The translations under genes and the position numbers were made by a program. Positions 1-64,000 of a stretch of DNA of 64,000 bases are shown piece by piece. The DNA comes from Flagellimonas algicola. Its GTDB lineage: Bacteria; Bacteroidota; Bacteroidia; Flavobacteriales; Flavobacteriaceae. Position 1 is the stretch's first letter. Each line of letters starts with the position of its first letter. The stretch is taken from contig NZ_VCNI01000001.1 of assembly GCF_005937185.1 (NCBI RefSeq), forward strand, positions 1,794,657-1,858,656, given 5' to 3'. Under the pieces are notes generated by a model, which saw nothing but the letters and a program-made list of their open reading frames with translations, was not told the origin of the DNA and made no database searches.

Positions 1-1070
1 TATTTGCCCAAGAACACTCCCATAAAAGCTCAGGGGCATTAACGTATCCCGATGTTCCTGGGTACGTTACCTTAAAAACGGATTTTCACCAACATACCGT
101 TTTTTCCGATGGAAATGTTTGGCCCACCATTCGGATAATGGAAGCTCTCCGCGATAATTTGGATGCGGTTTCTTTGACCGAACATTTGGAATATCAGCCC
201 CATTCCGCAGACATTCCACATCCAGATAGAAACAGGGCCTATGAAATAGCCTTGCAGGAAGCTAAAGATCATGATTTGATGGTGATTGCGGGCTCTGAAA
301 TTACCAGGAAGGCACCTATGGGCCATAGCAATGCCATATTCATTTCGGATGCGAATAAGCTGCTTGTCGATAAGGCCGAAGACGCTTTTGCAGCGGCCAA
401 AAAACAAGGAGCCTTTGTGTTTTGGAACCATCCCGCTTGGCATCCACAAAATCCAACTGGAAATCCAAACCTCAGTGATTTCCAGAAAAATCGAATCAAA
501 AATGGGGAACTGCATGGAATGGAGGTTATTAATGACGCGGATTATACAGAGGAATCCTTGGCCATGGCCTTGGAGAACAATCTGACCATTATGGGAACAA
601 GCGATATCCATGGATTGGTGGATTGGCGGTTTAAGGAAAACGGACATGCCCGCCCTATTACCTTGGTTTTTGCCAAGGAGAAAACACCTGCTTCCCTAAA
701 GGAGGCCCTATTTGCTGGACGTACGGTAGCCGTATTCAATGAATTATTGGTAGGAAAGGAAGAAAACTTGAAACCTCTGATAAAGTCATGCATTGAAATA
801 GGCAAGGCCAGTTATATCAGCAACACTTCCATTGTTAGATTGGAATTGAAGAATAACTCTAGCAGTGATCTATTGCTGCAAAACAAAATGCCCTATAATT
901 TCTATTCCAACCCGCCCCTGTTTACGCTTCCAGCCCAAGGTTCCATTACTTTACAGATAAAAACACTGGAGCAAAAGGAGCAAATCATACTTTCTTTGGA
1001 AGCTGTTGGAGCCTATATTGCTCCCAAACAGCATCCCACCATTGAATGGGAAATAAATGTGGAAAACTAA
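1..1070 (+). CDS. PHP-domain phosphodiesterase (Sb-PDE-like), 5' truncated by window edge
   Basis: The reading frame is open from base 3, well upstream of the internal ATG at 138. It includes the segment TDFHQHTVFSDG just before that ATG, the HxH metal-binding start of a PHP fold. Further PHP-like metal positions follow (SLTEHLEY, a WNHP segment, TSDIHG). This matches the flavobacterial proteins annotated as Sb-PDE family phosphodiesterase, predicted metal-dependent phosphoesterases that are usually exported. The signal peptide would lie left of the window. The C-terminal 100 residues look like a beta-sandwich. The gene ends at 1070 and overlaps by a few bases the tail of the convergent small gene. 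Family is fairly sure; substrate is unknown. Confidence 0.85.
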   Translation, partial: FAQEHSHKSSGALTYPDVPGYVTLKTDFHQHTVFSDGNVWPTIRIMEALRDNLDAVSLTEHLEYQPHSADIPHPDRNRAYEIALQEAKDHDLMVIAGSEITRKAPMGHSNAIFISDANKLLVDKAEDAFAAAKKQGAFVFWNHPAWHPQNPTGNPNLSDFQKNRIKNGELHGMEVINDADYTEESLAMALENNLTIMGTSDIHGLVDWRFKENGHARPITLVFAKEKTPASLKEALFAGRTVAVFNELLVGKEENLKPLIKSCIEIGKASYISNTSIVRLELKNNSSSDLLLQNKMPYNFYSNPPLFTLPAQGSITLQIKTLEQKEQIILSLEAVGAYIAPKQHPTIEWEINVEN

Positions 1071-1342
1071 GCGACTGAAAACAAAGCCGAGCCATTGATA
1101 TCTCGGTCAAAATCAGCTTTGATTTTTTCTATAATGTCATATGGGGTATCCTCTGAAATCCAAACCCACTCATTTTTCAGGTCAACATCAAAATGGAATT
1201 TGGAAAAATCCAACAGGTGGTCTCCATCAAACTGGGACAGAAGAAACTTGGTGATTCTTGGTCTTAGTCTATATTCCAAATCAATACAGACCTTCTTTGT
1301 TGCTGGATCAGGGGTTCCAGATATTAGCCAGTTGAATTTCAC
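1067..1342 (-). CDS. small hypothetical protein (91 aa)
   Basis: A 91-residue protein with no family that I recognise. It is rich in aromatic and acidic residues with alternating hydrophobic strands, ends close to the stop of the convergent phosphodiesterase gene, and has a start (MKFNWLISG) in AT-rich intergenic DNA. The composition looks like real coding sequence, and the opposite-strand frame over the same bases does not. It may be a conserved flavobacterial protein of unknown role. Confidence 0.6.
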   Translation of the reverse strand: MKFNWLISGTPDPATKKVCIDLEYRLRPRITKFLLSQFDGDHLLDFSKFHFDVDLKNEWVWISEDTPYDIIEKIKADFDRDINGSALFSVA

Positions 1343-1425
1343 TACTTAATCTTAAAGGAACGAACAAGATAGTAAAAAGTTTCAACTAGATCCCATTGCA
1401 ATACTACTGTTCGACCAAGCTGCGA

Positions 1426-2631
1426 TTATTCCAGACCATCCACGTAATCCTGTAAGTAGGCGTAACGTTTGGTAAGCTTTCCATTTTGGGTCATACGGGA
1501 ACGGTCCAAAACTCCATCCTCATCGCCATTGAAAAAGGCTGGAATCACATATTTGGAAAAGGCTTCCCCAAACCCGGTGCTGGCATCACGCGGAAGTTCG
1601 CACGGAAGATTGTCCACCGCCATTACGGCAATTGCTTCCGGGTTTTTATAATCCACCTCGGTTTCGGATGCCGGGTCATACCCATAAATGGGGTCTGCCA
1701 CTTCAGAAGGTCTAATTGTACTAGCGACTGGCCCGTCAATATCGCAGCTAATGTCCGCCACTACCCTAATCTTAAAACTAGGGTTTTTCGCATCTTCTCT
1801 AGTATAGAGATAGGGCGCCCCGTCCCCATAAAAATGTCCGGCAATATAGAAGTCGGTCACCTCAGCAAATCGGAAAAAGTTGGATCTATATTCTTCTGGG
1901 TTGGCAAAAAAGTCGGCCTTGTTTCCACGCACCCCGTCTTTTCGTTTGTTGTATTCCGATGCATCTATCTGGCAATACACCGGTTCATCAAATTCATCTT
2001 TAAGGTATTCGGCCACATTGACTCTTTTAAGTCCCATTGCGTCCAGCATTTCGCGAGACCCATTGCCTACTCGGCCCCTGCCTGTAAGCAAGATTTTGAT
2101 ATTGGGCAGTTTTATTTTGTTCAGCTCATCAATCAACGCCTGCTGGTCTTTTAAGGTTTCGGCCTTGGGCAAATTGAAGCTATTGTATTTGAGTCCATAG
2201 GCCCTAATGCCGTTGTAGGCCCCCACAATGCCCGCGTATCTCCCAAAAGCCACCAAACGTTGCCCTTTGGAATTGGTGATGACCTCATGATCGTAGAGTT
2301 CGATATTTTTATCCAAGATAGCCTGCAACAGTTTTCGGTTATAAGGCTGTTTTTTGATGGTATGGGAAAAGAAAAAGTACTTTTTATTGGGTATTAAGGA
2401 TTCAATGGGAACCTCCTTTACACCAAGAAGTACGTCGCAATTGCTAACATCTTTAACAACAGGGAGATCCATTTCTTCATATTCGCTATCCGAAAAAACC
2501 CTGATGGGTGAAGTTTCCACCTGGATTTCTGCCTGTGGAAAACTGGATAACACACTTTTACATTCGGTTGGGGATAGCACCACCCTGCGGTCTGGTGGAT
2601 TCTTTCGCTCTTGGATTAGGCCGAATTTCAT
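1426..2631 (-). CDS. NAD(P)-dependent oxidoreductase, saccharopine dehydrogenase (LYS1)-like
   Basis: A 401-residue protein starting MKFGLIQERKNPPDRRVVLSP, typical of the N-terminal domain shared by alanine dehydrogenase, transhydrogenase and LYS1-type saccharopine dehydrogenases. The segment GRYAGIVGAYNG is characteristic of the LYS1 group. A Rossmann fold follows (IKILLTGRGRVGNGS, near residue 180) and would bind NAD(P). Length is right for the family. In Flavobacteriia this protein stands alone rather than in a lysine pathway operon, so the substrate is uncertain; an amino-acid dehydrogenase role is inferred from fold only. Confidence 0.85.
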   Translation of the reverse strand: MKFGLIQERKNPPDRRVVLSPTECKSVLSSFPQAEIQVETSPIRVFSDSEYEEMDLPVVKDVSNCDVLLGVKEVPIESLIPNKKYFFFSHTIKKQPYNRKLLQAILDKNIELYDHEVITNSKGQRLVAFGRYAGIVGAYNGIRAYGLKYNSFNLPKAETLKDQQALIDELNKIKLPNIKILLTGRGRVGNGSREMLDAMGLKRVNVAEYLKDEFDEPVYCQIDASEYNKRKDGVRGNKADFFANPEEYRSNFFRFAEVTDFYIAGHFYGDGAPYLYTREDAKNPSFKIRVVADISCDIDGPVASTIRPSEVADPIYGYDPASETEVDYKNPEAIAVMAVDNLPCELPRDASTGFGEAFSKYVIPAFFNGDEDGVLDRSRMTQNGKLTKRYAYLQDYVDGLE

Positions 2632-2720
2632 TAATTATATAACTTTTTGGTTGACCAATGTTGCAAACATAACATTTTGGCGGTAGGATTTCAAAACTTT
2701 TTTTGGAATGCTTTTTGGGG

Positions 2721-2728
2721 TACCTTTG
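2721..2728 (+). promoter_or_regulatory. candidate Bacteroidota promoter -7 element
   Basis: TACCTTTG followed by CA fits the Bacteroidota -7 consensus TAnnTTTG. A TTTG at 2702-2705 could be the -33 element, but the spacing of 15 is short. It points toward ssrA, about 280 bases downstream, so it may drive a precursor transcript of the tmRNA or of the structured element between them. Confidence 0.35.
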
Positions 2729-2779
2729 CAGGCCCTGCCTTATTTTAAAGGCATAGCAAACGTACGGAATTTGTTCCAT

Positions 2780-3008
2780 TTTGCGTTAGGGATAGCGGCA
2801 GGTACCCGCCAAAGGCGCGTACAGCCAATAGCCCGGTGCTCTGAAGCTTTAGCGAAAGAGTAAACGCCCACTTCTCGATACATCCCGAACACGTTCGGGA
2901 CACTCGAAGTGACGATAGTTCTTTGATAAAAAAATGAGAGGATTTTGTCCCGAAGCTAGTTCGGGACGTAATTCGTTTACGGTAAGCGAAGCTTACCTAA
3001 CTCATTAC
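2780..3008 (+). repeat. intergenic stretch with palindromes and a possible flavobacterial repeat RNA element
   Basis: No gene fits between 2632 and 3008. Around 2783-2850 the motif GCGTTAGGGATAGCGGC followed downstream by AGCCCGG resembles an intergenic element that I have seen repeatedly in Flavobacteriaceae (possibly the Flavo-1 RNA class; not verified). Two palindromes follow: TCCCGAAC/GTTCGGGA (2883-2900) and GTCCCGAA/TTCGGGAC (2947-2967). They share the same core and look like copies of one REP-like unit. Confidence 0.35.
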
Positions 3009-3404
3009 GGGGCCGACTGGTTTTGACAGCGAGACCATTGGCAATGTAAGCATGCCGAGCGCTGGGATATAGCTCGTTAATCTCATTTTCCACACTTTTA
3101 ATTGGCGATAATAATTACGCTCTTGCCGCATAATCTGAATTATAGTAAGATTTGCCTCGTTCCGACAAGGTCGGAAAGCGAGATGTTCCTGGATAGCCCT
3201 TGTTGACGGCGATTCGTTTTGGAGCACCATAAAAGTCAACATAAGGGTACAGTTTGCTTTGGCGGTACCACTAAAACTTTAAGAAGCTAAGTGTACAATA
3301 GGCGGTCTTTGGTCGGTTGTGCATCGAAAACTGAACAAGGACTAAGCATGTAGAAAGCATTGACTTTGCTTGTTTGGACGGGAGTTCGATTCTCCCCGGC
3401 TCCA
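3009..3404 (+). ncRNA. ssrA: transfer-messenger RNA (tmRNA)
   Basis: The 5' end GGGGCCGACTGGTTTTGACA is the hallmark tmRNA start. The 3' end has a T arm (GGGAG, TTCGATT, CTCCC) and an acceptor strand CGGCTCC that pairs with GGGGCCG. The terminal CCA is not encoded, as is usual in Bacteroidota. An internal frame GGC GAT AAT AAT TAC GCT CTT GCC GCA TAA gives the proteolysis tag GDNNYALAA. The RNA rescues stalled ribosomes with SmpB. Its 3' end is the insertion site of the island that follows. Confidence 0.96.
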
Positions 3405-3405
3405 C
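3391..3405. repeat. attL core at ssrA 3' end
   Basis: TCTCCCCGGCTCCAC, the 3' half of the tmRNA T arm and acceptor stem plus one base. It is directly repeated at 47715-47729. Insertion at this point leaves the tmRNA intact, the usual strategy of elements that use tRNA or tmRNA genes. Confidence 0.85.
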
Positions 3406-3427
3406 TTTTAGAGTACTAAATTTGATT

Positions 3428-3462
3428 AAAATCCTGTAAATCGTTGATTTACAGGATTTTTT
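3428..3462 (+). terminator. strong intrinsic terminator after ssrA
   Basis: AAAATCCTGTAAATC (3428-3442), a three-base loop, then GATTTACAGGATTTT with a T run. The stem is essentially perfect. It lies inside the left attachment core, so the tmRNA is now terminated by island-borne sequence. Confidence 0.85.
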
Positions 3463-3509
3463 AATTTTAATTATATTCAAATATACTCAAATAATATCAA
3501 ATTTTACTA

Positions 3510-3551
3510 CACCTATTCGGTGAGTACTTATCAAAAATAAAATACTCACCG
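3510..3551. repeat. island end motif, copy 1, with inverted repeat
   Basis: CACCTATTCGGTGAG (3510-3524) is shared with positions 19910 and 47639. Here CGGTGAGTA (3518-3526) is also followed by its perfect inverse TACTCACCG (3543-3551). The placement next to the attachment core and upstream of the integrase suggests recombinase arm sites or an operator of the integrase gene (inference). Confidence 0.6.
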
Positions 3552-3641
3552 ATTTCCTTGTAATTTACTGATTTTATGTTAATTACAAAATAGATATTTT
3601 TATTTTTTGTATCTTAGTTCACGTCCAAATAAGAACGGAAA

Positions 3642-4892
3642 ATGAATACATCTTTTGCTCAGCTATTTTATCTAAAAGGAAAACACTTCGAAAAACATGT
3701 AAAAGTCCCAATATACTTGCGTTTGACAGTAAATAGCAAACGAAGTGAATTGAGCATTTCTCGTAAAGTTGACCCTGAAAAATGGAATGCTCGGACGGGA
3801 AGAATGCGGGGTTCCGGTATGGAAGCGACACAATTAAATCAATACCTCGATATGATCCGGGCCAAGGTAAACAAAATACAGTTTCAATTGGTCGAGGAAG
3901 GAAATCCATTTACGGCTCTAGACATAAAGAATATTTATCAGGGTAAGGACAGGGAGGTAAAAATGCTTTTGGAGGTATTTGATGAGCACAACCGCCAAAT
4001 GAAAAGTCTGGTGGATAAGGAGTTTTCCATAAGCACCTGGAAGCGGTATTTTACTACCAAAAACCATATTGCCGAATTTATTTGTCATGAATACAAACGG
4101 GAAGACCTTCCGGTACAAGATGTAGACCTAAAGTTCATTACCCGTTTTGAATACTTTATGAAATCGGTTAAAGATTGCAACCATAATAGTGCACTGAAAT
4201 ACATTAACAATTTTAAAAAGATCGTTCGCCTGGCAGTTGCCAATGGTTGGATCGAGAGAGATCCTTTTTATAATTACAAAGTAAAATTCAAATGGGTCGA
4301 TCGCGAATTTCTGTCTGCTGAAGAACTGCAACGCTTGGTCGACCTAGAGATCAACTGGCCGCGAATTGCTGTGGTCAGGGATACGTTTGTATTCTGCTGC
4401 TATACGGGTCTCGCCTATATTGATGTAAAGAAGTTGAATAGAGATAATTTGGTCCGGAATATCGATGGAGAGTTATGGATCGAAGCGAAACGCACCAAAA
4501 CCAATGCAAAATTTAGCATGCCCTTACTCCCTGCAGCCCTTGCCATCTTAGAAAAGTACGAAGACCACCCCAAGGTAGTCAATGGCGAATGTGTGCTGCC
4601 TGTTTTGAGCAATCAGAAGTCCAATGCCTATCTGAAAGAGATTGCAGACCTCTGTGGCATTAAAAAGAATCTGACAACCCATTTGGCACGGCATACCTTT
4701 GCCACCACAGTAACACTCTCCAACGGTGTGCCCATCGAAACCGTTGGTAAAATGCTTGGGCATAAAGATTTACGGACTACACAACATTATGCCAAAATCA
4801 TCAATAAAAAGGTGGGGGATGATATGGCGGTTTTGAAGGGGAAGTTGGTGAGAATAGAGGACAAGGAACGAAGTAAGAAATTGAGAAAATAA
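3642..4892 (+). CDS. tyrosine recombinase / island integrase
   Basis: A 416-residue site-specific integrase. The N-terminus (1-90) is the arm-DNA-binding fold of Bacteroidota integrases; a SAM-like core-binding domain covers roughly 105-205; the catalytic domain is 220-390. Visible active-site residues are H347, R350 (HLARHTF), H374 (LGHKDLRTT) and the nucleophile Y383. The first box reads TGLAYIDVKKL (255-265), lacking the usual Arg, as is normal for the Bacteroidota conjugative-transposon group. The position directly after ssrA and facing away from it identifies it as the enzyme that inserted the island. Confidence 0.95.
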   Translation: MNTSFAQLFYLKGKHFEKHVKVPIYLRLTVNSKRSELSISRKVDPEKWNARTGRMRGSGMEATQLNQYLDMIRAKVNKIQFQLVEEGNPFTALDIKNIYQGKDREVKMLLEVFDEHNRQMKSLVDKEFSISTWKRYFTTKNHIAEFICHEYKREDLPVQDVDLKFITRFEYFMKSVKDCNHNSALKYINNFKKIVRLAVANGWIERDPFYNYKVKFKWVDREFLSAEELQRLVDLEINWPRIAVVRDTFVFCCYTGLAYIDVKKLNRDNLVRNIDGELWIEAKRTKTNAKFSMPLLPAALAILEKYEDHPKVVNGECVLPVLSNQKSNAYLKEIADLCGIKKNLTTHLARHTFATTVTLSNGVPIETVGKMLGHKDLRTTQHYAKIINKKVGDDMAVLKGKLVRIEDKERSKKLRK

Positions 4893-5199
4893 ACATTCTT
4901 TATTTGAACCTTTTAGGAAGACATTAAAAACCCCTCTGCACTATAAACTCTTTACAAAAGGTGCGTTCTGTTAAGAGTTTGGAAGTTATCTGCCTATATC
5001 CCGGCCAAATCTCTTTCCTACTTTAGATTGTATTTCAAAATATTGACCAGTTGTATAACTTGAAATACTGTCCTAAGAATTGGCTCGTTCATAAAGAAAC
5101 AATTATGATTAAAAAGAAAATTCTTCTATTTTTAAAGCCCTACTCTTACATGTTTTGGCTTATATTATGTCAAAGTAGCTACCAATACTATTTCGTAAT
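4893..5199. other. intergenic, nothing recognised
   Basis: AT-rich spacer between the integrase and the Lamassu-like operon. I see no gene, RNA or convincing repeat; it presumably holds the promoter of the defence operon. Confidence 0.5.
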
Positions 5200-6429
5200 A
5201 TGATTTCGAACCCCGATTCAATTCTTGATACAAATGATCCAGGGGATGATGTGTTGAGCAGATTTTCTTATCAAATTTACTATTCTGTCTTGGTTTCATT
5301 GTCGATCCTTGATTCCGAAAGAACTACAAAAGAGATTTACTGCGAGCAGTTTGAAGATATTCTTGCCAAAGAAAAGGATGGCAGATTTTTAGGCATTCAA
5401 GTAAAAACAAGAGCTTTACAACTGGGGCCTTTCAAAACAACAGACGCTGCGGTAATAAAGTCGTTAACAAGGTTTGTTGAGTTAGATTTAAAGTTTCCTT
5501 CGAAGTTTAGAAAATTCATACTTGTCTCTAATACGGCTTTTGCTCCGAACAACAAAAGTTTGAATGTCTGTATAAAGTTTGCTAAGGGTAATAATCAAAC
5601 AGAACTGCTCAAGCCACGATCTTCTTCAAACTCTTTGATAAATAAGGTTGCTATCAAACTAAAATGCGACAAAAGCGCAGTTATAGATACCTTAAAAAAA
5701 GTTGAGCTTCAGTCAGAATATGCGGACATAAAGAACTTACATCTATTCGTTCAAGATAAACTCAAAAAAAGCGGAGTAGTTCCAAATTTAAATCCTGGCG
5801 TGATTGAATCTGTTGTAGAGAAATTGTTCTCTTTTCATTTTAAGGCCAGTTCACTTCAAGGCGTTAGCAATGGTTTGGATTGCTATATTAGCAAAGGTAC
5901 TTCTGAAGAGGAAAAAATCAAAGAAGTACTCGAAGCAAAAAGAATTACGAAAAAGGATTTAGAGACGGTTATTAAAAGTGAAATTGAGAATCCTGTAACG
6001 TTGTATTTGAAAGATAGCCCTCAAATATCAGGTATCTCTAATTCCGATGAACTAATGACTGTAAAGATGGATGCGGGCCGTATAAGTTCGGAGAACATAG
6101 ACCTGAGCCGCGATTATAAATATTCCATGACAAACCATCTACTTTCCCTAATGTACAAGGAAGGCCCCGAAATTGCTGACAAAAAATATAATCAAATTAA
6201 GTTGATCGTTAATACGGAATGTCAAGAGGCATTTGATGAGTTTGAGGATAAGAATCTAGTGTTTGGCCAACAGATGCTAAAGAATATCCGTTCCAGGCTT
6301 AGGCTAATTTCGAAGAAAGATCAAGAGAGCGTGTTCAATGCAAGATATGAGCACTTGTTGGGAATGGTCGGCATCCTTACGGAGGAGTGCAAAGTATGGT
6401 GGAGTAAAAAATTCGAAATAAATGATTAG
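5200..6429 (+). CDS. Lamassu/ABC-3C effector with Cap4-type (DUF4297) nuclease domain
   Basis: A 409-residue protein. The start DPGDDVLSRFSYQIYYSVLVSL and the later EQFEDI (49-54) and GIQVKTR (65-71) give the acidic residue and QxK of a PD-(D/E)xK endonuclease of the DUF4297/Cap4 class. The rest (about 170-409) is helical and unrecognised. It is first in a three-gene operon with a small middle protein (8-bp overlap) and an SMC-like ATPase, the order seen in Lamassu and ABC-three-component systems. In that family the nuclease arm cuts DNA when the ATPase complex senses phage or plasmid DNA. Cap4 domains also occur in CBASS, but no nucleotide cyclase is present here. Confidence 0.8.
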   Translation: MISNPDSILDTNDPGDDVLSRFSYQIYYSVLVSLSILDSERTTKEIYCEQFEDILAKEKDGRFLGIQVKTRALQLGPFKTTDAAVIKSLTRFVELDLKFPSKFRKFILVSNTAFAPNNKSLNVCIKFAKGNNQTELLKPRSSSNSLINKVAIKLKCDKSAVIDTLKKVELQSEYADIKNLHLFVQDKLKKSGVVPNLNPGVIESVVEKLFSFHFKASSLQGVSNGLDCYISKGTSEEEKIKEVLEAKRITKKDLETVIKSEIENPVTLYLKDSPQISGISNSDELMTVKMDAGRISSENIDLSRDYKYSMTNHLLSLMYKEGPEIADKKYNQIKLIVNTECQEAFDEFEDKNLVFGQQMLKNIRSRLRLISKKDQESVFNARYEHLLGMVGILTEECKVWWSKKFEIND

Positions 6430-6967
6430 TGTTTTTGAATATCTTTTGGAATTAGAGAAAGAAGACGATAGTCATCTAGGTCGAATACTTGTCTTGTTGA
6501 ATGTTTTTGCAGGAATTGAAGGTAAGAAGGAAATAAAGGGTCTAACCAAGTTGGCAAAACTTGATTTTTTACTTAGATATCCTGTTTATTTAGAAAGAGC
6601 TATGAAGAAAGTACACCAGAACCCTGAGCGTGTAAAGATAAAGGAGTATGAAAAAAAGAATGTAGAGTCCAAGATGGTAAGATTTAAATATGGCCCTTGG
6701 GATTTTAGATATAGAAGATTCATCAACGAGCTTGTGGGAAGAGGCCTAGTCTACATCAGACCTGAAGGAAGGTCAATCTATTTAGGTGTTACAGACAATG
6801 GAAGAAAGATCTTCGAAGCCCTACAAAACGACCCTTGGCATGACGATATAATTTCAAGAGCTAAAATTATAAATTCCAACTTCAATAAATCGGGTACAAA
6901 CCTCATGAAGTTCATTTATGCAACCTTTCCAGAAATTGGCTCTCTTAAATATGGAACTAAAATTTAG
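6422..6967 (+). CDS. Lamassu LmuC-like / ABC-3C middle component
   Basis: A 181-residue mostly helical and basic protein. Its start overlaps the effector stop by 8 bp, and the ATPase gene starts 8 bp after its end. A winged-helix-like stretch is visible (GPWDFRYRRFINELVGRGLVY, then strand residues to about 125). The function is assigned from operon position and size: the small protein between nuclease and SMC ATPase in these systems. Confidence 0.65.
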   Translation: MISVFEYLLELEKEDDSHLGRILVLLNVFAGIEGKKEIKGLTKLAKLDFLLRYPVYLERAMKKVHQNPERVKIKEYEKKNVESKMVRFKYGPWDFRYRRFINELVGRGLVYIRPEGRSIYLGVTDNGRKIFEALQNDPWHDDIISRAKIINSNFNKSGTNLMKFIYATFPEIGSLKYGTKI

Positions 6968-6975
6968 TCAAAATT

Positions 6976-8913
6976 ATGTACTTCAAATTTGAATCATTAG
7001 TGCTTCAGGCCAGGAAAGAAAGAATAATGATAGATCTTTCTCATCAGATATCATTTTTTCATGGTCAAATAGGCTCTGGGAAATCTTCAATTGTGAGGTT
7101 AATCGATTTTATGATTGGTGGTAACTTGGAGTTTACCCCAGCCATACAACAGGAACTTGTTTCCAGCACAATGAATCTAAGAATCGGAAATAACGATGTT
7201 ATCTTAGAAAGAAAATTGGATTCAAGTAGTATACAAGTTACTTGGGAAAACGAAGCCAAAGAAAGGGCGACAGTTTCAGCTCCTTTAAGACTGGCGGACG
7301 CAGCTATATGGAACGATAATGTTTTTAATTTTAATGATCTTGTATTTTACCTTTTAGGTATGAATACTCCTATGGCCCTAAAAAGTAAGATTAACGAAGA
7401 TACTACCCAGATAAGGGTAGGTCTTCGTGATTTTATGTGGTATTGCTATTTGGATCAAGATCATTTGGACTCATCGTTCTTTCGATTGGAGGATACTTTC
7501 AAAAGAAATAAATCCAGAGACGTAATGAAATATGTACTGGGTTTTCATTCAGATACTCTTACACTGCTGGAGAGGGATCTGCTGAACGCGAAAGAGGAAA
7601 AAAATAATGCTATCAGCAATATAAAAAGCTTAAAAAATCTACTAACCAAATTTAACTTTGAAACTGCGGATGAAATTGAAAGCGATATTAATGCTGCTAG
7701 GGAATCTCTAACTGATTTAAAGTTAAGGAAGGAGAGACTGGAATCTACTTATTCGTCAGAGACACATATAGTGGATGAACTGAGAGTAGGAGCCAGAAAA
7801 AATTCCCGAAATCTCGAAAACAGCAAAAATGCCTTGTACGATTTGGAACAGCGGATATCCGAACAGGTATCTCTGAAAAATGAACTGTTGAGTTCAAAGT
7901 TTAAATTAGCACGATCCCTGTCGGTAGCTAATGTTTTGGACAATGTTAAGTTTGACTTATGTCCTTCTTGTGGATCCAATATCGAAGGCAGAAGAATTGA
8001 ACCTGAAACTTGTTATTTGTGCTGTTCCGACATTAGTAGTGACATGAATGATAGGACTAATGTAGAAAATCTAAAAATCGATCTTGATTCGAGAATTCTG
8101 GAATTAGAAAATTCCATTAGTATTCATAAAAAGGAGTTGGCACGTCAGAAAAGGTTAATCAAAAAACAAGAGAACTTCAGACGTAATATTGACTCGAGAA
8201 TTGATCAGGAACTAAAGAACTACGATTCAAGGTATCTAAGTCTATTTCGTGAGATTGACAGAAAAATAGCCACAATGGAAGAGCGCATTAAAGGTTATTT
8301 GAGACTTAAAGCAATACCTGATGAAATAGAATCCATTGAGAAGAAATTCTTAAAGATAGAATTGAGAGAGCAAAAAGCCAAAGAAAAAATATCCTTGGAG
8401 AGAAGCAAGTTGACAACCGCCAAGAAAATGGTCAGAGAACTAGAAGCTCAATTTAAAGATACGTTGGAGATAATTGGTTTTCCTGGTATAAACGAAAAAG
8501 ACAAGGTTAGTATCAATACTTCAACTTGGAACGTCTATGTATTACCAAAGGGACAAGATGCACTAAAATGGAGCTATGAAAATGCAGGAAGTGGCGGAAA
8601 GAAAACTTTGTTTAATGTGGCATATTTGCTGTCCTTACATATTGTGGCAAGCAATAATGACCTTCCATTACCGAATTTTGTAATAATAGATACTCCAATG
8701 AAGAATATCGGTGAAGATGTAAACCAGGCGATATTTGACAATTTTTATAAATTTCTTTATGATATTTCTCTCGACGAATTAAAGGACACTCAGTTTATTA
8801 TTATTGACAAAGATTTTGTACTGCCTGAATTTGAAGTTGATATGTCCGAGAGATATATGACACCGGATGATCCTGAGAATCCACCACTGATAACTTATTA
8901 TGAAGGCCCTTAA
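6976..8913 (+). CDS. Lamassu LmuB-like SMC/ABC ATPase with zinc hook
   Basis: A 645-residue Rad50/SMC-like ATPase. The Walker A is GQIGSGKSS (30-38). Long coiled coils (about 200-310 and 355-480) flank a hook with two CxxC pairs, C329/C332 and C346/C349. Near the C-terminus are an ABC-signature-like SGGKKT and a Walker B (FVIIDTPMKN). It would be the DNA-sensing motor of the complex with the two upstream proteins. It is smaller than housekeeping SMC and belongs to the defence class. Confidence 0.85.
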   Translation: MYFKFESLVLQARKERIMIDLSHQISFFHGQIGSGKSSIVRLIDFMIGGNLEFTPAIQQELVSSTMNLRIGNNDVILERKLDSSSIQVTWENEAKERATVSAPLRLADAAIWNDNVFNFNDLVFYLLGMNTPMALKSKINEDTTQIRVGLRDFMWYCYLDQDHLDSSFFRLEDTFKRNKSRDVMKYVLGFHSDTLTLLERDLLNAKEEKNNAISNIKSLKNLLTKFNFETADEIESDINAARESLTDLKLRKERLESTYSSETHIVDELRVGARKNSRNLENSKNALYDLEQRISEQVSLKNELLSSKFKLARSLSVANVLDNVKFDLCPSCGSNIEGRRIEPETCYLCCSDISSDMNDRTNVENLKIDLDSRILELENSISIHKKELARQKRLIKKQENFRRNIDSRIDQELKNYDSRYLSLFREIDRKIATMEERIKGYLRLKAIPDEIESIEKKFLKIELREQKAKEKISLERSKLTTAKKMVRELEAQFKDTLEIIGFPGINEKDKVSINTSTWNVYVLPKGQDALKWSYENAGSGGKKTLFNVAYLLSLHIVASNNDLPLPNFVIIDTPMKNIGEDVNQAIFDNFYKFLYDISLDELKDTQFIIIDKDFVLPEFEVDMSERYMTPDDPENPPLITYYEGP

Positions 8914-8950
8914 ATAAAAATGCTTCCAACGATTTAAAGAAACATCGAGA

Positions 8951-9385
8951 ATGCCATATACCACTGACACAGAAATAGAAATAGAGTTAGAAGAGGAATT
9001 GACTACCACTTACATAATTTCTTCACAGCATAGAGCAACTGGAAATCCCAATAAAACAGTTTGGACGGTTGACTTTGACGATGAAGTTGGGTGCTTTAAA
9101 TTATCAAAGACTTCCGAATGGATTGAGGACAATTATGGTTGGGGAATAAAAATAATTAATTCCATAGTACAATATATCGGACACAACTTTGAGAATGAAA
9201 GACTTAAATTAGCAAAATTTGTTGATGGAAATGAAAATGACATTTGGCACGGATATCCAGCTGATTATTTGAGAAGGTCGCAGGATAGACCACCAACATT
9301 CGTGCTTAAAAATTGGGTAGAACTTGGATATTTAACAAAAGCTAAAATGAACAAAATAAGAAGGGGACAATCGTGCAGCCTTTAA
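8951..9385 (+). CDS. hypothetical protein, first of an unrecognised gene pair
   Basis: A 144-residue protein with a very acidic N-terminus (ten acidic residues in the first 20) and a basic C-terminus. I recognise no domain. It starts 37 bp after the ATPase gene on the same strand, and overlaps the next gene by 13 bp, so it may be an accessory part of the defence operon or a separate two-gene module. Confidence 0.6.
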   Translation: MPYTTDTEIEIELEEELTTTYIISSQHRATGNPNKTVWTVDFDDEVGCFKLSKTSEWIEDNYGWGIKIINSIVQYIGHNFENERLKLAKFVDGNENDIWHGYPADYLRRSQDRPPTFVLKNWVELGYLTKAKMNKIRRGQSCSL

Positions 9386-10665
9386 AAATAAGCATTAAAG
9401 GGGATTATTATGACTGCCAAATATATCGAGGTAGGTTATACCTATGGGATTTTAATGGTGGACTAAAAGTCTACGATTGGACTTCTATCGTCAAAAGTCT
9501 AATCAAATATGAAACAGATAAAATAGCGTTAACATTCAGTTTTTTAGATGGTAATTATCTTTATAAGGCCTCTTTAATTGAACTTTTTAAAGACAAAGAT
9601 TTCAAACGTCTTTTACTTAAAAAATTCAAGCGTGTAGAGAGTAAAACTTTCCAAATAACACAAAAAAAGTTAGCAAAATTCCTTCTTGGAGAGCAAGAAA
9701 CACCGACTGGAATTCTACCTACAGACACAGAAATTTACAGTAACCAGTTGTATTTTATTCACGAAAAAGGACTTTTCTCAAGCTCGGCGCATCGAAGTAA
9801 AACCGAAAAGTATCTTGTAAGTTCAAGACCTGTAAAAATTTGGGATTGTAATTTATTATCAATAAAAGCAAACAAGTATCCCCAACTCGCTTTATCAGGA
9901 GGCGATGAAGGATTGTACGAATTAAATACTTCAATAGCACAGCCTGAGAATTTAAAAAAAGTCGAGAGCAAAAAACCTATTTATCAAGTTAGTAAGGAGC
10001 ACTCTTCTTTTTCTAATTATTCTTATCTCAACATCTACAATACATCTCTTGTCAAAGAATCTTTTTTAGCAACTTTTAAATGGGATGCTAAACTTGAATT
10101 AACAGGCCAATTGGATGTTGCAAGGAATTATGATGCAAAACTTACAGATAAAACTTTGTTCAAAACAAAATCAAAGCAACATTTTGTCAGTTGGGGTATT
10201 GCTGATAAAATTTATAAAGCGAAAAATGGTGGGTTCGAAATTATTAAATTCAATAATTATGCGGACAAGGAAAAAGGAGAAGAAAAGTTTCAAAAATTAA
10301 CTTCGTTCAATTTACAGGCCTGGAAAGGAAAAGTTACTAACGGAGGCACTGCTTACTTCGGTAATATAGTTGAGTGTGAAAATGCTCTCATTGTAATTTT
10401 AAGTGATAATCAAATAATAACAATTCCCGGGCCAATTACAAGATGGAGAGCATATCCAAGGTCAATGAATTATGAAAATCATCTTCATGTCATTCTTGAT
10501 GAATCCATAGATATTTATTCTTTTAATCAAGATTACTTTTTAGAGCAAGAAAACAAAACTATTGGGATTCAATTTCGGAATGAAAAGTCGAAAAGAACAC
10601 CGAGGGGTAGTTATTTTGAAGATACAGACGAAAGCTTATATGATGATATTAATTTTCCATTTTGA
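9373..10665 (+). CDS. hypothetical protein, possibly beta-propeller-like
   Basis: A 430-residue protein that starts at GTG with AAGGGG a few bases upstream, overlapping the preceding gene by 13 bp (translational coupling). Repeated short strand pairs of the type YRGRLYLWDFNGGLKVYDW, LSGGDEGLYEL and NHLHVILDESIDIYSF suggest a beta-propeller-like repeat fold (inference). No catalytic motif is visible. Base composition is AT-rich like the preceding defence genes. Confidence 0.6.
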   Translation: MQPLKISIKGDYYDCQIYRGRLYLWDFNGGLKVYDWTSIVKSLIKYETDKIALTFSFLDGNYLYKASLIELFKDKDFKRLLLKKFKRVESKTFQITQKKLAKFLLGEQETPTGILPTDTEIYSNQLYFIHEKGLFSSSAHRSKTEKYLVSSRPVKIWDCNLLSIKANKYPQLALSGGDEGLYELNTSIAQPENLKKVESKKPIYQVSKEHSSFSNYSYLNIYNTSLVKESFLATFKWDAKLELTGQLDVARNYDAKLTDKTLFKTKSKQHFVSWGIADKIYKAKNGGFEIIKFNNYADKEKGEEKFQKLTSFNLQAWKGKVTNGGTAYFGNIVECENALIVILSDNQIITIPGPITRWRAYPRSMNYENHLHVILDESIDIYSFNQDYFLEQENKTIGIQFRNEKSKRTPRGSYFEDTDESLYDDINFPF

Positions 10666-11100
10666 AAAAATGACCACTAAATTCTTTTTTCTGCTCAACC
10701 TAGGGCAAGGTTTCGAAATTGTGATGTAAAAAAGCTTTAATGCAAATGCTTTTTCCAAACTCTTTACATTTCATCCATCAGTCATATTTTAGAATGGTAG
10801 TTGAACTCCGTTAACTATACTTCGTAAGAGCAGAATTCTGTACAAAATTCGCTTAATGCAAAGAGTTGAAAATTGGCACCGTAAAAAGTGAATTAACGAA
10901 ACTATAGAATGAAATCATAACGGTTCTTTCAATGAAATAGTTTTTCTCCCTTCTAAACTATCTCGCAAAACTAGATTTTCCTTTAAATAGATATTGTGAA
11001 AAGCGAACGAAGCATAGCTGAGTGCTGCAAGCCCAAATCTTACCAAAACCTTTAGATTAGTTTTTTATTAAATACCATTGTTTATGATGTTGTAAAGAGG
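10666..11100. other. intergenic, AT-rich, no gene seen
   Basis: Degenerate AT-rich DNA between the defence operon and the IS110 leader. I see no open frame of note and no convincing tRNA or CRISPR structure. The left boundary of the IS is not visible because IS110 elements lack reliable terminal inverted repeats. Confidence 0.4.
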
Positions 11101-11316
11101 GGGTCCGGGGGAGACTCATAACTTCCTTTTTTGTGGATAACTTTGGTAGTAATCAAAAAGAGAATGGGGTGAACTTTTTGCCGAACTAGTCCATTAGGGC
11201 CTTGATTAGTATTAGTCCCCATTCTCTCTTAACACGGTTACAAGGACCATATAGAATTTTAGGAACCTCCTGTTAAAGGTTTTAGTCAACGTAACCATTC
11301 AAAACACTATAAAGTT
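11101..11316 (+). ncRNA. candidate IS110 bridge RNA / structured leader
   Basis: The noncoding leader upstream of the transposase carries an 11-bp inverted repeat, AGAGAATGGGG (11159-11169) and CCCCATTCTCT (11217-11227), bracketing about 47 bases, with a further TAATCAA/TTGATTA pairing possible nearby. IS110-group recombinases are guided by a bridge RNA made from the noncoding end upstream of the gene, so a structured transcript is expected here. The exact RNA ends are unknown. Confidence 0.45.
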
Positions 11317-12312
11317 ATGGAAATCAAAGAAACCATTGGCATCGATGTCAGCAAATTGACATTGGATGCCCACATCCATTCCTCAGGTGATAGGGATCGA
11401 TTTGAAAACAACACCAATGGATTTAAGAAATTGGTGGCGTGGGCGTATAAGAGGAGTCTGTTCCCGAAAGAGAATGTCCTGTTCATTTTTGAGCATACCG
11501 GGTTATATTCCCGTGGCCTTTCCCTTTTTTTTGGGGAAAGGAAACTGCCCTGTCACATAGCTGCAGGGTTGGAAATCAAACGCTCTTTAGGGATTGCCCG
11601 AGGGAAGAACGACCAAGTCGATGCAAGGCGGATTGCTCTCTATGCATATCGCCTGAGAGAGGAAATCCAACCTTCAAAGGTCGCCGATGTGCAGATCAGA
11701 AAATTAAGGACCATGTTCTCATTGCGGTCAAAACTGATCAAGCAAAGGGCCGGCTACAAGACGACACTAAAGGAGCAGAAAGGAATCCTTAGTGGCAAGG
11801 ACTACAACATAATCTTCGAAATACAGAACAATATGGTGGACACCCTTACAGGTGAGATTCATAAACTGGAGCAGATGATGATGGAGATCATCAAAGGGGA
11901 CAAAGGGCTCAGTGACCTGTTCAAATTGGTTACCAGCGTCAAGGGTGTTGGACCAATGACCGCAATGTTGGTGATCATTTACACCAATAGGTTCACAAAG
12001 TTCCACACCTGGAGAAAGTTCGCATCCTATTGTGGAGTGGCCCCATTTCCACATCAATCGGGAACAAGTATCAAGGGACGTTCCAAGGTATCGCATTTTG
12101 CCAACAAGGAACTTAAGGCCATACTGAACATGTGTGCAGCCTCCGCAATACAGTACAATCCAGAAATGAAACGCTACTATGAGAGAAGGACAGAAGAAGG
12201 GAAAAACAAAATGAGTACATTGAATGTGATTAGAAACAAACTGATAGCGCGTGTTTTCGCGGTGGTCAATCGGGGAACCCCATACATTAACGTTTACAGA
12301 CAAGCCTCATAA
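11317..12312 (+). CDS. IS110 family transposase
   Basis: A 331-residue DEDD recombinase. The N-terminal RuvC-like fold shows GIDVSKLTLDAHI (first Asp near residue 10), IFEHTGLYSR, and the KNDQVDARRIALYAYRL segment with the last acidic pair. The C-terminal transposase_20-type domain shows SVKGVGPMTAMLVI and the SGTSIKG segment with the candidate catalytic Ser. The gene looks intact, so the element may be active. It lies between the defence operon and the protease pair. Confidence 0.95.
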   Translation: MEIKETIGIDVSKLTLDAHIHSSGDRDRFENNTNGFKKLVAWAYKRSLFPKENVLFIFEHTGLYSRGLSLFFGERKLPCHIAAGLEIKRSLGIARGKNDQVDARRIALYAYRLREEIQPSKVADVQIRKLRTMFSLRSKLIKQRAGYKTTLKEQKGILSGKDYNIIFEIQNNMVDTLTGEIHKLEQMMMEIIKGDKGLSDLFKLVTSVKGVGPMTAMLVIIYTNRFTKFHTWRKFASYCGVAPFPHQSGTSIKGRSKVSHFANKELKAILNMCAASAIQYNPEMKRYYERRTEEGKNKMSTLNVIRNKLIARVFAVVNRGTPYINVYRQAS

Positions 12313-12637
12313 CCATTATTTTTTCCTTCAATATCACCCCCCGCAAATTGACGGGGTATATTGATAGGGGAAAATAATCCACAAAAACATTCAGCTTTTA
12401 TTTGGAAAACTCATAGAATACTAATTTATTGAGCGAGGCAGAATAGTTCAATTTTTGAAAAGAAAGTTGTTTTGAAAGCTTTCAAGTGCACTTGAAACTA
12501 TGGCACTTGGCATCGCTAAGAGTATTGCAGGATTCTGTTATCAAATGATACTTATGAACTATTTTCCAATAAATATACAATGGACAGGACAGAGTTTTGG
12601 CCCTGCCCTATTTTATATGGGGTATAGTATCCGACAT
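12313..12637. other. IS110 downstream end and spacer
   Basis: A CCCCG/CGGGG hairpin with a seven-base loop sits at about 12339-12357, shortly after the transposase stop, and may mark or terminate the IS. The rest is spacer up to the convergent metalloprotease gene. The plus-strand frame at 12500-12820 mostly overlaps the protease on the other strand and is not a gene. Confidence 0.4.
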
Positions 12638-14557
12638 CTATTCAATGACCACTTGATGGGTCTGCTCGATTCCTCCCCCTCTGATTCTGATAAAATAGTT
12701 CCCCTTTTTCAAATCGCTTACCTCTATGGACAGGGTCTTGGTACCTCCATCCATTTTGACCGATTTGACAACTTGCCCACCCATATCGAATATGGTAAGG
12801 TCAATGGGCCCTTCCGGTAAAAGACTTTCATTACTTATCGTATTTAAATTGTTGTCCAATTGAACATTGAGCTCATTGTCGGCGGGATTTGGATAGACGA
12901 TCAGAGGAAACCCCCCTCCACTACATCCGTATGGAATGCCGGTCCCACCTGTTGCCAAACCACAGGAACCGGACGCCTGAACTGTGAGATAGCCCCCGTT
13001 ACAGCCCACATAACGGCTCGTTGTATTTGAGGTGGATGTCCATGTTGTGCTGCCGTTCAAAGTCCAAGTATGTGTACCGGACCCTCCCGATGCCTGTGCG
13101 ATTATCCATCCATGGTAATCCGGTCCCATTATCGAAATTGTCAAGTTTGGTGCACCGACAGTGATTGACTTGGTCTCGGTAACAGATCCGCAGTCATTTC
13201 CCGGGTAGTTGATCACGGCTGTCAGCGTTACACCACCATTGGAGACTCCCCTGACGGAAACGGAAGATGTTCCCTGACCAGAGACAATGGTCGCCCTTGA
13301 ATTGTTGAGGCTCCATGTAACGGTCGTGCCAGCCGTTTGCCGGAAATTTGTAAGACTGTATGTATGCGTGTTGTTCACACAAATGTTGGAAGTCCCAGAA
13401 ATAGAGGTAGTATTTACATTGAAGCAATTTTCATTGTCCAAAAAATTGGTGATTCTGGTTATGGAAGCGGCCGAAAAATTCAAATCCTTGTCAAATCCCG
13501 GACACATCATGGTCCGGGTTCCCGGGATTCCGCAGTTTGCCCCATCACCATGCCTTCCATCGAATAGGTGGCCTATCTCATGGGAAACCGTCTCATGGAC
13601 ATCGGCACGGTCTACTGAATAACAGACAGGTCTTGTGTCATTGCAAGCATCGCCTATGCCCGAAGCCCTTCCCAGATTTCCTCCCAAGTCTTTGCCCGTG
13701 AAGAGATGGATCAAATCCTTTGGGGTACTGGAGACGTTCCACTGGTTCCTGATTTCATTTATGATCGTCACGGGATCGAACGAGGTATATCCCCCTGCTT
13801 GAAATTCAATATGCGAGGTTACGGTCAATACCGCATCAAGGTCATCATCCCAAACATCTTGGATCAAATTGATTTCCCCCAACATCTGTGCAAATGAATT
13901 GGCGCGAGCGGCCGCATATTGCGGATCACAGTGCAACTGTAGTTCTATAATGCTGCATCCGGCCGAAGTACTTCTATTGCTCTGTAAAGTGCTGAAAGCT
14001 TTGTCCTCAGGTACGTCCTCCGTGCCACATGTGCCTTCCAGATATTTTAGCTTGTCGGACATGTACAGGACCAACTTATCATCTGATATGGTTCTGTCCC
14101 CTATGAAGTCCCTAAGTTGCTGAACATACATAACGCCCTTTTCGGTCTCAAAGCCCCCATATATGAAGGCATCGTCGATGGTGAGCCTAACGGGCCTGCC
14201 GTTTTTTAAATACCCCTTATAGGTAATGGTCTCAACCTCCTCTCGCTTGGTCTTTCCCTTTTCTGTGATTATAAATGCCTCAAAGTTGGGAGATCGGATC
14301 TCATGGGGATACAAGGTCATCTCCAAGATTTGTCCACCCCCCAATCTCCAGAGAACATCGGTTTCCTTTGAAGCTGCAATGCCCCTCTTAAACCCGGCTA
14401 TGTCCATTTGGACCAACTGATATTCCTCTAGGGATGTATCCAACATTTGTCTTTGCGAGGAAGAAATAGTGGTTCTGTTCGAGACTATCTCCATTTGGGA
14501 ATGGGCAAAAGGGGACTGTAGCACTACAAAAAGTAGTGCGAGAGTAATTTTTCTCAT
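12638..14557 (-). CDS. secreted zinc metalloprotease (reprolysin-like) with T9SS sorting domain
   Basis: A 639-residue protein. A Sec signal peptide ends near AHS (1-20). A propeptide-like region runs to about 195. The metzincin-type catalytic site is H326-E327-x-x-H330 with H336 (HEIGHLFDGRH); the Gly usually three residues after the second His is displaced by one. Ig/PKD-like beta domains follow (about 380-545), and the last 85 residues are a type A type IX secretion sorting domain (VYPNPADNELNVQ to the end). It should be exported to the cell surface or medium. It lies 11 bp after a lipoprotein gene, forming a two-gene operon. Confidence 0.9.
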   Translation of the reverse strand: MRKITLALLFVVLQSPFAHSQMEIVSNRTTISSSQRQMLDTSLEEYQLVQMDIAGFKRGIAASKETDVLWRLGGGQILEMTLYPHEIRSPNFEAFIITEKGKTKREEVETITYKGYLKNGRPVRLTIDDAFIYGGFETEKGVMYVQQLRDFIGDRTISDDKLVLYMSDKLKYLEGTCGTEDVPEDKAFSTLQSNRSTSAGCSIIELQLHCDPQYAAARANSFAQMLGEINLIQDVWDDDLDAVLTVTSHIEFQAGGYTSFDPVTIINEIRNQWNVSSTPKDLIHLFTGKDLGGNLGRASGIGDACNDTRPVCYSVDRADVHETVSHEIGHLFDGRHGDGANCGIPGTRTMMCPGFDKDLNFSAASITRITNFLDNENCFNVNTTSISGTSNICVNNTHTYSLTNFRQTAGTTVTWSLNNSRATIVSGQGTSSVSVRGVSNGGVTLTAVINYPGNDCGSVTETKSITVGAPNLTISIMGPDYHGWIIAQASGGSGTHTWTLNGSTTWTSTSNTTSRYVGCNGGYLTVQASGSCGLATGGTGIPYGCSGGGFPLIVYPNPADNELNVQLDNNLNTISNESLLPEGPIDLTIFDMGGQVVKSVKMDGGTKTLSIEVSDLKKGNYFIRIRGGGIEQTHQVVIE

Positions 14558-14568
14558 GTAGCGTAAGT

Positions 14569-14937
14569 TTATTGGTTAATAAGTCGTATCGATGTAATCT
14601 CAAAGAAATCGGCACAAATATCCTCTGTGTCAAAGGATTCGTAGACATAACCGCTGAATATTACCCTAGCATCCTCAATCTGAAGGCCGTCGTCCAGATT
14701 GCATGGAAAAAAAGAACCCAGTGGTCGGTCATCCGTCTGGTCATCCGGCCCAATCGTGAAATCATTGGGACAAAAAATACCAGGAGCCCTGATGGTTCCT
14801 TCTGCATCCGTAATGGTTGCGACTATTCTTCTGCCCTCATCTTGGAAACAACTCGGCTCAGGGTCATTGTCATCACTGGAGCATCCCGAAGTAAAAGCTG
14901 TCAGGTTGAAGATGAATATCAGAACGGTTAATTTCAT
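14569..14937 (-). CDS. small lipoprotein, upstream partner of the metalloprotease
   Basis: Taken from the second Met (MKLTVLIFIFNLTAFTSGC), which gives a clean lipoprotein signal with the Cys at residue 19 followed by SSDDND. The mature part (about 104 aa) has four Cys and no recognised domain. It is followed after 11 bp by the secreted metalloprotease, so it may be an inhibitor, chaperone or surface partner of that enzyme (inference from context). Confidence 0.75.
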   Translation of the reverse strand: MKLTVLIFIFNLTAFTSGCSSDDNDPEPSCFQDEGRRIVATITDAEGTIRAPGIFCPNDFTIGPDDQTDDRPLGSFFPCNLDDGLQIEDARVIFSGYVYESFDTEDICADFFEITSIRLINQ

Positions 14938-15462
14938 GATGTTTTGCGGTTCCATAAATTGAAGATAGATAAATTTCTGAAAAGTAAGAAAAAGATTATA
15001 TTAAATTTTAAAAAGCTTAACAATGTCATAATGTACCTACAATTAAGACGCAAGAAATACAGTTGGGTTGCTTTTGTCCGGGGCAGCCAATTTGTTCGTC
15101 CAATAAAATTTGAATGGTATGTCAAGGTTAACCAAGGGCGGGTTACTGAGGCAATCGAGATTAGAAAGTCGGTTGATCTCTTGTTACTACATCATTTTAT
15201 GAAAAAAATCCGATTTCCATAGCCGTGGAGCATTTATCCCCCTTCTGATCATATTTGTTGATTGTGGTAATTTCAAAATTATTCCAAAATGACAGGAATC
15301 CCGTAAGGGGTATGCATATCCAGTGTTGATTGATTCGAAAGCTATGTCTTATGAGAAGGGCCATCTAGTATATGAAATGGAAATCTTGATTGTTTCAAGA
15401 TGTGAGGTAAGCAACCTTATTTAAAACTTTTCCATAAAGGAGGTAGAGTTATCCCTATGGGA
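14938..15462. other. intergenic, no convincing gene
   Basis: A 92-codon plus-strand frame (14944-15222) begins on the antisense of the lipoprotein start and has atypical basic composition; I do not call it. It is otherwise AT-rich spacer between the lipoprotein gene and the tail of the XRE regulator. Confidence 0.4.
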
Positions 15463-15861
15463 TTATTTCTTGTCAAATAGTTTTTCCAAATAAGCGACCT
15501 TCTCCTTTTCGGCCTCCAATAAACGCTCATAGAGTTTCTTATTTTCATCGTGTGCCTCCATTAGTTTATCCAAAGGATTAAACGTGCAATGGGTATTGAA
15601 TGCGCTACTGTCATGAAAGCTATTGAAGTAATTGAAGATTGATTCTTCATTGAACTGTTGAATTCCCTCTTTGGTGACCCCCAGAGCCTTGGCAATCTCC
15701 TCCAGTTTCGCTTCATCCACCTTTTCACTGTTCTCAATATTGGAAATGGCCTGTTGGCTGATGCCCAGTTCCTCGGCCAAGGTCTCCTGCTTCATTCCAC
15801 GGAGTTCCCTGATCCTGCCGATCTTTCTACCTATATGGTTGTTCTTGGTCTTTGTCTGCAT
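15463..15861 (-). CDS. XRE-family transcriptional regulator
   Basis: A 132-residue protein with an HTH_3 domain at about 10-65 (IRELRGMKQETLAEELGISQQAISNIENSE) and a C-terminal coiled-coil tail (about 95-132, rich in E and K) likely to mediate oligomerisation. It is divergent from the HEPN-like gene with 144 bp between, so it may regulate both promoters. Confidence 0.85.
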   Translation of the reverse strand: MQTKTKNNHIGRKIGRIRELRGMKQETLAEELGISQQAISNIENSEKVDEAKLEEIAKALGVTKEGIQQFNEESIFNYFNSFHDSSAFNTHCTFNPLDKLMEAHDENKKLYERLLEAEKEKVAYLEKLFDKK

Positions 15862-16005
15862 AGCTCAAATATAGGGTGTTTCCCACAATTTTCCGATTGT
15901 AAAATACAAAACGACCCCGATAAAGTACAACTTCTTATAGTGGGATACGAGGGAACGTAATCTTAATATGGGCAGTGATTCCCGAACCCATAAAAGCACA
16001 ATCCC

Positions 16006-17211
16006 ATGACACACTGCACAAACATACCGGAAAACTTTGAAAAGGCAGGGGAGCTGTCCAATTTGGTGGACAGCATCCTGAACACCATAACCATTGATGC
16101 GGCATTTCTATCCGCACAGCAAAAGGAGGGCAATGCCAAATACCATATCCTTACCTTATTTGTCGATGTCAACAACGACCCGATTCCCACTGAAATACGC
16201 TCATTGATTTCAAAAATCGGTAAGGAGCATCCCGATTTCAGGGTGAGGATCTATACGAAGAACCAATCCGAGATAGGCCTTGAAAGGGGAGCACTCTATT
16301 TCTTGGAACATTGTTGTCTTGGGGAGACCATCTTTGCCCATCCAGAGGGCGAGAACATCATGGACTACTCTGAAATGGCACACAAGACCCTGATCAATAG
16401 GGCCACTCGTTATTATACATCGGAAATGAAGAAGGTGGGTGCCTTTGCCCACACTGCGGATATCTTGATCAAGGAAGGTGACCTTTCCATAGCCACTTTC
16501 AACATGCACCAAGCCTTTGAGCTTGCGTTCCGGTTCATCGAACAGATGTGCATCGGAAGGAGCAAGGTGACCCATAGCATCATCAGCCATATCAACTATT
16601 GCAGACCATTCTTTCCCACACTATGTCCATTTTCGGAGACCTCAGAAATGGAGAACAACGAACTGTTGATCCTTTTGGAGCATGCCTACAGTGTGGCACG
16701 TTACGGGAATGAATTTGAGATTGGCAAAGAACAGGTGAAGAAAATCCAATCGGAACTAAAGGAGTTCATCCAAGAAGTGGAATCCATTTTCAAGCGGCAC
16801 CTCGCCCATTGTAGGGAACGAATCGAAGGGAAGCATCCAGTTTCCCCTGAAGAGACAACACCTGAACAGGACAATGAAAAGAACAGAGGTGAAGGGACGC
16901 TGTTTGAAAAACTGAAAGGTTTGGAAGAAGAACACTTTTGCACATTGAGACCCTATGGTCCAGAAAAGGGACTTTATGGTATAGAACTGTTGACCGAGGG
17001 CTATCTGGAAACCTCGTTCATGATCTCCAACCTGATCAAGGTCTGTATCACGGCACTGGAGGTGGAAAACTTTCCAAGTCGAACAGTTCCACAGCCCGAA
17101 CACAATGTTCGGGAGGTACTGGGGTACATATTGGACTTGGTGCCGCATGAAGAAATGGAATTCCTCGATAAGATCGGTAAACTGCTATCTGCATCAACGG
17201 TCACTAATTGA
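16006..17211 (+). CDS. HEPN-domain protein with N-terminal nucleotidyltransferase-like segment
   Basis: A 401-residue protein. Residues 1-110 alternate strands and helices and may be a degenerate nucleotidyltransferase fold. Residues about 125-270 are helical with AFAHTADILIKEGDLSIATFNMHQAFELA, typical of HEPN domains in Bacteroidota mobile elements. The C-terminal 100 residues (from HFCTLRPYGPEKG) resemble the protein at 48631-48945, notably VLGYILDLVPHEEMEFLD. HEPN proteins are often RNases in toxin-antitoxin or defence settings; no clear RxxxxH active site is certain here. Confidence 0.7.
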   Translation: MTHCTNIPENFEKAGELSNLVDSILNTITIDAAFLSAQQKEGNAKYHILTLFVDVNNDPIPTEIRSLISKIGKEHPDFRVRIYTKNQSEIGLERGALYFLEHCCLGETIFAHPEGENIMDYSEMAHKTLINRATRYYTSEMKKVGAFAHTADILIKEGDLSIATFNMHQAFELAFRFIEQMCIGRSKVTHSIISHINYCRPFFPTLCPFSETSEMENNELLILLEHAYSVARYGNEFEIGKEQVKKIQSELKEFIQEVESIFKRHLAHCRERIEGKHPVSPEETTPEQDNEKNRGEGTLFEKLKGLEEEHFCTLRPYGPEKGLYGIELLTEGYLETSFMISNLIKVCITALEVENFPSRTVPQPEHNVREVLGYILDLVPHEEMEFLDKIGKLLSASTVTN

Positions 17212-17230
17212 ACCAATAAAAAATGCTCCC

Positions 17231-17572
17231 ATGAACCCTAACGAAGAAAAGCTTATAAAGGATTTGAGACACCACGCCAACGACCATACCCCGACCTTGG
17301 TTCCCCATCCATGGTTCAAGGACAAGTTCCAGCCCACATTTTTCTATGTTGACGGCCATGCCGATCTATTGTTGACCGTTCGCGCACTGATATACCTTTC
17401 CATGAGGGCAATAAACCCCGAGTTGGGTCCGGACGAAGTTATGGAAAGGAACGAAGAGGAATTCATCCATCAGGCATTGATTGTTGCCAACCGTTTGATG
17501 CCAAATGGTGAAGAGGCCCTGATGGATCACTTGAACAGATTCTACAGGGAAGAAAAGAACGGACATGAATAG
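17231..17572 (+). CDS. hypothetical protein (113 aa), operon partner of the HEPN gene
   Basis: I take the ATG at 17231 (MNPNEEKLIKDL), because an earlier in-frame start would lie inside the HEPN gene. It begins 20 bp after the HEPN stop. Acidic and helical, with no recognised domain. Possibly the partner or antitoxin of the HEPN protein (context only). Confidence 0.6.
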   Translation: MNPNEEKLIKDLRHHANDHTPTLVPHPWFKDKFQPTFFYVDGHADLLLTVRALIYLSMRAINPELGPDEVMERNEEEFIHQALIVANRLMPNGEEALMDHLNRFYREEKNGHE

Positions 17573-17660
17573 GAAATCAGAGGATAATTTTATCGATACA
17601 TAGAGTATCAATTTACCTTTAGAGATTAATATTTTCCGATTTTTCCATTAAAAATGCCCC

Positions 17661-17833
17661 AGTTTTATTGGGCTGAAAGCCTTTTTCCGTGAAAAATGAA
17701 TTATTTTCAGAATTCACAACCTACTAAAAAATTTAGCAAAGAGAAACTCTCCTCTTGTTTTCCAAAAAGCCATTTTTGTGACAAAAACTTATTGATTTTA
17801 CTGGGCTGAGAGCACTTTTGCGACAAAAACCTT
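17661..17833. repeat. diverged direct repeats in an 800-bp gene-free stretch
   Basis: The gap 17573-18275 has no gene. Two units of about 36 bp, at 17661-17696 and 17794-17829, share TTTTAnTGGGCTGAnAGC and then a T-run/A-run pair. A partial third unit lies at 17768-17790 (TTTTTGTGACAAAAA, itself an inverted repeat). TTTTCCGnnGnAAAATGAATTA also occurs twice (about 17684 and 17881). Confidence 0.55.
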
Positions 17834-17902
17834 AGAATCACCAACAATGAATATTTTGGAAAAACCCTTGAAAAATAGTCTTTTCCGAAGGAAAATGAAT
17901 TA

Positions 17903-17973
17903 GTAGCGCCGCGCTTGCGCGCTACCCTCTTGCTTTACATTCTTCGTCCTGCTGGCAGGACAAAAAATGTAAA
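17903..17973. repeat. two hairpin-forming palindromes
   Basis: First GTAGCGC (17903-17909) with GCGCTAC (17919-17925). Then a longer nested palindrome: TTTACATT (17934-17941), GTCCTG (17946-17951), CTGG loop, CAGGAC (17956-17961), AATGTAAA (17966-17973). Function unknown; REP-like element, terminator or a replication/transfer site are all possible. Confidence 0.55.
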
Positions 17974-18275
17974 CGCTGTCCGCCTGTAAACTATACCAAA
18001 TCAAAGCAATAAAAATTAAGCCCTATTTACCTTTTATATTCAGTTCATATTTTCTTTTTTGAAATAACATATTAAAACAATTAACCTTAAATATGATGGA
18101 TTTGTTGGTAAAATTCATCTTTGCCTAATGGTGAGGCGAACTTCATTCATTTTATTATTTCTTAAAATGTATGGTGTTCAAGACTTTTTAAACGATACGC
18201 TTTGTCCAAAATGGAATGGAGGGCAATGGGTGGAGTTTAGTTTATGCAGAATAGCTAATTGAAATAAATCACTTA

Positions 18276-18373
18276 TATATGTAAAAACATATAATTATAT
18301 GCGTATAATCTATTTTATATGCTTTTACATATATTTTTGTATATTTACCATATTTTATATTTAAAAGCATATA
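18276..18373 (+). promoter_or_regulatory. hipBST promoter with three 18-bp operators
   Basis: Three near-identical 18-mers lie at 18276-18293 (TATATGTAAAAACATATA), 18316-18333 (TATATGCTTTTACATATA) and 18356-18373 (TATATTTAAAAGCATATA, inverted relative to the second). The start-to-start spacing is exactly 40 bp and the third abuts the hipB ATG. A TAnnTTTG box (18332-18339) overlaps the end of the second site, so HipB binding would block the promoter. Confidence 0.8.
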
Positions 18374-18601
18374 ATGAAAGAGTTGTCCGAATTTGTAAAA
18401 GTTCGTCGTAAAGAGGTTAATCTTACCCAAAAAGAGTTTGCGGAACGTGCAGGTGTAGCGCTTACCGTTGTTCGTAAAATAGAGCAAGGTAAAACCAACT
18501 TGAATATGGATAAAGTCAACCTAGTATTAAGTATGTTTGGGCATACCCTTGCAGCAGTCAGCACTAAGGAGTTTAGGAATAGAAATAATACCGTCCAATG
18601 A
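18374..18601 (+). CDS. hipB: HipB-like antitoxin/repressor
   Basis: A 75-residue XRE-type HTH protein (VRRKEVNLTQKEFAERAGVALTVVRKIEQGK, about 9-39). It ends in a four-base overlap (ATGA) with the HipS gene. It should bind the three upstream operators and autoregulate the operon. It is shorter than typical E. coli HipB and carries only the DNA-binding domain plus a short strand tail. Confidence 0.88.
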   Translation: MKELSEFVKVRRKEVNLTQKEFAERAGVALTVVRKIEQGKTNLNMDKVNLVLSMFGHTLAAVSTKEFRNRNNTVQ

Positions 18602-18933
18602 GAAAGGCAACTATAGTATATAATGACATTAAGGCCGGAGAACTTATTGAGACCGACGACGGTGATTACATATTCCAATACAACACCGACTATATAAAGA
18701 ACTATCCCAAACAGTTTATAACCTTCTCCATGCCCGTAAGAAAAGAAGCTTACACAGAAAATAGGTTGTTTCCTTTTTTTGAAGGTCTTATTCCAGAAGG
18801 TTGGTTATTGAACATTGCCACCAAAAACTGGAAGCTAAACCCAAATGACCGCATGGGACTATTATTGGCCTGTTGCCAAAATTGCATAGGTGCTGTTAGC
18901 GTGCAACCCATAAAAGCCAATGATGAAGCATAA
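18598..18933 (+). CDS. hipS: HipS-like (separate HipA N-terminal subdomain)
   Basis: A 111-residue protein equal to the HipA N-subdomain 1 (couple_hipA), with the features FSMPVRKEAYTENRLFPFFEGLIPEGWLLNIA. In HipBST systems this domain is a stand-alone protein and acts as the antitoxin against the HipT kinase. It overlaps hipB by four bases and hipT by 14 bases. Confidence 0.85.
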   Translation: MRKATIVYNDIKAGELIETDDGDYIFQYNTDYIKNYPKQFITFSMPVRKEAYTENRLFPFFEGLIPEGWLLNIATKNWKLNPNDRMGLLLACCQNCIGAVSVQPIKANDEA

Positions 18934-19885
18934 ATGTTTATACTGTTATGACGATTTGGAGGGAGAGAAGGATTTCCATGAGTCCTGTAGTCTAGAATTT
19001 TTTGGAACCAAGGAACCCCCAAAATTGGAGTATTCGTTAGAACAGATGTCAGAACTGGCAAAAGATATCGTGGAAAGAAGTGTATCTGTTCCGGGGGTAC
19101 AACCCAAGTTATCCATGTCGCTTATAAACGAAGTTCAGGGGGCAGGTAATTTTAGACTAACTGTTGTTGGTGCTCTAGGTGGTAATTACATTTTTAAACC
19201 TCCATCATTGGATTATCCCGAAATGCCTCAAAACGAACATGCAACTATGCGTATTGCTGAATCTTTTGGGATTCAAACTGTACCATCAAGTTTAATTCGA
19301 TTGCAATCCGGTGAGCTATCCTATATTACCAAACGAATTGATAGAACTGAAGATGGTCAAAAAATCCATATGCTCGATATGTTCCAGATTACGGAAGCTT
19401 TTGACAAATACAAAAGCTCCATGGAGAAAATTGGAAAGGCTTTACATACCTATTCAGATAACACCCTCTTGGACAAAATCTTCTTTTTCGAATTGACCTT
19501 ATTTAGTTTCCTCACTGGAAACAATGATATGCATCTAAAAAATTTCTCCATGATTAAGTCTACCTCCGGTTGGTTATTGGCACCAGCCTATGATTTATTG
19601 AATGTGGCTATTGTGAATCCCAAAGATGAAGAAGAGCTAGCCCTTACCTTGGGAGGAAAAAAAAGTAAGCTGAAACGAAATCATTTTGAATCATTGGGGA
19701 ACGGGTTGGGTTTAACCGACAAGCAAATTCAAGGAGTGTTCAATCGTTTTTACAAAAAGAAGGACGATGCTATGAATGGGATAAATGCTTCTTTTCTATC
19801 TGTAGAAATGAAAGAAAAATATACTGCTTTACTACTAGAACGTTATGAAAGGATTTACAACACTTCATCAGCTTTAGACAACTGA
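18920..19885 (+). CDS. hipT: HipT-like Ser/Thr kinase toxin
   Basis: A 321-residue HipA-family kinase without the N-subdomain. A Cys-rich start (CLYCYDDLE, then HESC) is typical of HipT. A regulatory S54-V-S56 motif precedes VPGVQPKLS, matching the SxS autophosphorylation site of HipT. The catalytic loop is TGNNDMHLKNFS, followed by the metal site AYDLLNV. Known HipT phosphorylates tryptophanyl-tRNA synthetase; the target here is inferred. This is the last gene of the operon. Confidence 0.88.
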   Translation: MMKHKCLYCYDDLEGEKDFHESCSLEFFGTKEPPKLEYSLEQMSELAKDIVERSVSVPGVQPKLSMSLINEVQGAGNFRLTVVGALGGNYIFKPPSLDYPEMPQNEHATMRIAESFGIQTVPSSLIRLQSGELSYITKRIDRTEDGQKIHMLDMFQITEAFDKYKSSMEKIGKALHTYSDNTLLDKIFFFELTLFSFLTGNNDMHLKNFSMIKSTSGWLLAPAYDLLNVAIVNPKDEEELALTLGGKKSKLKRNHFESLGNGLGLTDKQIQGVFNRFYKKKDDAMNGINASFLSVEMKEKYTALLLERYERIYNTSSALDN

Positions 19886-19909
19886 CCATTGTTTTTATAA
19901 TACAAAAGT

Positions 19910-19995
19910 CACCTATTCGGTGAGCATAAAAACTTAAACCCTGACAAAGCCTTTAGTATTGTCAATTTGAAGATTAGGTTTTAGTCTTTACACAA
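19910..19995. repeat. island end motif, copy 2 (vestigial right end)
   Basis: CACCTATTCGGTGAG (19910-19924) is followed by about 70 bases that align by eye with the sequence between copy 3 and the right attachment core (GAGCATAAA, AAGCCTTT, GATTAGGTT versus GATAGGTT, GTCT). The core itself is degraded to GTCTTTACAC. It looks like the right end of an earlier or nested element. Confidence 0.65.
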
Positions 19996-20003
19996 AATCC
20001 ATT

Positions 20004-22904
20004 TCAAAAATCAATGGAGGAAGCAATCTTGGAAAAATTGCACAATTGATGGTCATATGTTTTACATATTTCCCTAACTATTTCGATGCCAAATTCAGTA
20101 GTCGTTCTTCTAACCAAATCTAAAAACCACTCTTCAAAATCATTAATTTGTTGCTTCTTATCAAAGTAATAAACCAATAATTGTATTAGATTTTCTATTT
20201 TGTCAATGTCCCTCGCAATTGCATAGTTAATATATTGTTTATTTGCCGAATCAATTCTCCCTTCATACCTCTTCCAATTAGTTTCGATGTCACTGAGATT
20301 TCCAAAATTATTATAAGACGAGAGCATGGATATATACTGAGCAGCCTCACTTTCCTTTTCTATAACAGTAGCAGTTTTTGAGAAATCTGGAATATCCCCG
20401 TTTCTAAATTCTGGCAAATCATGAAACAACAGAATTTCAATAATTTTGCTTTTATTATAAAACGGATAGGTCTCTTTTTTTTCTTTGGGTAGTTTATCTT
20501 GAAGATAAAATTTGGCCAATAAAACGCATGCATATGTATGGGACGCTATGGTTTCGATATTACCATTTACATTTCGGCCTCTTTCTGATGAAATCCAACC
20601 AGATCTAATTTTTTCTTTAATGGAATAAACAGGTAAAAACAGATCAAAACTACTCCTCAAATTAGGGTTTTCTACTATTTCAAGAAAAAAAGTAAGATAC
20701 TTAACCAAATTTTCGGGCAAAAGAAAATTTGGTTTTTCAGTGACATTTTTTATTAACTTGGTAAGTAAATCGATTTGAGTTTTATCCAAATCCAATTTTA
20801 AATGTCTATGCTGAATCAATGAGCAAAGAGTGTACAGTTCTATGGAAAACAAAGTGTGCATCTTTCCATTTTTAATTGAATCATTAAGCCTTCCATATAA
20901 TTTTTCAAAGGTCCGGGCGATAGGGTGAAAAATGTCGTCATGAGAAGTTAAAGACATGCTGTCCGACAAATCATAAGCAATATCGCCATAGTACTCAAGA
21001 TGAAAACCTCTATTAATATTATCATACTCCGTATCAAAAATCATTTTATCCAAATACTCTTCAGAGCTTTTTCTATCGCCAAGATAGGCTAATGAAATAT
21101 AGATAGTTCTTATAAATAGCATCGTTTTTGGGTCCTGAAATACATTAATACCATTTATTTCTTGAATAGCAACTTTTAATTTTTCGTTTAAAAACTGTTT
21201 TGATTTTGACTTTAAGGAATTGTGACTTAATCTACCTAATAAGTAGCAAAAATGAGATTTACCTGTTAACTCTACTTTATCAAAAAGCACTTGAATTGAA
21301 TCAAGCACTTCTTTTTGACTGTTAAAAGTGCTATTTATTATTTCCTTACAAAAATTGTTAATGGAATGTGGATACACCCTTTTTAAAATTTCCAAATCCT
21401 GTTCTGAGAAATTTCCTTTCTTACCTTTGAACTGGACTAAATTTTCTGTAATTTTATAGGCTATAAGATAGTCTCGTATTAAGTTATGACTATGTATCAA
21501 TCTCCAAAGGTTATAATGATTTTTAATGAACTCATTATTTGTTTCGGAATTAACATAAAAATTGAAAGCAATTTCAGAACAGTTTCTTAAAGTTGATTCC
21601 TGTCCATCAGTTTTGTTCTTGATATAAGTCCTTATTAAATCTGAAATTGACCTTATCTGTTTTTCATTTAGGTTAATGTTCTCACAAAACAGTCTTATTA
21701 GAAAAAAATCAAGACTTTCCTGATTAAGACGATTCAAAAAAACGTTTATCTTTTTGGATGAATCAATATTGAAATTTGAAAGATTATAAATGGTAGAAAA
21801 AGTTTCTATAAAAGCTTTCACATCCAATGTTTTCTTATCAATTTTTTGAAGTTTAACAACTGATTCAGAATTTACATTCTGCAAGACATTTCTATTATCA
21901 AAGTGCTCTGTGGTGCTTAAACCTATGATGACCTTCCTTTCAAATCCGACTTTTAAAAACTCTAATATTGTATTATTCAAGTCTATTGCTGACTTAAGAT
22001 AGTTATCCAAACCATCAACTATAATTAATGGTTTTTTTTTATTTTCAACAATATAATCTCGAATGGGTTCAATATCTCTAACAAAAGCTTTCCTTGCTTG
22101 TTCTATCTCTAGATATGAGTTGTAAATATCTACATCAACAAATATCGGTGTATACTCAAACAGACTCTCTGAATATTTGTTCCAGAAGTAGTAAAATAAA
22201 ATCGACAAAAAAGTTGATTTCCCAGATCCTGGATGACCAGAAATTAGCAACGGTATTTCGGAATTGGCATTTTTCACATACCCCAAAATATCCTCAAATA
22301 TTCCATTAGAAGCATTCTTTCTAAAACTTCCTTCTATTTCAACTATGCCGTTGAAAAACTTTGTGTAATGTCCAATTCTAGAAGAATCGATTTTTTCCAA
22401 AGAAAGTCTATTATTAAGAAAGATATACTTTAGGTAATCTAAAAGTGATTCATCATTTATAATTTTAGGAAAAGAATATTTCTTAATTTCCAGGTCTTGA
22501 CCGAGTTCTTCGGCCAAAAGTGAAATGTTTTTTTCATATAGGGAGTTATTGTATAAATCTCGACTTAACTGCACATCTAAAAATTGGTCTTTAATAGGCA
22601 AATCCTCAAATTTTAGAACATAAATCTTTTTCTTCTTACCCTCAATTAAGTGTTTGATAGAAATCTCTTTTTCAGATCTTGTCCATTGGGATTCCAAGAA
22701 AGCCTGAGTATAAACAATCAATGTTATTTCCGATTCTTCAAGAGCTTTATCTATTTTTCTTACAATATTATCACCAGTTCGCAGATCATTTCCGTCCACA
22801 AAGAAAAAATCGTTTGACAGACCATAATTTTTAAACCTTAAAAGAAGATTATCAACAATTTTGTCATCAACACTACTATGAGAAACAAAAATTTTTTTTT
22901 CCAT
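20004..22904 (-). CDS. TIR-STAND ATPase-HD phosphohydrolase fusion
   Basis: A 966-residue protein. TIR domain, 1-130: MEKKIFVSHSSVDD start and SQWTRSE with candidate catalytic E78. NACHT/STAND-type ATPase, about 190-480: Walker A GHPGSGKST (223-231), Walker B PLIIVDGLD (292-300). A helical middle follows, 480-755. The C-terminus, about 760-966, is an HD domain of the YfbR/HDDC2 5'-deoxynucleotidase type: RSGW (767-770), SHTYA with H789, FHDLPE with H828/D829 and E832, GDI (836-838), and DIDKIE (D899/D901). All metal ligands are present. TIR could deplete NAD and HD could degrade nucleotides; that pairing is inferred. Antisense to neighbours, monocistronic. Confidence 0.85.
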   Translation of the reverse strand: MEKKIFVSHSSVDDKIVDNLLLRFKNYGLSNDFFFVDGNDLRTGDNIVRKIDKALEESEITLIVYTQAFLESQWTRSEKEISIKHLIEGKKKKIYVLKFEDLPIKDQFLDVQLSRDLYNNSLYEKNISLLAEELGQDLEIKKYSFPKIINDESLLDYLKYIFLNNRLSLEKIDSSRIGHYTKFFNGIVEIEGSFRKNASNGIFEDILGYVKNANSEIPLLISGHPGSGKSTFLSILFYYFWNKYSESLFEYTPIFVDVDIYNSYLEIEQARKAFVRDIEPIRDYIVENKKKPLIIVDGLDNYLKSAIDLNNTILEFLKVGFERKVIIGLSTTEHFDNRNVLQNVNSESVVKLQKIDKKTLDVKAFIETFSTIYNLSNFNIDSSKKINVFLNRLNQESLDFFLIRLFCENINLNEKQIRSISDLIRTYIKNKTDGQESTLRNCSEIAFNFYVNSETNNEFIKNHYNLWRLIHSHNLIRDYLIAYKITENLVQFKGKKGNFSEQDLEILKRVYPHSINNFCKEIINSTFNSQKEVLDSIQVLFDKVELTGKSHFCYLLGRLSHNSLKSKSKQFLNEKLKVAIQEINGINVFQDPKTMLFIRTIYISLAYLGDRKSSEEYLDKMIFDTEYDNINRGFHLEYYGDIAYDLSDSMSLTSHDDIFHPIARTFEKLYGRLNDSIKNGKMHTLFSIELYTLCSLIQHRHLKLDLDKTQIDLLTKLIKNVTEKPNFLLPENLVKYLTFFLEIVENPNLRSSFDLFLPVYSIKEKIRSGWISSERGRNVNGNIETIASHTYACVLLAKFYLQDKLPKEKKETYPFYNKSKIIEILLFHDLPEFRNGDIPDFSKTATVIEKESEAAQYISMLSSYNNFGNLSDIETNWKRYEGRIDSANKQYINYAIARDIDKIENLIQLLVYYFDKKQQINDFEEWFLDLVRRTTTEFGIEIVREICKTYDHQLCNFSKIASSIDF

Positions 22905-23145
22905 CGACTATTAAATTGACTTATTGTTGAATGAACTCAATAATAATATCATAAAATATGAGCGAATCTTTATACTGCTAAATAAAGGGGAATTTACTGG
23001 ACGCATGGTAAAGTGACACTAGTTAAATTTCAAAATACTTTAAACATTGGTCATTTCAAAGTAAACTGACAAAAAAAGAGTATTACACTTACCAATAATT
23101 TTCATGTTTTTAAAACTTAAGGTGTGTTTTAAAGATTCGAATAAT

Positions 23146-23625
23146 ATGAAAATCATGACATTGGATGAAATGGGCATTTCCACTTCTCTATCCACAGAAA
23201 AATACATCAAAAACACTATTTAGGGGAGCCGAATTAGAGGCGGATACCAATCCCTTTAAGCCTATCGGTATCGGAAAACCCTTGGTCATACGATTTGACT
23301 CTGTTTATCTGGGTGATTTAAAGAAAGGATGTTTAATAGCAACCAAGATATATTGGTCACTTCGGCGATAAAAGATGATGTCACTTTTGATGCGGCACCC
23401 AGAGCCATCCACCAAATCTATAGAAGAAAGGATAAACGGGAAACACTATCCCCATCATCATTAAATGAAGCAACCCCAATACTTTATTATTCTAAAGCGT
23501 TTGATTCAGAATTGTTGAGAATTACTGTGGAAATCAAGGCGGACAGATTTCCGGAAAAAGCGTTCAATACGGTTTCCAATTCATTGCGTGCGGCGGGTGG
23601 CATAACCATTTTGGGAGCATTATAG
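23146..23625 (+). pseudogene. frame-disrupted gene upstream of the DUF4062/MoxR operon
   Basis: A coherent protein of about 159 residues can be read only with two compensating shifts. Frame A gives MKIMTLDEMGIST to a TAG at 23221. The next frame continues FRGAELEADTNPFKP to LGDLKKG near 23326. Frame A then resumes with MFNSNQDILVTSAIKDD to the stop at 23625. Both shifts lie in A-rich runs. Either the gene has decayed or the assembly has two homopolymer errors. The family is not recognised. It sits 153 bp before the DUF4062 gene and could belong to that system. Confidence 0.55.
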
Positions 23626-23777
23626 TCTTATTTGATTGCAGGCGACCAAATCATCAAATCTGCTTCAAGCATGCTCAACACCCTCATGCCTTCAAATCTC
23701 ATGTCATTGTATGATTCATGAAGTATTCAGCAATCAAGGAGTAATAAAATTCTTATATTTAATCTGAATACCATTAC

Positions 23778-25043
23778 ATGCGCAAAAAGGTTTATATTTC
23801 ATCTACTTATAAGGATTTAGTTTCATATCGAAAATCCATAATCGATATGTTCCAAAATAAGGCCTTGCAAGATGAGTATAGTCTCATTGCGATGGAAGGC
23901 TATTTACCTGAAGTGGGCAAAAAGGCTATACAGGTTTGTATTGATGATGTGGAGTCAGCCGATGTTTATGTATTGATACTGGCCAAACGATATGGTTCGA
24001 TGGTTAAAGAAACAGGACTTTCTTACACCGAAATGGAATATGACGCCGCGAAGAAGAAAGCCGAAAACAATCCAAACTATAAGATATTCGTTTTTTACAG
24101 CAATGAAGACAGTGAGGAAAACGATTTTGTCGAGTTAAAGGATCTCGAAAATGACAACCTTCAAAAATTTTACGACAAGGCACTCAACGAGAATTCAGCA
24201 TTCATTCATCCGTTTAGCACCCCCGACAATCTGTGCAAACAGTTATTATTGACCTTTGTACATAACTTTAAAAAACTCTCCAATTATTCCGACTACGAAA
24301 ATGCCATGATCCTGATCGATCGAGTGCCTCAAACCAATGATTTCTCGAGGATGCTACTTGAAAATGTAAGTTCATTTCATTTTACATCAAGAAATGCCAA
24401 CTCACCAAAAGACTTCGTAGAAAGAATACACCGCATGGAAATGGGTGACGATTTCAACAAATGCCATACCAGTTTGACAACCATCTCCATAGAACATGAA
24501 AAATTCAGAAAAGAGTTGAATGATAAATTCATTGATGGTTGGTCAAAAGGAGTGAACGAATTTACCAATGGCTACCAATTTGACAATTCGGAAAAATTGT
24601 TCTTGAGCATTGAGGTCAATGTATTTGATTTTAAATGTGAAAAAAAAATGGACTGCCTGTACCATTTTCTCATTGCTTTTTTACCACATTATTTGATAAC
24701 AAAACCGGAACAAAGCAGAAACCACCTTTTCATCATGTACTACACCTATTTGGACAAAACAGAAAGTGAAGTGAAGCAGTTCGAAACCTTTATCGCAAAA
24801 ATAGCCAAAGCAATTGGAGACAATACGTGTCTTACTGAAATTGATGAGCTCAAAGAAGTATCCCGTGACGATACCGCAAGTTGGTTGAAAGAGTTTGTCA
24901 AATTCAAAAGGATAGATGATGTGGAAATGGATGAATTATTGGGTGCGGATGAATTGGAAAATCCGTGGGGCCCCTTTACAATGAAAAAGGTCAAAAAGGA
25001 TATCAAAGATTATTTAGAGGAAGAACTACAAAATAAAAACTGA
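23778..25043 (+). CDS. DUF4062 (TIR-like) protein with possible inactive-STAND C-terminus
   Basis: A 421-residue protein. The N-terminus (MRKKVYISSTYKDLVSYRKSI to about 130) is the DUF4062 Rossmann-like domain related to TIR. From about 165 the segment YENAMILIDRVPQTNDFSRML and what follows resembles the signalling modules (iSTAND-like) of bacterial conflict proteins; I am not certain of that part. It is followed 4 bp later by a MoxR ATPase, in a three-gene operon, where it probably senses or relays the trigger. Confidence 0.75.
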   Translation: MRKKVYISSTYKDLVSYRKSIIDMFQNKALQDEYSLIAMEGYLPEVGKKAIQVCIDDVESADVYVLILAKRYGSMVKETGLSYTEMEYDAAKKKAENNPNYKIFVFYSNEDSEENDFVELKDLENDNLQKFYDKALNENSAFIHPFSTPDNLCKQLLLTFVHNFKKLSNYSDYENAMILIDRVPQTNDFSRMLLENVSSFHFTSRNANSPKDFVERIHRMEMGDDFNKCHTSLTTISIEHEKFRKELNDKFIDGWSKGVNEFTNGYQFDNSEKLFLSIEVNVFDFKCEKKMDCLYHFLIAFLPHYLITKPEQSRNHLFIMYYTYLDKTESEVKQFETFIAKIAKAIGDNTCLTEIDELKEVSRDDTASWLKEFVKFKRIDDVEMDELLGADELENPWGPFTMKKVKKDIKDYLEEELQNKN

Positions 25044-25047
25044 CACC

Positions 25048-25992
25048 ATGTTACAGCTAGAGAAACTTGCCAAAGACCATTACAAACCTAATCCAGAACT
25101 AATGGCAGCCATTAATACTGCACTATTTCTGGAACGACCACTGTTGCTTTCCGGTGAACCGGGAACAGGCAAGACGCAATGTGCTGATTTTATTGCTCGA
25201 CAATTGCACCATAGTTTTCCCAAAAAATTCAAGGCAGCTACAGCACTCCGGTTCAATACCAAGTCAGTTTCACAATCTACCGATCTGTTTTACCAATATG
25301 ATGCCGTGGGCCATTTCGGTGATAAGAAAAACAAACCGAAGGAGTCTTTTATTCATTTTAATGAAATGGGCACCGCTTTGTTGGCCACAAAAGCAGCCAA
25401 CAAGGACTGGAATGTATTTCGTAACTATACCACTGATGTATTGCCCAACGTAGGTTTCGGATCGGTGCTGCTGATCGATGAAATTGATAAAGCCCCTAGG
25501 GATTTTCCAAACGACTTACTGGCCGAACTCGAAAAACCACCCTTCAAATTCGCGATTAAGGAATTGGATGGATTTCAAGTGGTACAGGACACCACAAAAC
25601 CTATTGTGGTCATTATTACCAGCAATAGTGAAAAAGGATTGCCTGATGCCTTTTTACGACGTTGCGTCTTCCATCACATCAATTTTCCGGATGATACCAT
25701 GTTGTTCAACATTGTTGAAACAGCACTTGAGTCTAAAAACCCTGTATACTCCGATGCTATCACACTATTTATGGAGCTCCGGAATAATAAAAGCATCAGT
25801 AAACCACCTGCTACTTCTGAACTGATTGATTGGGTCAGCTGTCTACAGCATAAAGAGCTATTAAATGACAATCTTAGGAAATGGCAGGATGCAGATTCCA
25901 GTTATCGCAAAAAAATCATCGATACGCTCGGGGTGATCACAAAGAACAAGTCGGATTTTGAATCACTAAAAAAAGAGATTGACCGAAAATAG
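25048..25992 (+). CDS. MoxR-family AAA+ ATPase
   Basis: A 314-residue AAA+ protein. Walker A GEPGTGKT (36-43), Walker B LLIDEIDKAP, a sensor-1-like IITSNSEKGLP and an arginine finger region FLRRCVFHHI. MoxR ATPases work with vWA-domain partners to remodel protein complexes. Here it sits between a DUF4062 protein (4 bp upstream) and a giant membrane protein with a vWA-like region, the arrangement of MoxR-vWA ternary conflict systems. Confidence 0.9.
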   Translation: MLQLEKLAKDHYKPNPELMAAINTALFLERPLLLSGEPGTGKTQCADFIARQLHHSFPKKFKAATALRFNTKSVSQSTDLFYQYDAVGHFGDKKNKPKESFIHFNEMGTALLATKAANKDWNVFRNYTTDVLPNVGFGSVLLIDEIDKAPRDFPNDLLAELEKPPFKFAIKELDGFQVVQDTTKPIVVIITSNSEKGLPDAFLRRCVFHHINFPDDTMLFNIVETALESKNPVYSDAITLFMELRNNKSISKPPATSELIDWVSCLQHKELLNDNLRKWQDADSSYRKKIIDTLGVITKNKSDFESLKKEIDRK

Positions 25993-26014
25993 TGGGCATA
26001 TCGCCAATGCGACA

Positions 26015-29000
26015 ATGGGCAAAGTCCATTTGCCTCTTTATGACTTTTTTCTTGTTCTTAAACAGCATAATTTTCTGGTGACCCCTCAGCAAATTACCGA
26101 AGCAAACCAGGTTATTAAAAAATATGCTGACAAGGTTAAAAGCGAAATGGAGCTTTGTAACTATTTAGTTCCCATTTTTGCCAAAAGCCAAGAAGAGCAA
26201 CACCAGTTTATTGAACTTTTTGAGGAGTACTATGCCCAAAAAGAGCCCTCTGTTGAACCCAGTAGAACGACCCCTTCATGGGTATTTCTCTTGATAGTTC
26301 CCCTGCTGTTGGCAACATTGGCACTGTTGTATTTTTATCCAGACCCCCCACCGCCAAAGGAACATCAAATCTATTTAGAGACCATTACCTCAAGTGTGGA
26401 CCCACTCGCTGAAAGGGTAGAAATAACATTCTCTTTAGAGCAGGGTTCGGAACACATTCAATTGGACCATTCAGTGGATTGGGGTGATGGTACGTCAAAG
26501 GACAATCTTCTAAAACATGATTATCGTGAAGATGGAATTTACAACATTACCGCTTATGTTCAATTTTCAGATGAGGGTGTGGCCTATTACGATACCATTA
26601 CCAAAGCCCAACGTATTTGCATTGCACAAAGTAGCTTAATTCTCACCCGTTCTTTTGAGGGAGATTCCATTGCCATAAATCGTGATTTTGAATTATCCGC
26701 TACCTTGATCGGAAATAAGAAACCTGAACAAACCACTTGGGTAGGTTCGGATATTGAAATCATAGCTAATGAATCAATTGAACCAAATACCGAAAATCAA
26801 CAAAGAAGACAAACCGTAACGATGCGGTCTCGCATCACCGAAGTAGGAAATCATAATTTTGAATTTTTAGCCAATTACAATCAGGAATCTTGTAACGTCG
26901 GTGAGGATATTACCCTTATTGCCTACGACCCGAATCCGTACAATCCAACTACAGATAGGTCCAATCCATTTACTGCCCATATCTATCCTAGTGATGGTGC
27001 TATTGAATTAAGACCAAATTATATGGTTCGGCAAAAGTGGTTCAATGTGCTGTTCGGACTGCTCGCCTTGTCCACCATTGGCATGGTCTACTTTTTTGAA
27101 AAAAGATGGAAACTCAAGAAAGCGGAAACCGAAAAAACGGAGGAAAACAAAACGGAATATGGCCGTTTGACCCAATCCTTTAAAGGAAAGAAGGGAGCCG
27201 TTGACATTCCATTCATTGAGAAGAACTATTTGCCCTATCCTGAGGCTGAAATGAACGGTATTGCCACGCAAATGCGTTCTAGAATCAGTGATAAAGGCAC
27301 TTATTTGCATGTTCAAAAAACCATTACAAAGGCCATTCAACATGCTGGTTTTTTTAACCCAGTTCTGGTCTCTCGAACACAACAAAGTGAGTTTTTGGTG
27401 CTCATTGATCGTAATTACACCAACGACCAACAAGCTAAATTATTCGATTTTTTGATTGATCTACTGCGAAAAAGAAACGTTTTGATCAACAAATTTTATT
27501 TCAAGATCGACCCTTCATTGTGTTACAGTGAAAAGGAAAATCAGCCCATAAACCTTGAAACACTCAGTGAAAAATATCCAGAACATATTCTACTCCTGTT
27601 CGGTAATGGCTATCAATTGATCTATCCGGATTATCCCAATATAAAAAAGGACTTCGTTCAGCTTTTCGAAAGATGGCGGTTCAAGGCAGTCATCACTCCT
27701 GCATCTTTTATGGACTGGGGAAACAAAGAACATACGGTATTGAAACCTCATCTTCCCATTTTCCCAGTAGATATTCCTGGGCTCTTGTTGCTGATGCCCA
27801 AACTATTTAGGGAGGGCACAAATATCGATACACTATTATCCCAATATACGGATCAGTTTTATAAAGTGGCACCTATAGATTTTGAAGATCTTGATGAATT
27901 ATATACCTATTGCGAAAATGTAGATTGGGCAAAATCAAAAGATCGAGGCCAATATGGGAATGTGCTGTTTCAATGGATAGCAGCCCTGGCGGTTTACCCC
28001 AAAATTCGTTGGGAACTTCTATTGAGTATTGGGAAAGCAGTACTGGAACATCATGGACTTGGTCATCACTTGAATTTTACCTCGCTACTATTGCTGGCCC
28101 GTGTGGATTGGATAAAATTGGGGGAATTTCCAGACTTCACAAGATTTGAGCTTCTCAAACATTTGACCAAGGAAAACGAAATTGTAGCTCGGGAGACCAT
28201 TTTAAAAGTTTTGAAGGAGATTCCTGAAGCTGAATTGAACAGTACCCACTTTGCCTATGAAGAGAAGGAAACCCAGCGATTGATGAATGAATTCACCCTG
28301 TATGCCCATGATCCGATATCCTACTCACAATACAAAGACTCCAGAGCCTTGTTTGAATTGCTATTGAAAGATGATCATGTTACCGATGGTTTAACCAAAG
28401 CCTATTTGGAAAACCCCAAAGTGGCCTGGCCTACTCTAATTAATGGGAATCCCATACTGGAAGGTACCACCTCAAGCACAAAAACCGTGTCGCTTAGTAA
28501 TTATCTCGATCTGGAAGACACACTAAAAGAAAAGCGCTCTAAGTTGTATGGCATTTGGGTTCGCGCTGCAAGCATCATAGTGTGCATTGCAACCGCAGGT
28601 CTGCTTTTCTTGTCTTTTGCAAACAATAGCAAACGCTTTGACAATAATCTGCTCATGCTTCGAGAACAGCAAACGAGGCGTGATATTTCCCTTTTCTATA
28701 AGGACAGTATTTTAAACGATTCAGCGACCCGTAAACTAGAATTGCGATTGAACGACTCCACCATCTATGACCTAAAGAATTCCATTAATTATCAACCCCA
28801 AAACGACCGGGAAGTCGCCTTTACCCTTAAAAGTTTGGTAGTACTTGACTCCACTTCCAGTGAATTTAAATCGTACCCCATGACCTTGGTAAGAAACGAT
28901 TCCATTATTTATTCAGAAGAGGTGCGTTTTGATTCCAATTCCTACAATATTTCCTTTGATGTGGATAGGGACGGAGATGATTTCCCGGATAATGAAGACG

Positions 29001-30556
29001 AATGTCCAGACGTTTTTTCAAGAACAAACAAGGGATGTCCTGAATTTGACCAGGTTTATTGGAATGCCGTTAAAAACCAGAATACAACAAAAGCCTACCT
29101 TGATTACCTAAAAAACTCTAATCCGAATCACGAATCGTATAGAGAGGCCGTCAATATCCTGGACTCGCTATTATCTAATCGTGGCTTTGTACAATTTCAA
29201 GAGACCAATGGAAACGAATTGTTCGAGAAATATCATGATATCCCCAACATTGGGCAATTTTATTTTTCAAAAAGAGATCAAACAATTCGCGATGGAGCAA
29301 TCGGGAAAACAAGAAAAATTATTCGTAGAACTGGTGTGATTCGAACTGGAGACATTGTAAAACTATTGCGTTTGGAAAATGTTCTACCTAATTCCATTTG
29401 GGCTGAAATTGCTTTTGGCGGACGAAATACAAGAATAACGATAAACCCTGTGGAGAGGGACACTATCAAAAGTGAGCCCATTCAAGGCTCAATTGAAAAA
29501 GATGCTGTCATAAGAAAATCAAAAGAAAAGGACGGAATAAACGACAACCTGCCAAATACTGAAGAAAAAATGATACCCCAGACCACCATTTCAAATCTAC
29601 CGGGAGAACTAAACCATACGAACTCCGGATCAGAGAGACCAGCACTTTATGTGTGGGATTTTTCAACGGAAATTCCCGAACTAAAGAATGTTGCGTCAGA
29701 GTTAACTAGCGATTTTGAGACCGAGCTTATCAATTTAGACCGCTACAGGATTCTAGATAGAAGAAATTATAGCAGGTTGGTATCTGTTCAAAAAATAGAA
29801 GAAGAAGCATCCGATATAAAGAATTTGACAAATAGTTCGATTGATAATCTTGAAGTAAATAAAGCGGAAATCGTAGTTTTTGGTGAATTAAAGGAAAATG
29901 TCAATAGTGGAGAATATAACTTGACAGTAATCTTTCAAAAATTGAATGGGGAAATTAGTAGGAAGAGTAGTATCTTTATTAGGCGTGGCTTGATATCCGA
30001 TAATACCACAAGAGAAGAATCGATACGGAAATTAATTCTACAATTACATGAAAGAGAAATTAAAGAGACGCAACAAAAAGAATTGGAATCTATTTCCAAT
30101 TTGCTCTACACCTATCTGCTGAGGGTCGAAGAGGTTTGGAGATCATATGGTGATATCAGCTTTATGCTGGATGCGCCCTCCTATCCGGTTGAATTTTCAA
30201 ATCAAATAGAAGCCTACAATGAAATTTTTGAACGTATTCACAATAACCGGGATAAGATAATAAGCGATTTTTCTACAAATTGGGATAAAGCACAAACCCA
30301 AGTTTTAAATGAAATTATCGAATCTATAATTTACGATGTCCATGAAAGAAATATTCTGAAACTTGATCAAGTCCGAATGGAAATCGATAGATATAGGTTG
30401 GAAAAATCAAAAAAGGTAAAAAAAAGACTTCGTGAAGAAATCATACAAAAGACAAGGAAATGGACGGGAGATCTTCAATTTTCAATTGAACTACTTAAAG
30501 TGAAAACAGAATCATTTTTAAATGATTTAAGGTCCAAATTAGACTCTAAAAACTAA
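26015..30556 (+). CDS. giant membrane protein with vWA-like, TSP3 and CsgG-like regions
   Basis: About 1513 residues from the ATG at 26015 (MGKVHLPLYDFFLVLKQHNF); a TTG at 25979 would add 12 residues and overlap the MoxR gene. Order (numbering from ATG): helical N-terminus typical of MoxR partners; transmembrane helix near 90-110; PKD-like domain (VDWGDGTSKDN, about 155-190); transmembrane helix near 335-360; a vWA-like Rossmann region (EFLVLIDRNYTNDQQ to about 600); transmembrane helix near 850-875; a thrombospondin type 3 repeat (DRDGDDFPDNEDECPD); a CsgG/FlgO-like domain (ALYVWDFSTEIPELKNVASEL, ending near 1340); and a long coiled coil to the end. It probably spans the envelope. The fused architecture is unusual. 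Confidence 0.7.
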   Translation: MGKVHLPLYDFFLVLKQHNFLVTPQQITEANQVIKKYADKVKSEMELCNYLVPIFAKSQEEQHQFIELFEEYYAQKEPSVEPSRTTPSWVFLLIVPLLLATLALLYFYPDPPPPKEHQIYLETITSSVDPLAERVEITFSLEQGSEHIQLDHSVDWGDGTSKDNLLKHDYREDGIYNITAYVQFSDEGVAYYDTITKAQRICIAQSSLILTRSFEGDSIAINRDFELSATLIGNKKPEQTTWVGSDIEIIANESIEPNTENQQRRQTVTMRSRITEVGNHNFEFLANYNQESCNVGEDITLIAYDPNPYNPTTDRSNPFTAHIYPSDGAIELRPNYMVRQKWFNVLFGLLALSTIGMVYFFEKRWKLKKAETEKTEENKTEYGRLTQSFKGKKGAVDIPFIEKNYLPYPEAEMNGIATQMRSRISDKGTYLHVQKTITKAIQHAGFFNPVLVSRTQQSEFLVLIDRNYTNDQQAKLFDFLIDLLRKRNVLINKFYFKIDPSLCYSEKENQPINLETLSEKYPEHILLLFGNGYQLIYPDYPNIKKDFVQLFERWRFKAVITPASFMDWGNKEHTVLKPHLPIFPVDIPGLLLLMPKLFREGTNIDTLLSQYTDQFYKVAPIDFEDLDELYTYCENVDWAKSKDRGQYGNVLFQWIAALAVYPKIRWELLLSIGKAVLEHHGLGHHLNFTSLLLLARVDWIKLGEFPDFTRFELLKHLTKENEIVARETILKVLKEIPEAELNSTHFAYEEKETQRLMNEFTLYAHDPISYSQYKDSRALFELLLKDDHVTDGLTKAYLENPKVAWPTLINGNPILEGTTSSTKTVSLSNYLDLEDTLKEKRSKLYGIWVRAASIIVCIATAGLLFLSFANNSKRFDNNLLMLREQQTRRDISLFYKDSILNDSATRKLELRLNDSTIYDLKNSINYQPQNDREVAFTLKSLVVLDSTSSEFKSYPMTLVRNDSIIYSEEVRFDSNSYNISFDVDRDGDDFPDNEDECPDVFSRTNKGCPEFDQVYWNAVKNQNTTKAYLDYLKNSNPNHESYREAVNILDSLLSNRGFVQFQETNGNELFEKYHDIPNIGQFYFSKRDQTIRDGAIGKTRKIIRRTGVIRTGDIVKLLRLENVLPNSIWAEIAFGGRNTRITINPVERDTIKSEPIQGSIEKDAVIRKSKEKDGINDNLPNTEEKMIPQTTISNLPGELNHTNSGSERPALYVWDFSTEIPELKNVASELTSDFETELINLDRYRILDRRNYSRLVSVQKIEEEASDIKNLTNSSIDNLEVNKAEIVVFGELKENVNSGEYNLTVIFQKLNGEISRKSSIFIRRGLISDNTTREESIRKLILQLHEREIKETQQKELESISNLLYTYLLRVEEVWRSYGDISFMLDAPSYPVEFSNQIEAYNEIFERIHNNRDKIISDFSTNWDKAQTQVLNEIIESIIYDVHERNILKLDQVRMEIDRYRLEKSKKVKKRLREEIIQKTRKWTGDLQFSIELLKVKTESFLNDLRSKLDSKN

Positions 30557-30787
30557 TTACTTTACGGTAAAATATTAATTGTATTAGGAACAGTTAGAGG
30601 CATCAATAATGTAATAGTAAAAATTTTTGCACTGTAATTCCTAGTATGACTTAAACCTTTAATGGCAGCTCTTGTGAGCTAATGTAGCCATCTACAATGT
30701 ATTTGTTACAGGTTATACAAATTGTATTTTATTTCAAATTATAATTGCGTAATTTCTTACAACTAAAAACCTATCCTCTTTCATCCT

Positions 30788-31159
30788 ATGAAACTTAAAA
30801 AACACATAACGTCTTGTTTGGTTTTGGTTCTGGCAAATTTACTGGCCACTTCTTGTGTGAGCACCCGTATAGAGGCCAGCCCCTATCAAGACACCGTCGA
30901 AAATTTGGAGTGCCAACGAAAATCCAGTTGGAGTTACTGGTGGGGGGTTGCCCCAGGTAGTATCAAAGTTGTCAGTGCCAACCCGGAAATTGAAGGCACT
31001 GTTTGCCCATGTGAAGAAAATGCGATGTCTTGGGCCGTGGTTAAAACCTCTTTTACTGATTTTGCATTAAGTCTGGTGACCTTAGGTATTGTGAACCATA
31101 GAACCGCCATTTATGGCTGCGCTCGACCCCAGGGTGGCGAAGGAGATTTGGACAACTAA
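30788..31159 (+). CDS. Bor-like lipoprotein, island copy
   Basis: A 123-residue protein with a lipoprotein signal (LVLANLLATSC, Cys near residue 23). The mature part has conserved Cys residues and ends VKTSFTDFALSLVTLGIVNHRTAIYGCA, a pattern reminiscent of the phage Bor lipoprotein (F..gfitLGIYtP...yC), so a serum-resistance-like Bor fold is possible. It is clearly paralogous to the protein at 49085-49441 and, like it, lies about 12 bp before an FAD oxidoreductase gene. Confidence 0.75.
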   Translation: MKLKKHITSCLVLVLANLLATSCVSTRIEASPYQDTVENLECQRKSSWSYWWGVAPGSIKVVSANPEIEGTVCPCEENAMSWAVVKTSFTDFALSLVTLGIVNHRTAIYGCARPQGGEGDLDN

Positions 31160-31171
31160 AAAAATATACCC

Positions 31172-32752
31172 ATGCTACCCAAAGGAATAACACGTTTGCC
31201 CATTAAAAAATGGACCAATAAGCATGAAAATTTTACCCATGATTTGGTAGAAAATGCTTCATTCAAGCTACGTAATCCCAGAGAAGGAAAGCGACGGGAA
31301 CGATACCATCAAACAACTAAAAACTTCCAATGGCTCATTCAACATGCCCTGGACAACAATCTCAAACTGCGCGCCATGGGCAGTGGTTGGTCGTTTACAA
31401 AAGTTGGGGTAACCGAAGGAGGACTGATAGACACAGCTTCGTTAAACTTTTCCTTCCCCCTGACTCAAAAATATGTAAGTGATCAATATGCTCTCCAGCC
31501 AGAAGATTTGTATTTTCTACAATGTGGCACCATTGTTTATGAGGTAAATAATCGTCTGAATGCCAAGAACCCTCCACGTTCCATCAAAGCATCAGGAGCA
31601 AGTAATGGTCAAACCATTGCAGGTGCCCTATCCACCGGCACCCATGGGGCGGCCATCAACGTGGGTGCCATTCCTGAATTTGTCGTGGGACTGCATATTG
31701 TTACCGGTCCTGACACTCATATCTGGTTGGAACGCGCTTCTTATCCCGTTACATCACCAGAGTTTGTAGCTTGGTTGGATGCCGATTTGGTTCAAAATGA
31801 TGATTTGTTCAATGCCGCTTTGGTTTCTTTTGGAAGTTTTGGTTTTATCCATGGCGTTATGGTGGAAACCGAACCGCAATTTTTGCTTACGGAACATCGT
31901 GTTGGTAATATTCCTTACGATCATGTCTTGAAAAGTGCAATGACCACCTTGGACTTTAGTGGATTGCAACTTCCTGGAACGGGTCAAAATGGGGAATTAT
32001 ACCATTTTGAGGTACTTTTTAATATCCACAAATTTGAACCCAATGACCCAGATAAAGGAGCCTTCTTAAAGTATATGTTTAAGAAACCTATTGACCCATC
32101 AAATCCACATACCCCATTGTCTCGAAGTAATGAGTTTACGTATGGGGACGACCTTTTGGGAATTATTTCAACTGTATTAGACAAACTTCCGGGCTCAGGG
32201 TTGCTAATCCCGGCGATGGTCAACGCCATGTTCGGTTTGGCATTCGAACCTAAACCTCCGATCCAAGGCACGGTGAAAGAAATTTTTAACTATACCAAAT
32301 TTCGGGGCAAGGTGGCCAGCGCAGCCATTGGCATTGCCATCGAAGACTCCCCAAAGGCCCTGGAAACCATTGTTGAAGTAAATAAGCAAAAACCTTTTCC
32401 CGGCGGACTTTCCTTGCGCTACGTTCATGGTACCAAAGCAACCCTTGGCTTTACCAAATTCCCAAAAACCTGTGTTTTGGAAATGGATGGTGTTGATGGC
32501 GGAAAGGCCCGTGAGTTTTATGAGGCGGTTTGGAATACATTTGAACAAGAGGGGATTGCATACACTTTGCATTGGGGCAAAATCAATTTTAACCTTAACG
32601 AAAATAGGGTGAAGAACATGTATGGGGCCGCTGCGGTACAATCATGGATTGATGCTCGTAACCAATTACTTTCACCTTCCGTTCTGGCAGTATTCAACAA
32701 TAAGTTTATTACGAATTGTGGGCTGCATAAAGTTCTTGGGGCGATTGTATAA
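31172..32752 (+). CDS. FAD-binding oxidoreductase, aldonolactone oxidase type, island copy
   Basis: A 526-residue protein of the vanillyl-alcohol-oxidase/ALO superfamily. The FAD-binding PCMH fold shows RAMGSGWSFTKVG (where the covalent-FAD His of relatives is Trp, suggesting non-covalent FAD) and SGASNGQTIAGALSTGTHGAA. The C-terminus has the HWGK motif (near residue 469) of the gulonolactone/alditol oxidase group. It is about four-fifths identical by eye to 49453-51024. The substrate is unknown; peroxide production by such oxidases could be toxic (inference). Confidence 0.88.
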   Translation: MLPKGITRLPIKKWTNKHENFTHDLVENASFKLRNPREGKRRERYHQTTKNFQWLIQHALDNNLKLRAMGSGWSFTKVGVTEGGLIDTASLNFSFPLTQKYVSDQYALQPEDLYFLQCGTIVYEVNNRLNAKNPPRSIKASGASNGQTIAGALSTGTHGAAINVGAIPEFVVGLHIVTGPDTHIWLERASYPVTSPEFVAWLDADLVQNDDLFNAALVSFGSFGFIHGVMVETEPQFLLTEHRVGNIPYDHVLKSAMTTLDFSGLQLPGTGQNGELYHFEVLFNIHKFEPNDPDKGAFLKYMFKKPIDPSNPHTPLSRSNEFTYGDDLLGIISTVLDKLPGSGLLIPAMVNAMFGLAFEPKPPIQGTVKEIFNYTKFRGKVASAAIGIAIEDSPKALETIVEVNKQKPFPGGLSLRYVHGTKATLGFTKFPKTCVLEMDGVDGGKAREFYEAVWNTFEQEGIAYTLHWGKINFNLNENRVKNMYGAAAVQSWIDARNQLLSPSVLAVFNNKFITNCGLHKVLGAIV

Positions 32753-32809
32753 CTAATAAGAAAGAATATTTGCCATACAAAAGTTATATTCCAATACAAA
32801 CAAAGAAAC

Positions 32810-34462
32810 ATGATAAGGCCATTAAATGAAGGTATGAAAACCAATTCTGAAAACGAAGATATAGAAACGGAGTTTGAAGTTGGGTCCTATGGGGAATCAG
32901 AATGGTTAATTACGCAAAAGACCACTAATTTGATTGCTGCAGCTTTTATTGCGAATCCAGATTTTCCGGAATTGCATACCCTTCCTCGATTCCACCCCAC
33001 ACCATATAACAATTTTGGACAATATTACTTGTTTGACTATGAGAGGTTTTTAAGAATCATTTATGACACCACAAAATACATGAAAAAATCAATAAACACT
33101 TGGACAATAATAGGTCCATGGGTTTTATCCTTTCTCGTGTTATTTCTTTTTTTAGCTATAGAGATTTTCTTCGGCTATCCCCTGGGATTTTCATTTCTGT
33201 CATCATTATTTTGTTTTTTCATATCCAGGAATATAATTCGAAATAGAAAAGGACAGAAATATGCTGAATTTCGAGCCCAGATGATTAGAAATCTTCTCAA
33301 TGATACGTGGCGTGGAAATCCAATTGATGGAAAGAGTAATGAGACCTTAGAATCTATAAAAAGTAAAATTGGAACTGGTGATATTTCGAATACTAACGTA
33401 CCCATTTTAATCATTTTTGACGACCAACACCCATTTCCTGGGTACGGAAAACTACAAATGGACAATCTGTTTGTATGCCGACCAAAGGATAAAGAAAAAA
33501 AAGAAATCTCCAGTAATTCAAGTTTATTTGAAACAATAGCTTCCAAAATCAAGGAGGACATTGATGTTTATGGCCTACAGAACTATAAAACAGGGAGGGT
33601 AATTTCAATTCATGGGGATTCATTGAGAATGGAAAGTAAATGGTTAAATGAAGAAAAAATTCCCAAACTGTATTTTGAACTGGAAAAGAACTCTAATAAT
33701 AAAGAACTAGAAAAGGACGGGTCAAGTCGCCTCTTTTTTGTGGTTCAAGTTCTTTTGCCTGGACATATGACCGCCGCTTCTTTTTTTATTAGACCTTATA
33801 TGGCTGAAAATGCTGTAGCTTGCCAAATTTCATTAGCAACTCTGGGGCCACCAATATTTGATGAGGCGTATTTGCTAAAAAGACTTGCAAAATACAAATC
33901 GGAGAAAAAAAGAGTTAAGAAAAGTGGTGGGTTTATAGTTGCAGTAAAGAGTCTATTCACTTTTTCGATCAATGATTTGACAAATACCCTTCCTTTCCTT
34001 GAGTTAAAACACCAAGGTTTAATTGGAAAAGACAAAATAATATTCAGCAAGTCCCCCAATATCAGGAAAATATCTAAGTTAAATCCACTTTTCTCGAAAG
34101 TAAGAAAGCACGCAGTTTACAAAAAGGAATACAAAAAAATAATCGAAGAAAATGTTAACTGGCCGGGCATCTATTATTATCCAATAAATCTTAGGGAAGA
34201 AAACTCCTTTACCTTTACCTCAGATTATTTTGGGCAACCAGAGGCTATTGCCTCCGCAAAAACTCTTTATGACCAAATATCGCGTAGCGTGTTGGATTCC
34301 TTTGATGGTATGGGATATGATATTTCGGACTATAAAGATGGGGAGGGTAATTATTCCATCAATGCCGACAAAATAGAAAAATTGATTGTTGGCGAAAAAA
34401 TAACGATTAAGTCTGTTGAGAAAAAAAGAAGTGAGAAGTCGACTGATTCTTCAAAAAAATGA
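32810..34462 (+). CDS. membrane protein of unknown function (550 aa)
   Basis: Two transmembrane helices form a hairpin at about 103-145 (GPWVLSFLVLFLFLAIEIFF, then FSFLSSLFCFFIS). The N-terminal and large C-terminal parts would be cytoplasmic and show no domain that I know. A segment near 200 (VPILIIFDDQHPFPGYGKLQ) has a strand-loop look. The stop overlaps the next gene (ATGA), so it is coupled to the TIR-like protein; a membrane effector or sensor role is plausible but unproven. Confidence 0.65.
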   Translation: MIRPLNEGMKTNSENEDIETEFEVGSYGESEWLITQKTTNLIAAAFIANPDFPELHTLPRFHPTPYNNFGQYYLFDYERFLRIIYDTTKYMKKSINTWTIIGPWVLSFLVLFLFLAIEIFFGYPLGFSFLSSLFCFFISRNIIRNRKGQKYAEFRAQMIRNLLNDTWRGNPIDGKSNETLESIKSKIGTGDISNTNVPILIIFDDQHPFPGYGKLQMDNLFVCRPKDKEKKEISSNSSLFETIASKIKEDIDVYGLQNYKTGRVISIHGDSLRMESKWLNEEKIPKLYFELEKNSNNKELEKDGSSRLFFVVQVLLPGHMTAASFFIRPYMAENAVACQISLATLGPPIFDEAYLLKRLAKYKSEKKRVKKSGGFIVAVKSLFTFSINDLTNTLPFLELKHQGLIGKDKIIFSKSPNIRKISKLNPLFSKVRKHAVYKKEYKKIIEENVNWPGIYYYPINLREENSFTFTSDYFGQPEAIASAKTLYDQISRSVLDSFDGMGYDISDYKDGEGNYSINADKIEKLIVGEKITIKSVEKKRSEKSTDSSKK

Positions 34463-35067
34463 CTATGAAAGTAGATATTAAGGCAAATACCATAGGTAAG
34501 AATTACGTAGTAAAAAAAATGACAATCAAAAATGTCAAAAAGCTATATGGAGTTAATCCAGATAGCATAGACCATAGAATTAAGGTTTTTTTGGCCTCAT
34601 CAAAGGAACTTGAGGAAGACAGAAGGGCCTTTGAAACCATTTTGGCAAGGTTAAATGATGATTTTATTAAACAGCATATTTATATAGAATTAGTAATATG
34701 GGAGAAATTCTTGGACACGGTCGCTCTGGGCGGATTACAAAAAGAATACAATAAAGCCATTCGTAAGTGTGATATTTTTGTAATGTTATTTTCTACAAAA
34801 GTTGGAGAATATACTTTAGAGGAGTTCGAAGTCGCTTTTTCAAATTTCAAGAAAAAAGGGAAACCATTAATTTTCGTCTACTCAAGGGAAATATCATCAA
34901 AACTGGAATCTGCAGATAAATATTTTAAAAGCGCCGAGTTATTTAAAGAAAGGTTAGGTTCAATAGGGCACTATTACACATCTTATAAAAACACTGAAAA
35001 TCTATTATTTCACTTTTCCAATCAACTCAAAAAAATAGAGCTACATAAATTATCCCAGAAAAAATAA
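34459..35067 (+). CDS. DUF4062/TIR-like protein
   Basis: A 202-residue protein. After a 35-residue lead, HRIKVFLASSKELEEDRRAFETIL and AIRKCDIFVMLFSTKVGEYTLEEFEVAF are the first strand-helix and the acidic helix of the DUF4062/TIR-like Rossmann fold. It overlaps the upstream membrane protein gene by four bases, indicating a two-gene unit. NAD-glycohydrolase activity is possible but unproven. Confidence 0.75.
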   Translation: MTMKVDIKANTIGKNYVVKKMTIKNVKKLYGVNPDSIDHRIKVFLASSKELEEDRRAFETILARLNDDFIKQHIYIELVIWEKFLDTVALGGLQKEYNKAIRKCDIFVMLFSTKVGEYTLEEFEVAFSNFKKKGKPLIFVYSREISSKLESADKYFKSAELFKERLGSIGHYYTSYKNTENLLFHFSNQLKKIELHKLSQKK

Positions 35068-35202
35068 CAAATGCGTAGACTTCTTTAGTACAATGAAAGA
35101 TTCTAATTTATTTGGACAACTTTTTAAAATTGAATATTTCAATGACGGGTCAGTCCTTCGAAAATATTTGTTTGGAATTTGACCAAGTTATCCAAAAGTG
35201 AA

Positions 35203-35754
35203 ATGATACGTAAAACAAAAATACATCTCCTAAACATATTTGTTTTCGCTCTTACCTTATCATCATGTATCTATAAAGAAAATAATTCTCTTAAAAAAGA
35301 AATGTCAATTCAAAAGTTGGAATCAGATGTATTTGATTTAATCAGTGATTTAGAAGCAGACAAAATAATTTTCAAGAAAGACACATTACCATTGGATGAT
35401 TTTTCAACCGAGGGTGGTGAGTTGATTATATTTACATCAGACAAAAAAGACTATTGCGTTTTTGACTTTTGGTTATATGGGGAAATGGGGAAACTACACT
35501 ATACCTACTGGACCGACACATCAAATACGATTGTATTTGCCAGAAGGATATCCTACAACTATGACAGGCCCTATTACAAAGAAGGTTTTCAAATAGACAC
35601 CATGAAACACTATTTATCCTTTGGCCATACCAAAAACAGGCTTTTCGGAAAGAACCGACAAGAAATTTTTGAAAAGAAAGAAACGCAAGCCGTGCAAGAA
35701 GACCTGAGGTCCTTCTTCAATGAATTGACTTCAGGAATAGAGCTCCCAAACTAG
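35203..35754 (+). CDS. hypothetical lipoprotein
   Basis: The ATG at 35203 (MIRKTKIHLLNIFVFALTLSSC) gives a clean lipoprotein signal with Cys at about residue 22; an upstream TTG frame would add eight residues. The mature protein has about 160 residues rich in aromatic and acidic residues, with no recognised domain. It lies between the TIR-like gene and the peptidoglycan-binding gene on the same strand. Confidence 0.65.
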   Translation: MIRKTKIHLLNIFVFALTLSSCIYKENNSLKKEMSIQKLESDVFDLISDLEADKIIFKKDTLPLDDFSTEGGELIIFTSDKKDYCVFDFWLYGEMGKLHYTYWTDTSNTIVFARRISYNYDRPYYKEGFQIDTMKHYLSFGHTKNRLFGKNRQEIFEKKETQAVQEDLRSFFNELTSGIELPN

Positions 35755-35850
35755 TCCAAATCCATGTAGGTTTTGAACTTGAAATTCCGTAAATTAAGAA
35801 TCTAGTTCCCTTTCAAAATTAATGATTCATTCATCGAAAAACCAACTATT

Positions 35851-36468
35851 ATGGAGTGTTCTAATATTATTGAAGCAGAATTAAATAAGGGAGATATTTC
35901 TCAATCCTTGTTTAAGGGATCCCCATCAAAAAACAGCATTACCGATTTACAACTGGTACTGTTCGAACTTGGATTTAGAACGGAATTGAAATGGGACAAT
36001 TATCAAGCGGATGGAGACTATGGCAATGCGACCGTCAATGCAGTTGCTGCATTTGCAAAGAAGAACAAGTACCAAAGTGATGGTTTAAGTGTTTCAAACA
36101 AACTAGCGGAACTGCTATTGCAACGGCATGATTTTTTGCCCGATATGTATATTTTATGGTCCATCTACAAATCTGACCTTAGAACAAGAAAATACATTTC
36201 AAAAGGCACGCCCATGAGTATTACCGCGATTCAGGTATTGCTCAATGAATTGGGTTATGGCAAGGAACTGAATTTTCCAAAATACGGTGCTGACGGTCTT
36301 TATGGGCAAAGCACCAAAAATGCCATGATAAAATTTGCCAACGACCATGGAATCACTTCTGATGGGGACTTATTGACCCGCCCTTTGGTGAACCTATTGA
36401 TTAAAAAAATTAATCCGTATTATGGTAAAAAGTGGGGGGGATTTGGCATTGCAAAACTTACCCAATAA
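35851..36468 (+). CDS. peptidoglycan-binding protein, N-terminal half of a split PG hydrolase
   Basis: A 205-residue protein with two PG_binding_1 repeats, each with the signature of a G-x-D-G-x-(Y)G-x-x-T-x-x-A loop: QADGDYGNATVNAVAAFAKKN (about 51-71) and GADGLYGQSTKNAMIKFANDHG (about 149-170). No signal peptide is seen. The frame ends at 36468, shortly after a G7 run (36434-36440). Removing one G joins it to the M15 peptidase frame for a 358-residue enzyme. Confidence 0.8.
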   Translation: MECSNIIEAELNKGDISQSLFKGSPSKNSITDLQLVLFELGFRTELKWDNYQADGDYGNATVNAVAAFAKKNKYQSDGLSVSNKLAELLLQRHDFLPDMYILWSIYKSDLRTRKYISKGTPMSITAIQVLLNELGYGKELNFPKYGADGLYGQSTKNAMIKFANDHGITSDGDLLTRPLVNLLIKKINPYYGKKWGGFGIAKLTQ

Positions 36469-36928
36469 AAATTCACCACTGGTATATTTTGAAGGATCAC
36501 GATTTCGTGGCAAACCTTGCCGGGCGGACGTACAATTTATTCCCTCTTTGGAAAAGGTCAATGATTATGCTGAGAAAGCAGATGTCTACGTTTATGTAAC
36601 AAGTTCTTTTCGCACAAGTTCCAATGTGAATGGGGCCATCGTAACGCCAGCAAAACGTTCCAACCATATGGCGGGTCATGGCATTGACATGAACGTTATT
36701 TACGGTAATGACCAATGGGCCAATTCAAAGGTGCTCAATAAATATCCCGCAGTTCCGGCACCAGTTAAAAAGTTTATTGATTCAATCATAGCCGACCCAA
36801 AGCTTCGTTGGGGCGGTAAGTTTAGAATTAAGGATGTGGTGCATATCGACGACCATTTAAATAAAGATCGAGATAAATGGGAAGAACGATACCAAGCCAT
36901 GCAAAGGGCTGTGCAGTTGGGGGAGTAA
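36422..36928 (+). CDS. M15-family peptidase, C-terminal half of a split PG hydrolase
   Basis: A 168-residue reading frame whose stated start is probably not real; it overlaps the previous frame by 47 bp. The M15 D,D-/L,D-carboxypeptidase zinc site is visible: H82 and D89 in SNHMAGHGIDM, and the third ligand in VVHIDDHL. The domain cuts peptidoglycan cross-links or stem peptides. Joined to the upstream PG-binding repeats it has the standard architecture of a cell-wall hydrolase. Confidence 0.8.
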   Translation: MVKSGGDLALQNLPNKNSPLVYFEGSRFRGKPCRADVQFIPSLEKVNDYAEKADVYVYVTSSFRTSSNVNGAIVTPAKRSNHMAGHGIDMNVIYGNDQWANSKVLNKYPAVPAPVKKFIDSIIADPKLRWGGKFRIKDVVHIDDHLNKDRDKWEERYQAMQRAVQLGE

Positions 36929-36964
36929 GGTTTTGCCTCGTCAGACCCAATGTGATTAATAGAA

Positions 36965-37927
36965 TTATTGTTCCTTCACCGACTTAACAATTTGCTGCAT
37001 TGACTCTTCAAATTTATATCCCCTTATATCAAGACATAGAACACTTTTTAAGTATCCGATAATATCAGGAAGGTTATTTCTTAATTTGGTCAATCTTGTG
37101 ATTTCAACGTTCAGGTTTGTCGAATCCACCTTTAAATCTCGTTGGGCATCGACTAAATTTTGCAACTTTTCTATCTTCTCATCAATCTCCTTAACAGCAT
37201 CTTTTACAAATTCGGGATCTAGGAATTCATTATCGGTATAGCAGCCAATCAACTTCCTGTCTCCGGTATACTCCAATAAAAAAAGTGTGTCTTTGGTTTC
37301 TTTGCCGACCCAGGACGAGCTTAAACTATTTTTTGATATAACAGATAAGGTAATCCCGGAATTACTTATTGAATCTTTGATAAACTCGTTAATGTCTTCT
37401 CCAACTTCCATATCGAATTCGTCCATTATCAATTCTATACCCTCAAGCTTTAATCTAGCATATATTTTTAGGGCATCAGTTTTGTCCTTATGATTATAGG
37501 AAATAAAGACTCTTTGATTCTTATGTTCAACATCATTTTCTATACTTGAAGAATCAGTTTCATTTTTCTTCATCAGAAAGGTCAAAATCCATGAAAAAGG
37601 AAACAAAATAAAGCTAGAAATAATAAAGGGTTTTCTAAATGTACTTGGATTATTATCATCATAAAGTTGAAGCATTGCCCAAATCACAAAAAAAGTGGAC
37701 AACACTAGTATTGAGGAGAGTATTTCTAGGAGTTTATCTTTTCTACTTATCTTCTTTTGTTTTGAACGAAAAAGAACTGTTAATAATGGAATATAGATGA
37801 TTATGAACCATAACCAAGCCCAGTAGATATGATTTGTTGCGGAACCAAAAGAAATGCCCGTCAGGAAAAGGAATAAAAGAGAAAATCCCAAAATCAAAAT
37901 AATGCCGCATCTTCTTTTTGTAGTCAT
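36965..37927 (-). CDS. four-helix membrane protein with C-terminal TIR domain
   Basis: A 320-residue protein. Four transmembrane helices in the first 120 residues; a TIR domain at about 137-235 (RVFISYNHKDKTDALKIYARL, EFDMEVGEDINEFI, and SSWVGKE with the candidate catalytic Glu), then a helical tail. Membrane-tethered TIR. It is the last gene of a six-gene minus-strand operon (20 bp after the preceding gene). Confidence 0.85.
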   Translation of the reverse strand: MTTKRRCGIILILGFSLLFLFLTGISFGSATNHIYWAWLWFIIIYIPLLTVLFRSKQKKISRKDKLLEILSSILVLSTFFVIWAMLQLYDDNNPSTFRKPFIISSFILFPFSWILTFLMKKNETDSSSIENDVEHKNQRVFISYNHKDKTDALKIYARLKLEGIELIMDEFDMEVGEDINEFIKDSISNSGITLSVISKNSLSSSWVGKETKDTLFLLEYTGDRKLIGCYTDNEFLDPEFVKDAVKEIDEKIEKLQNLVDAQRDLKVDSTNLNVEITRLTKLRNNLPDIIGYLKSVLCLDIRGYKFEESMQQIVKSVKEQ

Positions 37928-37948
37928 GTCATAAGTTTGTGATAAACA

Positions 37949-39805
37949 CTAATCTGGCAATAGTAATTCTAACTGGGCCCCTTTTAAGTGTTTCCTAGCC
38001 GACAAATTCTTATACAATTCTTCATCTTCAGGTTTAAAAGATGGCTCTTTAATTTTATATGCATAAACATATGCGATTATCCTATACCTATTTGAAAAAG
38101 GTTCTGACTCTATTTCGGCTGAAATTGCTGGGCTACCACCTCCAGGAAGACCCTCAACTTTGTCAGCAGACATAGTTTTGCCTCGAGTATAATCATTCAA
38201 ATTTGTTATGGCAAAAACTATAACCCTAAAGTATCCTTCTCTTCCCATAACTAATGACATCAGGTTCTTCCATTCTTTGGTTTCCTTTATCAAAGTGAAA
38301 ATAGATTTCCCGGTTTCAGCCTCCCTAATTAAACTACCATCCTCTTTGTCAAACTCTTCCCATAAGGCAGCAATCGCGTAACCTTTAAATTTACCATCTT
38401 TTGATATCAGATAAAAACTATGCTCATAATCATTTTTATCAAGAGCATTAGTAACTATTTTAGTGACGCAACCAAGATTATCACATTCATTTACATCTTC
38501 TAGTGGTGTATAGCTTGAATGTAAAACAATACGCTTGGAATATTGCGGTGGTGGCCATGGAAATTGTTTTAAGCTCCTTGTTTCAGGTGAAAGACTGCTA
38601 AGAGGAGCATTAAGAATGCTCTTATTTGAGTTCATGTTTGATTCTGGACATCCATTATTCCCTAATGAACCAGCTATGTTAGGGCACCAGTCAATGCTAT
38701 CATCAATCCCATCGCCATCACTATCGGCCCAAGGACAACCGTTGTTCTCAGAAGGGCCAGCTTCATTTGGGCAAGCATCATAACCATCAACAACCCCATC
38801 ACCATCAAAATCTGGACATCCATTTAAACCTTCAAGCCCAGCTATTTCTGGACAGGGATCATCTTTATCATATATGCCATCGCCATCTGTATCCTGCCTA
38901 TTGGAAACACTTTGTGTTCCCTTTAGTGTGAATTTTGAAGACCCCAAAAGGCGTAATCCATCATCGTAAACATTGACCATGTATTTTCCACCTTGAAAAC
39001 CGCCAACTGGTCTATTAACGTAATCGCAGACATCCAAAGAACTATTTTCGTAGTAGAAGAAAGTGCCCTTGCTGTATGCTATTGAGGCGCCGTCTTCATC
39101 TGTTTTTGTATAGCTTTCTCCCAAAACATTGCCTTGGGGATCTAATAGCTCAATAAAAAATTCCCGGTCTCCAGCTTCGGCAATAACGTTATCTGCTACT
39201 GTAAAGCAAACTTTTAGCTTCTCTGTAGTTCCAGCCCTTGAGGTAGAAACCAATCTTCCGCTGTTTCTCTCTCTAACTGCATCAATAGTGAATGTCGAAA
39301 GGTTTAAAGCTGACCCTCTTTCGATAGCATCGGCCAATTGGGTGTTTTGAACAACCAAAGAGTCGTTGAAAACCGTTTGCTTCTCAAGTTCCACAAAAGT
39401 GCTATCCCGTTGCATACTAAGAAGCGTATTTGATGTAGTCAAAGAATCAACTTTCCGTAACAATTCTTCCCTTTCGGCCTTAAGAACGCTAACTTGTCTT
39501 CTATATCGTGATAATGAGGCAATATCGGCTTTCATGGTCTGAACCGAATCGATATACTTTGCTAAGTTATCACGTGCAGCAACCAACTCTTCGTTCGTTG
39601 CATTGCTTTCTAAGATTGCCTTGTCATACTCTGACTTCAAGCTATTTAAATCCTCAATCACTAGATTCTTCTCTTGTTTTAAGCTTGCAGTTGTCAGCTT
39701 CTTATCTTGATATAATGACAAGAAATAAATAAAAAATGCCACCAATAAAATGGCAAAAAGAAGTATGATAAAAATTAATGTACCCCTAGTTGTAAGTTTT
39801 TTCAA
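37949..39805 (-). CDS. membrane-anchored coiled-coil protein with TSP3 repeats
   Basis: A 618-residue protein. One N-terminal transmembrane helix (about 9-30), a coiled coil (about 35-165), a beta-rich domain (about 190-300), and three thrombospondin type 3 calcium-binding repeats (about 305-390, of the D-x-D-x-DG-x-x-D type ending in GCP). The C-terminal 220 residues are unrecognised. It would place the calcium repeats and C-terminal domain in the periplasm. Member of the TIR/patatin operon. Confidence 0.7.
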   Translation of the reverse strand: MKKLTTRGTLIFIILLFAILLVAFFIYFLSLYQDKKLTTASLKQEKNLVIEDLNSLKSEYDKAILESNATNEELVAARDNLAKYIDSVQTMKADIASLSRYRRQVSVLKAEREELLRKVDSLTTSNTLLSMQRDSTFVELEKQTVFNDSLVVQNTQLADAIERGSALNLSTFTIDAVRERNSGRLVSTSRAGTTEKLKVCFTVADNVIAEAGDREFFIELLDPQGNVLGESYTKTDEDGASIAYSKGTFFYYENSSLDVCDYVNRPVGGFQGGKYMVNVYDDGLRLLGSSKFTLKGTQSVSNRQDTDGDGIYDKDDPCPEIAGLEGLNGCPDFDGDGVVDGYDACPNEAGPSENNGCPWADSDGDGIDDSIDWCPNIAGSLGNNGCPESNMNSNKSILNAPLSSLSPETRSLKQFPWPPPQYSKRIVLHSSYTPLEDVNECDNLGCVTKIVTNALDKNDYEHSFYLISKDGKFKGYAIAALWEEFDKEDGSLIREAETGKSIFTLIKETKEWKNLMSLVMGREGYFRVIVFAITNLNDYTRGKTMSADKVEGLPGGGSPAISAEIESEPFSNRYRIIAYVYAYKIKEPSFKPEDEELYKNLSARKHLKGAQLELLLPD

Positions 39806-39845
39806 TTTGTGCTTGGTTTGTTATCAGTAAAAATAAGAATTTAAC

Positions 39846-41000
39846 TTATTGAAAATGTTCTTCCAAAACATCCTTCGCCGCTTTTTCTCCAATATTAAAA
39901 AGTTCAAAACGGTTCTCTGCATTGCTCATTTCAATAAGGCTTTCCACATCCTCTTCTGTATAGTTCTTTTCTATGCCCAAAGCTTGCAAATCGGCAACTG
40001 TCAAGGGAAAGTTGTAGCGTAAATATTTGATCAAAGGTCTACCCCCAACATAGTCGCCCTCCATTTTACCGGTTTGTAAATCAATTTCATACGCCGTTGG
40101 GGAGTTGGACAACCACTGCATCAGTATTTGGTTTTGCCAACTAGCATCCTGCATCAACATATCAGGTACACTTTTTGCCCAACTAAGAATCCAATTATCT
40201 TCAATATCATCCGTTTTTTTAGAAAAAACGCTGTAGCCTGTGCCTACGGAGACCACCTCTAATTTATCCTCACCCATTTCCCATTGAAATGGAAATCCTT
40301 TCAATGTGGCCACCATCAACAAGGCCAAAGATGGGTTGTTGGCCATACTCACCCCACCATCCACAAAGGCCGCGGTTTCGCCATTCCCTACTTCAATCAT
40401 TTGGGGGACAAAATAAGTTGGTGCTGCACTACTAGCCCTTACTGCTTGCCATAAGGGAATATCCTTGTTTACCCCAATCTCCGAATTGTAAAATCTTCCT
40501 TTGGGATGGTTCATTATATGCCAAGTACTGTTGGTATCGGCCCGTTTGGCGATAATGCATAAACCGGTTTTTAATTCCGGTCCGCCCATCAATATTGGTG
40601 CGCCAGTGACCTCATTCTTGAAAGTGGCTAAAAGGCTTTTGGCAAGCTCTGAGTAATCGTATTCGGCCTTTAGATATTTGAAAGTCTCCCATGGTTTCCA
40701 CCAGTTATGTTTTTTGCCAAAAATCTTGCCTCCAAGATCCATATAAAGCGTAACAATATCATCCACTTCCATCCCAATGGCCAACCCCGAAGCAATAATG
40801 GAACCAGTTGAAGTTCCCCCTATTAAATCAAAATAATCACACAAGCGCAGAGAATCATCATCATACTTTTTCCGCAGAATAGTTTCCATTTTCTTTAGGT
40901 AGCCTAGGGTCAGGGCACCCCTTATGCCACCACCATCAAGGGACAAAATTCGTTTAGTACCATTGGAAGGGTCTAAATGCTCTGTGAGGGTCTTTTTCAT
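39846..41000 (-). CDS. patatin-like phospholipase
   Basis: A 384-residue patatin. The oxyanion motif is DGGGIRG (22-28), the nucleophile elbow GTSTG (62-66, Ser64) and the catalytic Asp D214 in VDGG. These lipases hydrolyse membrane phospholipids. Patatins serve as effectors in CBASS (CapV) and other immune operons. It sits 2 bp after the DUF4071 gene and is followed by the TSP3 protein; no cyclic-nucleotide synthase is nearby, so activation must come from another operon member. Confidence 0.9.
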   Translation of the reverse strand: MKKTLTEHLDPSNGTKRILSLDGGGIRGALTLGYLKKMETILRKKYDDDSLRLCDYFDLIGGTSTGSIIASGLAIGMEVDDIVTLYMDLGGKIFGKKHNWWKPWETFKYLKAEYDYSELAKSLLATFKNEVTGAPILMGGPELKTGLCIIAKRADTNSTWHIMNHPKGRFYNSEIGVNKDIPLWQAVRASSAAPTYFVPQMIEVGNGETAAFVDGGVSMANNPSLALLMVATLKGFPFQWEMGEDKLEVVSVGTGYSVFSKKTDDIEDNWILSWAKSVPDMLMQDASWQNQILMQWLSNSPTAYEIDLQTGKMEGDYVGGRPLIKYLRYNFPLTVADLQALGIEKNYTEEDVESLIEMSNAENRFELFNIGEKAAKDVLEEHFQ

Positions 41001-41002
41001 AA

Positions 41003-42346
41003 CTAAGGTTTAGGATTGTCAGAATTCTCAATTTCCAAAATCAAGGATTCCAATTGTTGATCTTCTTTACCCCGTTCTTTTCTTGAGTCCAGAATTATTC
41101 TAAAATTATTTAGGGTTGTTTCGAGCATCCATCCTTCATTTGGCGGAATTAACGCAATCGCCTCAGATATCACCTCAAAAGCCTCATCATATTGATTCCC
41201 CAGTACATAAAGCTCACTTTCCGTAGCAAGGTCCCAATAATCGGGCTTGCTTGATTCCATCTTTCGTTTATTGGCAAATTGTACTATGGGTAAATAGTGT
41301 TTTAATTCCTCTTCATCCCCTTTTTGCTCTAACAAGGTTACCAGGTTAACTCCGGGGTAGGCATCACGCCAATCAGCATCAAAACCTTCCTTATAACTTT
41401 TAATGGCTTTGGTCAAATAGGCGTTTGACTTTAAGCGATTTCCCTCATTCTTTGCTTTTTTATGTAAATCCTTGAACACACGACCCAAAATGCCATTTGT
41501 TTCGGGGTCGGCCCCATATTCTTCCAAAACCTTTTCCAATACTATTTGAGCTTTTTCTGATGCCCCGCTTCTATTTAGTGCTAGACCTAGCTGCTCTTGT
41601 ACCAACTTCGTTTTTTGTAACGGTTTGTCCATGTCTTCGTAGCATTCTATCATCGAATCCCATGCTGATATTCCCCTTAAAGACAAAAACAAATCAATGA
41701 CCACCCCCACAGATTTTTCATTTATGGGCTTGAGTTCTTCCACCATGTTGAGTACAGCATCATTTCCAGTAATTCTGGCATTAGAAAGTTTTTCTTTTAG
41801 GTCGTTGTCGTAGACTGCCTGTTCTCGAAACACATCGGTTTTTTCACGGGATAAGTTGTGTGAAACCTGCCACCCATCAATCAATTGAAAAACGGGACTA
41901 TCCGTATGTTTATTCGCTATACAATACTTTAGGTGTTCGACGAGTTTATTCCTGTCATCCTCTGTTTCTGACAATTCACCATTATCGATCAAATTATAAG
42001 GTAATGTCCGTTGCATCTTTAAATCAAATGGAAGGTCTGTATCAAATGCAAATATGGGAATGGTCGTGTGCGCCTTAATAGCATGTCGAAGTCCCAACTC
42101 ATAAAAAACATTGGCATTTAAGGAAGTTAAATCTGCAATGGCATAATCACAAAGAATCAAACGCTCAAACATTGGAGTATGAATGGTACCTCCCAATAGT
42201 TCTTCATCAGCACGTATGGGTTCTAAATTACAAACCTCAATGGCAGGTTTTATCAATAGCTCATACACCTGATTGAAGTCAATACTGCGACCTTTTTTGT
42301 CGACTTTTATACCAAAGGGCATAAGTACAAAACAGAGTGGTTTCAT
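41003..42346 (-). CDS. DUF4071 (TRAF-binding-like) protein with N-terminal TIR/deoxyribosyltransferase-like domain
   Basis: A 447-residue protein. The start FVLMPFGIKVDKKGRSIDFNQVY and IADLTSLNANVFYELGLRHA (about 88-107) are typical of the Rossmann domain related to TIR and nucleoside deoxyribosyltransferase. The rest (about 180-440) is TPR-like helical and matches the DUF4071 region shared with animal ASK kinases. It probably acts as a scaffold or sensor in the TIR/patatin operon (context), with the upstream pYEATS-TIR gene ending 2 bp away. Confidence 0.8.
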   Translation of the reverse strand: MKPLCFVLMPFGIKVDKKGRSIDFNQVYELLIKPAIEVCNLEPIRADEELLGGTIHTPMFERLILCDYAIADLTSLNANVFYELGLRHAIKAHTTIPIFAFDTDLPFDLKMQRTLPYNLIDNGELSETEDDRNKLVEHLKYCIANKHTDSPVFQLIDGWQVSHNLSREKTDVFREQAVYDNDLKEKLSNARITGNDAVLNMVEELKPINEKSVGVVIDLFLSLRGISAWDSMIECYEDMDKPLQKTKLVQEQLGLALNRSGASEKAQIVLEKVLEEYGADPETNGILGRVFKDLHKKAKNEGNRLKSNAYLTKAIKSYKEGFDADWRDAYPGVNLVTLLEQKGDEEELKHYLPIVQFANKRKMESSKPDYWDLATESELYVLGNQYDEAFEVISEAIALIPPNEGWMLETTLNNFRIILDSRKERGKEDQQLESLILEIENSDNPKP

Positions 42347-42347
42347 T

Positions 42348-43061
42348 TTAAAATTTCAAGTTTTTAAGATTTTTGCCCACAGTTTTTAGCTTTGTACCAT
42401 AAGTGTGTTCTGAAAAATTTCTGGTACTAATCGAAGACTTTATCTCTTCGGTATTTAAAATATTTCCAACTGAAATAACTTCTTTTGATTTTTCCTGTGC
42501 AAATTTTAGCTCCGATTGGTGCCAAGCTGTGGGCCTGTCAGAATTTATATTAATGACCAAATCTGCTAAGGAAATGGCGTTTTCTATATAATCTTCAATA
42601 GGTACTCCTGCCTGATAATTTGATCCGGTAGTAACCAACATGCCCAAATCGGTTAATAACGACTCTAAGGCTTTCGCCATTTTGCTATCTATTTTGGAAT
42701 AGGATATATACACCTTCTTCCCTTCCAAATCTGCATTTTCATCCTCTTCCTGAACTGTGGTATAGTTTTCACCCAGAGTTAACCAATGGGTCAATTCAAT
42801 TTTTTCCTCATTCTTTTTTACTATCATAATTTCAATTAAAAATTCGCCCCAACCATGGGATTCCAATCGAAAATTTGTGCCCGGATCTGTAATAATATGA
42901 ATTCGTTGCTTAAATGTTGGGTGCAACAAATATTCAACAGATTCAATTTCAGAAAGTTCATTAGTGCCTGGCTCAATCCAAATAGCCCACTTATAGTAGT
43001 CTTTAATTTTAGGGTTTTTATCTGAGCTTTGACCAATTTTAAATTCTTCTGAATACTTCAT
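42348..43061 (-). CDS. pYEATS-TIR fusion protein
   Basis: A 237-residue protein. N-terminus about 20-105 is a prokaryotic YEATS beta-sandwich (WAIWIEPGTNELSEIESVEY, TDPGTNFRLESHGWGEFLI). C-terminus about 112-225 is a TIR domain (KVYISYSKIDSKMAKALES; TAWHQSEL with candidate catalytic Glu). YEATS domains bind modified lysines or peptides; a sensor-effector link is inferred. The start codon overlaps the upstream TIR gene by four bases. Confidence 0.82.
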   Translation of the reverse strand: MKYSEEFKIGQSSDKNPKIKDYYKWAIWIEPGTNELSEIESVEYLLHPTFKQRIHIITDPGTNFRLESHGWGEFLIEIMIVKKNEEKIELTHWLTLGENYTTVQEEDENADLEGKKVYISYSKIDSKMAKALESLLTDLGMLVTTGSNYQAGVPIEDYIENAISLADLVININSDRPTAWHQSELKFAQEKSKEVISVGNILNTEEIKSSISTRNFSEHTYGTKLKTVGKNLKNLKF

Positions 43062-43726
43062 AATACCTTTATTCTCAAGTTAGAATTTACAGTTTCCGAT
43101 GTCCATACTTGATTATGTGTTTTTATCTGGATTTCCACCAACGCGTCTTCCGTCATTCCATTCATTTCTAAAATTGGACCCGCTGGCATCCTTAATATTG
43201 TTGCCTCCTTCCAAGCACTCCAAGAGCCCTTTCGATAAAACCGATATTGTACCAATTCTTCTCTTCCATAATTTTCCATTACGGTATTGACAATTTCATT
43301 AGGCTCTAATGAAGCCTTAATTCTTCTGCCAAAGCCCTCTTTCCAACCGTATATGTTTTCCGACAATTCAAGTACGGTCTTAACTAAGTTCTTTGGGTCA
43401 TATTCCATGGTCTCATAACCGCTAAATTGAGGTGGATTCAAAACTCCAGTTTCAATAATCGCAACCACAGGCTTGCCTAATGTTTGAGCAACTGAACGTT
43501 CATGTTTAACCCAATCATTGGTTTTTCCCTCTTCTCTTTTGGACAAAAAAACCACAACGGCATCTGAGTCCGCTATAAGTTCCCTGACTTTCGTTTCTAC
43601 AAGCTCACCTTGCAGTCTTTTGCCATCGATTACTTCTAAATCATGACTCTTTATCAGGCGGGTGAAACTTTCTACCACGGGTTCAACCTCATTGTCGAAG
43701 TGGTGCGAAAGAAAAATACTTTCCAT
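43058..43726 (-). CDS. TIR-domain protein, first gene of six-gene operon
   Basis: The ATG at 43726 gives MESIFLSHHFDNE; a start 21 bp upstream is also open. TIR domain about 1-115 with NDWVKHE holding the candidate catalytic Glu. The C-terminal half (about 130-223) is beta-rich (YRFYRKGSWSAWKEATILRM) and may be a ligand-binding sandwich. The stop overlaps the pYEATS-TIR start by four bases. The promoter lies in the 43727-44022 gap, shared divergently with the gasdermin-like gene. Confidence 0.82.
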   Translation of the reverse strand: MESIFLSHHFDNEVEPVVESFTRLIKSHDLEVIDGKRLQGELVETKVRELIADSDAVVVFLSKREEGKTNDWVKHERSVAQTLGKPVVAIIETGVLNPPQFSGYETMEYDPKNLVKTVLELSENIYGWKEGFGRRIKASLEPNEIVNTVMENYGREELVQYRFYRKGSWSAWKEATILRMPAGPILEMNGMTEDALVEIQIKTHNQVWTSETVNSNLRIKVL

Positions 43727-44022
43727 AGTGCTTCTTAAAAATTGCAATTACGAAACCAACACTTGCTATATGCTAGTTACAAATGGGGGAAGATCAAATA
43801 ACTACCAAGTTACGCCAAAGCCTCCTTGGAATAAGTATCAAAGTACATTAATTTTCGTATAATTCCAATATGTTTTTAGTTAAAAACACCTTTTTTATTA
43901 GTAATTTTCTTATTTTAACTGACATAAGTTTCTTCCCCCAATTTTCGTATTAGGATTCCAGTTTTTTTGGGATTTAATTCCTTAAAGACTAAGCATTAAT
44001 TTTTAATCTAAAAATTTAAAAA

Positions 44023-44778
44023 ATGAGTGGTATAGCCAAAAGTTATGAAAAGGTCTTAAGAAAAGAATTAAGAGCACATGGAGCATGGTGGCCTGTAACG
44101 AATATTATCGAAATAGGCAGCTATGGTTTTTTTAGAGGGGGAGTATTTGAACCTGTAGGAAATATTAAAAAGGATTATCCCGATATACCGCTAGATATCA
44201 AAACCAGTCCGGAGTTGAAGAATCTAAATTTTTCTTCTGAAGGAACCAAATCACTTAAATTTAATATCGACGGAGAGTTGGTTGCTTCTTTTGCCGATTT
44301 GGGAGACGCTGATGCTTCTTTAAAATTTGAGTTTAGCAAAAAGAATTCTATTGTTTTAAAGGCGGACGAAATTTCACTCACCCAAATTGAGAATGCAAGA
44401 GAAGTCGCCCTTGCCCTGGCTACAAAATCGGACTGGAAAAAAAAGTATAAAGTTGTTTTTGGCACTTATATTGGCAATCAATGTTTGGTCATATGTGCTA
44501 GAGAAGCGGGTTCAGAATTTATTCTGAATGCCAGCGCAGAAATTCTAGAGCAAATTGATGGAGGCAAGGTGGAAGGTGGTTTTAGCTATACCTCCTCTAA
44601 CAACAGCACCTTTGATGCAATTGGTAAATCCGGGGTAATAGGTATCAAACTTTTCAAATTGAATTGGCTCAGCGGTGAAATCAATGTACTGGCAGCGGAT
44701 CAGGTAACCGAAAACAATATACTTTTTGAAGATAATTTGGGTATCGATTCAGAAGAAGATTTAGAAGACGATTTCTAA
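44023..44778 (+). CDS. gasdermin-like pore-forming protein (candidate), island copy
   Basis: A 251-residue protein without signal peptide or transmembrane helix. The pattern resembles gasdermin N-domains: amphipathic start followed by a proline-rich VGN segment; alternating strands (SLKFEFSKKNSIVLKADEISLTQIENA); then a VVFGTYIGNQCLVICAREAGSE strand pair and a long Gly/Ser strand hairpin, ending in an acidic tail (SEEDLEDDF) that could be an inhibitory peptide. It is homologous to 56664-57449 (MSGIAKSY versus MAGLAKTY start). Six bases after it begins a CHAT protease, the known partner of bacterial gasdermins. The assignment is an inference by eye. Confidence 0.5.
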   Translation: MSGIAKSYEKVLRKELRAHGAWWPVTNIIEIGSYGFFRGGVFEPVGNIKKDYPDIPLDIKTSPELKNLNFSSEGTKSLKFNIDGELVASFADLGDADASLKFEFSKKNSIVLKADEISLTQIENAREVALALATKSDWKKKYKVVFGTYIGNQCLVICAREAGSEFILNASAEILEQIDGGKVEGGFSYTSSNNSTFDAIGKSGVIGIKLFKLNWLSGEINVLAADQVTENNILFEDNLGIDSEEDLEDDF

Positions 44779-44783
44779 AGTCA

Positions 44784-46655
44784 ATGATAACCAAAAAGAT
44801 AGAATACTTCCGCTATGACAAATTAGAAACCGGAATTCTGATAGAAAATAAGCCTTACCTCCTTACAGTGGGGGACAAAAACGCCCTCAGAGAGGTAAGA
44901 ACATCAGAAGATCACAAGGCATTATCAAGAAAGCTTAGGGACACCCTGACTTACAAGAAAGGTGTAATAGAATCTCAAAAGCTTTCAGTCATCAAGGAAA
45001 TAAGTGATTCACTAAAATCATTTTTTATTGATTCGGTTGACATTACAGAAGATATAAATCACCTGGAAGTTTTCTTAAATCCTTCGGAACTGGCATTAAT
45101 TCCTTTTGAATTATTGCTTGATGAAAACGATACTCCAAGATTTATCTCAAAAAGAAATGGTGGACAACTTTTGACTCGGAATGATAGGAACGCAAAAGAC
45201 CTAAATAAGAACATACCGGAAACTCCTAGAGTGCTTTTTGCCTATGTAACTCCCCCCTATAATAAAACTGATGTTTTATTCAAGGAGGTACCATATAAGT
45301 TTCACAAGACAGCAATTAAATCCGCTTTAAAAAATCGAGGAGGAGAGGAAAGATTGAAAGTTTTGGAAAATCCAACTTTTGATCAATTTAAGAGTACTAT
45401 TTTACAGGCAGCTGCCGAAAAAGACCAGTATACCCATATCCATTTGTTGGCTCATGGGCTTTTACGACTGGATAAAGATCATCCTAGTGAGTTCGAATAT
45501 GGAGTAGCATTCAACACGGAAAAAGTGGATCCCAAAAACTATAAATCCACTTCTGCCGAAGAAATTAAATCCATTTTTGAAGGGTTGAGTTCAAAAGACC
45601 TACCCTATCTGGTTAACTATATGATATGCGATGGTGCCAATTTTACAAACGGGGCTCTCCCAGACAGAAACCCGCTACAAGTTACCTTCAATTTGGGTGT
45701 GCCGATTGTGATAGGCTCTCAGTTTCCACTTTCAATGGAGGGCTCCACTATGGTTACAAAGTCTCTTTACAAGCGATTGTTTCGAGGTGATGATATTAGG
45801 CAAATCTTGCTGGATATACGAACAGATTTATACAATAAAAAACCCCATAAGGATAGTCATGATTGGATCAGCCTATTGAGCTATATGAATTTATCATCGG
45901 CATATGAATATGAGCTCTTAAATCATAAAACCAAATGCCAATTAGCTATTCTAAATAATATTAGGGATAGTGCAAATAAAGAAACCATATTTGAGAACAA
46001 TAATGATTTTAAGAGGGTAAAATATCAGATAAGGGAATCAATAAAAGTTTTAAATAAAGAAGTTACTGAGATACAAGAAAAAAAGGTAAAAGAAAAAGAA
46101 TTCTTAGAATATGCAGGCTTGTTAGGAAGTGCTTACAAACGTCTTACCGAAGTTGAGTTGAAAGAGGGAAATATTCTGGATAGTGATACTAGCAACAACC
46201 AACTGGAGTATTTAAACGAGGCAAAAGAATGGTATAAAAAGGCTGCAGAGAAAAACCGTTCCCATCATTGGAGTATTGTTCAGTATCTAAGCTTAAAGAC
46301 CGTTTTAGAGGGGCATTTAAATGAAGATGATTTAGATTTTTGGTATGCAGCACGAGGAGCGGCAAAAAATGAAATCACTCCTAATGCCACATGGCCCTAT
46401 GGAACTTTGATTGAACTTTATGTATTGAACCCTAATACAGTGACCGATTCACACAGGGATGAAATTCTGGAGTTTGCCTTAGAACTTACTAAAAACGCAA
46501 AAAAATTGGGCAAAAAAGAGCATGTAAATTCAACTTATTTACAAATTGAGCGTTATAGTAACTGGTGGAATAACAGTAATTTTAGAATTCCCGAGAATAT
46601 TTTAGCCAATGAACAGGACTTTATCAAAAAAATACTTAGTTTTTTGGTTTACTAG
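44784..46655 (+). CDS. CHAT-domain caspase-like protease
   Basis: A 623-residue protein. The CHAT domain covers about 80-370: catalytic His224 in HIHLLAHG and Cys282 in YMICDGAN, then the GVPIVIGSQFPLS strand and the ARG-rich C-terminal helix. The C-terminus (about 380-623) is helical with TPR-like pairs. CHAT proteases cleave specific targets after activation and can process gasdermins. It starts 6 bp after the gasdermin-like gene, so the two are co-translated. Confidence 0.9.
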   Translation: MITKKIEYFRYDKLETGILIENKPYLLTVGDKNALREVRTSEDHKALSRKLRDTLTYKKGVIESQKLSVIKEISDSLKSFFIDSVDITEDINHLEVFLNPSELALIPFELLLDENDTPRFISKRNGGQLLTRNDRNAKDLNKNIPETPRVLFAYVTPPYNKTDVLFKEVPYKFHKTAIKSALKNRGGEERLKVLENPTFDQFKSTILQAAAEKDQYTHIHLLAHGLLRLDKDHPSEFEYGVAFNTEKVDPKNYKSTSAEEIKSIFEGLSSKDLPYLVNYMICDGANFTNGALPDRNPLQVTFNLGVPIVIGSQFPLSMEGSTMVTKSLYKRLFRGDDIRQILLDIRTDLYNKKPHKDSHDWISLLSYMNLSSAYEYELLNHKTKCQLAILNNIRDSANKETIFENNNDFKRVKYQIRESIKVLNKEVTEIQEKKVKEKEFLEYAGLLGSAYKRLTEVELKEGNILDSDTSNNQLEYLNEAKEWYKKAAEKNRSHHWSIVQYLSLKTVLEGHLNEDDLDFWYAARGAAKNEITPNATWPYGTLIELYVLNPNTVTDSHRDEILEFALELTKNAKKLGKKEHVNSTYLQIERYSNWWNNSNFRIPENILANEQDFIKKILSFLVY

Positions 46656-46726
46656 ATGAAATTACTAAACAAAAAGAAATTGGAATAATTATTGTACTAT
46701 TTCGAAAAAAAGGTTATTTTAGAATT

Positions 46727-46978
46727 ATGACAAGAGCTACTGTAAAAGCAATAGAAAAAGATTTTAGGAATGCTGGCCCAACAGGTAACAAGCTTCATGT
46801 ATTTCACAGAAGTGGCAGGTGGGTACTTCTCAAAGAAGGAGCTTCAAGAGCATCATCAATTCATGATTCTAAAGCGGCTGCCATTACAAAAGCAAAAGCA
46901 CTATTTGATCTTCATAAATCTGAGGCCTTGGTAATTCACCAACCTGATGGCTCCATAGAAAACTTTATTACTGTTTGA
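46727..46978 (+). CDS. DUF2188 protein, island copy
   Basis: An 83-residue DUF2188 domain (LHVFHRSGRWVLLKEGASRASSIHDSKAAAITKAKAL, ending VIHQPDGSIE). Small nucleic-acid-binding-like fold of unknown role. The final bases overlap the next gene (TTGA). A second DUF2188 protein lies at 48190-48474, outside the island. Confidence 0.8.
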   Translation: MTRATVKAIEKDFRNAGPTGNKLHVFHRSGRWVLLKEGASRASSIHDSKAAAITKAKALFDLHKSEALVIHQPDGSIENFITV

Positions 46979-47598
46979 GTAACTTTGACTCAAATATTTT
47001 CATCAACTGTCCTTTTTCTGATGATTATAAGCCTATATTGAGGGTTCTAATTTTTGGCAGTGTTTTTTTCGGATATAAGCCTATGATTGCTGAAACAGAA
47101 AATGGAAATATTCCGCGCATGTTCAGAATAGAAAAGTTGATGCGGAATTCTAAATATAGCATTCATGATATTTCAAAAATGGAGTTTTTGGAGCCTAATA
47201 AATTAGCTAGGTTTAATATGCCATTTGAACTAGGTTTGGATTTTGGTAGTCTAATATTTGGAATTGGTAAACTCAAAGAAAAAAATTTCTTGATTCTTGA
47301 TTCCGAACGGCATAGATATAAAAAGGCAATTTCAGATCTATCTGGATATGATGTAGAGCCACATGAAAATAATCCTGAAATTGCTTTGAGAAGACTAAGA
47401 AATTGGGTGGCATCTCGTAATGAAAAGATAATTTCTAGCGCCAATAGAATTTGGCAAGTTTATACAGAGTTTACTGGTGACTCATATGATATCTTAATAA
47501 ACAAAAGAGGGTATAGTCAAGGTGAAATTAAAGAAATGCCATATTCGGACTATATCAAATATATTCAAGAATGGTTAACGGATAGACCCAAAAATTAA
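46975..47598 (+). CDS. TIR/deoxyribosyltransferase-like protein
   Basis: A 207-residue protein starting at TTG, overlapping the DUF2188 stop by four bases. The motifs FINCPFSDDYKPILRVLIF, SKYSIHDISKMEF and ARFNMPFELGLDFGS belong to a widespread Rossmann family related to TIR and nucleoside deoxyribosyltransferases. It is the last gene before the right attachment site. Enzyme activity is not established. Confidence 0.75.
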   Translation: MSNFDSNIFINCPFSDDYKPILRVLIFGSVFFGYKPMIAETENGNIPRMFRIEKLMRNSKYSIHDISKMEFLEPNKLARFNMPFELGLDFGSLIFGIGKLKEKNFLILDSERHRYKKAISDLSGYDVEPHENNPEIALRRLRNWVASRNEKIISSANRIWQVYTEFTGDSYDILINKRGYSQGEIKEMPYSDYIKYIQEWLTDRPKN

Positions 47599-47638
47599 AT
47601 AATATTTAATTTTTCTGTCCATAAATTTTATAAAAAGC

Positions 47639-47729
47639 CACCTATTCGGTGAGCATAAACTCTTGAAGGTTTGAGAAGCCTTTGTTTATTAGGGTTTTGA
47701 AAGATAGGTTCTGGTCTCCCCGGCTCCAC
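47639..47729. repeat. island right end: motif copy 3 and attR core
   Basis: CACCTATTCGGTGAG (47639-47653) is followed by about 60 bases and then TCTCCCCGGCTCCAC (47715-47729), the direct repeat of the ssrA 3' end. No further tmRNA sequence is present here, as expected for an attachment-site duplicate. Confidence 0.85.
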
Positions 47730-47733
47730 CTTC

Positions 47734-47782
47734 GCCCTCCTTCGCTTTTCGCTGCGCTCAAAGCTTCGGAGGGCTCTTTTTT
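47734..47782 (+). terminator. probable native ssrA terminator, displaced by the island
   Basis: GCCCTCC (47734-47740) pairs with GGAGGGC (47768-47774), followed by TCTTTTTT. It stands 4 bp after the attR core, where ssrA's own terminator would be before integration. Confidence 0.65.
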
Positions 47783-47863
47783 ACTTTTTCAACCTCCTTT
47801 TTAATTCTGAATACTCGGGCTTCGGTGGACCCGTCCACCGTAACCTGACCCAACTTTTTTGGT

Positions 47864-48103
47864 ATGAAATGGACGGTTTACATTCTTAAATGCATTGATG
47901 GAAAGTTCTATACAGGCTTTACCAACAACTTAAGCCGAAGGCTCACCGAACACAACGCGGGCAAAGTAAAATCTACAAAACAGCGATTACCCTTTAAATT
48001 GACCACCTACATAGTTTTTACAGATAAATACAAGGCTATTGCCTTTGAACAATATCTCAAATCCGGTTCCGGCATTGCTTTTCGGAATAAACGTTTAATT
48101 TGA
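47864..48103 (+). CDS. GIY-YIG nuclease family protein
   Basis: A 79-residue single-domain GIY-YIG protein (WTVYILKCIDGKFYTGFTNNLSRRLTEHN), of the UPF0213/YhbQ class common in flavobacteria. It has the Tyr pair, the Arg in SRRL and a C-terminal acidic residue (FEQYLKSGSG). Lying 134 bp past attR, it is probably the original chromosomal neighbour of ssrA. Confidence 0.88.
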   Translation: MKWTVYILKCIDGKFYTGFTNNLSRRLTEHNAGKVKSTKQRLPFKLTTYIVFTDKYKAIAFEQYLKSGSGIAFRNKRLI

Positions 48104-48189
48104 TTCGCTCCGAAGCTTGAGCGAAGCAAAGGCGGGGTTTATTAGAAAGTGACTGATTACCATTATCTTCGAGATTATCAATTACTCCC

Positions 48190-48474
48190 ATGTCCAAAGG
48201 AAAATCTTGGTTACGAATCCTAATCGACCTCATTGAGGTTTTTATCAACAGTAAGGCGAGCAACAAAAGAGGCCGTACGTGGCATCAACATGTGGTGCCC
48301 TTTGAAAAAGGCTGGGCCGTGCGTCGTGAGGGCAACAAACGCGTAACAAGCAAACACAGAAAACAAAGTACGGCGATTCGTAAAGCCAAAAGTCTGGCCA
48401 AAAAATACAAGGCAGATGTTATTATCCATAGAGCAAGTGGAGGTATTCGAGAGCGAATTAGTTATGACGACTAA
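48190..48474 (+). CDS. DUF2188 protein, chromosomal copy
   Basis: A 94-residue protein with a DUF2188 domain from about 32 (WHQHVVPFEKGWAVRREGNKRVTSKHRKQSTAIRKAKSLAKK). The N-terminal 25 residues are hydrophobic-basic. A homologue lies at 46727-46978 within the island. Confidence 0.8.
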   Translation: MSKGKSWLRILIDLIEVFINSKASNKRGRTWHQHVVPFEKGWAVRREGNKRVTSKHRKQSTAIRKAKSLAKKYKADVIIHRASGGIRERISYDD

Positions 48475-48561
48475 TATTGATTAGGTTATTATAAATCTTG
48501 ACCCAAGCATGGTCTTTGATCAGAATCAATATTTTTAAATTAAACGTAAAAACTAGCTTAA

Positions 48562-48579
48562 CGCGGACTATCGTCCGCG
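48562..48579. repeat. small GC-rich hairpin
   Basis: CGCGGAC, a four-base loop, GTCCGCG; perfect seven-pair stem in an otherwise AT-rich gap. It is not followed by a clear T run, so its role is unknown. Confidence 0.5.
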
Positions 48580-48630
48580 GAATTCTCCAATTTTTTCTTT
48601 TCTTTTGAATTCAATCCCAAATCATTTTCC

Positions 48631-48945
48631 ATGAAAAACAAGAAAAAACTCAATCTGGACAATCTTGACCTCCCCATTGAAGCCTACTTTGGTACCCTAC
48701 AATCCCAAAAAAAGGGTTTTAGCATCCCCAATCTGCAAGTTAGGAGCTATATAGAGCTACTTTTTAAGTTGGAGTCGCTCCTTAATGTCTGTATTTTGGC
48801 CTTGGACAATCCCAACTCGAGCAATCATGAACATATCTTGGAACCGGACACGCACATTAAGTCGGTTTTGGAGATGGCCGCCCAACTGATTCCTTTTGAA
48901 GAAGGGGAGTTTTTGGACGTTATGAAGCAGCGTATTCCAGAATAA
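48631..48945 (+). CDS. hypothetical protein related to the C-terminus of the HEPN protein
   Basis: A 104-residue acidic protein. Residues about 45-100 (LLFKLESLLNVCILALDN to LIPFEEGEFLDVM) align by eye with the C-terminal domain of the protein at 16006-17211 (LVPHEEMEFLD). It is a short helical domain of unknown function that is used both alone and fused. Confidence 0.65.
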   Translation: MKNKKKLNLDNLDLPIEAYFGTLQSQKKGFSIPNLQVRSYIELLFKLESLLNVCILALDNPNSSNHEHILEPDTHIKSVLEMAAQLIPFEEGEFLDVMKQRIPE

Positions 48946-49084
48946 ATCCAGTAGTTTTTACAGTTAAAGAATATTCCTGTAAGATTATACACTAAAACCT
49001 ACAATTCACACATATCTTACTGTATTTCAAGGCTTTTAGTCTTAATTTAAAGAACACGCTTTCATTTAGCCAAACCTTGAAATC

Positions 49085-49441
49085 ATGAATAAAAGCATCC
49101 TTTTTGTATTGATTACCGTGCTTTTCACATCCTCTTGTGTAAGCACGCGTATTGAAGCCAGTCCCTATCAAGATAGTGTTGAAAATTTGGAGTGCCAGCG
49201 CAAATCCAGTTGGATCTATTGGTGGGGCGTAGCCCCCGGAAGTACCAAAATGGTAAGTGCCAATCCGGATATTGCAAATACTGTTTGCCCTTGTGCGGAA
49301 AGGGCCATGTCCTGGACCGTGGTAAAAACCTCATTTACAGATTTTTTACTGAGTCTTGTAACTCTCGGAATTGTAAACCATAGAACCGCCATTTACGGAT
49401 GCGCCAGACCCCAGGGAGGCGAAGGCAATCTAGATCAATAA
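49085..49441 (+). CDS. Bor-like lipoprotein, second copy
   Basis: A 118-residue protein with a lipoprotein signal ending LFTSSC (Cys near 18). Almost identical in the mature part to 30788-31159 (SCVSTRIEASPYQD shared; end PQGGEGNLDQ versus PQGGEGDLDN). It is followed 11 bp later by the FAD oxidoreductase paralogue. Confidence 0.75.
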   Translation: MNKSILFVLITVLFTSSCVSTRIEASPYQDSVENLECQRKSSWIYWWGVAPGSTKMVSANPDIANTVCPCAERAMSWTVVKTSFTDFLLSLVTLGIVNHRTAIYGCARPQGGEGNLDQ

Positions 49442-49452
49442 AAAAACTTGCC

Positions 49453-51024
49453 ATGCTACCAGACGGAATTACCCAGTTACCCATTCAACAGTGGACCAAC
49501 AAGCACGAGAACTTTACGCATAATTTGATACAGAATGCTTCCTTCAAATTAAGAAATCCGGCAGGCCAATCCCATAAAGAACGCTACCGGAAAACCACCC
49601 AAAACTTCCAATGGCTCATACAACATGCTTTAAACAATAACATAAGACTTCGGGCCATGGGAAGTGGGTGGTCTTTTACCAAGGTGGGCGTAACGGAAGG
49701 CGGACTCATTGATACCGCCTCACTTAATTTTTCTTTTCCACTGACCAACAAATATGTGGATGCCAATTACCCCAACCAACCGGAAGACCTTTATTTCATC
49801 CAATGCGGAACCATTATCAATGAAATCAACACCCGATTGGACCGAAAACTTCCGCCGAGATCCATCAAGGCTTCAGGCGCCAGTAATGGACAAACGGTTG
49901 CCGGCGCCCTTTCCACGGGTACCCATGGCGCTGCATTTACCGTTGGAGCCATCCCCGATTTTGTGGTTGGACTTCACGTGGTTACGGGGCCAAACTCGCA
50001 TGTATGGTTAGAACGGGCCTCTTATCCAGTTGCATCCCAAGAATTTGTGGATTGGCTAGATGCCACTTTGGTGCGGGATGATGAACTTTTTGATGCCGCC
50101 TTGGTATCTTTTGGGAGTTTTGGATTTATCCATGGGATAATGATTGAAACTGAACCTCAATTTTTGCTCACAGAGCATAGGGTGGCCCAGGTTCCCTTTG
50201 ACGCAAAATTGAAGAAGGCCATGACCCAACTGGATTTTTCCGACCTCAACTTGGTCGGAACTGGACAAAACGGCGATTTATACCATTTTGAAGTCCTCTT
50301 TAACCTGCACAAATTTGAAGCCAACAATCCTGCAAAAGGAGCCTTTTTAAAATATATGTTCAAAAAACCTGTAGTACCACACCCTCCCCTGTTACGGGAC
50401 AACAATTTCACTTATGGGGATGATCTTTTGGGCCTAATCTCTACTGTTTTGGACAGACTGCCCGGTTCTGGTCTTTTGATTCCCGCTATGGTGAATGCTA
50501 TGTTTGGATTGGCTTTTGAAGCTAAACCTCCAATACAAGGGACGGTAAAGGAAATTTTCAATTACACCAAGTTCCGGGGTAAAGTGGCCAGTGCCGCAAT
50601 GGGAATCGCCATAGAAGATTCTCCAAAGGCGGTAGAACTCATTGTAGAAGTCAACAAGCAAAAACCTTTCCCCGGGGGATTGTCCCTGCGTTATGTAAAG
50701 GGAACCCAAGCTACTTTAGGTTTTACCAAATTCCCAAATACCTGTGTTTTAGAAATGGATGGGGTGGATGGCAACAAGGCCAGGCAGTTCTATGAAGCGG
50801 TGTGGAACAAGTTTGAGCAAGAAGGTCTCCCATACACCCTTCACTGGGGTAAAATCAATTTTAACCTCAACGAAAACCGGGTCAAAAATATGTATGGCCC
50901 TATTCAAGTACAATCCTGGATTGATGCGCGAAATCAGCTCCTTGCACCGCCAGTTATGGAGATTTTCAACAATAAATTCATCGAAGACTGCGGTTTGGAC
51001 AAAGTAAATGGGCCAATCGTATAG
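49453..51024 (+). CDS. FAD-binding oxidoreductase, aldonolactone oxidase type, second copy
   Basis: The start at 49453 (MLPDGITQLPIQQW) matches the start of the paralogue at 31172, whereas the longer frame from 49399 runs into the lipoprotein gene. It gives 523 residues with the same PCMH-FAD motifs (MGSGWSFTKVG, SGASNGQTVAGALSTGTHGAA) and C-terminal HWGK. The two pairs arose by duplication. Substrate unknown. Confidence 0.88.
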   Translation: MLPDGITQLPIQQWTNKHENFTHNLIQNASFKLRNPAGQSHKERYRKTTQNFQWLIQHALNNNIRLRAMGSGWSFTKVGVTEGGLIDTASLNFSFPLTNKYVDANYPNQPEDLYFIQCGTIINEINTRLDRKLPPRSIKASGASNGQTVAGALSTGTHGAAFTVGAIPDFVVGLHVVTGPNSHVWLERASYPVASQEFVDWLDATLVRDDELFDAALVSFGSFGFIHGIMIETEPQFLLTEHRVAQVPFDAKLKKAMTQLDFSDLNLVGTGQNGDLYHFEVLFNLHKFEANNPAKGAFLKYMFKKPVVPHPPLLRDNNFTYGDDLLGLISTVLDRLPGSGLLIPAMVNAMFGLAFEAKPPIQGTVKEIFNYTKFRGKVASAAMGIAIEDSPKAVELIVEVNKQKPFPGGLSLRYVKGTQATLGFTKFPNTCVLEMDGVDGNKARQFYEAVWNKFEQEGLPYTLHWGKINFNLNENRVKNMYGPIQVQSWIDARNQLLAPPVMEIFNNKFIEDCGLDKVNGPIV

Positions 51025-51047
51025 TTTACAACCCTAAATCAACATAA

Positions 51048-51728
51048 ATGAACCCTCAAGAATACCATTTTAAGCTGCCAAAAAAAGAGTTTGACAAGAC
51101 TATCAAAATACCAGAGGTTTGGTATCCCGGAGTAAAAAAATACTGGGAACGCTGCACCACTAGACGCATTTTCAATCCCATTTTGGGAATTAAAGGGATA
51201 GTAATCCATGCCACTGCAGGACATAGCTCTGCTGGTGCGGTTTCCGTGATGCGCGATAGAAAGGGAAGTTTTCATTGGTTGATCCCAGATGAGGATGAAC
51301 CGGAACACGGGCAAATTATTTGGGCCACTGTTCCAGAAACCTTGGCAGCTTGGCATGTTCGAAATTCTGTTAAGCACCCTGATGTAAACCAAGGAAAAAA
51401 CAAGACCAATCATTGGTCTTTAGGTATTGAATTGGTGAACTCCCAGATAAATGACCCCTTTTCAGACTGGCAGGTGAAGATGGCGGCAGACATTGTAAAG
51501 TACTGCTGGTCCAAATATCCCAATATAGAGGATGTGGTATCACATGCCAAGCTAGATCCTTCCCGAAGATCAGATCCAGGAGTGGATTTTCCCTGGAAGA
51601 CTTTTAAAGAGATGGTCTTGGATGGCGGTATGGATGATTTGGTGGCTTTTGAGAAAATCACAGAAAACCGTCTGTCTAATCCAGATGTGGAAAGTCATGA
51701 AGTAATAGATGGGGATGTTTGTTGTTAA
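51048..51728 (+). CDS. N-acetylmuramoyl-L-alanine amidase (amidase_2)
   Basis: A 226-residue protein with the amidase_2 zinc fold: GIVIHATAGHSSAGAV (His ligand), AWHVRNS (His), and the last ligand in DPSRRSDPGVDFPW. It has no signal peptide. It would cut peptidoglycan between MurNAc and L-Ala, but without export it is cytoplasmic, a feature shared with the M15 protein of the other locus. Confidence 0.87.
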   Translation: MNPQEYHFKLPKKEFDKTIKIPEVWYPGVKKYWERCTTRRIFNPILGIKGIVIHATAGHSSAGAVSVMRDRKGSFHWLIPDEDEPEHGQIIWATVPETLAAWHVRNSVKHPDVNQGKNKTNHWSLGIELVNSQINDPFSDWQVKMAADIVKYCWSKYPNIEDVVSHAKLDPSRRSDPGVDFPWKTFKEMVLDGGMDDLVAFEKITENRLSNPDVESHEVIDGDVCC

Positions 51729-51739
51729 ATGATACAATT

Positions 51740-52279
51740 ATGGAAATACCTCTATTTTTAGATACCGATAATCTTCATGAAAACCCTGAATATGTAAGGT
51801 TCATTTACTGGGTTTTGAAAATCAAGGAATTGGATTTTGATTTACTCTGTGATTGTGGGAATACACATTCCAGTTCACCCTTGAAACACCTTAAGTTAGT
51901 TTTTAGTTATGACCAGTTGATAATAGCTGGCTTAAAGGATCAAAACAAGAATTATCACTTCACGAATGCCGAGAAATTTGAGAATCTATTTCAAATTATT
52001 GATCAATATAATGAAGCGATGGATTATCTCTATTTGATGATAGATACCCAATACGTTACATGTCCATACGAGAAAATCAAATTCGATGTGGCGCCCAATG
52101 AGGACACTATTAGGGGAAGCATATATAGATTGAAACCTAAACGCTTTCAACTTTCCAATCTCCTATATCCGGATGAGGTTTATGGATGGGATGATTACGA
52201 ACCTCTTTGTCTACATCACATGGAAGAAGAATCAGCATCCTACAAAAACTATTTAAGAAACAATCGATGGGCGATTTAA
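51740..52279 (+). CDS. hypothetical protein (179 aa)
   Basis: The ATG at 51740 (MEIPLFLDTDNLHE) is preferred to an upstream TTG that overlaps the amidase. Acidic, with strand-helix alternation and no recognised domain; two Cys pairs (LLCDCG) may be accidental. It overlaps the next gene by 13 bp, so it is probably its partner. Confidence 0.65.
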   Translation: MEIPLFLDTDNLHENPEYVRFIYWVLKIKELDFDLLCDCGNTHSSSPLKHLKLVFSYDQLIIAGLKDQNKNYHFTNAEKFENLFQIIDQYNEAMDYLYLMIDTQYVTCPYEKIKFDVAPNEDTIRGSIYRLKPKRFQLSNLLYPDEVYGWDDYEPLCLHHMEEESASYKNYLRNNRWAI

Positions 52280-53196
52280 AGATTATATTTCTATCTGCGG
52301 GAAATGGGGATTCCATTTTTTTGGAATATACCGATGATGTGGGTGAACTTCATTTTGGTCTTGTTGACTGCAATGATCGTGGCAGGTTTAAACCTACACA
52401 GACCTTTTTAAAACGATATTTTGAATTGAAGGATGACGGGCTACAGGCAAAAACAGGTCAAAAAATTCTGGAAAGAAAAGGCTCCTATATATTTGATTAT
52501 ATTTTTATATCCCACTCCCACGCGGACCACATGGGTGGCCTCAAGGACATTATCCGAAATTATGGGGCAAGACGGCTGTTCTACTTTAAAAACAATAAAT
52601 GGGGTGCCCAAGCCCCCTTTGTACAAGCCATGAAGAATGGTTTTACAACCCATAAGTGGTTTAGGAAAATTGAACATGATCTTCCACTGGCAGCTGGCAC
52701 TAGTCCTGTTTTATTTGAAAGTTCCGAAGGAAGCGTGGAATGTGAGGTAATTTGGCCCTTCGATGGCGAGATAAGCGGAAAGGAAAATAACAACTCCTTG
52801 ATAATCCTCATCAAGCATGGACACTTCAATTTTCTTTTAGGCGGAGATGCGGAACAAAGTGTTTGGAGGGATGACAGGGTTAAAACCAAAATCAACCAGC
52901 TTGAAAAGGTCCATATACTTAAAGTACCCCACCACGGAGCGAAAAATGGTTTTTTAAACACCAAAGGTGATTTTATTGCTCAGGAACTTGCAGCAAAAAC
53001 AGAGTGCGCCATTGTAAGCAGCCATATTTGGAGATATGGCCATCCATCCGAGAAAGTAATAAATCAACTTGATGAACATAGCACTCATGTTTTAAGAACT
53101 GAGGTAAACCAAAATCAGAATATCCAATTTATTTCTAACGGTAAAACATTGGAGGCCCAATATTTCAACAAGGTTCATGGGCAGTTCATCACTTGA
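52267..53196 (+). CDS. metallo-beta-lactamase fold hydrolase (ComEC/Rec2-like)
   Basis: The start MGDLKIIFLSAGNGDS at 52267 is the usual N-terminus of this group. The HxHxDH motif is H83-S-H85-A-D87-H88, with GGDAE and KVPHHGAKNG supplying later ligands. 309 residues. Similar stand-alone MBL enzymes occur in bacterial conflict systems. The 3' end overlaps the convergent amidohydrolase gene by eight bases. Confidence 0.85.
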   Translation: MGDLKIIFLSAGNGDSIFLEYTDDVGELHFGLVDCNDRGRFKPTQTFLKRYFELKDDGLQAKTGQKILERKGSYIFDYIFISHSHADHMGGLKDIIRNYGARRLFYFKNNKWGAQAPFVQAMKNGFTTHKWFRKIEHDLPLAAGTSPVLFESSEGSVECEVIWPFDGEISGKENNNSLIILIKHGHFNFLLGGDAEQSVWRDDRVKTKINQLEKVHILKVPHHGAKNGFLNTKGDFIAQELAAKTECAIVSSHIWRYGHPSEKVINQLDEHSTHVLRTEVNQNQNIQFISNGKTLEAQYFNKVHGQFIT

Positions 53197-55165
53197 AAGA
53201 TCTAGCCAAATAATGCTCTGGGTTTTCTTTGGCAATTAAATCAAAATCCTCATCCCCCAAAAGAGTCTTCAAATCCACAAAGAGGTTTTTATCAGATTTG
53301 TGGTTACGCACTACATAAAAGTCGGTTCCAAAAAGCACTCTGCTACGCAGTTTATTTTTGCCAATTAACGGAGTGCCTCTTTCATGGATATCCCTCTCCA
53401 GAAGGTATTTTTCACAAACCTGAGACAGTTCTTCATTCTTTTCCAAGGTATATTTAATCAACGGATATACTGATTCCTTACTTAAAATATAGCTTAAATC
53501 AGCATAAACGTTGGGATATCTGATCATCAAGCTACTGATGATGGAGTACCAATCCGCATCATTCCATACTTCATTAAGCTTATACCAAGAAAAATCTCCA
53601 TTTGCATTCTCCATAAACTTTATGCCCTCCAATGGGTCTCGCATCAATCTTTGGCTGTATGCTGTCCGGTCCTGCTCCATATATCTTATCCATTCTTCCT
53701 CGCCCCCGTAATGGGCCAAACAAATCTTTAAGTTCTGGAGCAATGAATAGTCAAATTCCTTTTGTTTAGAATCCGGGGCCACCAAAAATGCATCTTGGGC
53801 CCTACTTTTATCATTTTCTTTAACGGCCTCCAAAGTACGTTTGAACAAATCGGGTTCCAGTAAACATAGATAATTGAGCGGATGCGTAAAATTCCATTGA
53901 AAGTCAACATTTTTGGTTTCGGGCAACACCTTTGGATTTTCCCCATCGTAATCCAAAAATGCGGGATGGTAATGCCAATCATTTTTGATGGTTCCCCGGT
54001 AATAAATGGTCCCCATAATGCAATGTGCCATAATAGGAATCTGATTTTCCGCTGCATACCGCCAAATAGGTAGCAGATATTCATCAAAACAATGATAACC
54101 AAGAGCGGGATAAATTTTGAATCCACTAAATCGACAATCTTCCATATAGGTGTGCACAAAACATCCTTCCTTTGGCTTGATTCGCCGTATTTTTTGTCCA
54201 TTTTCATCTTCAAGAGTGTCCCATTCCCAATCAAAAAATTTCTTTCCTTCTTCTTTGATTCTTCTGGGATCTAGGAACAAAAAGGGATGATATCTGTCTT
54301 TTGGGCCATCACCATTTTCATCCTTTACAAAATCCCATAGTTCCAACATTTGATATTTATAGCTATCGTTGAGATCTTGCCCGATAGGTTGACCCTGATA
54401 CTTTTTGGCGATCTCCCTTTGTCTCATAGAGGCAGAGGTTTTACCGGCCTTCATAAATTCCATGTCCATAGGAAGAATAACCATGCCCGAATCTTTGGGA
54501 AGCTGATGCACAGCCCTTTCAGCTATGCCCTTTTGGGTTTTATAGGTGGTGGCAAACCTTCCCAATAGGTAGTAACGCTGCATAAGATCAAGAAAGGAAG
54601 AACTGAACACTTTTTTAATGGCAGGGAAAACTCCCTTTAAAACAAAAAGTATGGGTTTTCTGCTCGATTTTATAATCAATAGCACTGCCACAATCCAGAT
54701 TATTCTATAGAAATCCTCCAAATCAAAATATAAATAGTGCTCTTGCAGCCAATCCTGGATCAGCGTGAAATACTTGTTTGCAAATTCATCCACTTTAAGA
54801 ATCAAGGCCACAAATTCAACCAAATAGATAACTGCTATGGCGCTGATCCAAAAAACAACCAACCGAAAGGGGATACGAACCAAATAATGACCCAAAACCC
54901 AAAATTTTATCCTTAGGAATACTTTTTTTAGAAATTTCCAAAAACGTACTATCCATAACTTGTGGATCTTATCTGAATACCTAATTCCATGCTTGATTTT
55001 AAAAAATAGCTTGACCAAACCAACTACCATGGGGGTATAAATTAGGTAGTATAACGGCCAGGGTACTATGGTCTTGGCCAAAAATGGTGGAACAAAGTTT
55101 CCTGTGAACACATGGGCATGGCAGTTAATGAGCTGTTTTTTTGGCATAACGGGTTTAGTTTTCAA
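53189..55165 (-). CDS. amidohydrolase-like protein with inserted membrane helices
   Basis: A 658-residue protein. It begins with an amidohydrolase first strand (LINCHAHVFTG, H16 and H18), is interrupted by about 200 residues with two or more transmembrane helices (RLVVFWISAIAVIYLVEFVALIL; IIWIVAVLLIIKSS), then resumes the TIM barrel (GMVILPMDMEF, IMAHCIMG, LKICLAHYGG, RVLFGTDFYV). The insertion would anchor the enzyme to the membrane. Last gene of the six-gene operon; its start lies inside the upstream gene (11 bp overlap). Substrate unknown. Confidence 0.75.
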   Translation of the reverse strand: MKTKPVMPKKQLINCHAHVFTGNFVPPFLAKTIVPWPLYYLIYTPMVVGLVKLFFKIKHGIRYSDKIHKLWIVRFWKFLKKVFLRIKFWVLGHYLVRIPFRLVVFWISAIAVIYLVEFVALILKVDEFANKYFTLIQDWLQEHYLYFDLEDFYRIIWIVAVLLIIKSSRKPILFVLKGVFPAIKKVFSSSFLDLMQRYYLLGRFATTYKTQKGIAERAVHQLPKDSGMVILPMDMEFMKAGKTSASMRQREIAKKYQGQPIGQDLNDSYKYQMLELWDFVKDENGDGPKDRYHPFLFLDPRRIKEEGKKFFDWEWDTLEDENGQKIRRIKPKEGCFVHTYMEDCRFSGFKIYPALGYHCFDEYLLPIWRYAAENQIPIMAHCIMGTIYYRGTIKNDWHYHPAFLDYDGENPKVLPETKNVDFQWNFTHPLNYLCLLEPDLFKRTLEAVKENDKSRAQDAFLVAPDSKQKEFDYSLLQNLKICLAHYGGEEEWIRYMEQDRTAYSQRLMRDPLEGIKFMENANGDFSWYKLNEVWNDADWYSIISSLMIRYPNVYADLSYILSKESVYPLIKYTLEKNEELSQVCEKYLLERDIHERGTPLIGKNKLRSRVLFGTDFYVVRNHKSDKNLFVDLKTLLGDEDFDLIAKENPEHYLARSFK

Positions 55166-56636
55166 GGTGCTTTTTCAGAAATTCATATATCTCAACCATA
55201 GCAAGGGTGTCCAACTTGCAATAAGCCAAAAGACTATTTCGGATTTCCTCCAAATCTGATGATTGGTTTCCGGAGGAAACCAGATTGCCCCAGGTATCCA
55301 TGGCCATGGTTCCATCTTGGATTTCCAAGTCACCATAATCCAAGTCCGGGACCAAAACCGGAAGTACTTTTTTAATGGAGGAAGAACCCTTAAACTGATA
55401 GTCTATATAGTCTTTGGCAAAAATTGTTTCCAAATCAAACATATGGTCGTTTATATAGTCCAAATAATCACTGAACTGTGGAAGCCAAAGTTTCATGGCA
55501 TTGTTCCTACCCTTTTCAAAAGAGGCGTGCCAACTGATAAATGTTCCTTCAGTTCCTGTGAATTCCTGCATACCTTCCAGCATCTTCTCTGGCATTTCCA
55601 AGTCATCTGCCAAATGTTCAAAATGCTTTAGATTCCCATTCTCATCCATACTGTGAATGCTAACTTGAAAGGGCATATGTTCGTGGGGGCGTAGTCCGTC
55701 CATTTGGGGAACAGCACTGGCATAGGTTTCATAATCAAAAAAATGGAGGGGAAACACAAGGGCATCCAATTGAGTTTTAATAGTATTCCAATCCACTACG
55801 GGTTTTCCTTGTTGCAAAGAAGTCACTTGGGCTTTTTGAGACTCATTGAGGTTAGCATCTTCCTGGATTTCTGATATCCCAAACTGGTTAGCATTCAAAA
55901 AAGCATTGAGTTTCTTTTCGGTTAACCGTTTTATTTCATGAATAGGATGCTTTGGCAACCAGGCGTTGAAATAATCAAAATTATCGCAGTGGTTGCTTCT
56001 CGTTTTTCGTAAACAGGAACATTTATCTTCCTCAATTTCAGACAGGTTTATGAAATCCAATGCTTCCTGAATTTGCTCAACTATAGTTTCATAGACCGTA
56101 TTAACTTGGGAGGTGACCTCCGATATTTCCAATAGCTGTGAAGCTTGGACTTCTCCCTGTCTCAGGTACTCCTTGTTCAAGTGAATAACGGAAACCTTGT
56201 CCACTTGGAGACCATTTTCTTCCAAAATATACTTCTGGAAAGCGGTGTCAAAAATATGGTTGTGACTTTTTTTGGTACTTACGCCGGTAGAGGATTTCAC
56301 TTCATACAAATGCCAGGCGTTGTTCGGTAAACGTTCTAAAATATCCACCCTAGCAAGTGCTCCTTTCTCCGTGCTGAAGGTGGCTTGAATAAATTGTGAA
56401 TTTGGTTTTTCCAGTGCTTCTCTGGTGTCTTCAAAGCTGCCATCATCAGGCAGTTTAATGGCCTCAGGAAAAAGTTGTTCAGCGTAGGATTCAACCTCGT
56501 ATCCCTCTTCTATTATTTTCCGTAGAAAAAGGGAATATTCGTCCTGTTTTGCTTTTTCGGGTTTGTTTTTGCTTAACCAAAGTGACTCTGGGCAACGCAG
56601 ATAATGAATAAAATCAGTTTTGGTCAGCGTATTCAT
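55155..56636 (-). CDS. DUF2779 protein, PD-(D/E)xK plus exonuclease-like
   Basis: A 493-residue protein. N-terminal part: RCPESLWLSKNKP start, ARVDILERLP and LYEVKSSTGV, the Asp and ExK of a RecB-like nuclease fold. C-terminal part: HFFDYETYASAVPQMDG and later FDLETIFAKDYID, a DEDD/RNase H-like exonuclease. Typical of DUF2779 proteins. It lies 27 bp after the gasdermin-like gene in the same operon. Its role in the system is unknown; it may act on nucleic acid. Confidence 0.85.
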   Translation of the reverse strand: MNTLTKTDFIHYLRCPESLWLSKNKPEKAKQDEYSLFLRKIIEEGYEVESYAEQLFPEAIKLPDDGSFEDTREALEKPNSQFIQATFSTEKGALARVDILERLPNNAWHLYEVKSSTGVSTKKSHNHIFDTAFQKYILEENGLQVDKVSVIHLNKEYLRQGEVQASQLLEISEVTSQVNTVYETIVEQIQEALDFINLSEIEEDKCSCLRKTRSNHCDNFDYFNAWLPKHPIHEIKRLTEKKLNAFLNANQFGISEIQEDANLNESQKAQVTSLQQGKPVVDWNTIKTQLDALVFPLHFFDYETYASAVPQMDGLRPHEHMPFQVSIHSMDENGNLKHFEHLADDLEMPEKMLEGMQEFTGTEGTFISWHASFEKGRNNAMKLWLPQFSDYLDYINDHMFDLETIFAKDYIDYQFKGSSSIKKVLPVLVPDLDYGDLEIQDGTMAMDTWGNLVSSGNQSSDLEEIRNSLLAYCKLDTLAMVEIYEFLKKHLEN

Positions 56637-56663
56637 AGGTTAAAGCATACAATTCCAATTGTT

Positions 56664-57449
56664 TTATGAATCCGAGTTACCAAAATCCAACTCATCCGGA
56701 TAGACCGTAGCCATCTCCCAATCCACATTTCTTGTTTCGGTAAAGCCATGGCCCAGTTTCCAACTTCCTAAAAATCGTTTTCGATATCTCGCCAAGCCAA
56801 CAAAAAGTTCCACATCGTCGTTCCAGTCTTTGATAAATGCGGCATCCTTAAAACTGGACACCGCGAATTTCAAATCCCCTTTAATATCTCCTGCTGCACC
56901 TACCTGCAAGGTTTGGGTTTCACCAGATATGGTCAAGGATCCCTGACTTGAATTGGACTGCATCACCAGCGCTTTTTTTGCTGTTCGGACGGAGACTACA
57001 ATAAAGGATTTATTCCAATCCCCCGTATACTTGTTTCTTATTTTGTTCAAACTGGTTCTGAGCTTGTCCATATCGTCAATTCTGGATTCACTTAGCCCCG
57101 TTGCGGCCAAATAAGTGGAGCCCTCCTTGGTAAAGGATACGTTCAGCTCTCCTTTTCCCACATTGCCGGCATCTGCCGCGGCCTTGAACTCCATGCTTAC
57201 TCCGTTTCTACTCGAAAACCGAACAGCTCCTAACCCATCATCTGTAGCTACGGGTAAATCCAATCCCAAGGTATGAATCAAATTGGTTTCCTTCCTAAAA
57301 CTCCCTATAGGTTGGGGCCTCCCAAGCACATTGGTATGTGAAAAGGTAATAATATCCCCGGGTTCTATTTTAGTGCCCGGTAAATAAACCGGTATCATGT
57401 CCAATTCTTTTATAATCTCTTTTGAATATGTTTTTGCCAATCCCGCCAT
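56664..57449 (-). CDS. gasdermin-like pore-forming protein (candidate), second copy
   Basis: A 261-residue homologue of 44023-44778. The start MAGLAKTYSKEIIKELDMIPV, then LPGTKIEPGDI and PIGSFRK, follows the gasdermin N-terminal pattern; GELNVSFTKEGSTYLAATGLSE, FIVVSVRTAKKALVMQ and the following Gly/Ser hairpins fit its central sheet and pore strands. No signal peptide. The genes before it encode an MBL enzyme (22 bp) and a protease. The family call is an inference from pattern and context. Confidence 0.5.
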   Translation of the reverse strand: MAGLAKTYSKEIIKELDMIPVYLPGTKIEPGDIITFSHTNVLGRPQPIGSFRKETNLIHTLGLDLPVATDDGLGAVRFSSRNGVSMEFKAAADAGNVGKGELNVSFTKEGSTYLAATGLSESRIDDMDKLRTSLNKIRNKYTGDWNKSFIVVSVRTAKKALVMQSNSSQGSLTISGETQTLQVGAAGDIKGDLKFAVSSFKDAAFIKDWNDDVELFVGLARYRKRFLGSWKLGHGFTETRNVDWEMATVYPDELDFGNSDS

Positions 57450-57471
57450 TATCGTTCAATTTATTGTTTAG

Positions 57472-58986
57472 TTATTCGTCTATGATATCCAAATCAAAGT
57501 AGAGGTCATTAAAATCGGTCCGGTCCAAGAACTTTTGCCATTCGGCATCCGAAATATTGGCGTTGTCCGTTTTTTTCACCTCATCCTCATCCGTTTGAAA
57601 AACCCTTCCCTGAGCCTTCTCCAGCAGCGCGCTTTTAATACTGGGCAAAGGATGTCTCCAAGGTGGACTGTTTTTGGTCATGGCCCATTCGTTCACTGCC
57701 GTGATCATTGCCGTAAATTCTTGGGCGTACTTGCCTTGGGCCATCCATCCCAAATTGGGGTAACTATCATTTAGATTGCCCTTAAGTGTGGCATTATGAC
57801 TTGCATGGTGACCGACCTTGTATAGTACGGTACGTCCCAGAATGTCTTTGGCCGTGATGGTATCATCCCCTCGCTTCCATTCATTGTCATCCCAAGAAAT
57901 CCAATTTCCCCTTTGTGCATCGGCAGCAAAGAGTAACACTTTTTTGGATTTCGGTAATTCAAATCCCAGCACCAAACTGGTGTTATTTACGCCCCTATTG
58001 ATTTTTAAGGCCAAATTCTCTGTAGAATACAGCCATTCATCATCAATTCTGCGCCACGACGCATTTGAAGGAACCTCCACTTTGTCGCCATCCTCATCTT
58101 CGTGCTTATCTATGCCATACCATTTTTTAAAAAATCCATGTCCAAATGCACTATTTTTTTCCACTCTATATTCCCTTCGGAAAGGGCAAATTTTATTATC
58201 GCCACTTAAAACCGCGGCATTGAAGGAAAGATGGTGGCCATTTTGGGAGGGAAATGCCTCATCTCCGATAGGGTCTTCGTCCAGCAATAACTTTTCCCTG
58301 CGCGGTGGACCAAGTACATAGGCCCCAAAACCATCCGTTTCTTTCAATTCTACAAAATCGCCAGGGTTGAGATACCTAATACCTTTGTTTTTCTGGGCCT
58401 TATCCTTGACCAGTTTCATAGACTGCTTATTCCTGGATTTGGAGGGGTCTTTTGCCGCTGCACTCAAGGCCTTATGATTGAAAGCTTCTTCTTTATCCCC
58501 TCCAAACTCCATACTCAATAGATTATCAATGGTCTTGAGGGTAGGGTTGTCAGCTTCCAATGAAAGACCCAAAAGCCTCCTTCCTTCCACTAGACCCAAC
58601 AATTGGTCTTTGTGTTTTTTACGAATTTTCTTGGCAAGTCTATCCGTAGGTGATTCTGTCCATGCAAACCAAGCTTCTTTGATATCAAAATCCTTGAAAA
58701 AAGGACTCCTCTTTTTCCAAAAAGCATTCACATGATCTTGATGTTCGTGAGTAACCACTACCAAATCAATGGTTTTATTGGTTGCCGTAGCGATATGGTT
58801 GATGACCTTTTTTACATCCTTATGCGGCAAGAAATTCTGAGATCCCGGTTTGTACCCGCAATCGATTAAAATGTAATAGGGTACATCACTGTCCTTTCTT
58901 GGCATTGCGATCAAGAAACAATCGCCATGACCAATGCGATACATTCGTACCCGAATTCCGTTTTCTGGTGTTTTCATTGTTGCCAT
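57472..58986 (-). CDS. metallo-beta-lactamase fold protein
   Basis: A 504-residue MBL protein. Zinc motif H80-E-H82-Q-D84-H85 (VVVTHEHQDHVNAF), FAADAQRGNW and YKVGHHASHNATLKG near 390 supply the remaining ligands. Longer than the MBL at 52267 because of a large insert (about 110-340). Its start is 2 bp after the protease gene. Possibly a nuclease or phosphodiesterase; the substrate is unknown. Confidence 0.83.
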   Translation of the reverse strand: MATMKTPENGIRVRMYRIGHGDCFLIAMPRKDSDVPYYILIDCGYKPGSQNFLPHKDVKKVINHIATATNKTIDLVVVTHEHQDHVNAFWKKRSPFFKDFDIKEAWFAWTESPTDRLAKKIRKKHKDQLLGLVEGRRLLGLSLEADNPTLKTIDNLLSMEFGGDKEEAFNHKALSAAAKDPSKSRNKQSMKLVKDKAQKNKGIRYLNPGDFVELKETDGFGAYVLGPPRREKLLLDEDPIGDEAFPSQNGHHLSFNAAVLSGDNKICPFRREYRVEKNSAFGHGFFKKWYGIDKHEDEDGDKVEVPSNASWRRIDDEWLYSTENLALKINRGVNNTSLVLGFELPKSKKVLLFAADAQRGNWISWDDNEWKRGDDTITAKDILGRTVLYKVGHHASHNATLKGNLNDSYPNLGWMAQGKYAQEFTAMITAVNEWAMTKNSPPWRHPLPSIKSALLEKAQGRVFQTDEDEVKKTDNANISDAEWQKFLDRTDFNDLYFDLDIIDE

Positions 58987-58988
58987 GA

Positions 58989-61016
58989 CTATTCTTCAGT
59001 TTGTTTGTGTAACATGTAAAAAGGTTCATCACGGTGGGATTCATTTTGGGCAACAAATCCTGCGTTAAAAGAATTCCCGACCACTCCATCATCCCCCATG
59101 ATAAAGTCCCGTAACCTGTTCAATTCTTGATTGGATCGAATCGTATCTGGTGTTCTAATAATTCTCCGTATTTCCTGACTGGTTGGATTTATAATGATGG
59201 TACAGCCTGCCCTATAGGTGAAATCACCATCTTCCCCGGGAGTCACCCCATTTTTATCCTTCTCTTCCTGAACCAGGGGATCAAAATACCCTCTGCGGCG
59301 CTGGGTCACCTCAACTACAATGTCCGTGGTAAAACTGCCAGCAATGGTTTGGCGGACAGTGGGTCGGACCGAGTGCACTTCCAAAGTAGGGTCACCATGC
59401 TGATCGCAATAAATGGTTTGGGGCATATCCGACTCTTTATAAATAACCAGCCCAAACAACTCTCCATAATCCCTACCTATGGCGTCTCCCTGTTTCAGCC
59501 AATTGTGTACTTGAATTCGAAGTCGTCTTAAAATGTTCCATACCTTGAAACGGTCGCTCTCCAAATTCCAGTTTTCTATTTTGCTGAGAAAATTCCCTCG
59601 CATGTATTCTTTCATGGAAACCCTCTTTTGGCTCTGCTCTTCTTGTCTATGTTGAAAAGCCTCGTCAGTGTCCTGATATTGGGTTGAGGGCGTATTCCGC
59701 ATCATTTCGTCTGCGCTGGGCCATTTCAAACCGTCAATTCCAGTACTGGTAACTCTTTTTGGAAGGATTCCCCATTCCCTGAAACTTTGGATAAAGACGA
59801 TTCTATATTCTTCATTTTGTGGTGAAAAATCCAAATCCGCAGTGATGACTCCGCGCAAAAAATCGCCAAAAGTAATACCCAAAGGAGGGCAGTAGTCAAT
59901 GGCCCTTATGCACATTTGAAGCACTCGGTCCGCAGCTTCGGCCGCTTCCTGAGATAAACGGTTGGTTAAATCTGGATGGATATCACCTTCAGGAAGATTC
60001 CCAGTTCCTTGGGTGGCAATTCGGAATAAGTCTGCACTGTTTTCGGAATAAATCAATAAAAATGCCCTAAAAACAGCGGCCACCAAAATAGCGCCCCGTG
60101 CATGAGGCTCAATAACATTGTTCAGGGCAAAGGGGTCTGGAGATCGCAGCTCCCATTCTCCCGTCTCTTTGTTGATTCCTCCCAAGGCATCCCGCAAGGC
60201 TGCACCTCTGCCTGTGGCCCTTCCAAATTCCTGGGCCAGTTGACCAAGCAAGTTTTCACTCTGGAGATTCCCGCGGGTCTTTTTGATTTGGTTTTCCAAG
60301 ACCTGGGGATATGAAAAGTGCTGGAAAAGCGCCACAATATCAGCAAAAGCTTCGTGGAATGCATGTACATCAATATTGGTAGCATCGTTGAATCTGGGAT
60401 GCACCCCATCCAAGAGTGCATGGGTCACCTCATGGGCTATAATGTCATGGGATAGGCACGTAAACACCAAGGTTCCCGGAGAATTGGAGGGATCTCTAGA
60501 GGTTATGGGAAAATATCCAAACAACAATGCCTTTTTGGCCGGACTGTAATAGGCATTTTTATCTCGAAGCGCATGAGGGTATACCCGTAGTCTTCTCACG
60601 AACTGATCAATGTATCTTCCATCAGGAAGTCTTTCTACCCGATCAGACCAAAATGCCACCCTACCCAGAGCTCTTTCAAACTGTTTTATGGTAGTCATGA
60701 CTACAGCATATACCATTTGCTGGTGGAATTGGGGATTGGATTCCGACGGTGTTAAGCCATCTCGCGCAATAAGGTGCGAATCCTCGAGGTTGACCGGTTC
60801 ATAGAAAACTCCACTTGCCGGATCATAATCAATTACCTCAATATATTCGCCAATAGGTCCCAAGGCGAGATCCTCCCAAGGGATGTCAAGTGTGAGTTGA
60901 TTCATCTCGGCCGTTTCCAGGTTAATGGCCAGACTAGGGTCAAAAGCCAACACCCTTAGTTTCCTAAAGTATGGGGCTTCCACCGGTATTTTGGATACTA
61001 AATTAAAACTGATCAT
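58989..61016 (-). CDS. gluzincin metalloprotease (HExxH, thermolysin-like)
   Basis: A 675-residue protein. The zinc site is H195-E196-x-x-H199 (AHEVTHALLDG) with the third ligand E222 in HEAFADIV, the HExxH/ExxxD pattern of M4-like gluzincins. No signal peptide, so it is cytoplasmic. The C-terminal 250 residues are unrecognised. It lies 12 bp after the membrane wHTH gene and upstream of MBL and gasdermin-like genes; it may be the protease that activates the pore-former (inference). Confidence 0.8.
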   Translation of the reverse strand: MISFNLVSKIPVEAPYFRKLRVLAFDPSLAINLETAEMNQLTLDIPWEDLALGPIGEYIEVIDYDPASGVFYEPVNLEDSHLIARDGLTPSESNPQFHQQMVYAVVMTTIKQFERALGRVAFWSDRVERLPDGRYIDQFVRRLRVYPHALRDKNAYYSPAKKALLFGYFPITSRDPSNSPGTLVFTCLSHDIIAHEVTHALLDGVHPRFNDATNIDVHAFHEAFADIVALFQHFSYPQVLENQIKKTRGNLQSENLLGQLAQEFGRATGRGAALRDALGGINKETGEWELRSPDPFALNNVIEPHARGAILVAAVFRAFLLIYSENSADLFRIATQGTGNLPEGDIHPDLTNRLSQEAAEAADRVLQMCIRAIDYCPPLGITFGDFLRGVITADLDFSPQNEEYRIVFIQSFREWGILPKRVTSTGIDGLKWPSADEMMRNTPSTQYQDTDEAFQHRQEEQSQKRVSMKEYMRGNFLSKIENWNLESDRFKVWNILRRLRIQVHNWLKQGDAIGRDYGELFGLVIYKESDMPQTIYCDQHGDPTLEVHSVRPTVRQTIAGSFTTDIVVEVTQRRRGYFDPLVQEEKDKNGVTPGEDGDFTYRAGCTIIINPTSQEIRRIIRTPDTIRSNQELNRLRDFIMGDDGVVGNSFNAGFVAQNESHRDEPFYMLHKQTEE

Positions 61017-61028
61017 ATCAAGTCTTTG

Positions 61029-61673
61029 TCAATCCGTTAATGAATAAATACGTTTGCCGCCACGTCCGCGGTAGCGTTTTATGATGTTCTTTTGCTCCAA
61101 TTTCTCAATTAGAGCCTTGGTCTCACTACTATCCAGACCACTGTCTTTGGCAATGCCCTCCACCGTCCGGAATTTGTATTTTTCGTTTTGGAAGGACTCA
61201 AAAATTTTGTCGGCCACCTCTGCAGGTACCTCATTTTTGATTTCTTCCAGCTTCTGGGGTTTGGTGGCGACGGTTCCTCCATCAGTCTGTTCTTCCACCA
61301 GGGCTTCCACTTTTTCGGAATTGTCTTTGGTCTCTTCCTCAATAACATCGGTTTTTCGTTTGATCTTTTCCAAATCCTGAATCACCCGATCACCTATGGA
61401 GTGCATAAACCTGTTAGAGAAGAAGGCAGCAATGAGACAGAAGCCCACAAACACAAAATAGTCCGTTGGGGCATTCTGAAATTCCAGTAAATCACTGGAC
61501 ACCATGTTGAGGAACAGCGGGATGGTAAAAGCGGCAATGGTGCCCAAAAAAATGCTCTTGACCAGATTGTAACCTTTGGCTTCCAAATTGCTCTCGAATC
61601 GAAAAAAGTTCCCAACACCACCTACAATACCGCTGGTTAAAATGAGAACAACAATTAATGTCAATTTATCCAT
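61029..61673 (-). CDS. membrane protein with C-terminal winged helix (YEATS-associated type)
   Basis: A 214-residue protein. Three hydrophobic segments in the first 90 residues (TLIVVLILTSGIVGGVGNFF start), a charged linker (about 100-150), and a winged helix-turn-helix at about 150-214 (VEGIAKDSGLDSSETKALIEKLEQKNIIKRYRGRGGKRIY). The N-terminus resembles proteins named YEATS-associated helix-containing. First gene of the operon; probably a membrane sensor or anchor. Confidence 0.72.
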   Translation of the reverse strand: MDKLTLIVVLILTSGIVGGVGNFFRFESNLEAKGYNLVKSIFLGTIAAFTIPLFLNMVSSDLLEFQNAPTDYFVFVGFCLIAAFFSNRFMHSIGDRVIQDLEKIKRKTDVIEEETKDNSEKVEALVEEQTDGGTVATKPQKLEEIKNEVPAEVADKIFESFQNEKYKFRTVEGIAKDSGLDSSETKALIEKLEQKNIIKRYRGRGGKRIYSLTD

Positions 61674-61993
61674 AATGCTATCTTTTTGTCAACTTCCAAA
61701 AACTGAATGGAAGCTAGTTTTAATTAAGAGGGGAACGATGGATACCATCTCTGCCCTTTCGAGATAAGCATGTTGAGTATCCAATTAAAAATCAATATAT
61801 TACAGGGGAACAAGCAGTTATCAAGATAAAAAAAACTGATATAAAATCATTGTACAAAACCCTTAAAAAAACTAGGGTTTTTCCCTAAAACTCAACCAGG
61901 TTATTGTATTTTTTGAACTCTATTTTCCAAATAATCTGAAATTAGATCATTCTTAAGATTACCTATTATTCCAAATATAGTTTTGAAGTCTAA
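61674..61993. other. intergenic, no gene seen
   Basis: AT-rich spacer between the promoter side of the six-gene operon and the end of the response regulator gene. I see no gene in it; the operon promoter should lie here. Confidence 0.4.
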
Positions 61994-62022
61994 ACAAAAA
62001 AATCCCCATAAAAGGGGATTTT
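61994..62022 (-). terminator. intrinsic terminator of the two-component operon
   Basis: On the minus strand AAAATCCCC, a six-base loop, GGGGATTTT and a T run. Located about 28 bp after the response regulator stop. Confidence 0.85.
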
Positions 62023-62049
62023 CAACCTAACTAACTAAAAACAAGTTGA

Positions 62050-62664
62050 TTAAAACTCGTATTTTTTCTCCACAGCATAGCGTAACAGTTCCCCGGCTCC
62101 ACTCAGTCCTAGCTTGCGTATCATATTTTTGCGATGAGTATCCACAGTACTTTTACCAATAAAAAGTTCTTCTGAAATTTGGTGGGAAGTGCGGCCTTTG
62201 GCAATCAGTTGCAATATCTCCCGCTCCCGGGAAGACAATACGCTTTTGGAACTATTTTTTTGAGTGTTGGGGAGATGAAGTTTCCTGTCATAAAACGTTT
62301 TCCCGGTCGCCACTACCCTAATGGCCTCCAAAACCACATCCAGGCTACTATTTTTAAGAATATAGCCATGGGCTCCTGCCCCAAGCATCTGCTTTACCGC
62401 TTCATCCTGATCAAACATGGTAAAAGCCACAATTTTAGTATAGGGCAGTTCCTTAAGGATAATTTTGGTGGCTTCTATACCATCTAATTTAGGCATTCGA
62501 ATATCACAAAGCACCACCTTGGGCTGTTTTAACCGGACAATTTTTAGCAATTCTTCCCCATTATTGGCATGACCTATTATTTTAATGTCTTCCTCATATC
62601 GAACATAAGATTGTATGCCATCGATAAGGGCTTGGTGATCTTCGGCTATGGCAACGGTAATCAT
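62050..62664 (-). CDS. NarL/LuxR-type response regulator
   Basis: A 204-residue protein with a receiver domain (1-120; phospho-Asp in VVLCDIRMPKLDG, Lys in YILKNSSLD) and a LuxR helix-turn-helix (SSREREILQLIAKGRTSHQISEELFIGKSTVDTHRKNM). Its start overlaps the kinase stop by four bases, so it is the cognate partner. Confidence 0.93.
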   Translation of the reverse strand: MITVAIAEDHQALIDGIQSYVRYEEDIKIIGHANNGEELLKIVRLKQPKVVLCDIRMPKLDGIEATKIILKELPYTKIVAFTMFDQDEAVKQMLGAGAHGYILKNSSLDVVLEAIRVVATGKTFYDRKLHLPNTQKNSSKSVLSSREREILQLIAKGRTSHQISEELFIGKSTVDTHRKNMIRKLGLSGAGELLRYAVEKKYEF

Positions 62665-64000
62665 ACGGGTATATCGATTAATATGGAGGTTCCTTTGCCA
62701 AGTACGCTATCTATGGTAAAGTTGCCTTCCAAATGTTCCACTCTTTTTTCGATCGTGGTCAGACCCATTCCATTATGGGTTTTGTTTACTTTGGAGCTAT
62801 CAAAGCCCGATCCGTTGTCTTCAACTATAATGTTAAGCTGATGCTCATGCTGGGTTAGGTGAATGCCCACTTTGGTGGCCTTCGCATGTTTAATGGCATT
62901 CGCCACAAGCTCTTGTACCATCCTAAAAATAGTCAGTTCTAAGGAGTTCTCTAGCCGTTCCCCTAGTCCAAAATCTTCTACGGTTACCTTTAGTGCATTG
63001 GTTTCTGAGATAGTGCTAGCCATTTTTTTAATTGCAGGCAACAATCCTTGATTGCTCATCACCCCAGAATTTTTGCTGTGGGCCATTCCCCGAATCTTTT
63101 GATAGGCCTCTTCCAGTAATTTTTGGGCATTTTGCATGGCAGGATCTTTATCGTTCACCTTGGAATTATCAAAATGGAGCTTGATGGTAGCCATAAGACT
63201 GCCCAAATCATCGTGAAGCTCATTGGCCACTTTTTGGCGTTCTTTTTCCTGGCCCTCGATCATAGCATCAATGCTCACCAATTCTTGTTCTTTGAGAAGG
63301 TTCTCTACCCGTTGTTGCTTTAATTGTGATTCTTGTTCGGCCAACAAACGTTTTTTGGTGGTGTTTTTTTGCAGGAGGATGGCTATTCCAAAGCCCAAAA
63401 TGAGTGTTATCCCAGCAGCTATAAGCCAATTTCTGTTGGCACGAACCTTTTGCTGTTCTTCCAAGATCTGTTTTTCCTTCCTTTGAGTGTCCAATTCCAC
63501 CTCCAGTCTATTAATTTCCAATGTATTTCTGCGAAAATCCATTTGAAATTCCTTTTCGTAAGCATCAATTAGCAATTGATAGGCAGTATCATGTTGTTTT
63601 TGAGCATTATAAAGCATAGACCCATAAAGACTCAAGTAGTAGCTTGACCTTAGTGAATCTGCCAGATTAGAATAAACCCTTGCTTTTTCAATATACTCGT
63701 TGGCAGTGCTGAAATTGTTCTGATTCATCTCCAAAATTGCCAATTTGATACTTGAAAAGAAACTCACCGATTTTAGAAATGGAATTTCTCCAGCCCTTTC
63801 TGTTGCTTTCCCATAATATTCTATAGCTTTTATGTCGTTATTTTCAATGTCATTCATGAGAGCTTTTTCGTAATAAAGAAGCGCCAACAGGGGACTATTC
63901 CCCTTTAGGGTCTCTTCATAGCGTTCGAGCTCTCCAACATGTTGGAAGTACGCGTTGTCAATATTTTCTTCTAACGATTTTGACAGAAAGATTACTTCAT
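62661..64000 (-). CDS. sensor histidine kinase (HisKA_3), 5' truncated by window edge
   Basis: The frame stays open to the window end, beyond the internal TTG at 63887, so the start lies outside. Visible: TPR-like repeats, a transmembrane helix (NWLIAAGITLILGFGIAILL), a coiled coil, the phosphoacceptor region (KERQKVANELHDDLGS), and the ATPase boxes (VQELVANAIKHAK, VEDNGSGFD, GMGLTTIEKRV). Typical flavobacterial periplasmic-TPR kinase for the adjacent NarL-type regulator. Confidence 0.93.
   Translation of the reverse strand, partial: EVIFLSKSLEENIDNAYFQHVGELERYEETLKGNSPLLALLYYEKALMNDIENNDIKAIEYYGKATERAGEIPFLKSVSFFSSIKLAILEMNQNNFSTANEYIEKARVYSNLADSLRSSYYLSLYGSMLYNAQKQHDTAYQLLIDAYEKEFQMDFRRNTLEINRLEVELDTQRKEKQILEEQQKVRANRNWLIAAGITLILGFGIAILLQKNTTKKRLLAEQESQLKQQRVENLLKEQELVSIDAMIEGQEKERQKVANELHDDLGSLMATIKLHFDNSKVNDKDPAMQNAQKLLEEAYQKIRGMAHSKNSGVMSNQGLLPAIKKMASTISETNALKVTVEDFGLGERLENSLELTIFRMVQELVANAIKHAKATKVGIHLTQHEHQLNIIVEDNGSGFDSSKVNKTHNGMGLTTIEKRVEHLEGNFTIDSVLGKGTSILIDIPV

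Follow-up and report, generated by a model that had tools for sequence, protein, structure and literature searches.

Gasdermins are pore-forming proteins that cause the death of animal cells in pyroptosis. Bacterial gasdermins (bGSDM) adjoin genes encoding caspase-like proteases, including those of the C14 and CHAT kinds, and some have genes for phospholipases or amidases nearby; the known proteins are cleaved after leucine or arginine about 20 residues from the C-terminus, and the majority of them, but not all, carry a palmitoylated N-terminal cysteine (PMC9612521). CHAT proteases also adjoin gasdermins in fungi (PMC10989679), and a fungal TPR-bearing CHAT protease activates the neighboring gasdermin (PMC12881547). 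In type IV Thoeris, a caspase-like protease is activated by the N7-cADPR that a TIR protein makes (PMC12847820), and a structure-clustering study noted gasdermin-like clusters that are unannotated (PMC10584675).

The window studied here, a stretch of 64,000 nucleotides from Flagellimonas algicola, contains two adjacent genes on the forward strand (Table 1) that a first-pass annotation had interpreted as a candidate gasdermin-CHAT pair of a divergent type, and this interpretation is supported by the predicted fold, by profile searches and by the conserved pairing of the genes. We consider it likely, with a probability of about 0.8, that the 251-aa gasdermin-fold protein and the CHAT protease constitute a two-component death module with a CHAT-activated pore-former. 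In such a module, a short acidic C-terminal tail would keep the pore former inactive, an infection signal would activate the CHAT protease via its C-terminal TPR-S region, and the activated protease would remove the tail from the 251-aa protein; the freed gasdermin domain would then build pores in the inner membrane that stop or kill the infected cell, as part of a suicide defense such as abortive infection. The adjoining caspase-like protease probably switches the gasdermin relative on, and the pair is probably a bacterial self-destruct defense that was overlooked by the annotation libraries tried.

Table 1. Features of the gasdermin-CHAT locus and its surroundings (positions are those of the window)
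Feature	Position	Strand	Basis or remark
Gasdermin-fold protein, 251 aa	44023..44778	+	ORF, structure prediction, fold search, profiles
C-terminal tail, residues 225-251	44695..44775	+	acidic, pLDDT <50, conserved DDF end; presumed autoinhibitory, with putative cleavage site
623-aa protein, CHAT protease and TPR-S domains	44784..46655	+	Pfam
CHAT domain, residues 89-363	45048..45872	+	E 6.9e-11; 42.5 bits against a Pfam cut-off of 24
His224 and Cys282, within CHAT domain	45453-45455 and 45627-45629	+	alignment of orthologues
TPR-S (Tetratricopeptide Repeats-Sensor) domain, residues 417-504	46032..46295	+	E 5.9e-8
Divergent TIR-like protein, first gene of opposite operon	43058..43747	-	TIR_2 E 2.9e-4, below Pfam cut-off
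pYEATS-TIR protein	42348..43061	-	pYEATS E 6.3e-22, TIR_2 E 8.5e-7
MAP3K_TRAF_bd / TPR-S protein, 447 aa	41003..42346	-	TPR-S E 2e-23
Patatin-like phospholipase, possible second membrane effector	39846..41000	-	E 3.2e-27
Inverted pair of GGGGGAAGA boxes, candidate shared operator	43781..43943; arms 43781-43793, 43931-43943	.	between divergent units
Second gasdermin-fold protein, 261 aa	56664..57449	-	profile E 5.4e-20; other gene cluster, same island

The locus resembles known bGSDM loci in several respects. The 251-aa protein is short and appears to comprise a pore-forming domain only, with a predicted gasdermin fold and a short C-terminal tail; there is no counterpart of the large mammalian C-terminal domain, as model confidence is <50 after residue 224. 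Next to it lies a gene of one of the two protease kinds, CHAT or C14, in this case CHAT, and patatin and Amidase_2 genes are present in the surrounding island. Unlike bGSDM, however, the protein is not matched by the PADLOC bGSDM model, and unlike most of them it has no cysteine in its first 20 residues, a trait common to all family members (0/18 with such a cysteine). The missing N-terminal cysteine is not a sharp divide, as two bGSDM-model genes from Flavobacteriaceae (L039 and L040) likewise begin without it. Fungal gasdermin/TPR-CHAT two-gene clusters also place a gasdermin beside a CHAT protease with TPR-type repeats (PMC12881547, PMC10989679), but the window pair is bacterial and carries TPR-S instead of ordinary TPR repeats. 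Similarly to type IV Thoeris, which combines a TIR with a caspase-like protease, TIR genes lie beside the caspase-like protease, and in one relative (L030) the genes are consecutive; however, the window locus has a gasdermin, and its TIR genes are encoded on the other strand, outside the operon of the caspase-like effector. The TPR-CHAT protein of Craspase (type III-E CRISPR) is likewise a CHAT protease with TPR-type helices. It differs from the window pair in being the partner of a CRISPR effector and in having a different substrate. A gasdermin beside a CHAT or C14 gene is of a known kind, and what looks new within the literature searched is the variant, which lies outside the PADLOC bGSDM model, has a CHAT protease with TPR-S and keeps company with TIR genes. 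No paper describing the 251-aa family was found in the part of the literature covered, and the family may be among the unannotated gasdermin-like clusters of the structure-clustering study (PMC10584675).

The gasdermin-like strand pattern reported in the first-pass annotation was borne out by structure prediction followed by Foldseek, the check that it had itself proposed. The AlphaFold2 model, for which 11 relatives were used as input, has a mean pLDDT of 75, with only two of the five models being good (75, 74, 49, 47 and 31). All eight Foldseek matches at E ≤ 0.001 are gasdermins (best E 8e-6), and the list down to rank 16 consists of gasdermin, RCD-1 or GSDMB-complex entries; TM-scores normalized by query length are low, at 0.25-0.45 in the eight best matches. 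In sequence searches of the PDB, the 251-aa protein alone gave as its best match the bacterial gasdermin 8sl0, in register and not significant (E 0.44), and when the six nearest sequences were combined into a profile, the matches were two unrelated chains (E 0.02) and no gasdermin. Gasdermin matches arose only after distant relatives joined the profile: with 11 relatives the bacterial gasdermin 7n50 ranked first, in register (E 0.017), and with 15 sequences it was again first and in register (E 0.0012) and the only match below 0.1, which is modest evidence of homology to solved bacterial gasdermins.

The PADLOC bGSDM model PDLC02986, which is a detection model and not a definition of bGSDM, did not match the window protein at E up to 1 or any protein of its genome, and it gave two weak matches among 10 further family members (L021, E 0.0014; L020, E 0.049). 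An hhalign comparison of the family profile with two bGSDM-model sequences was not significant (0.5% probability). With the 251-aa protein alone, PADLOC and NCBIfam searches returned no match, and a Pfam search returned two matches below the cut-off, the better being SSrecog (E 0.092). One might suspect that the fold match is an artifact of a shallow model and that the protein comes from another beta-rich family, as the modest confidence of the model, the low TM-scores and the lack of a gasdermin match for the six-sequence profile would allow; we consider this very improbable, given that the 11- and 15-sequence profiles and the curated bGSDM model favor gasdermins independently of the AlphaFold2 model, and that the Foldseek list is filled by gasdermin-type entries.

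For the protease partner, the intact CHAT domain proposed in the first-pass annotation scores above the Pfam cut-off, and His224 and Cys282, the presumed catalytic dyad, are invariant in 5/5 aligned CHAT orthologues, the window included. It is the sole CHAT match at E ≤ 0.001 in its own genome (4.54 Mb, 14 contigs), and no Peptidase_C14 match was identified in that genome. The ORF coordinates and the order of the pair agree with the first-pass annotation, but the gap between the two ORFs is 5 bases and not the 6 bp that had been given.

The putative autoinhibitory tail of the 251-aa protein is acidic, as had been claimed from the sequence, with a net 11 acidic residues among the last 30, and the same stretch is net acidic in 16/18 family members. 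The residues at its very end (D249, D250 and F251) are invariant in the six closest sequences (6/6). At corresponding positions in the tail, these six sequences also have a hydrophobic residue, Leu239 in the window protein, 12 residues before the end, and Phe in the other five; this residue may mark a site of cleavage or contribute to an inhibitory contact. In the AlphaFold2 model the tail is disordered (pLDDT <50), so inhibitory contacts are not visible there. Within the presumed pore-forming domain, Cys154 and Cys158 are conserved across the six-sequence subclade.

Gene pairs of the same order were identified in four other Flavobacteriaceae records (L006, L009, L010 and L011), in which the two genes are 3 to 5 bases apart or overlap by one base; the pairing is therefore more than chance. 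With the window included, a CHAT-TPR-S orthologue adjoins the gene in five of the six close sequences; the remaining one (L007) has no CHAT neighbor, the nearest CHAT match on its contig being 93 kb off. When one family member was counted per genome or record and the second gasdermin of the F. algicola genome was left out, a CHAT or C14 gene was found within 6 kb in 10/17 genomes or records, as compared with 0.20 expected for positions drawn at random, with the number of CHAT and C14 genes in each genome taken into account; none of a million such simulations reached 10 genomes. The six close sequences in these counts do not represent independent observations. Five of the 11 distant members have such a neighbor, versus 0.15 expected.

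The protease neighborhoods of these distant members are diverse. For instance, L020 has a CHAT protein and a neighboring gene that by eye resembles a STAND NTPase, a C14 caspase is near the gasdermin relative in L021, and L032 combines CHAT with SIR2/EAD11 and a STAND-like gene (by eye). In L037 (5340-14308), from a plasmid of Mesorhizobium sp. AR10, the gasdermin-like gene has a C14-FGE fusion and a CHAT protein in its vicinity, an arrangement similar to that of known bacterial gasdermin loci. In L030 (8206-10392), genes for a gasdermin-like protein, a ThsB-type TIR protein and a C14/CHAT protease are consecutive on one strand and possibly form a TIR-caspase-gasdermin operon.

Seven of the 17 members lack a CHAT or C14 gene within 6 kb (G231, G116, G951, G649, G459, G413 and W02), three of these (G116, G459 and G649) being less than 6 kb from a contig end. 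These members, together with the lack of an early cysteine in 18/18 sequences, would fit an alternative in which the 251-aa protein is a gasdermin by fold without being a protease-activated killer, either acting uncleaved, as the fungal RCD-1 does, or having another membrane role, with CHAT serving other substrates. This alternative appears improbable in view of the conserved tail end, the adjacent protease in 5/6 close sequences and the other kinds of protease near 5/11 distant ones.

Upstream of the pair, an operon on the opposite strand encodes a TIR-like and a pYEATS-TIR protein, a 447-aa protein that has the TPR-S domain in common with the CHAT protein, and a patatin-like phospholipase. 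The divergent layout is repeated in L010 and L011 (by eye), where a TIR-like gene with a TIR_2 match is in the same place. TIR_2 matches were identified within 6 kb in 7/17 genomes or records, versus 0.22 expected, six of them being the close clade (6/6). In the intergenic region of the window, the two GGGGGAAGA boxes are 137 bases apart, and both boxes never co-occurred in 200,000 base shuffles, the motif having been picked after being seen; the boxes are partly present in L010 and L009 and are not clear in L011, L006 and L007.

Two readings of this arrangement can be considered, both retaining the gasdermin-CHAT module. It is only a little short of evenly probable that there are two independent modules, in which gasdermin-CHAT senses its trigger directly via TPR-S, with the TIR/patatin operon constituting a defense system of its own. 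Defense islands are well known to gather unrelated systems, and in four of the five distant members with a protease neighbor (L020, L021, L032 and L037) the gasdermin is accompanied by a protease and by further partners, among them STAND-like, SIR2 and FGE proteins, and has no TIR_2 match at a distance of up to 6 kb; the retention of the divergent layout and the TPR-S domain common to both units speak against such independence. More tentatively, a TIR-triggered, inflammasome-like cascade may be envisaged, which would extend the gasdermin-CHAT module rather than oppose it, in that a nucleotide signal of the TIR operon would be read by the TPR-S region of the CHAT protein, making one TIR-protease-gasdermin pathway. 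The TIR_2 enrichment, the common TPR-S domain, the row of genes in L030, the inverted boxes between the divergent units and the type IV Thoeris precedent (PMC12847820) are consistent with this cascade; however, the window TIR genes may be a separate module given their strand, the four distant members named above have a protease and no nearby TIR_2, and the boxes are not clear in three of the close relatives. We regard as rather unlikely the full proposition of an inflammasome-like pathway leading from a TIR nucleotide messenger through the TPR-S sensor on CHAT to a gasdermin pore, in a lineage missed by the libraries tried that spans at least three phyla and has several protease and sensor partners. 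If the CHAT-activated pore-former is right, bacterial gasdermins are more numerous and diverse than curated models indicate, and the pair would offer a small testable system for asking whether TIR signaling can drive bacterial gasdermin pores and whether the N-terminal lipid anchor is dispensable.

Matches to the 251-aa protein were identified in four of 249 Flavobacteriaceae genomes searched, the own genome included, and a scan of GTDB contigs gave five loci, in Arenibacter, a Croceivirga MAG, a Flavobacteriaceae MAG, Pareuzebyella and Muriicola, the last two being genomes already found among the 249. The family profile matched 5/395 genomes of the phylum, the own genome included, and the PADLOC bGSDM model matched 2/345 genomes of a phylum sample, the own genome not among them, a comparison that is rough only, as model and sample differ. 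When distant members were added to the profile, 8/395 genomes of the class were matched, again including the own genome; the one in G555 was partial (L028, 55 residues, E 4.6e-4) and did not resemble the family by eye, and neither the alignments nor the counts over 17 genomes include it. Relatives are known from Bacteroidota, Mesorhizobium and Gemmatirosa. Those of the latter two genera are on plasmids: one, annotated as 'hypothetical protein', is from Mesorhizobium sp. AR10 (E 2e-6) and the other from Gemmatirosa kalamazoonensis (E 5e-4). The 15-sequence profile, built without either of them, confirmed both (E 6e-40 and 3e-41, respectively). Searches of IMG/VR and of phage records revealed no relative of the 251-aa protein, a fragment of 7n50 had no match among plasmids, and a bGSDM-model gene searched as DNA against plasmids gave a single short chance match. 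As G229, the only same-genus genome listed, has no match to the 251-aa protein, the data suggest that the gasdermin-CHAT locus is accessory.

The second gasdermin-fold protein, to which structure prediction was applied as it was to the 251-aa protein, is 12 kb from the pair and has no CHAT or C14 gene within 6 kb; when it was used alone against PDB sequences, no gasdermin was among the matches. Together with a DUF2779 protein (55155-56636), it is flanked by MBL-fold and amidohydrolase-like genes on the reverse strand (53189-61016), and the MBL cassette around it also includes an HExxH protein without a Pfam match (58989-61016), relatives of which were found five times in 158 other genomes of the bacterial family. 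The row of HExxH, MBL and amidohydrolase-like genes occurs without a gasdermin in three Flavobacteriaceae records (L048-L050, by eye), and its first two genes occur in L047. The second gasdermin gives the impression of an effector that has entered a conserved cassette. The HExxH/MBL cassette was considered as a possible activator of this gasdermin, but in the four of the five relatives that were read (L047-L050) the MBL gene follows and no gasdermin-like gene was seen by eye, so no activator role is claimed.

Elsewhere in the island, a DUF4062 protein, an AAA ATPase and a 1525-aa protein are encoded in a row on the forward strand (23778-30556); in an antiphage system, DUF4062 is reported to be an NADase that resembles TIR (PMC13174449). 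Downstream of the pair there are two DUF2188 genes on the forward strand (46727-46978 and 48190-48474), which correspond to the PADLOC candidate PDC-S16. A pair of genes for a small and a large protein is present twice in the window on the forward strand (30788-32752 and 49085-51024), with an FAD-binding domain in the scanned copy (49399-51024); a similar pair opens L011 and part of one opens L010, and the duplicated pair is possibly a boundary repeat of the island.
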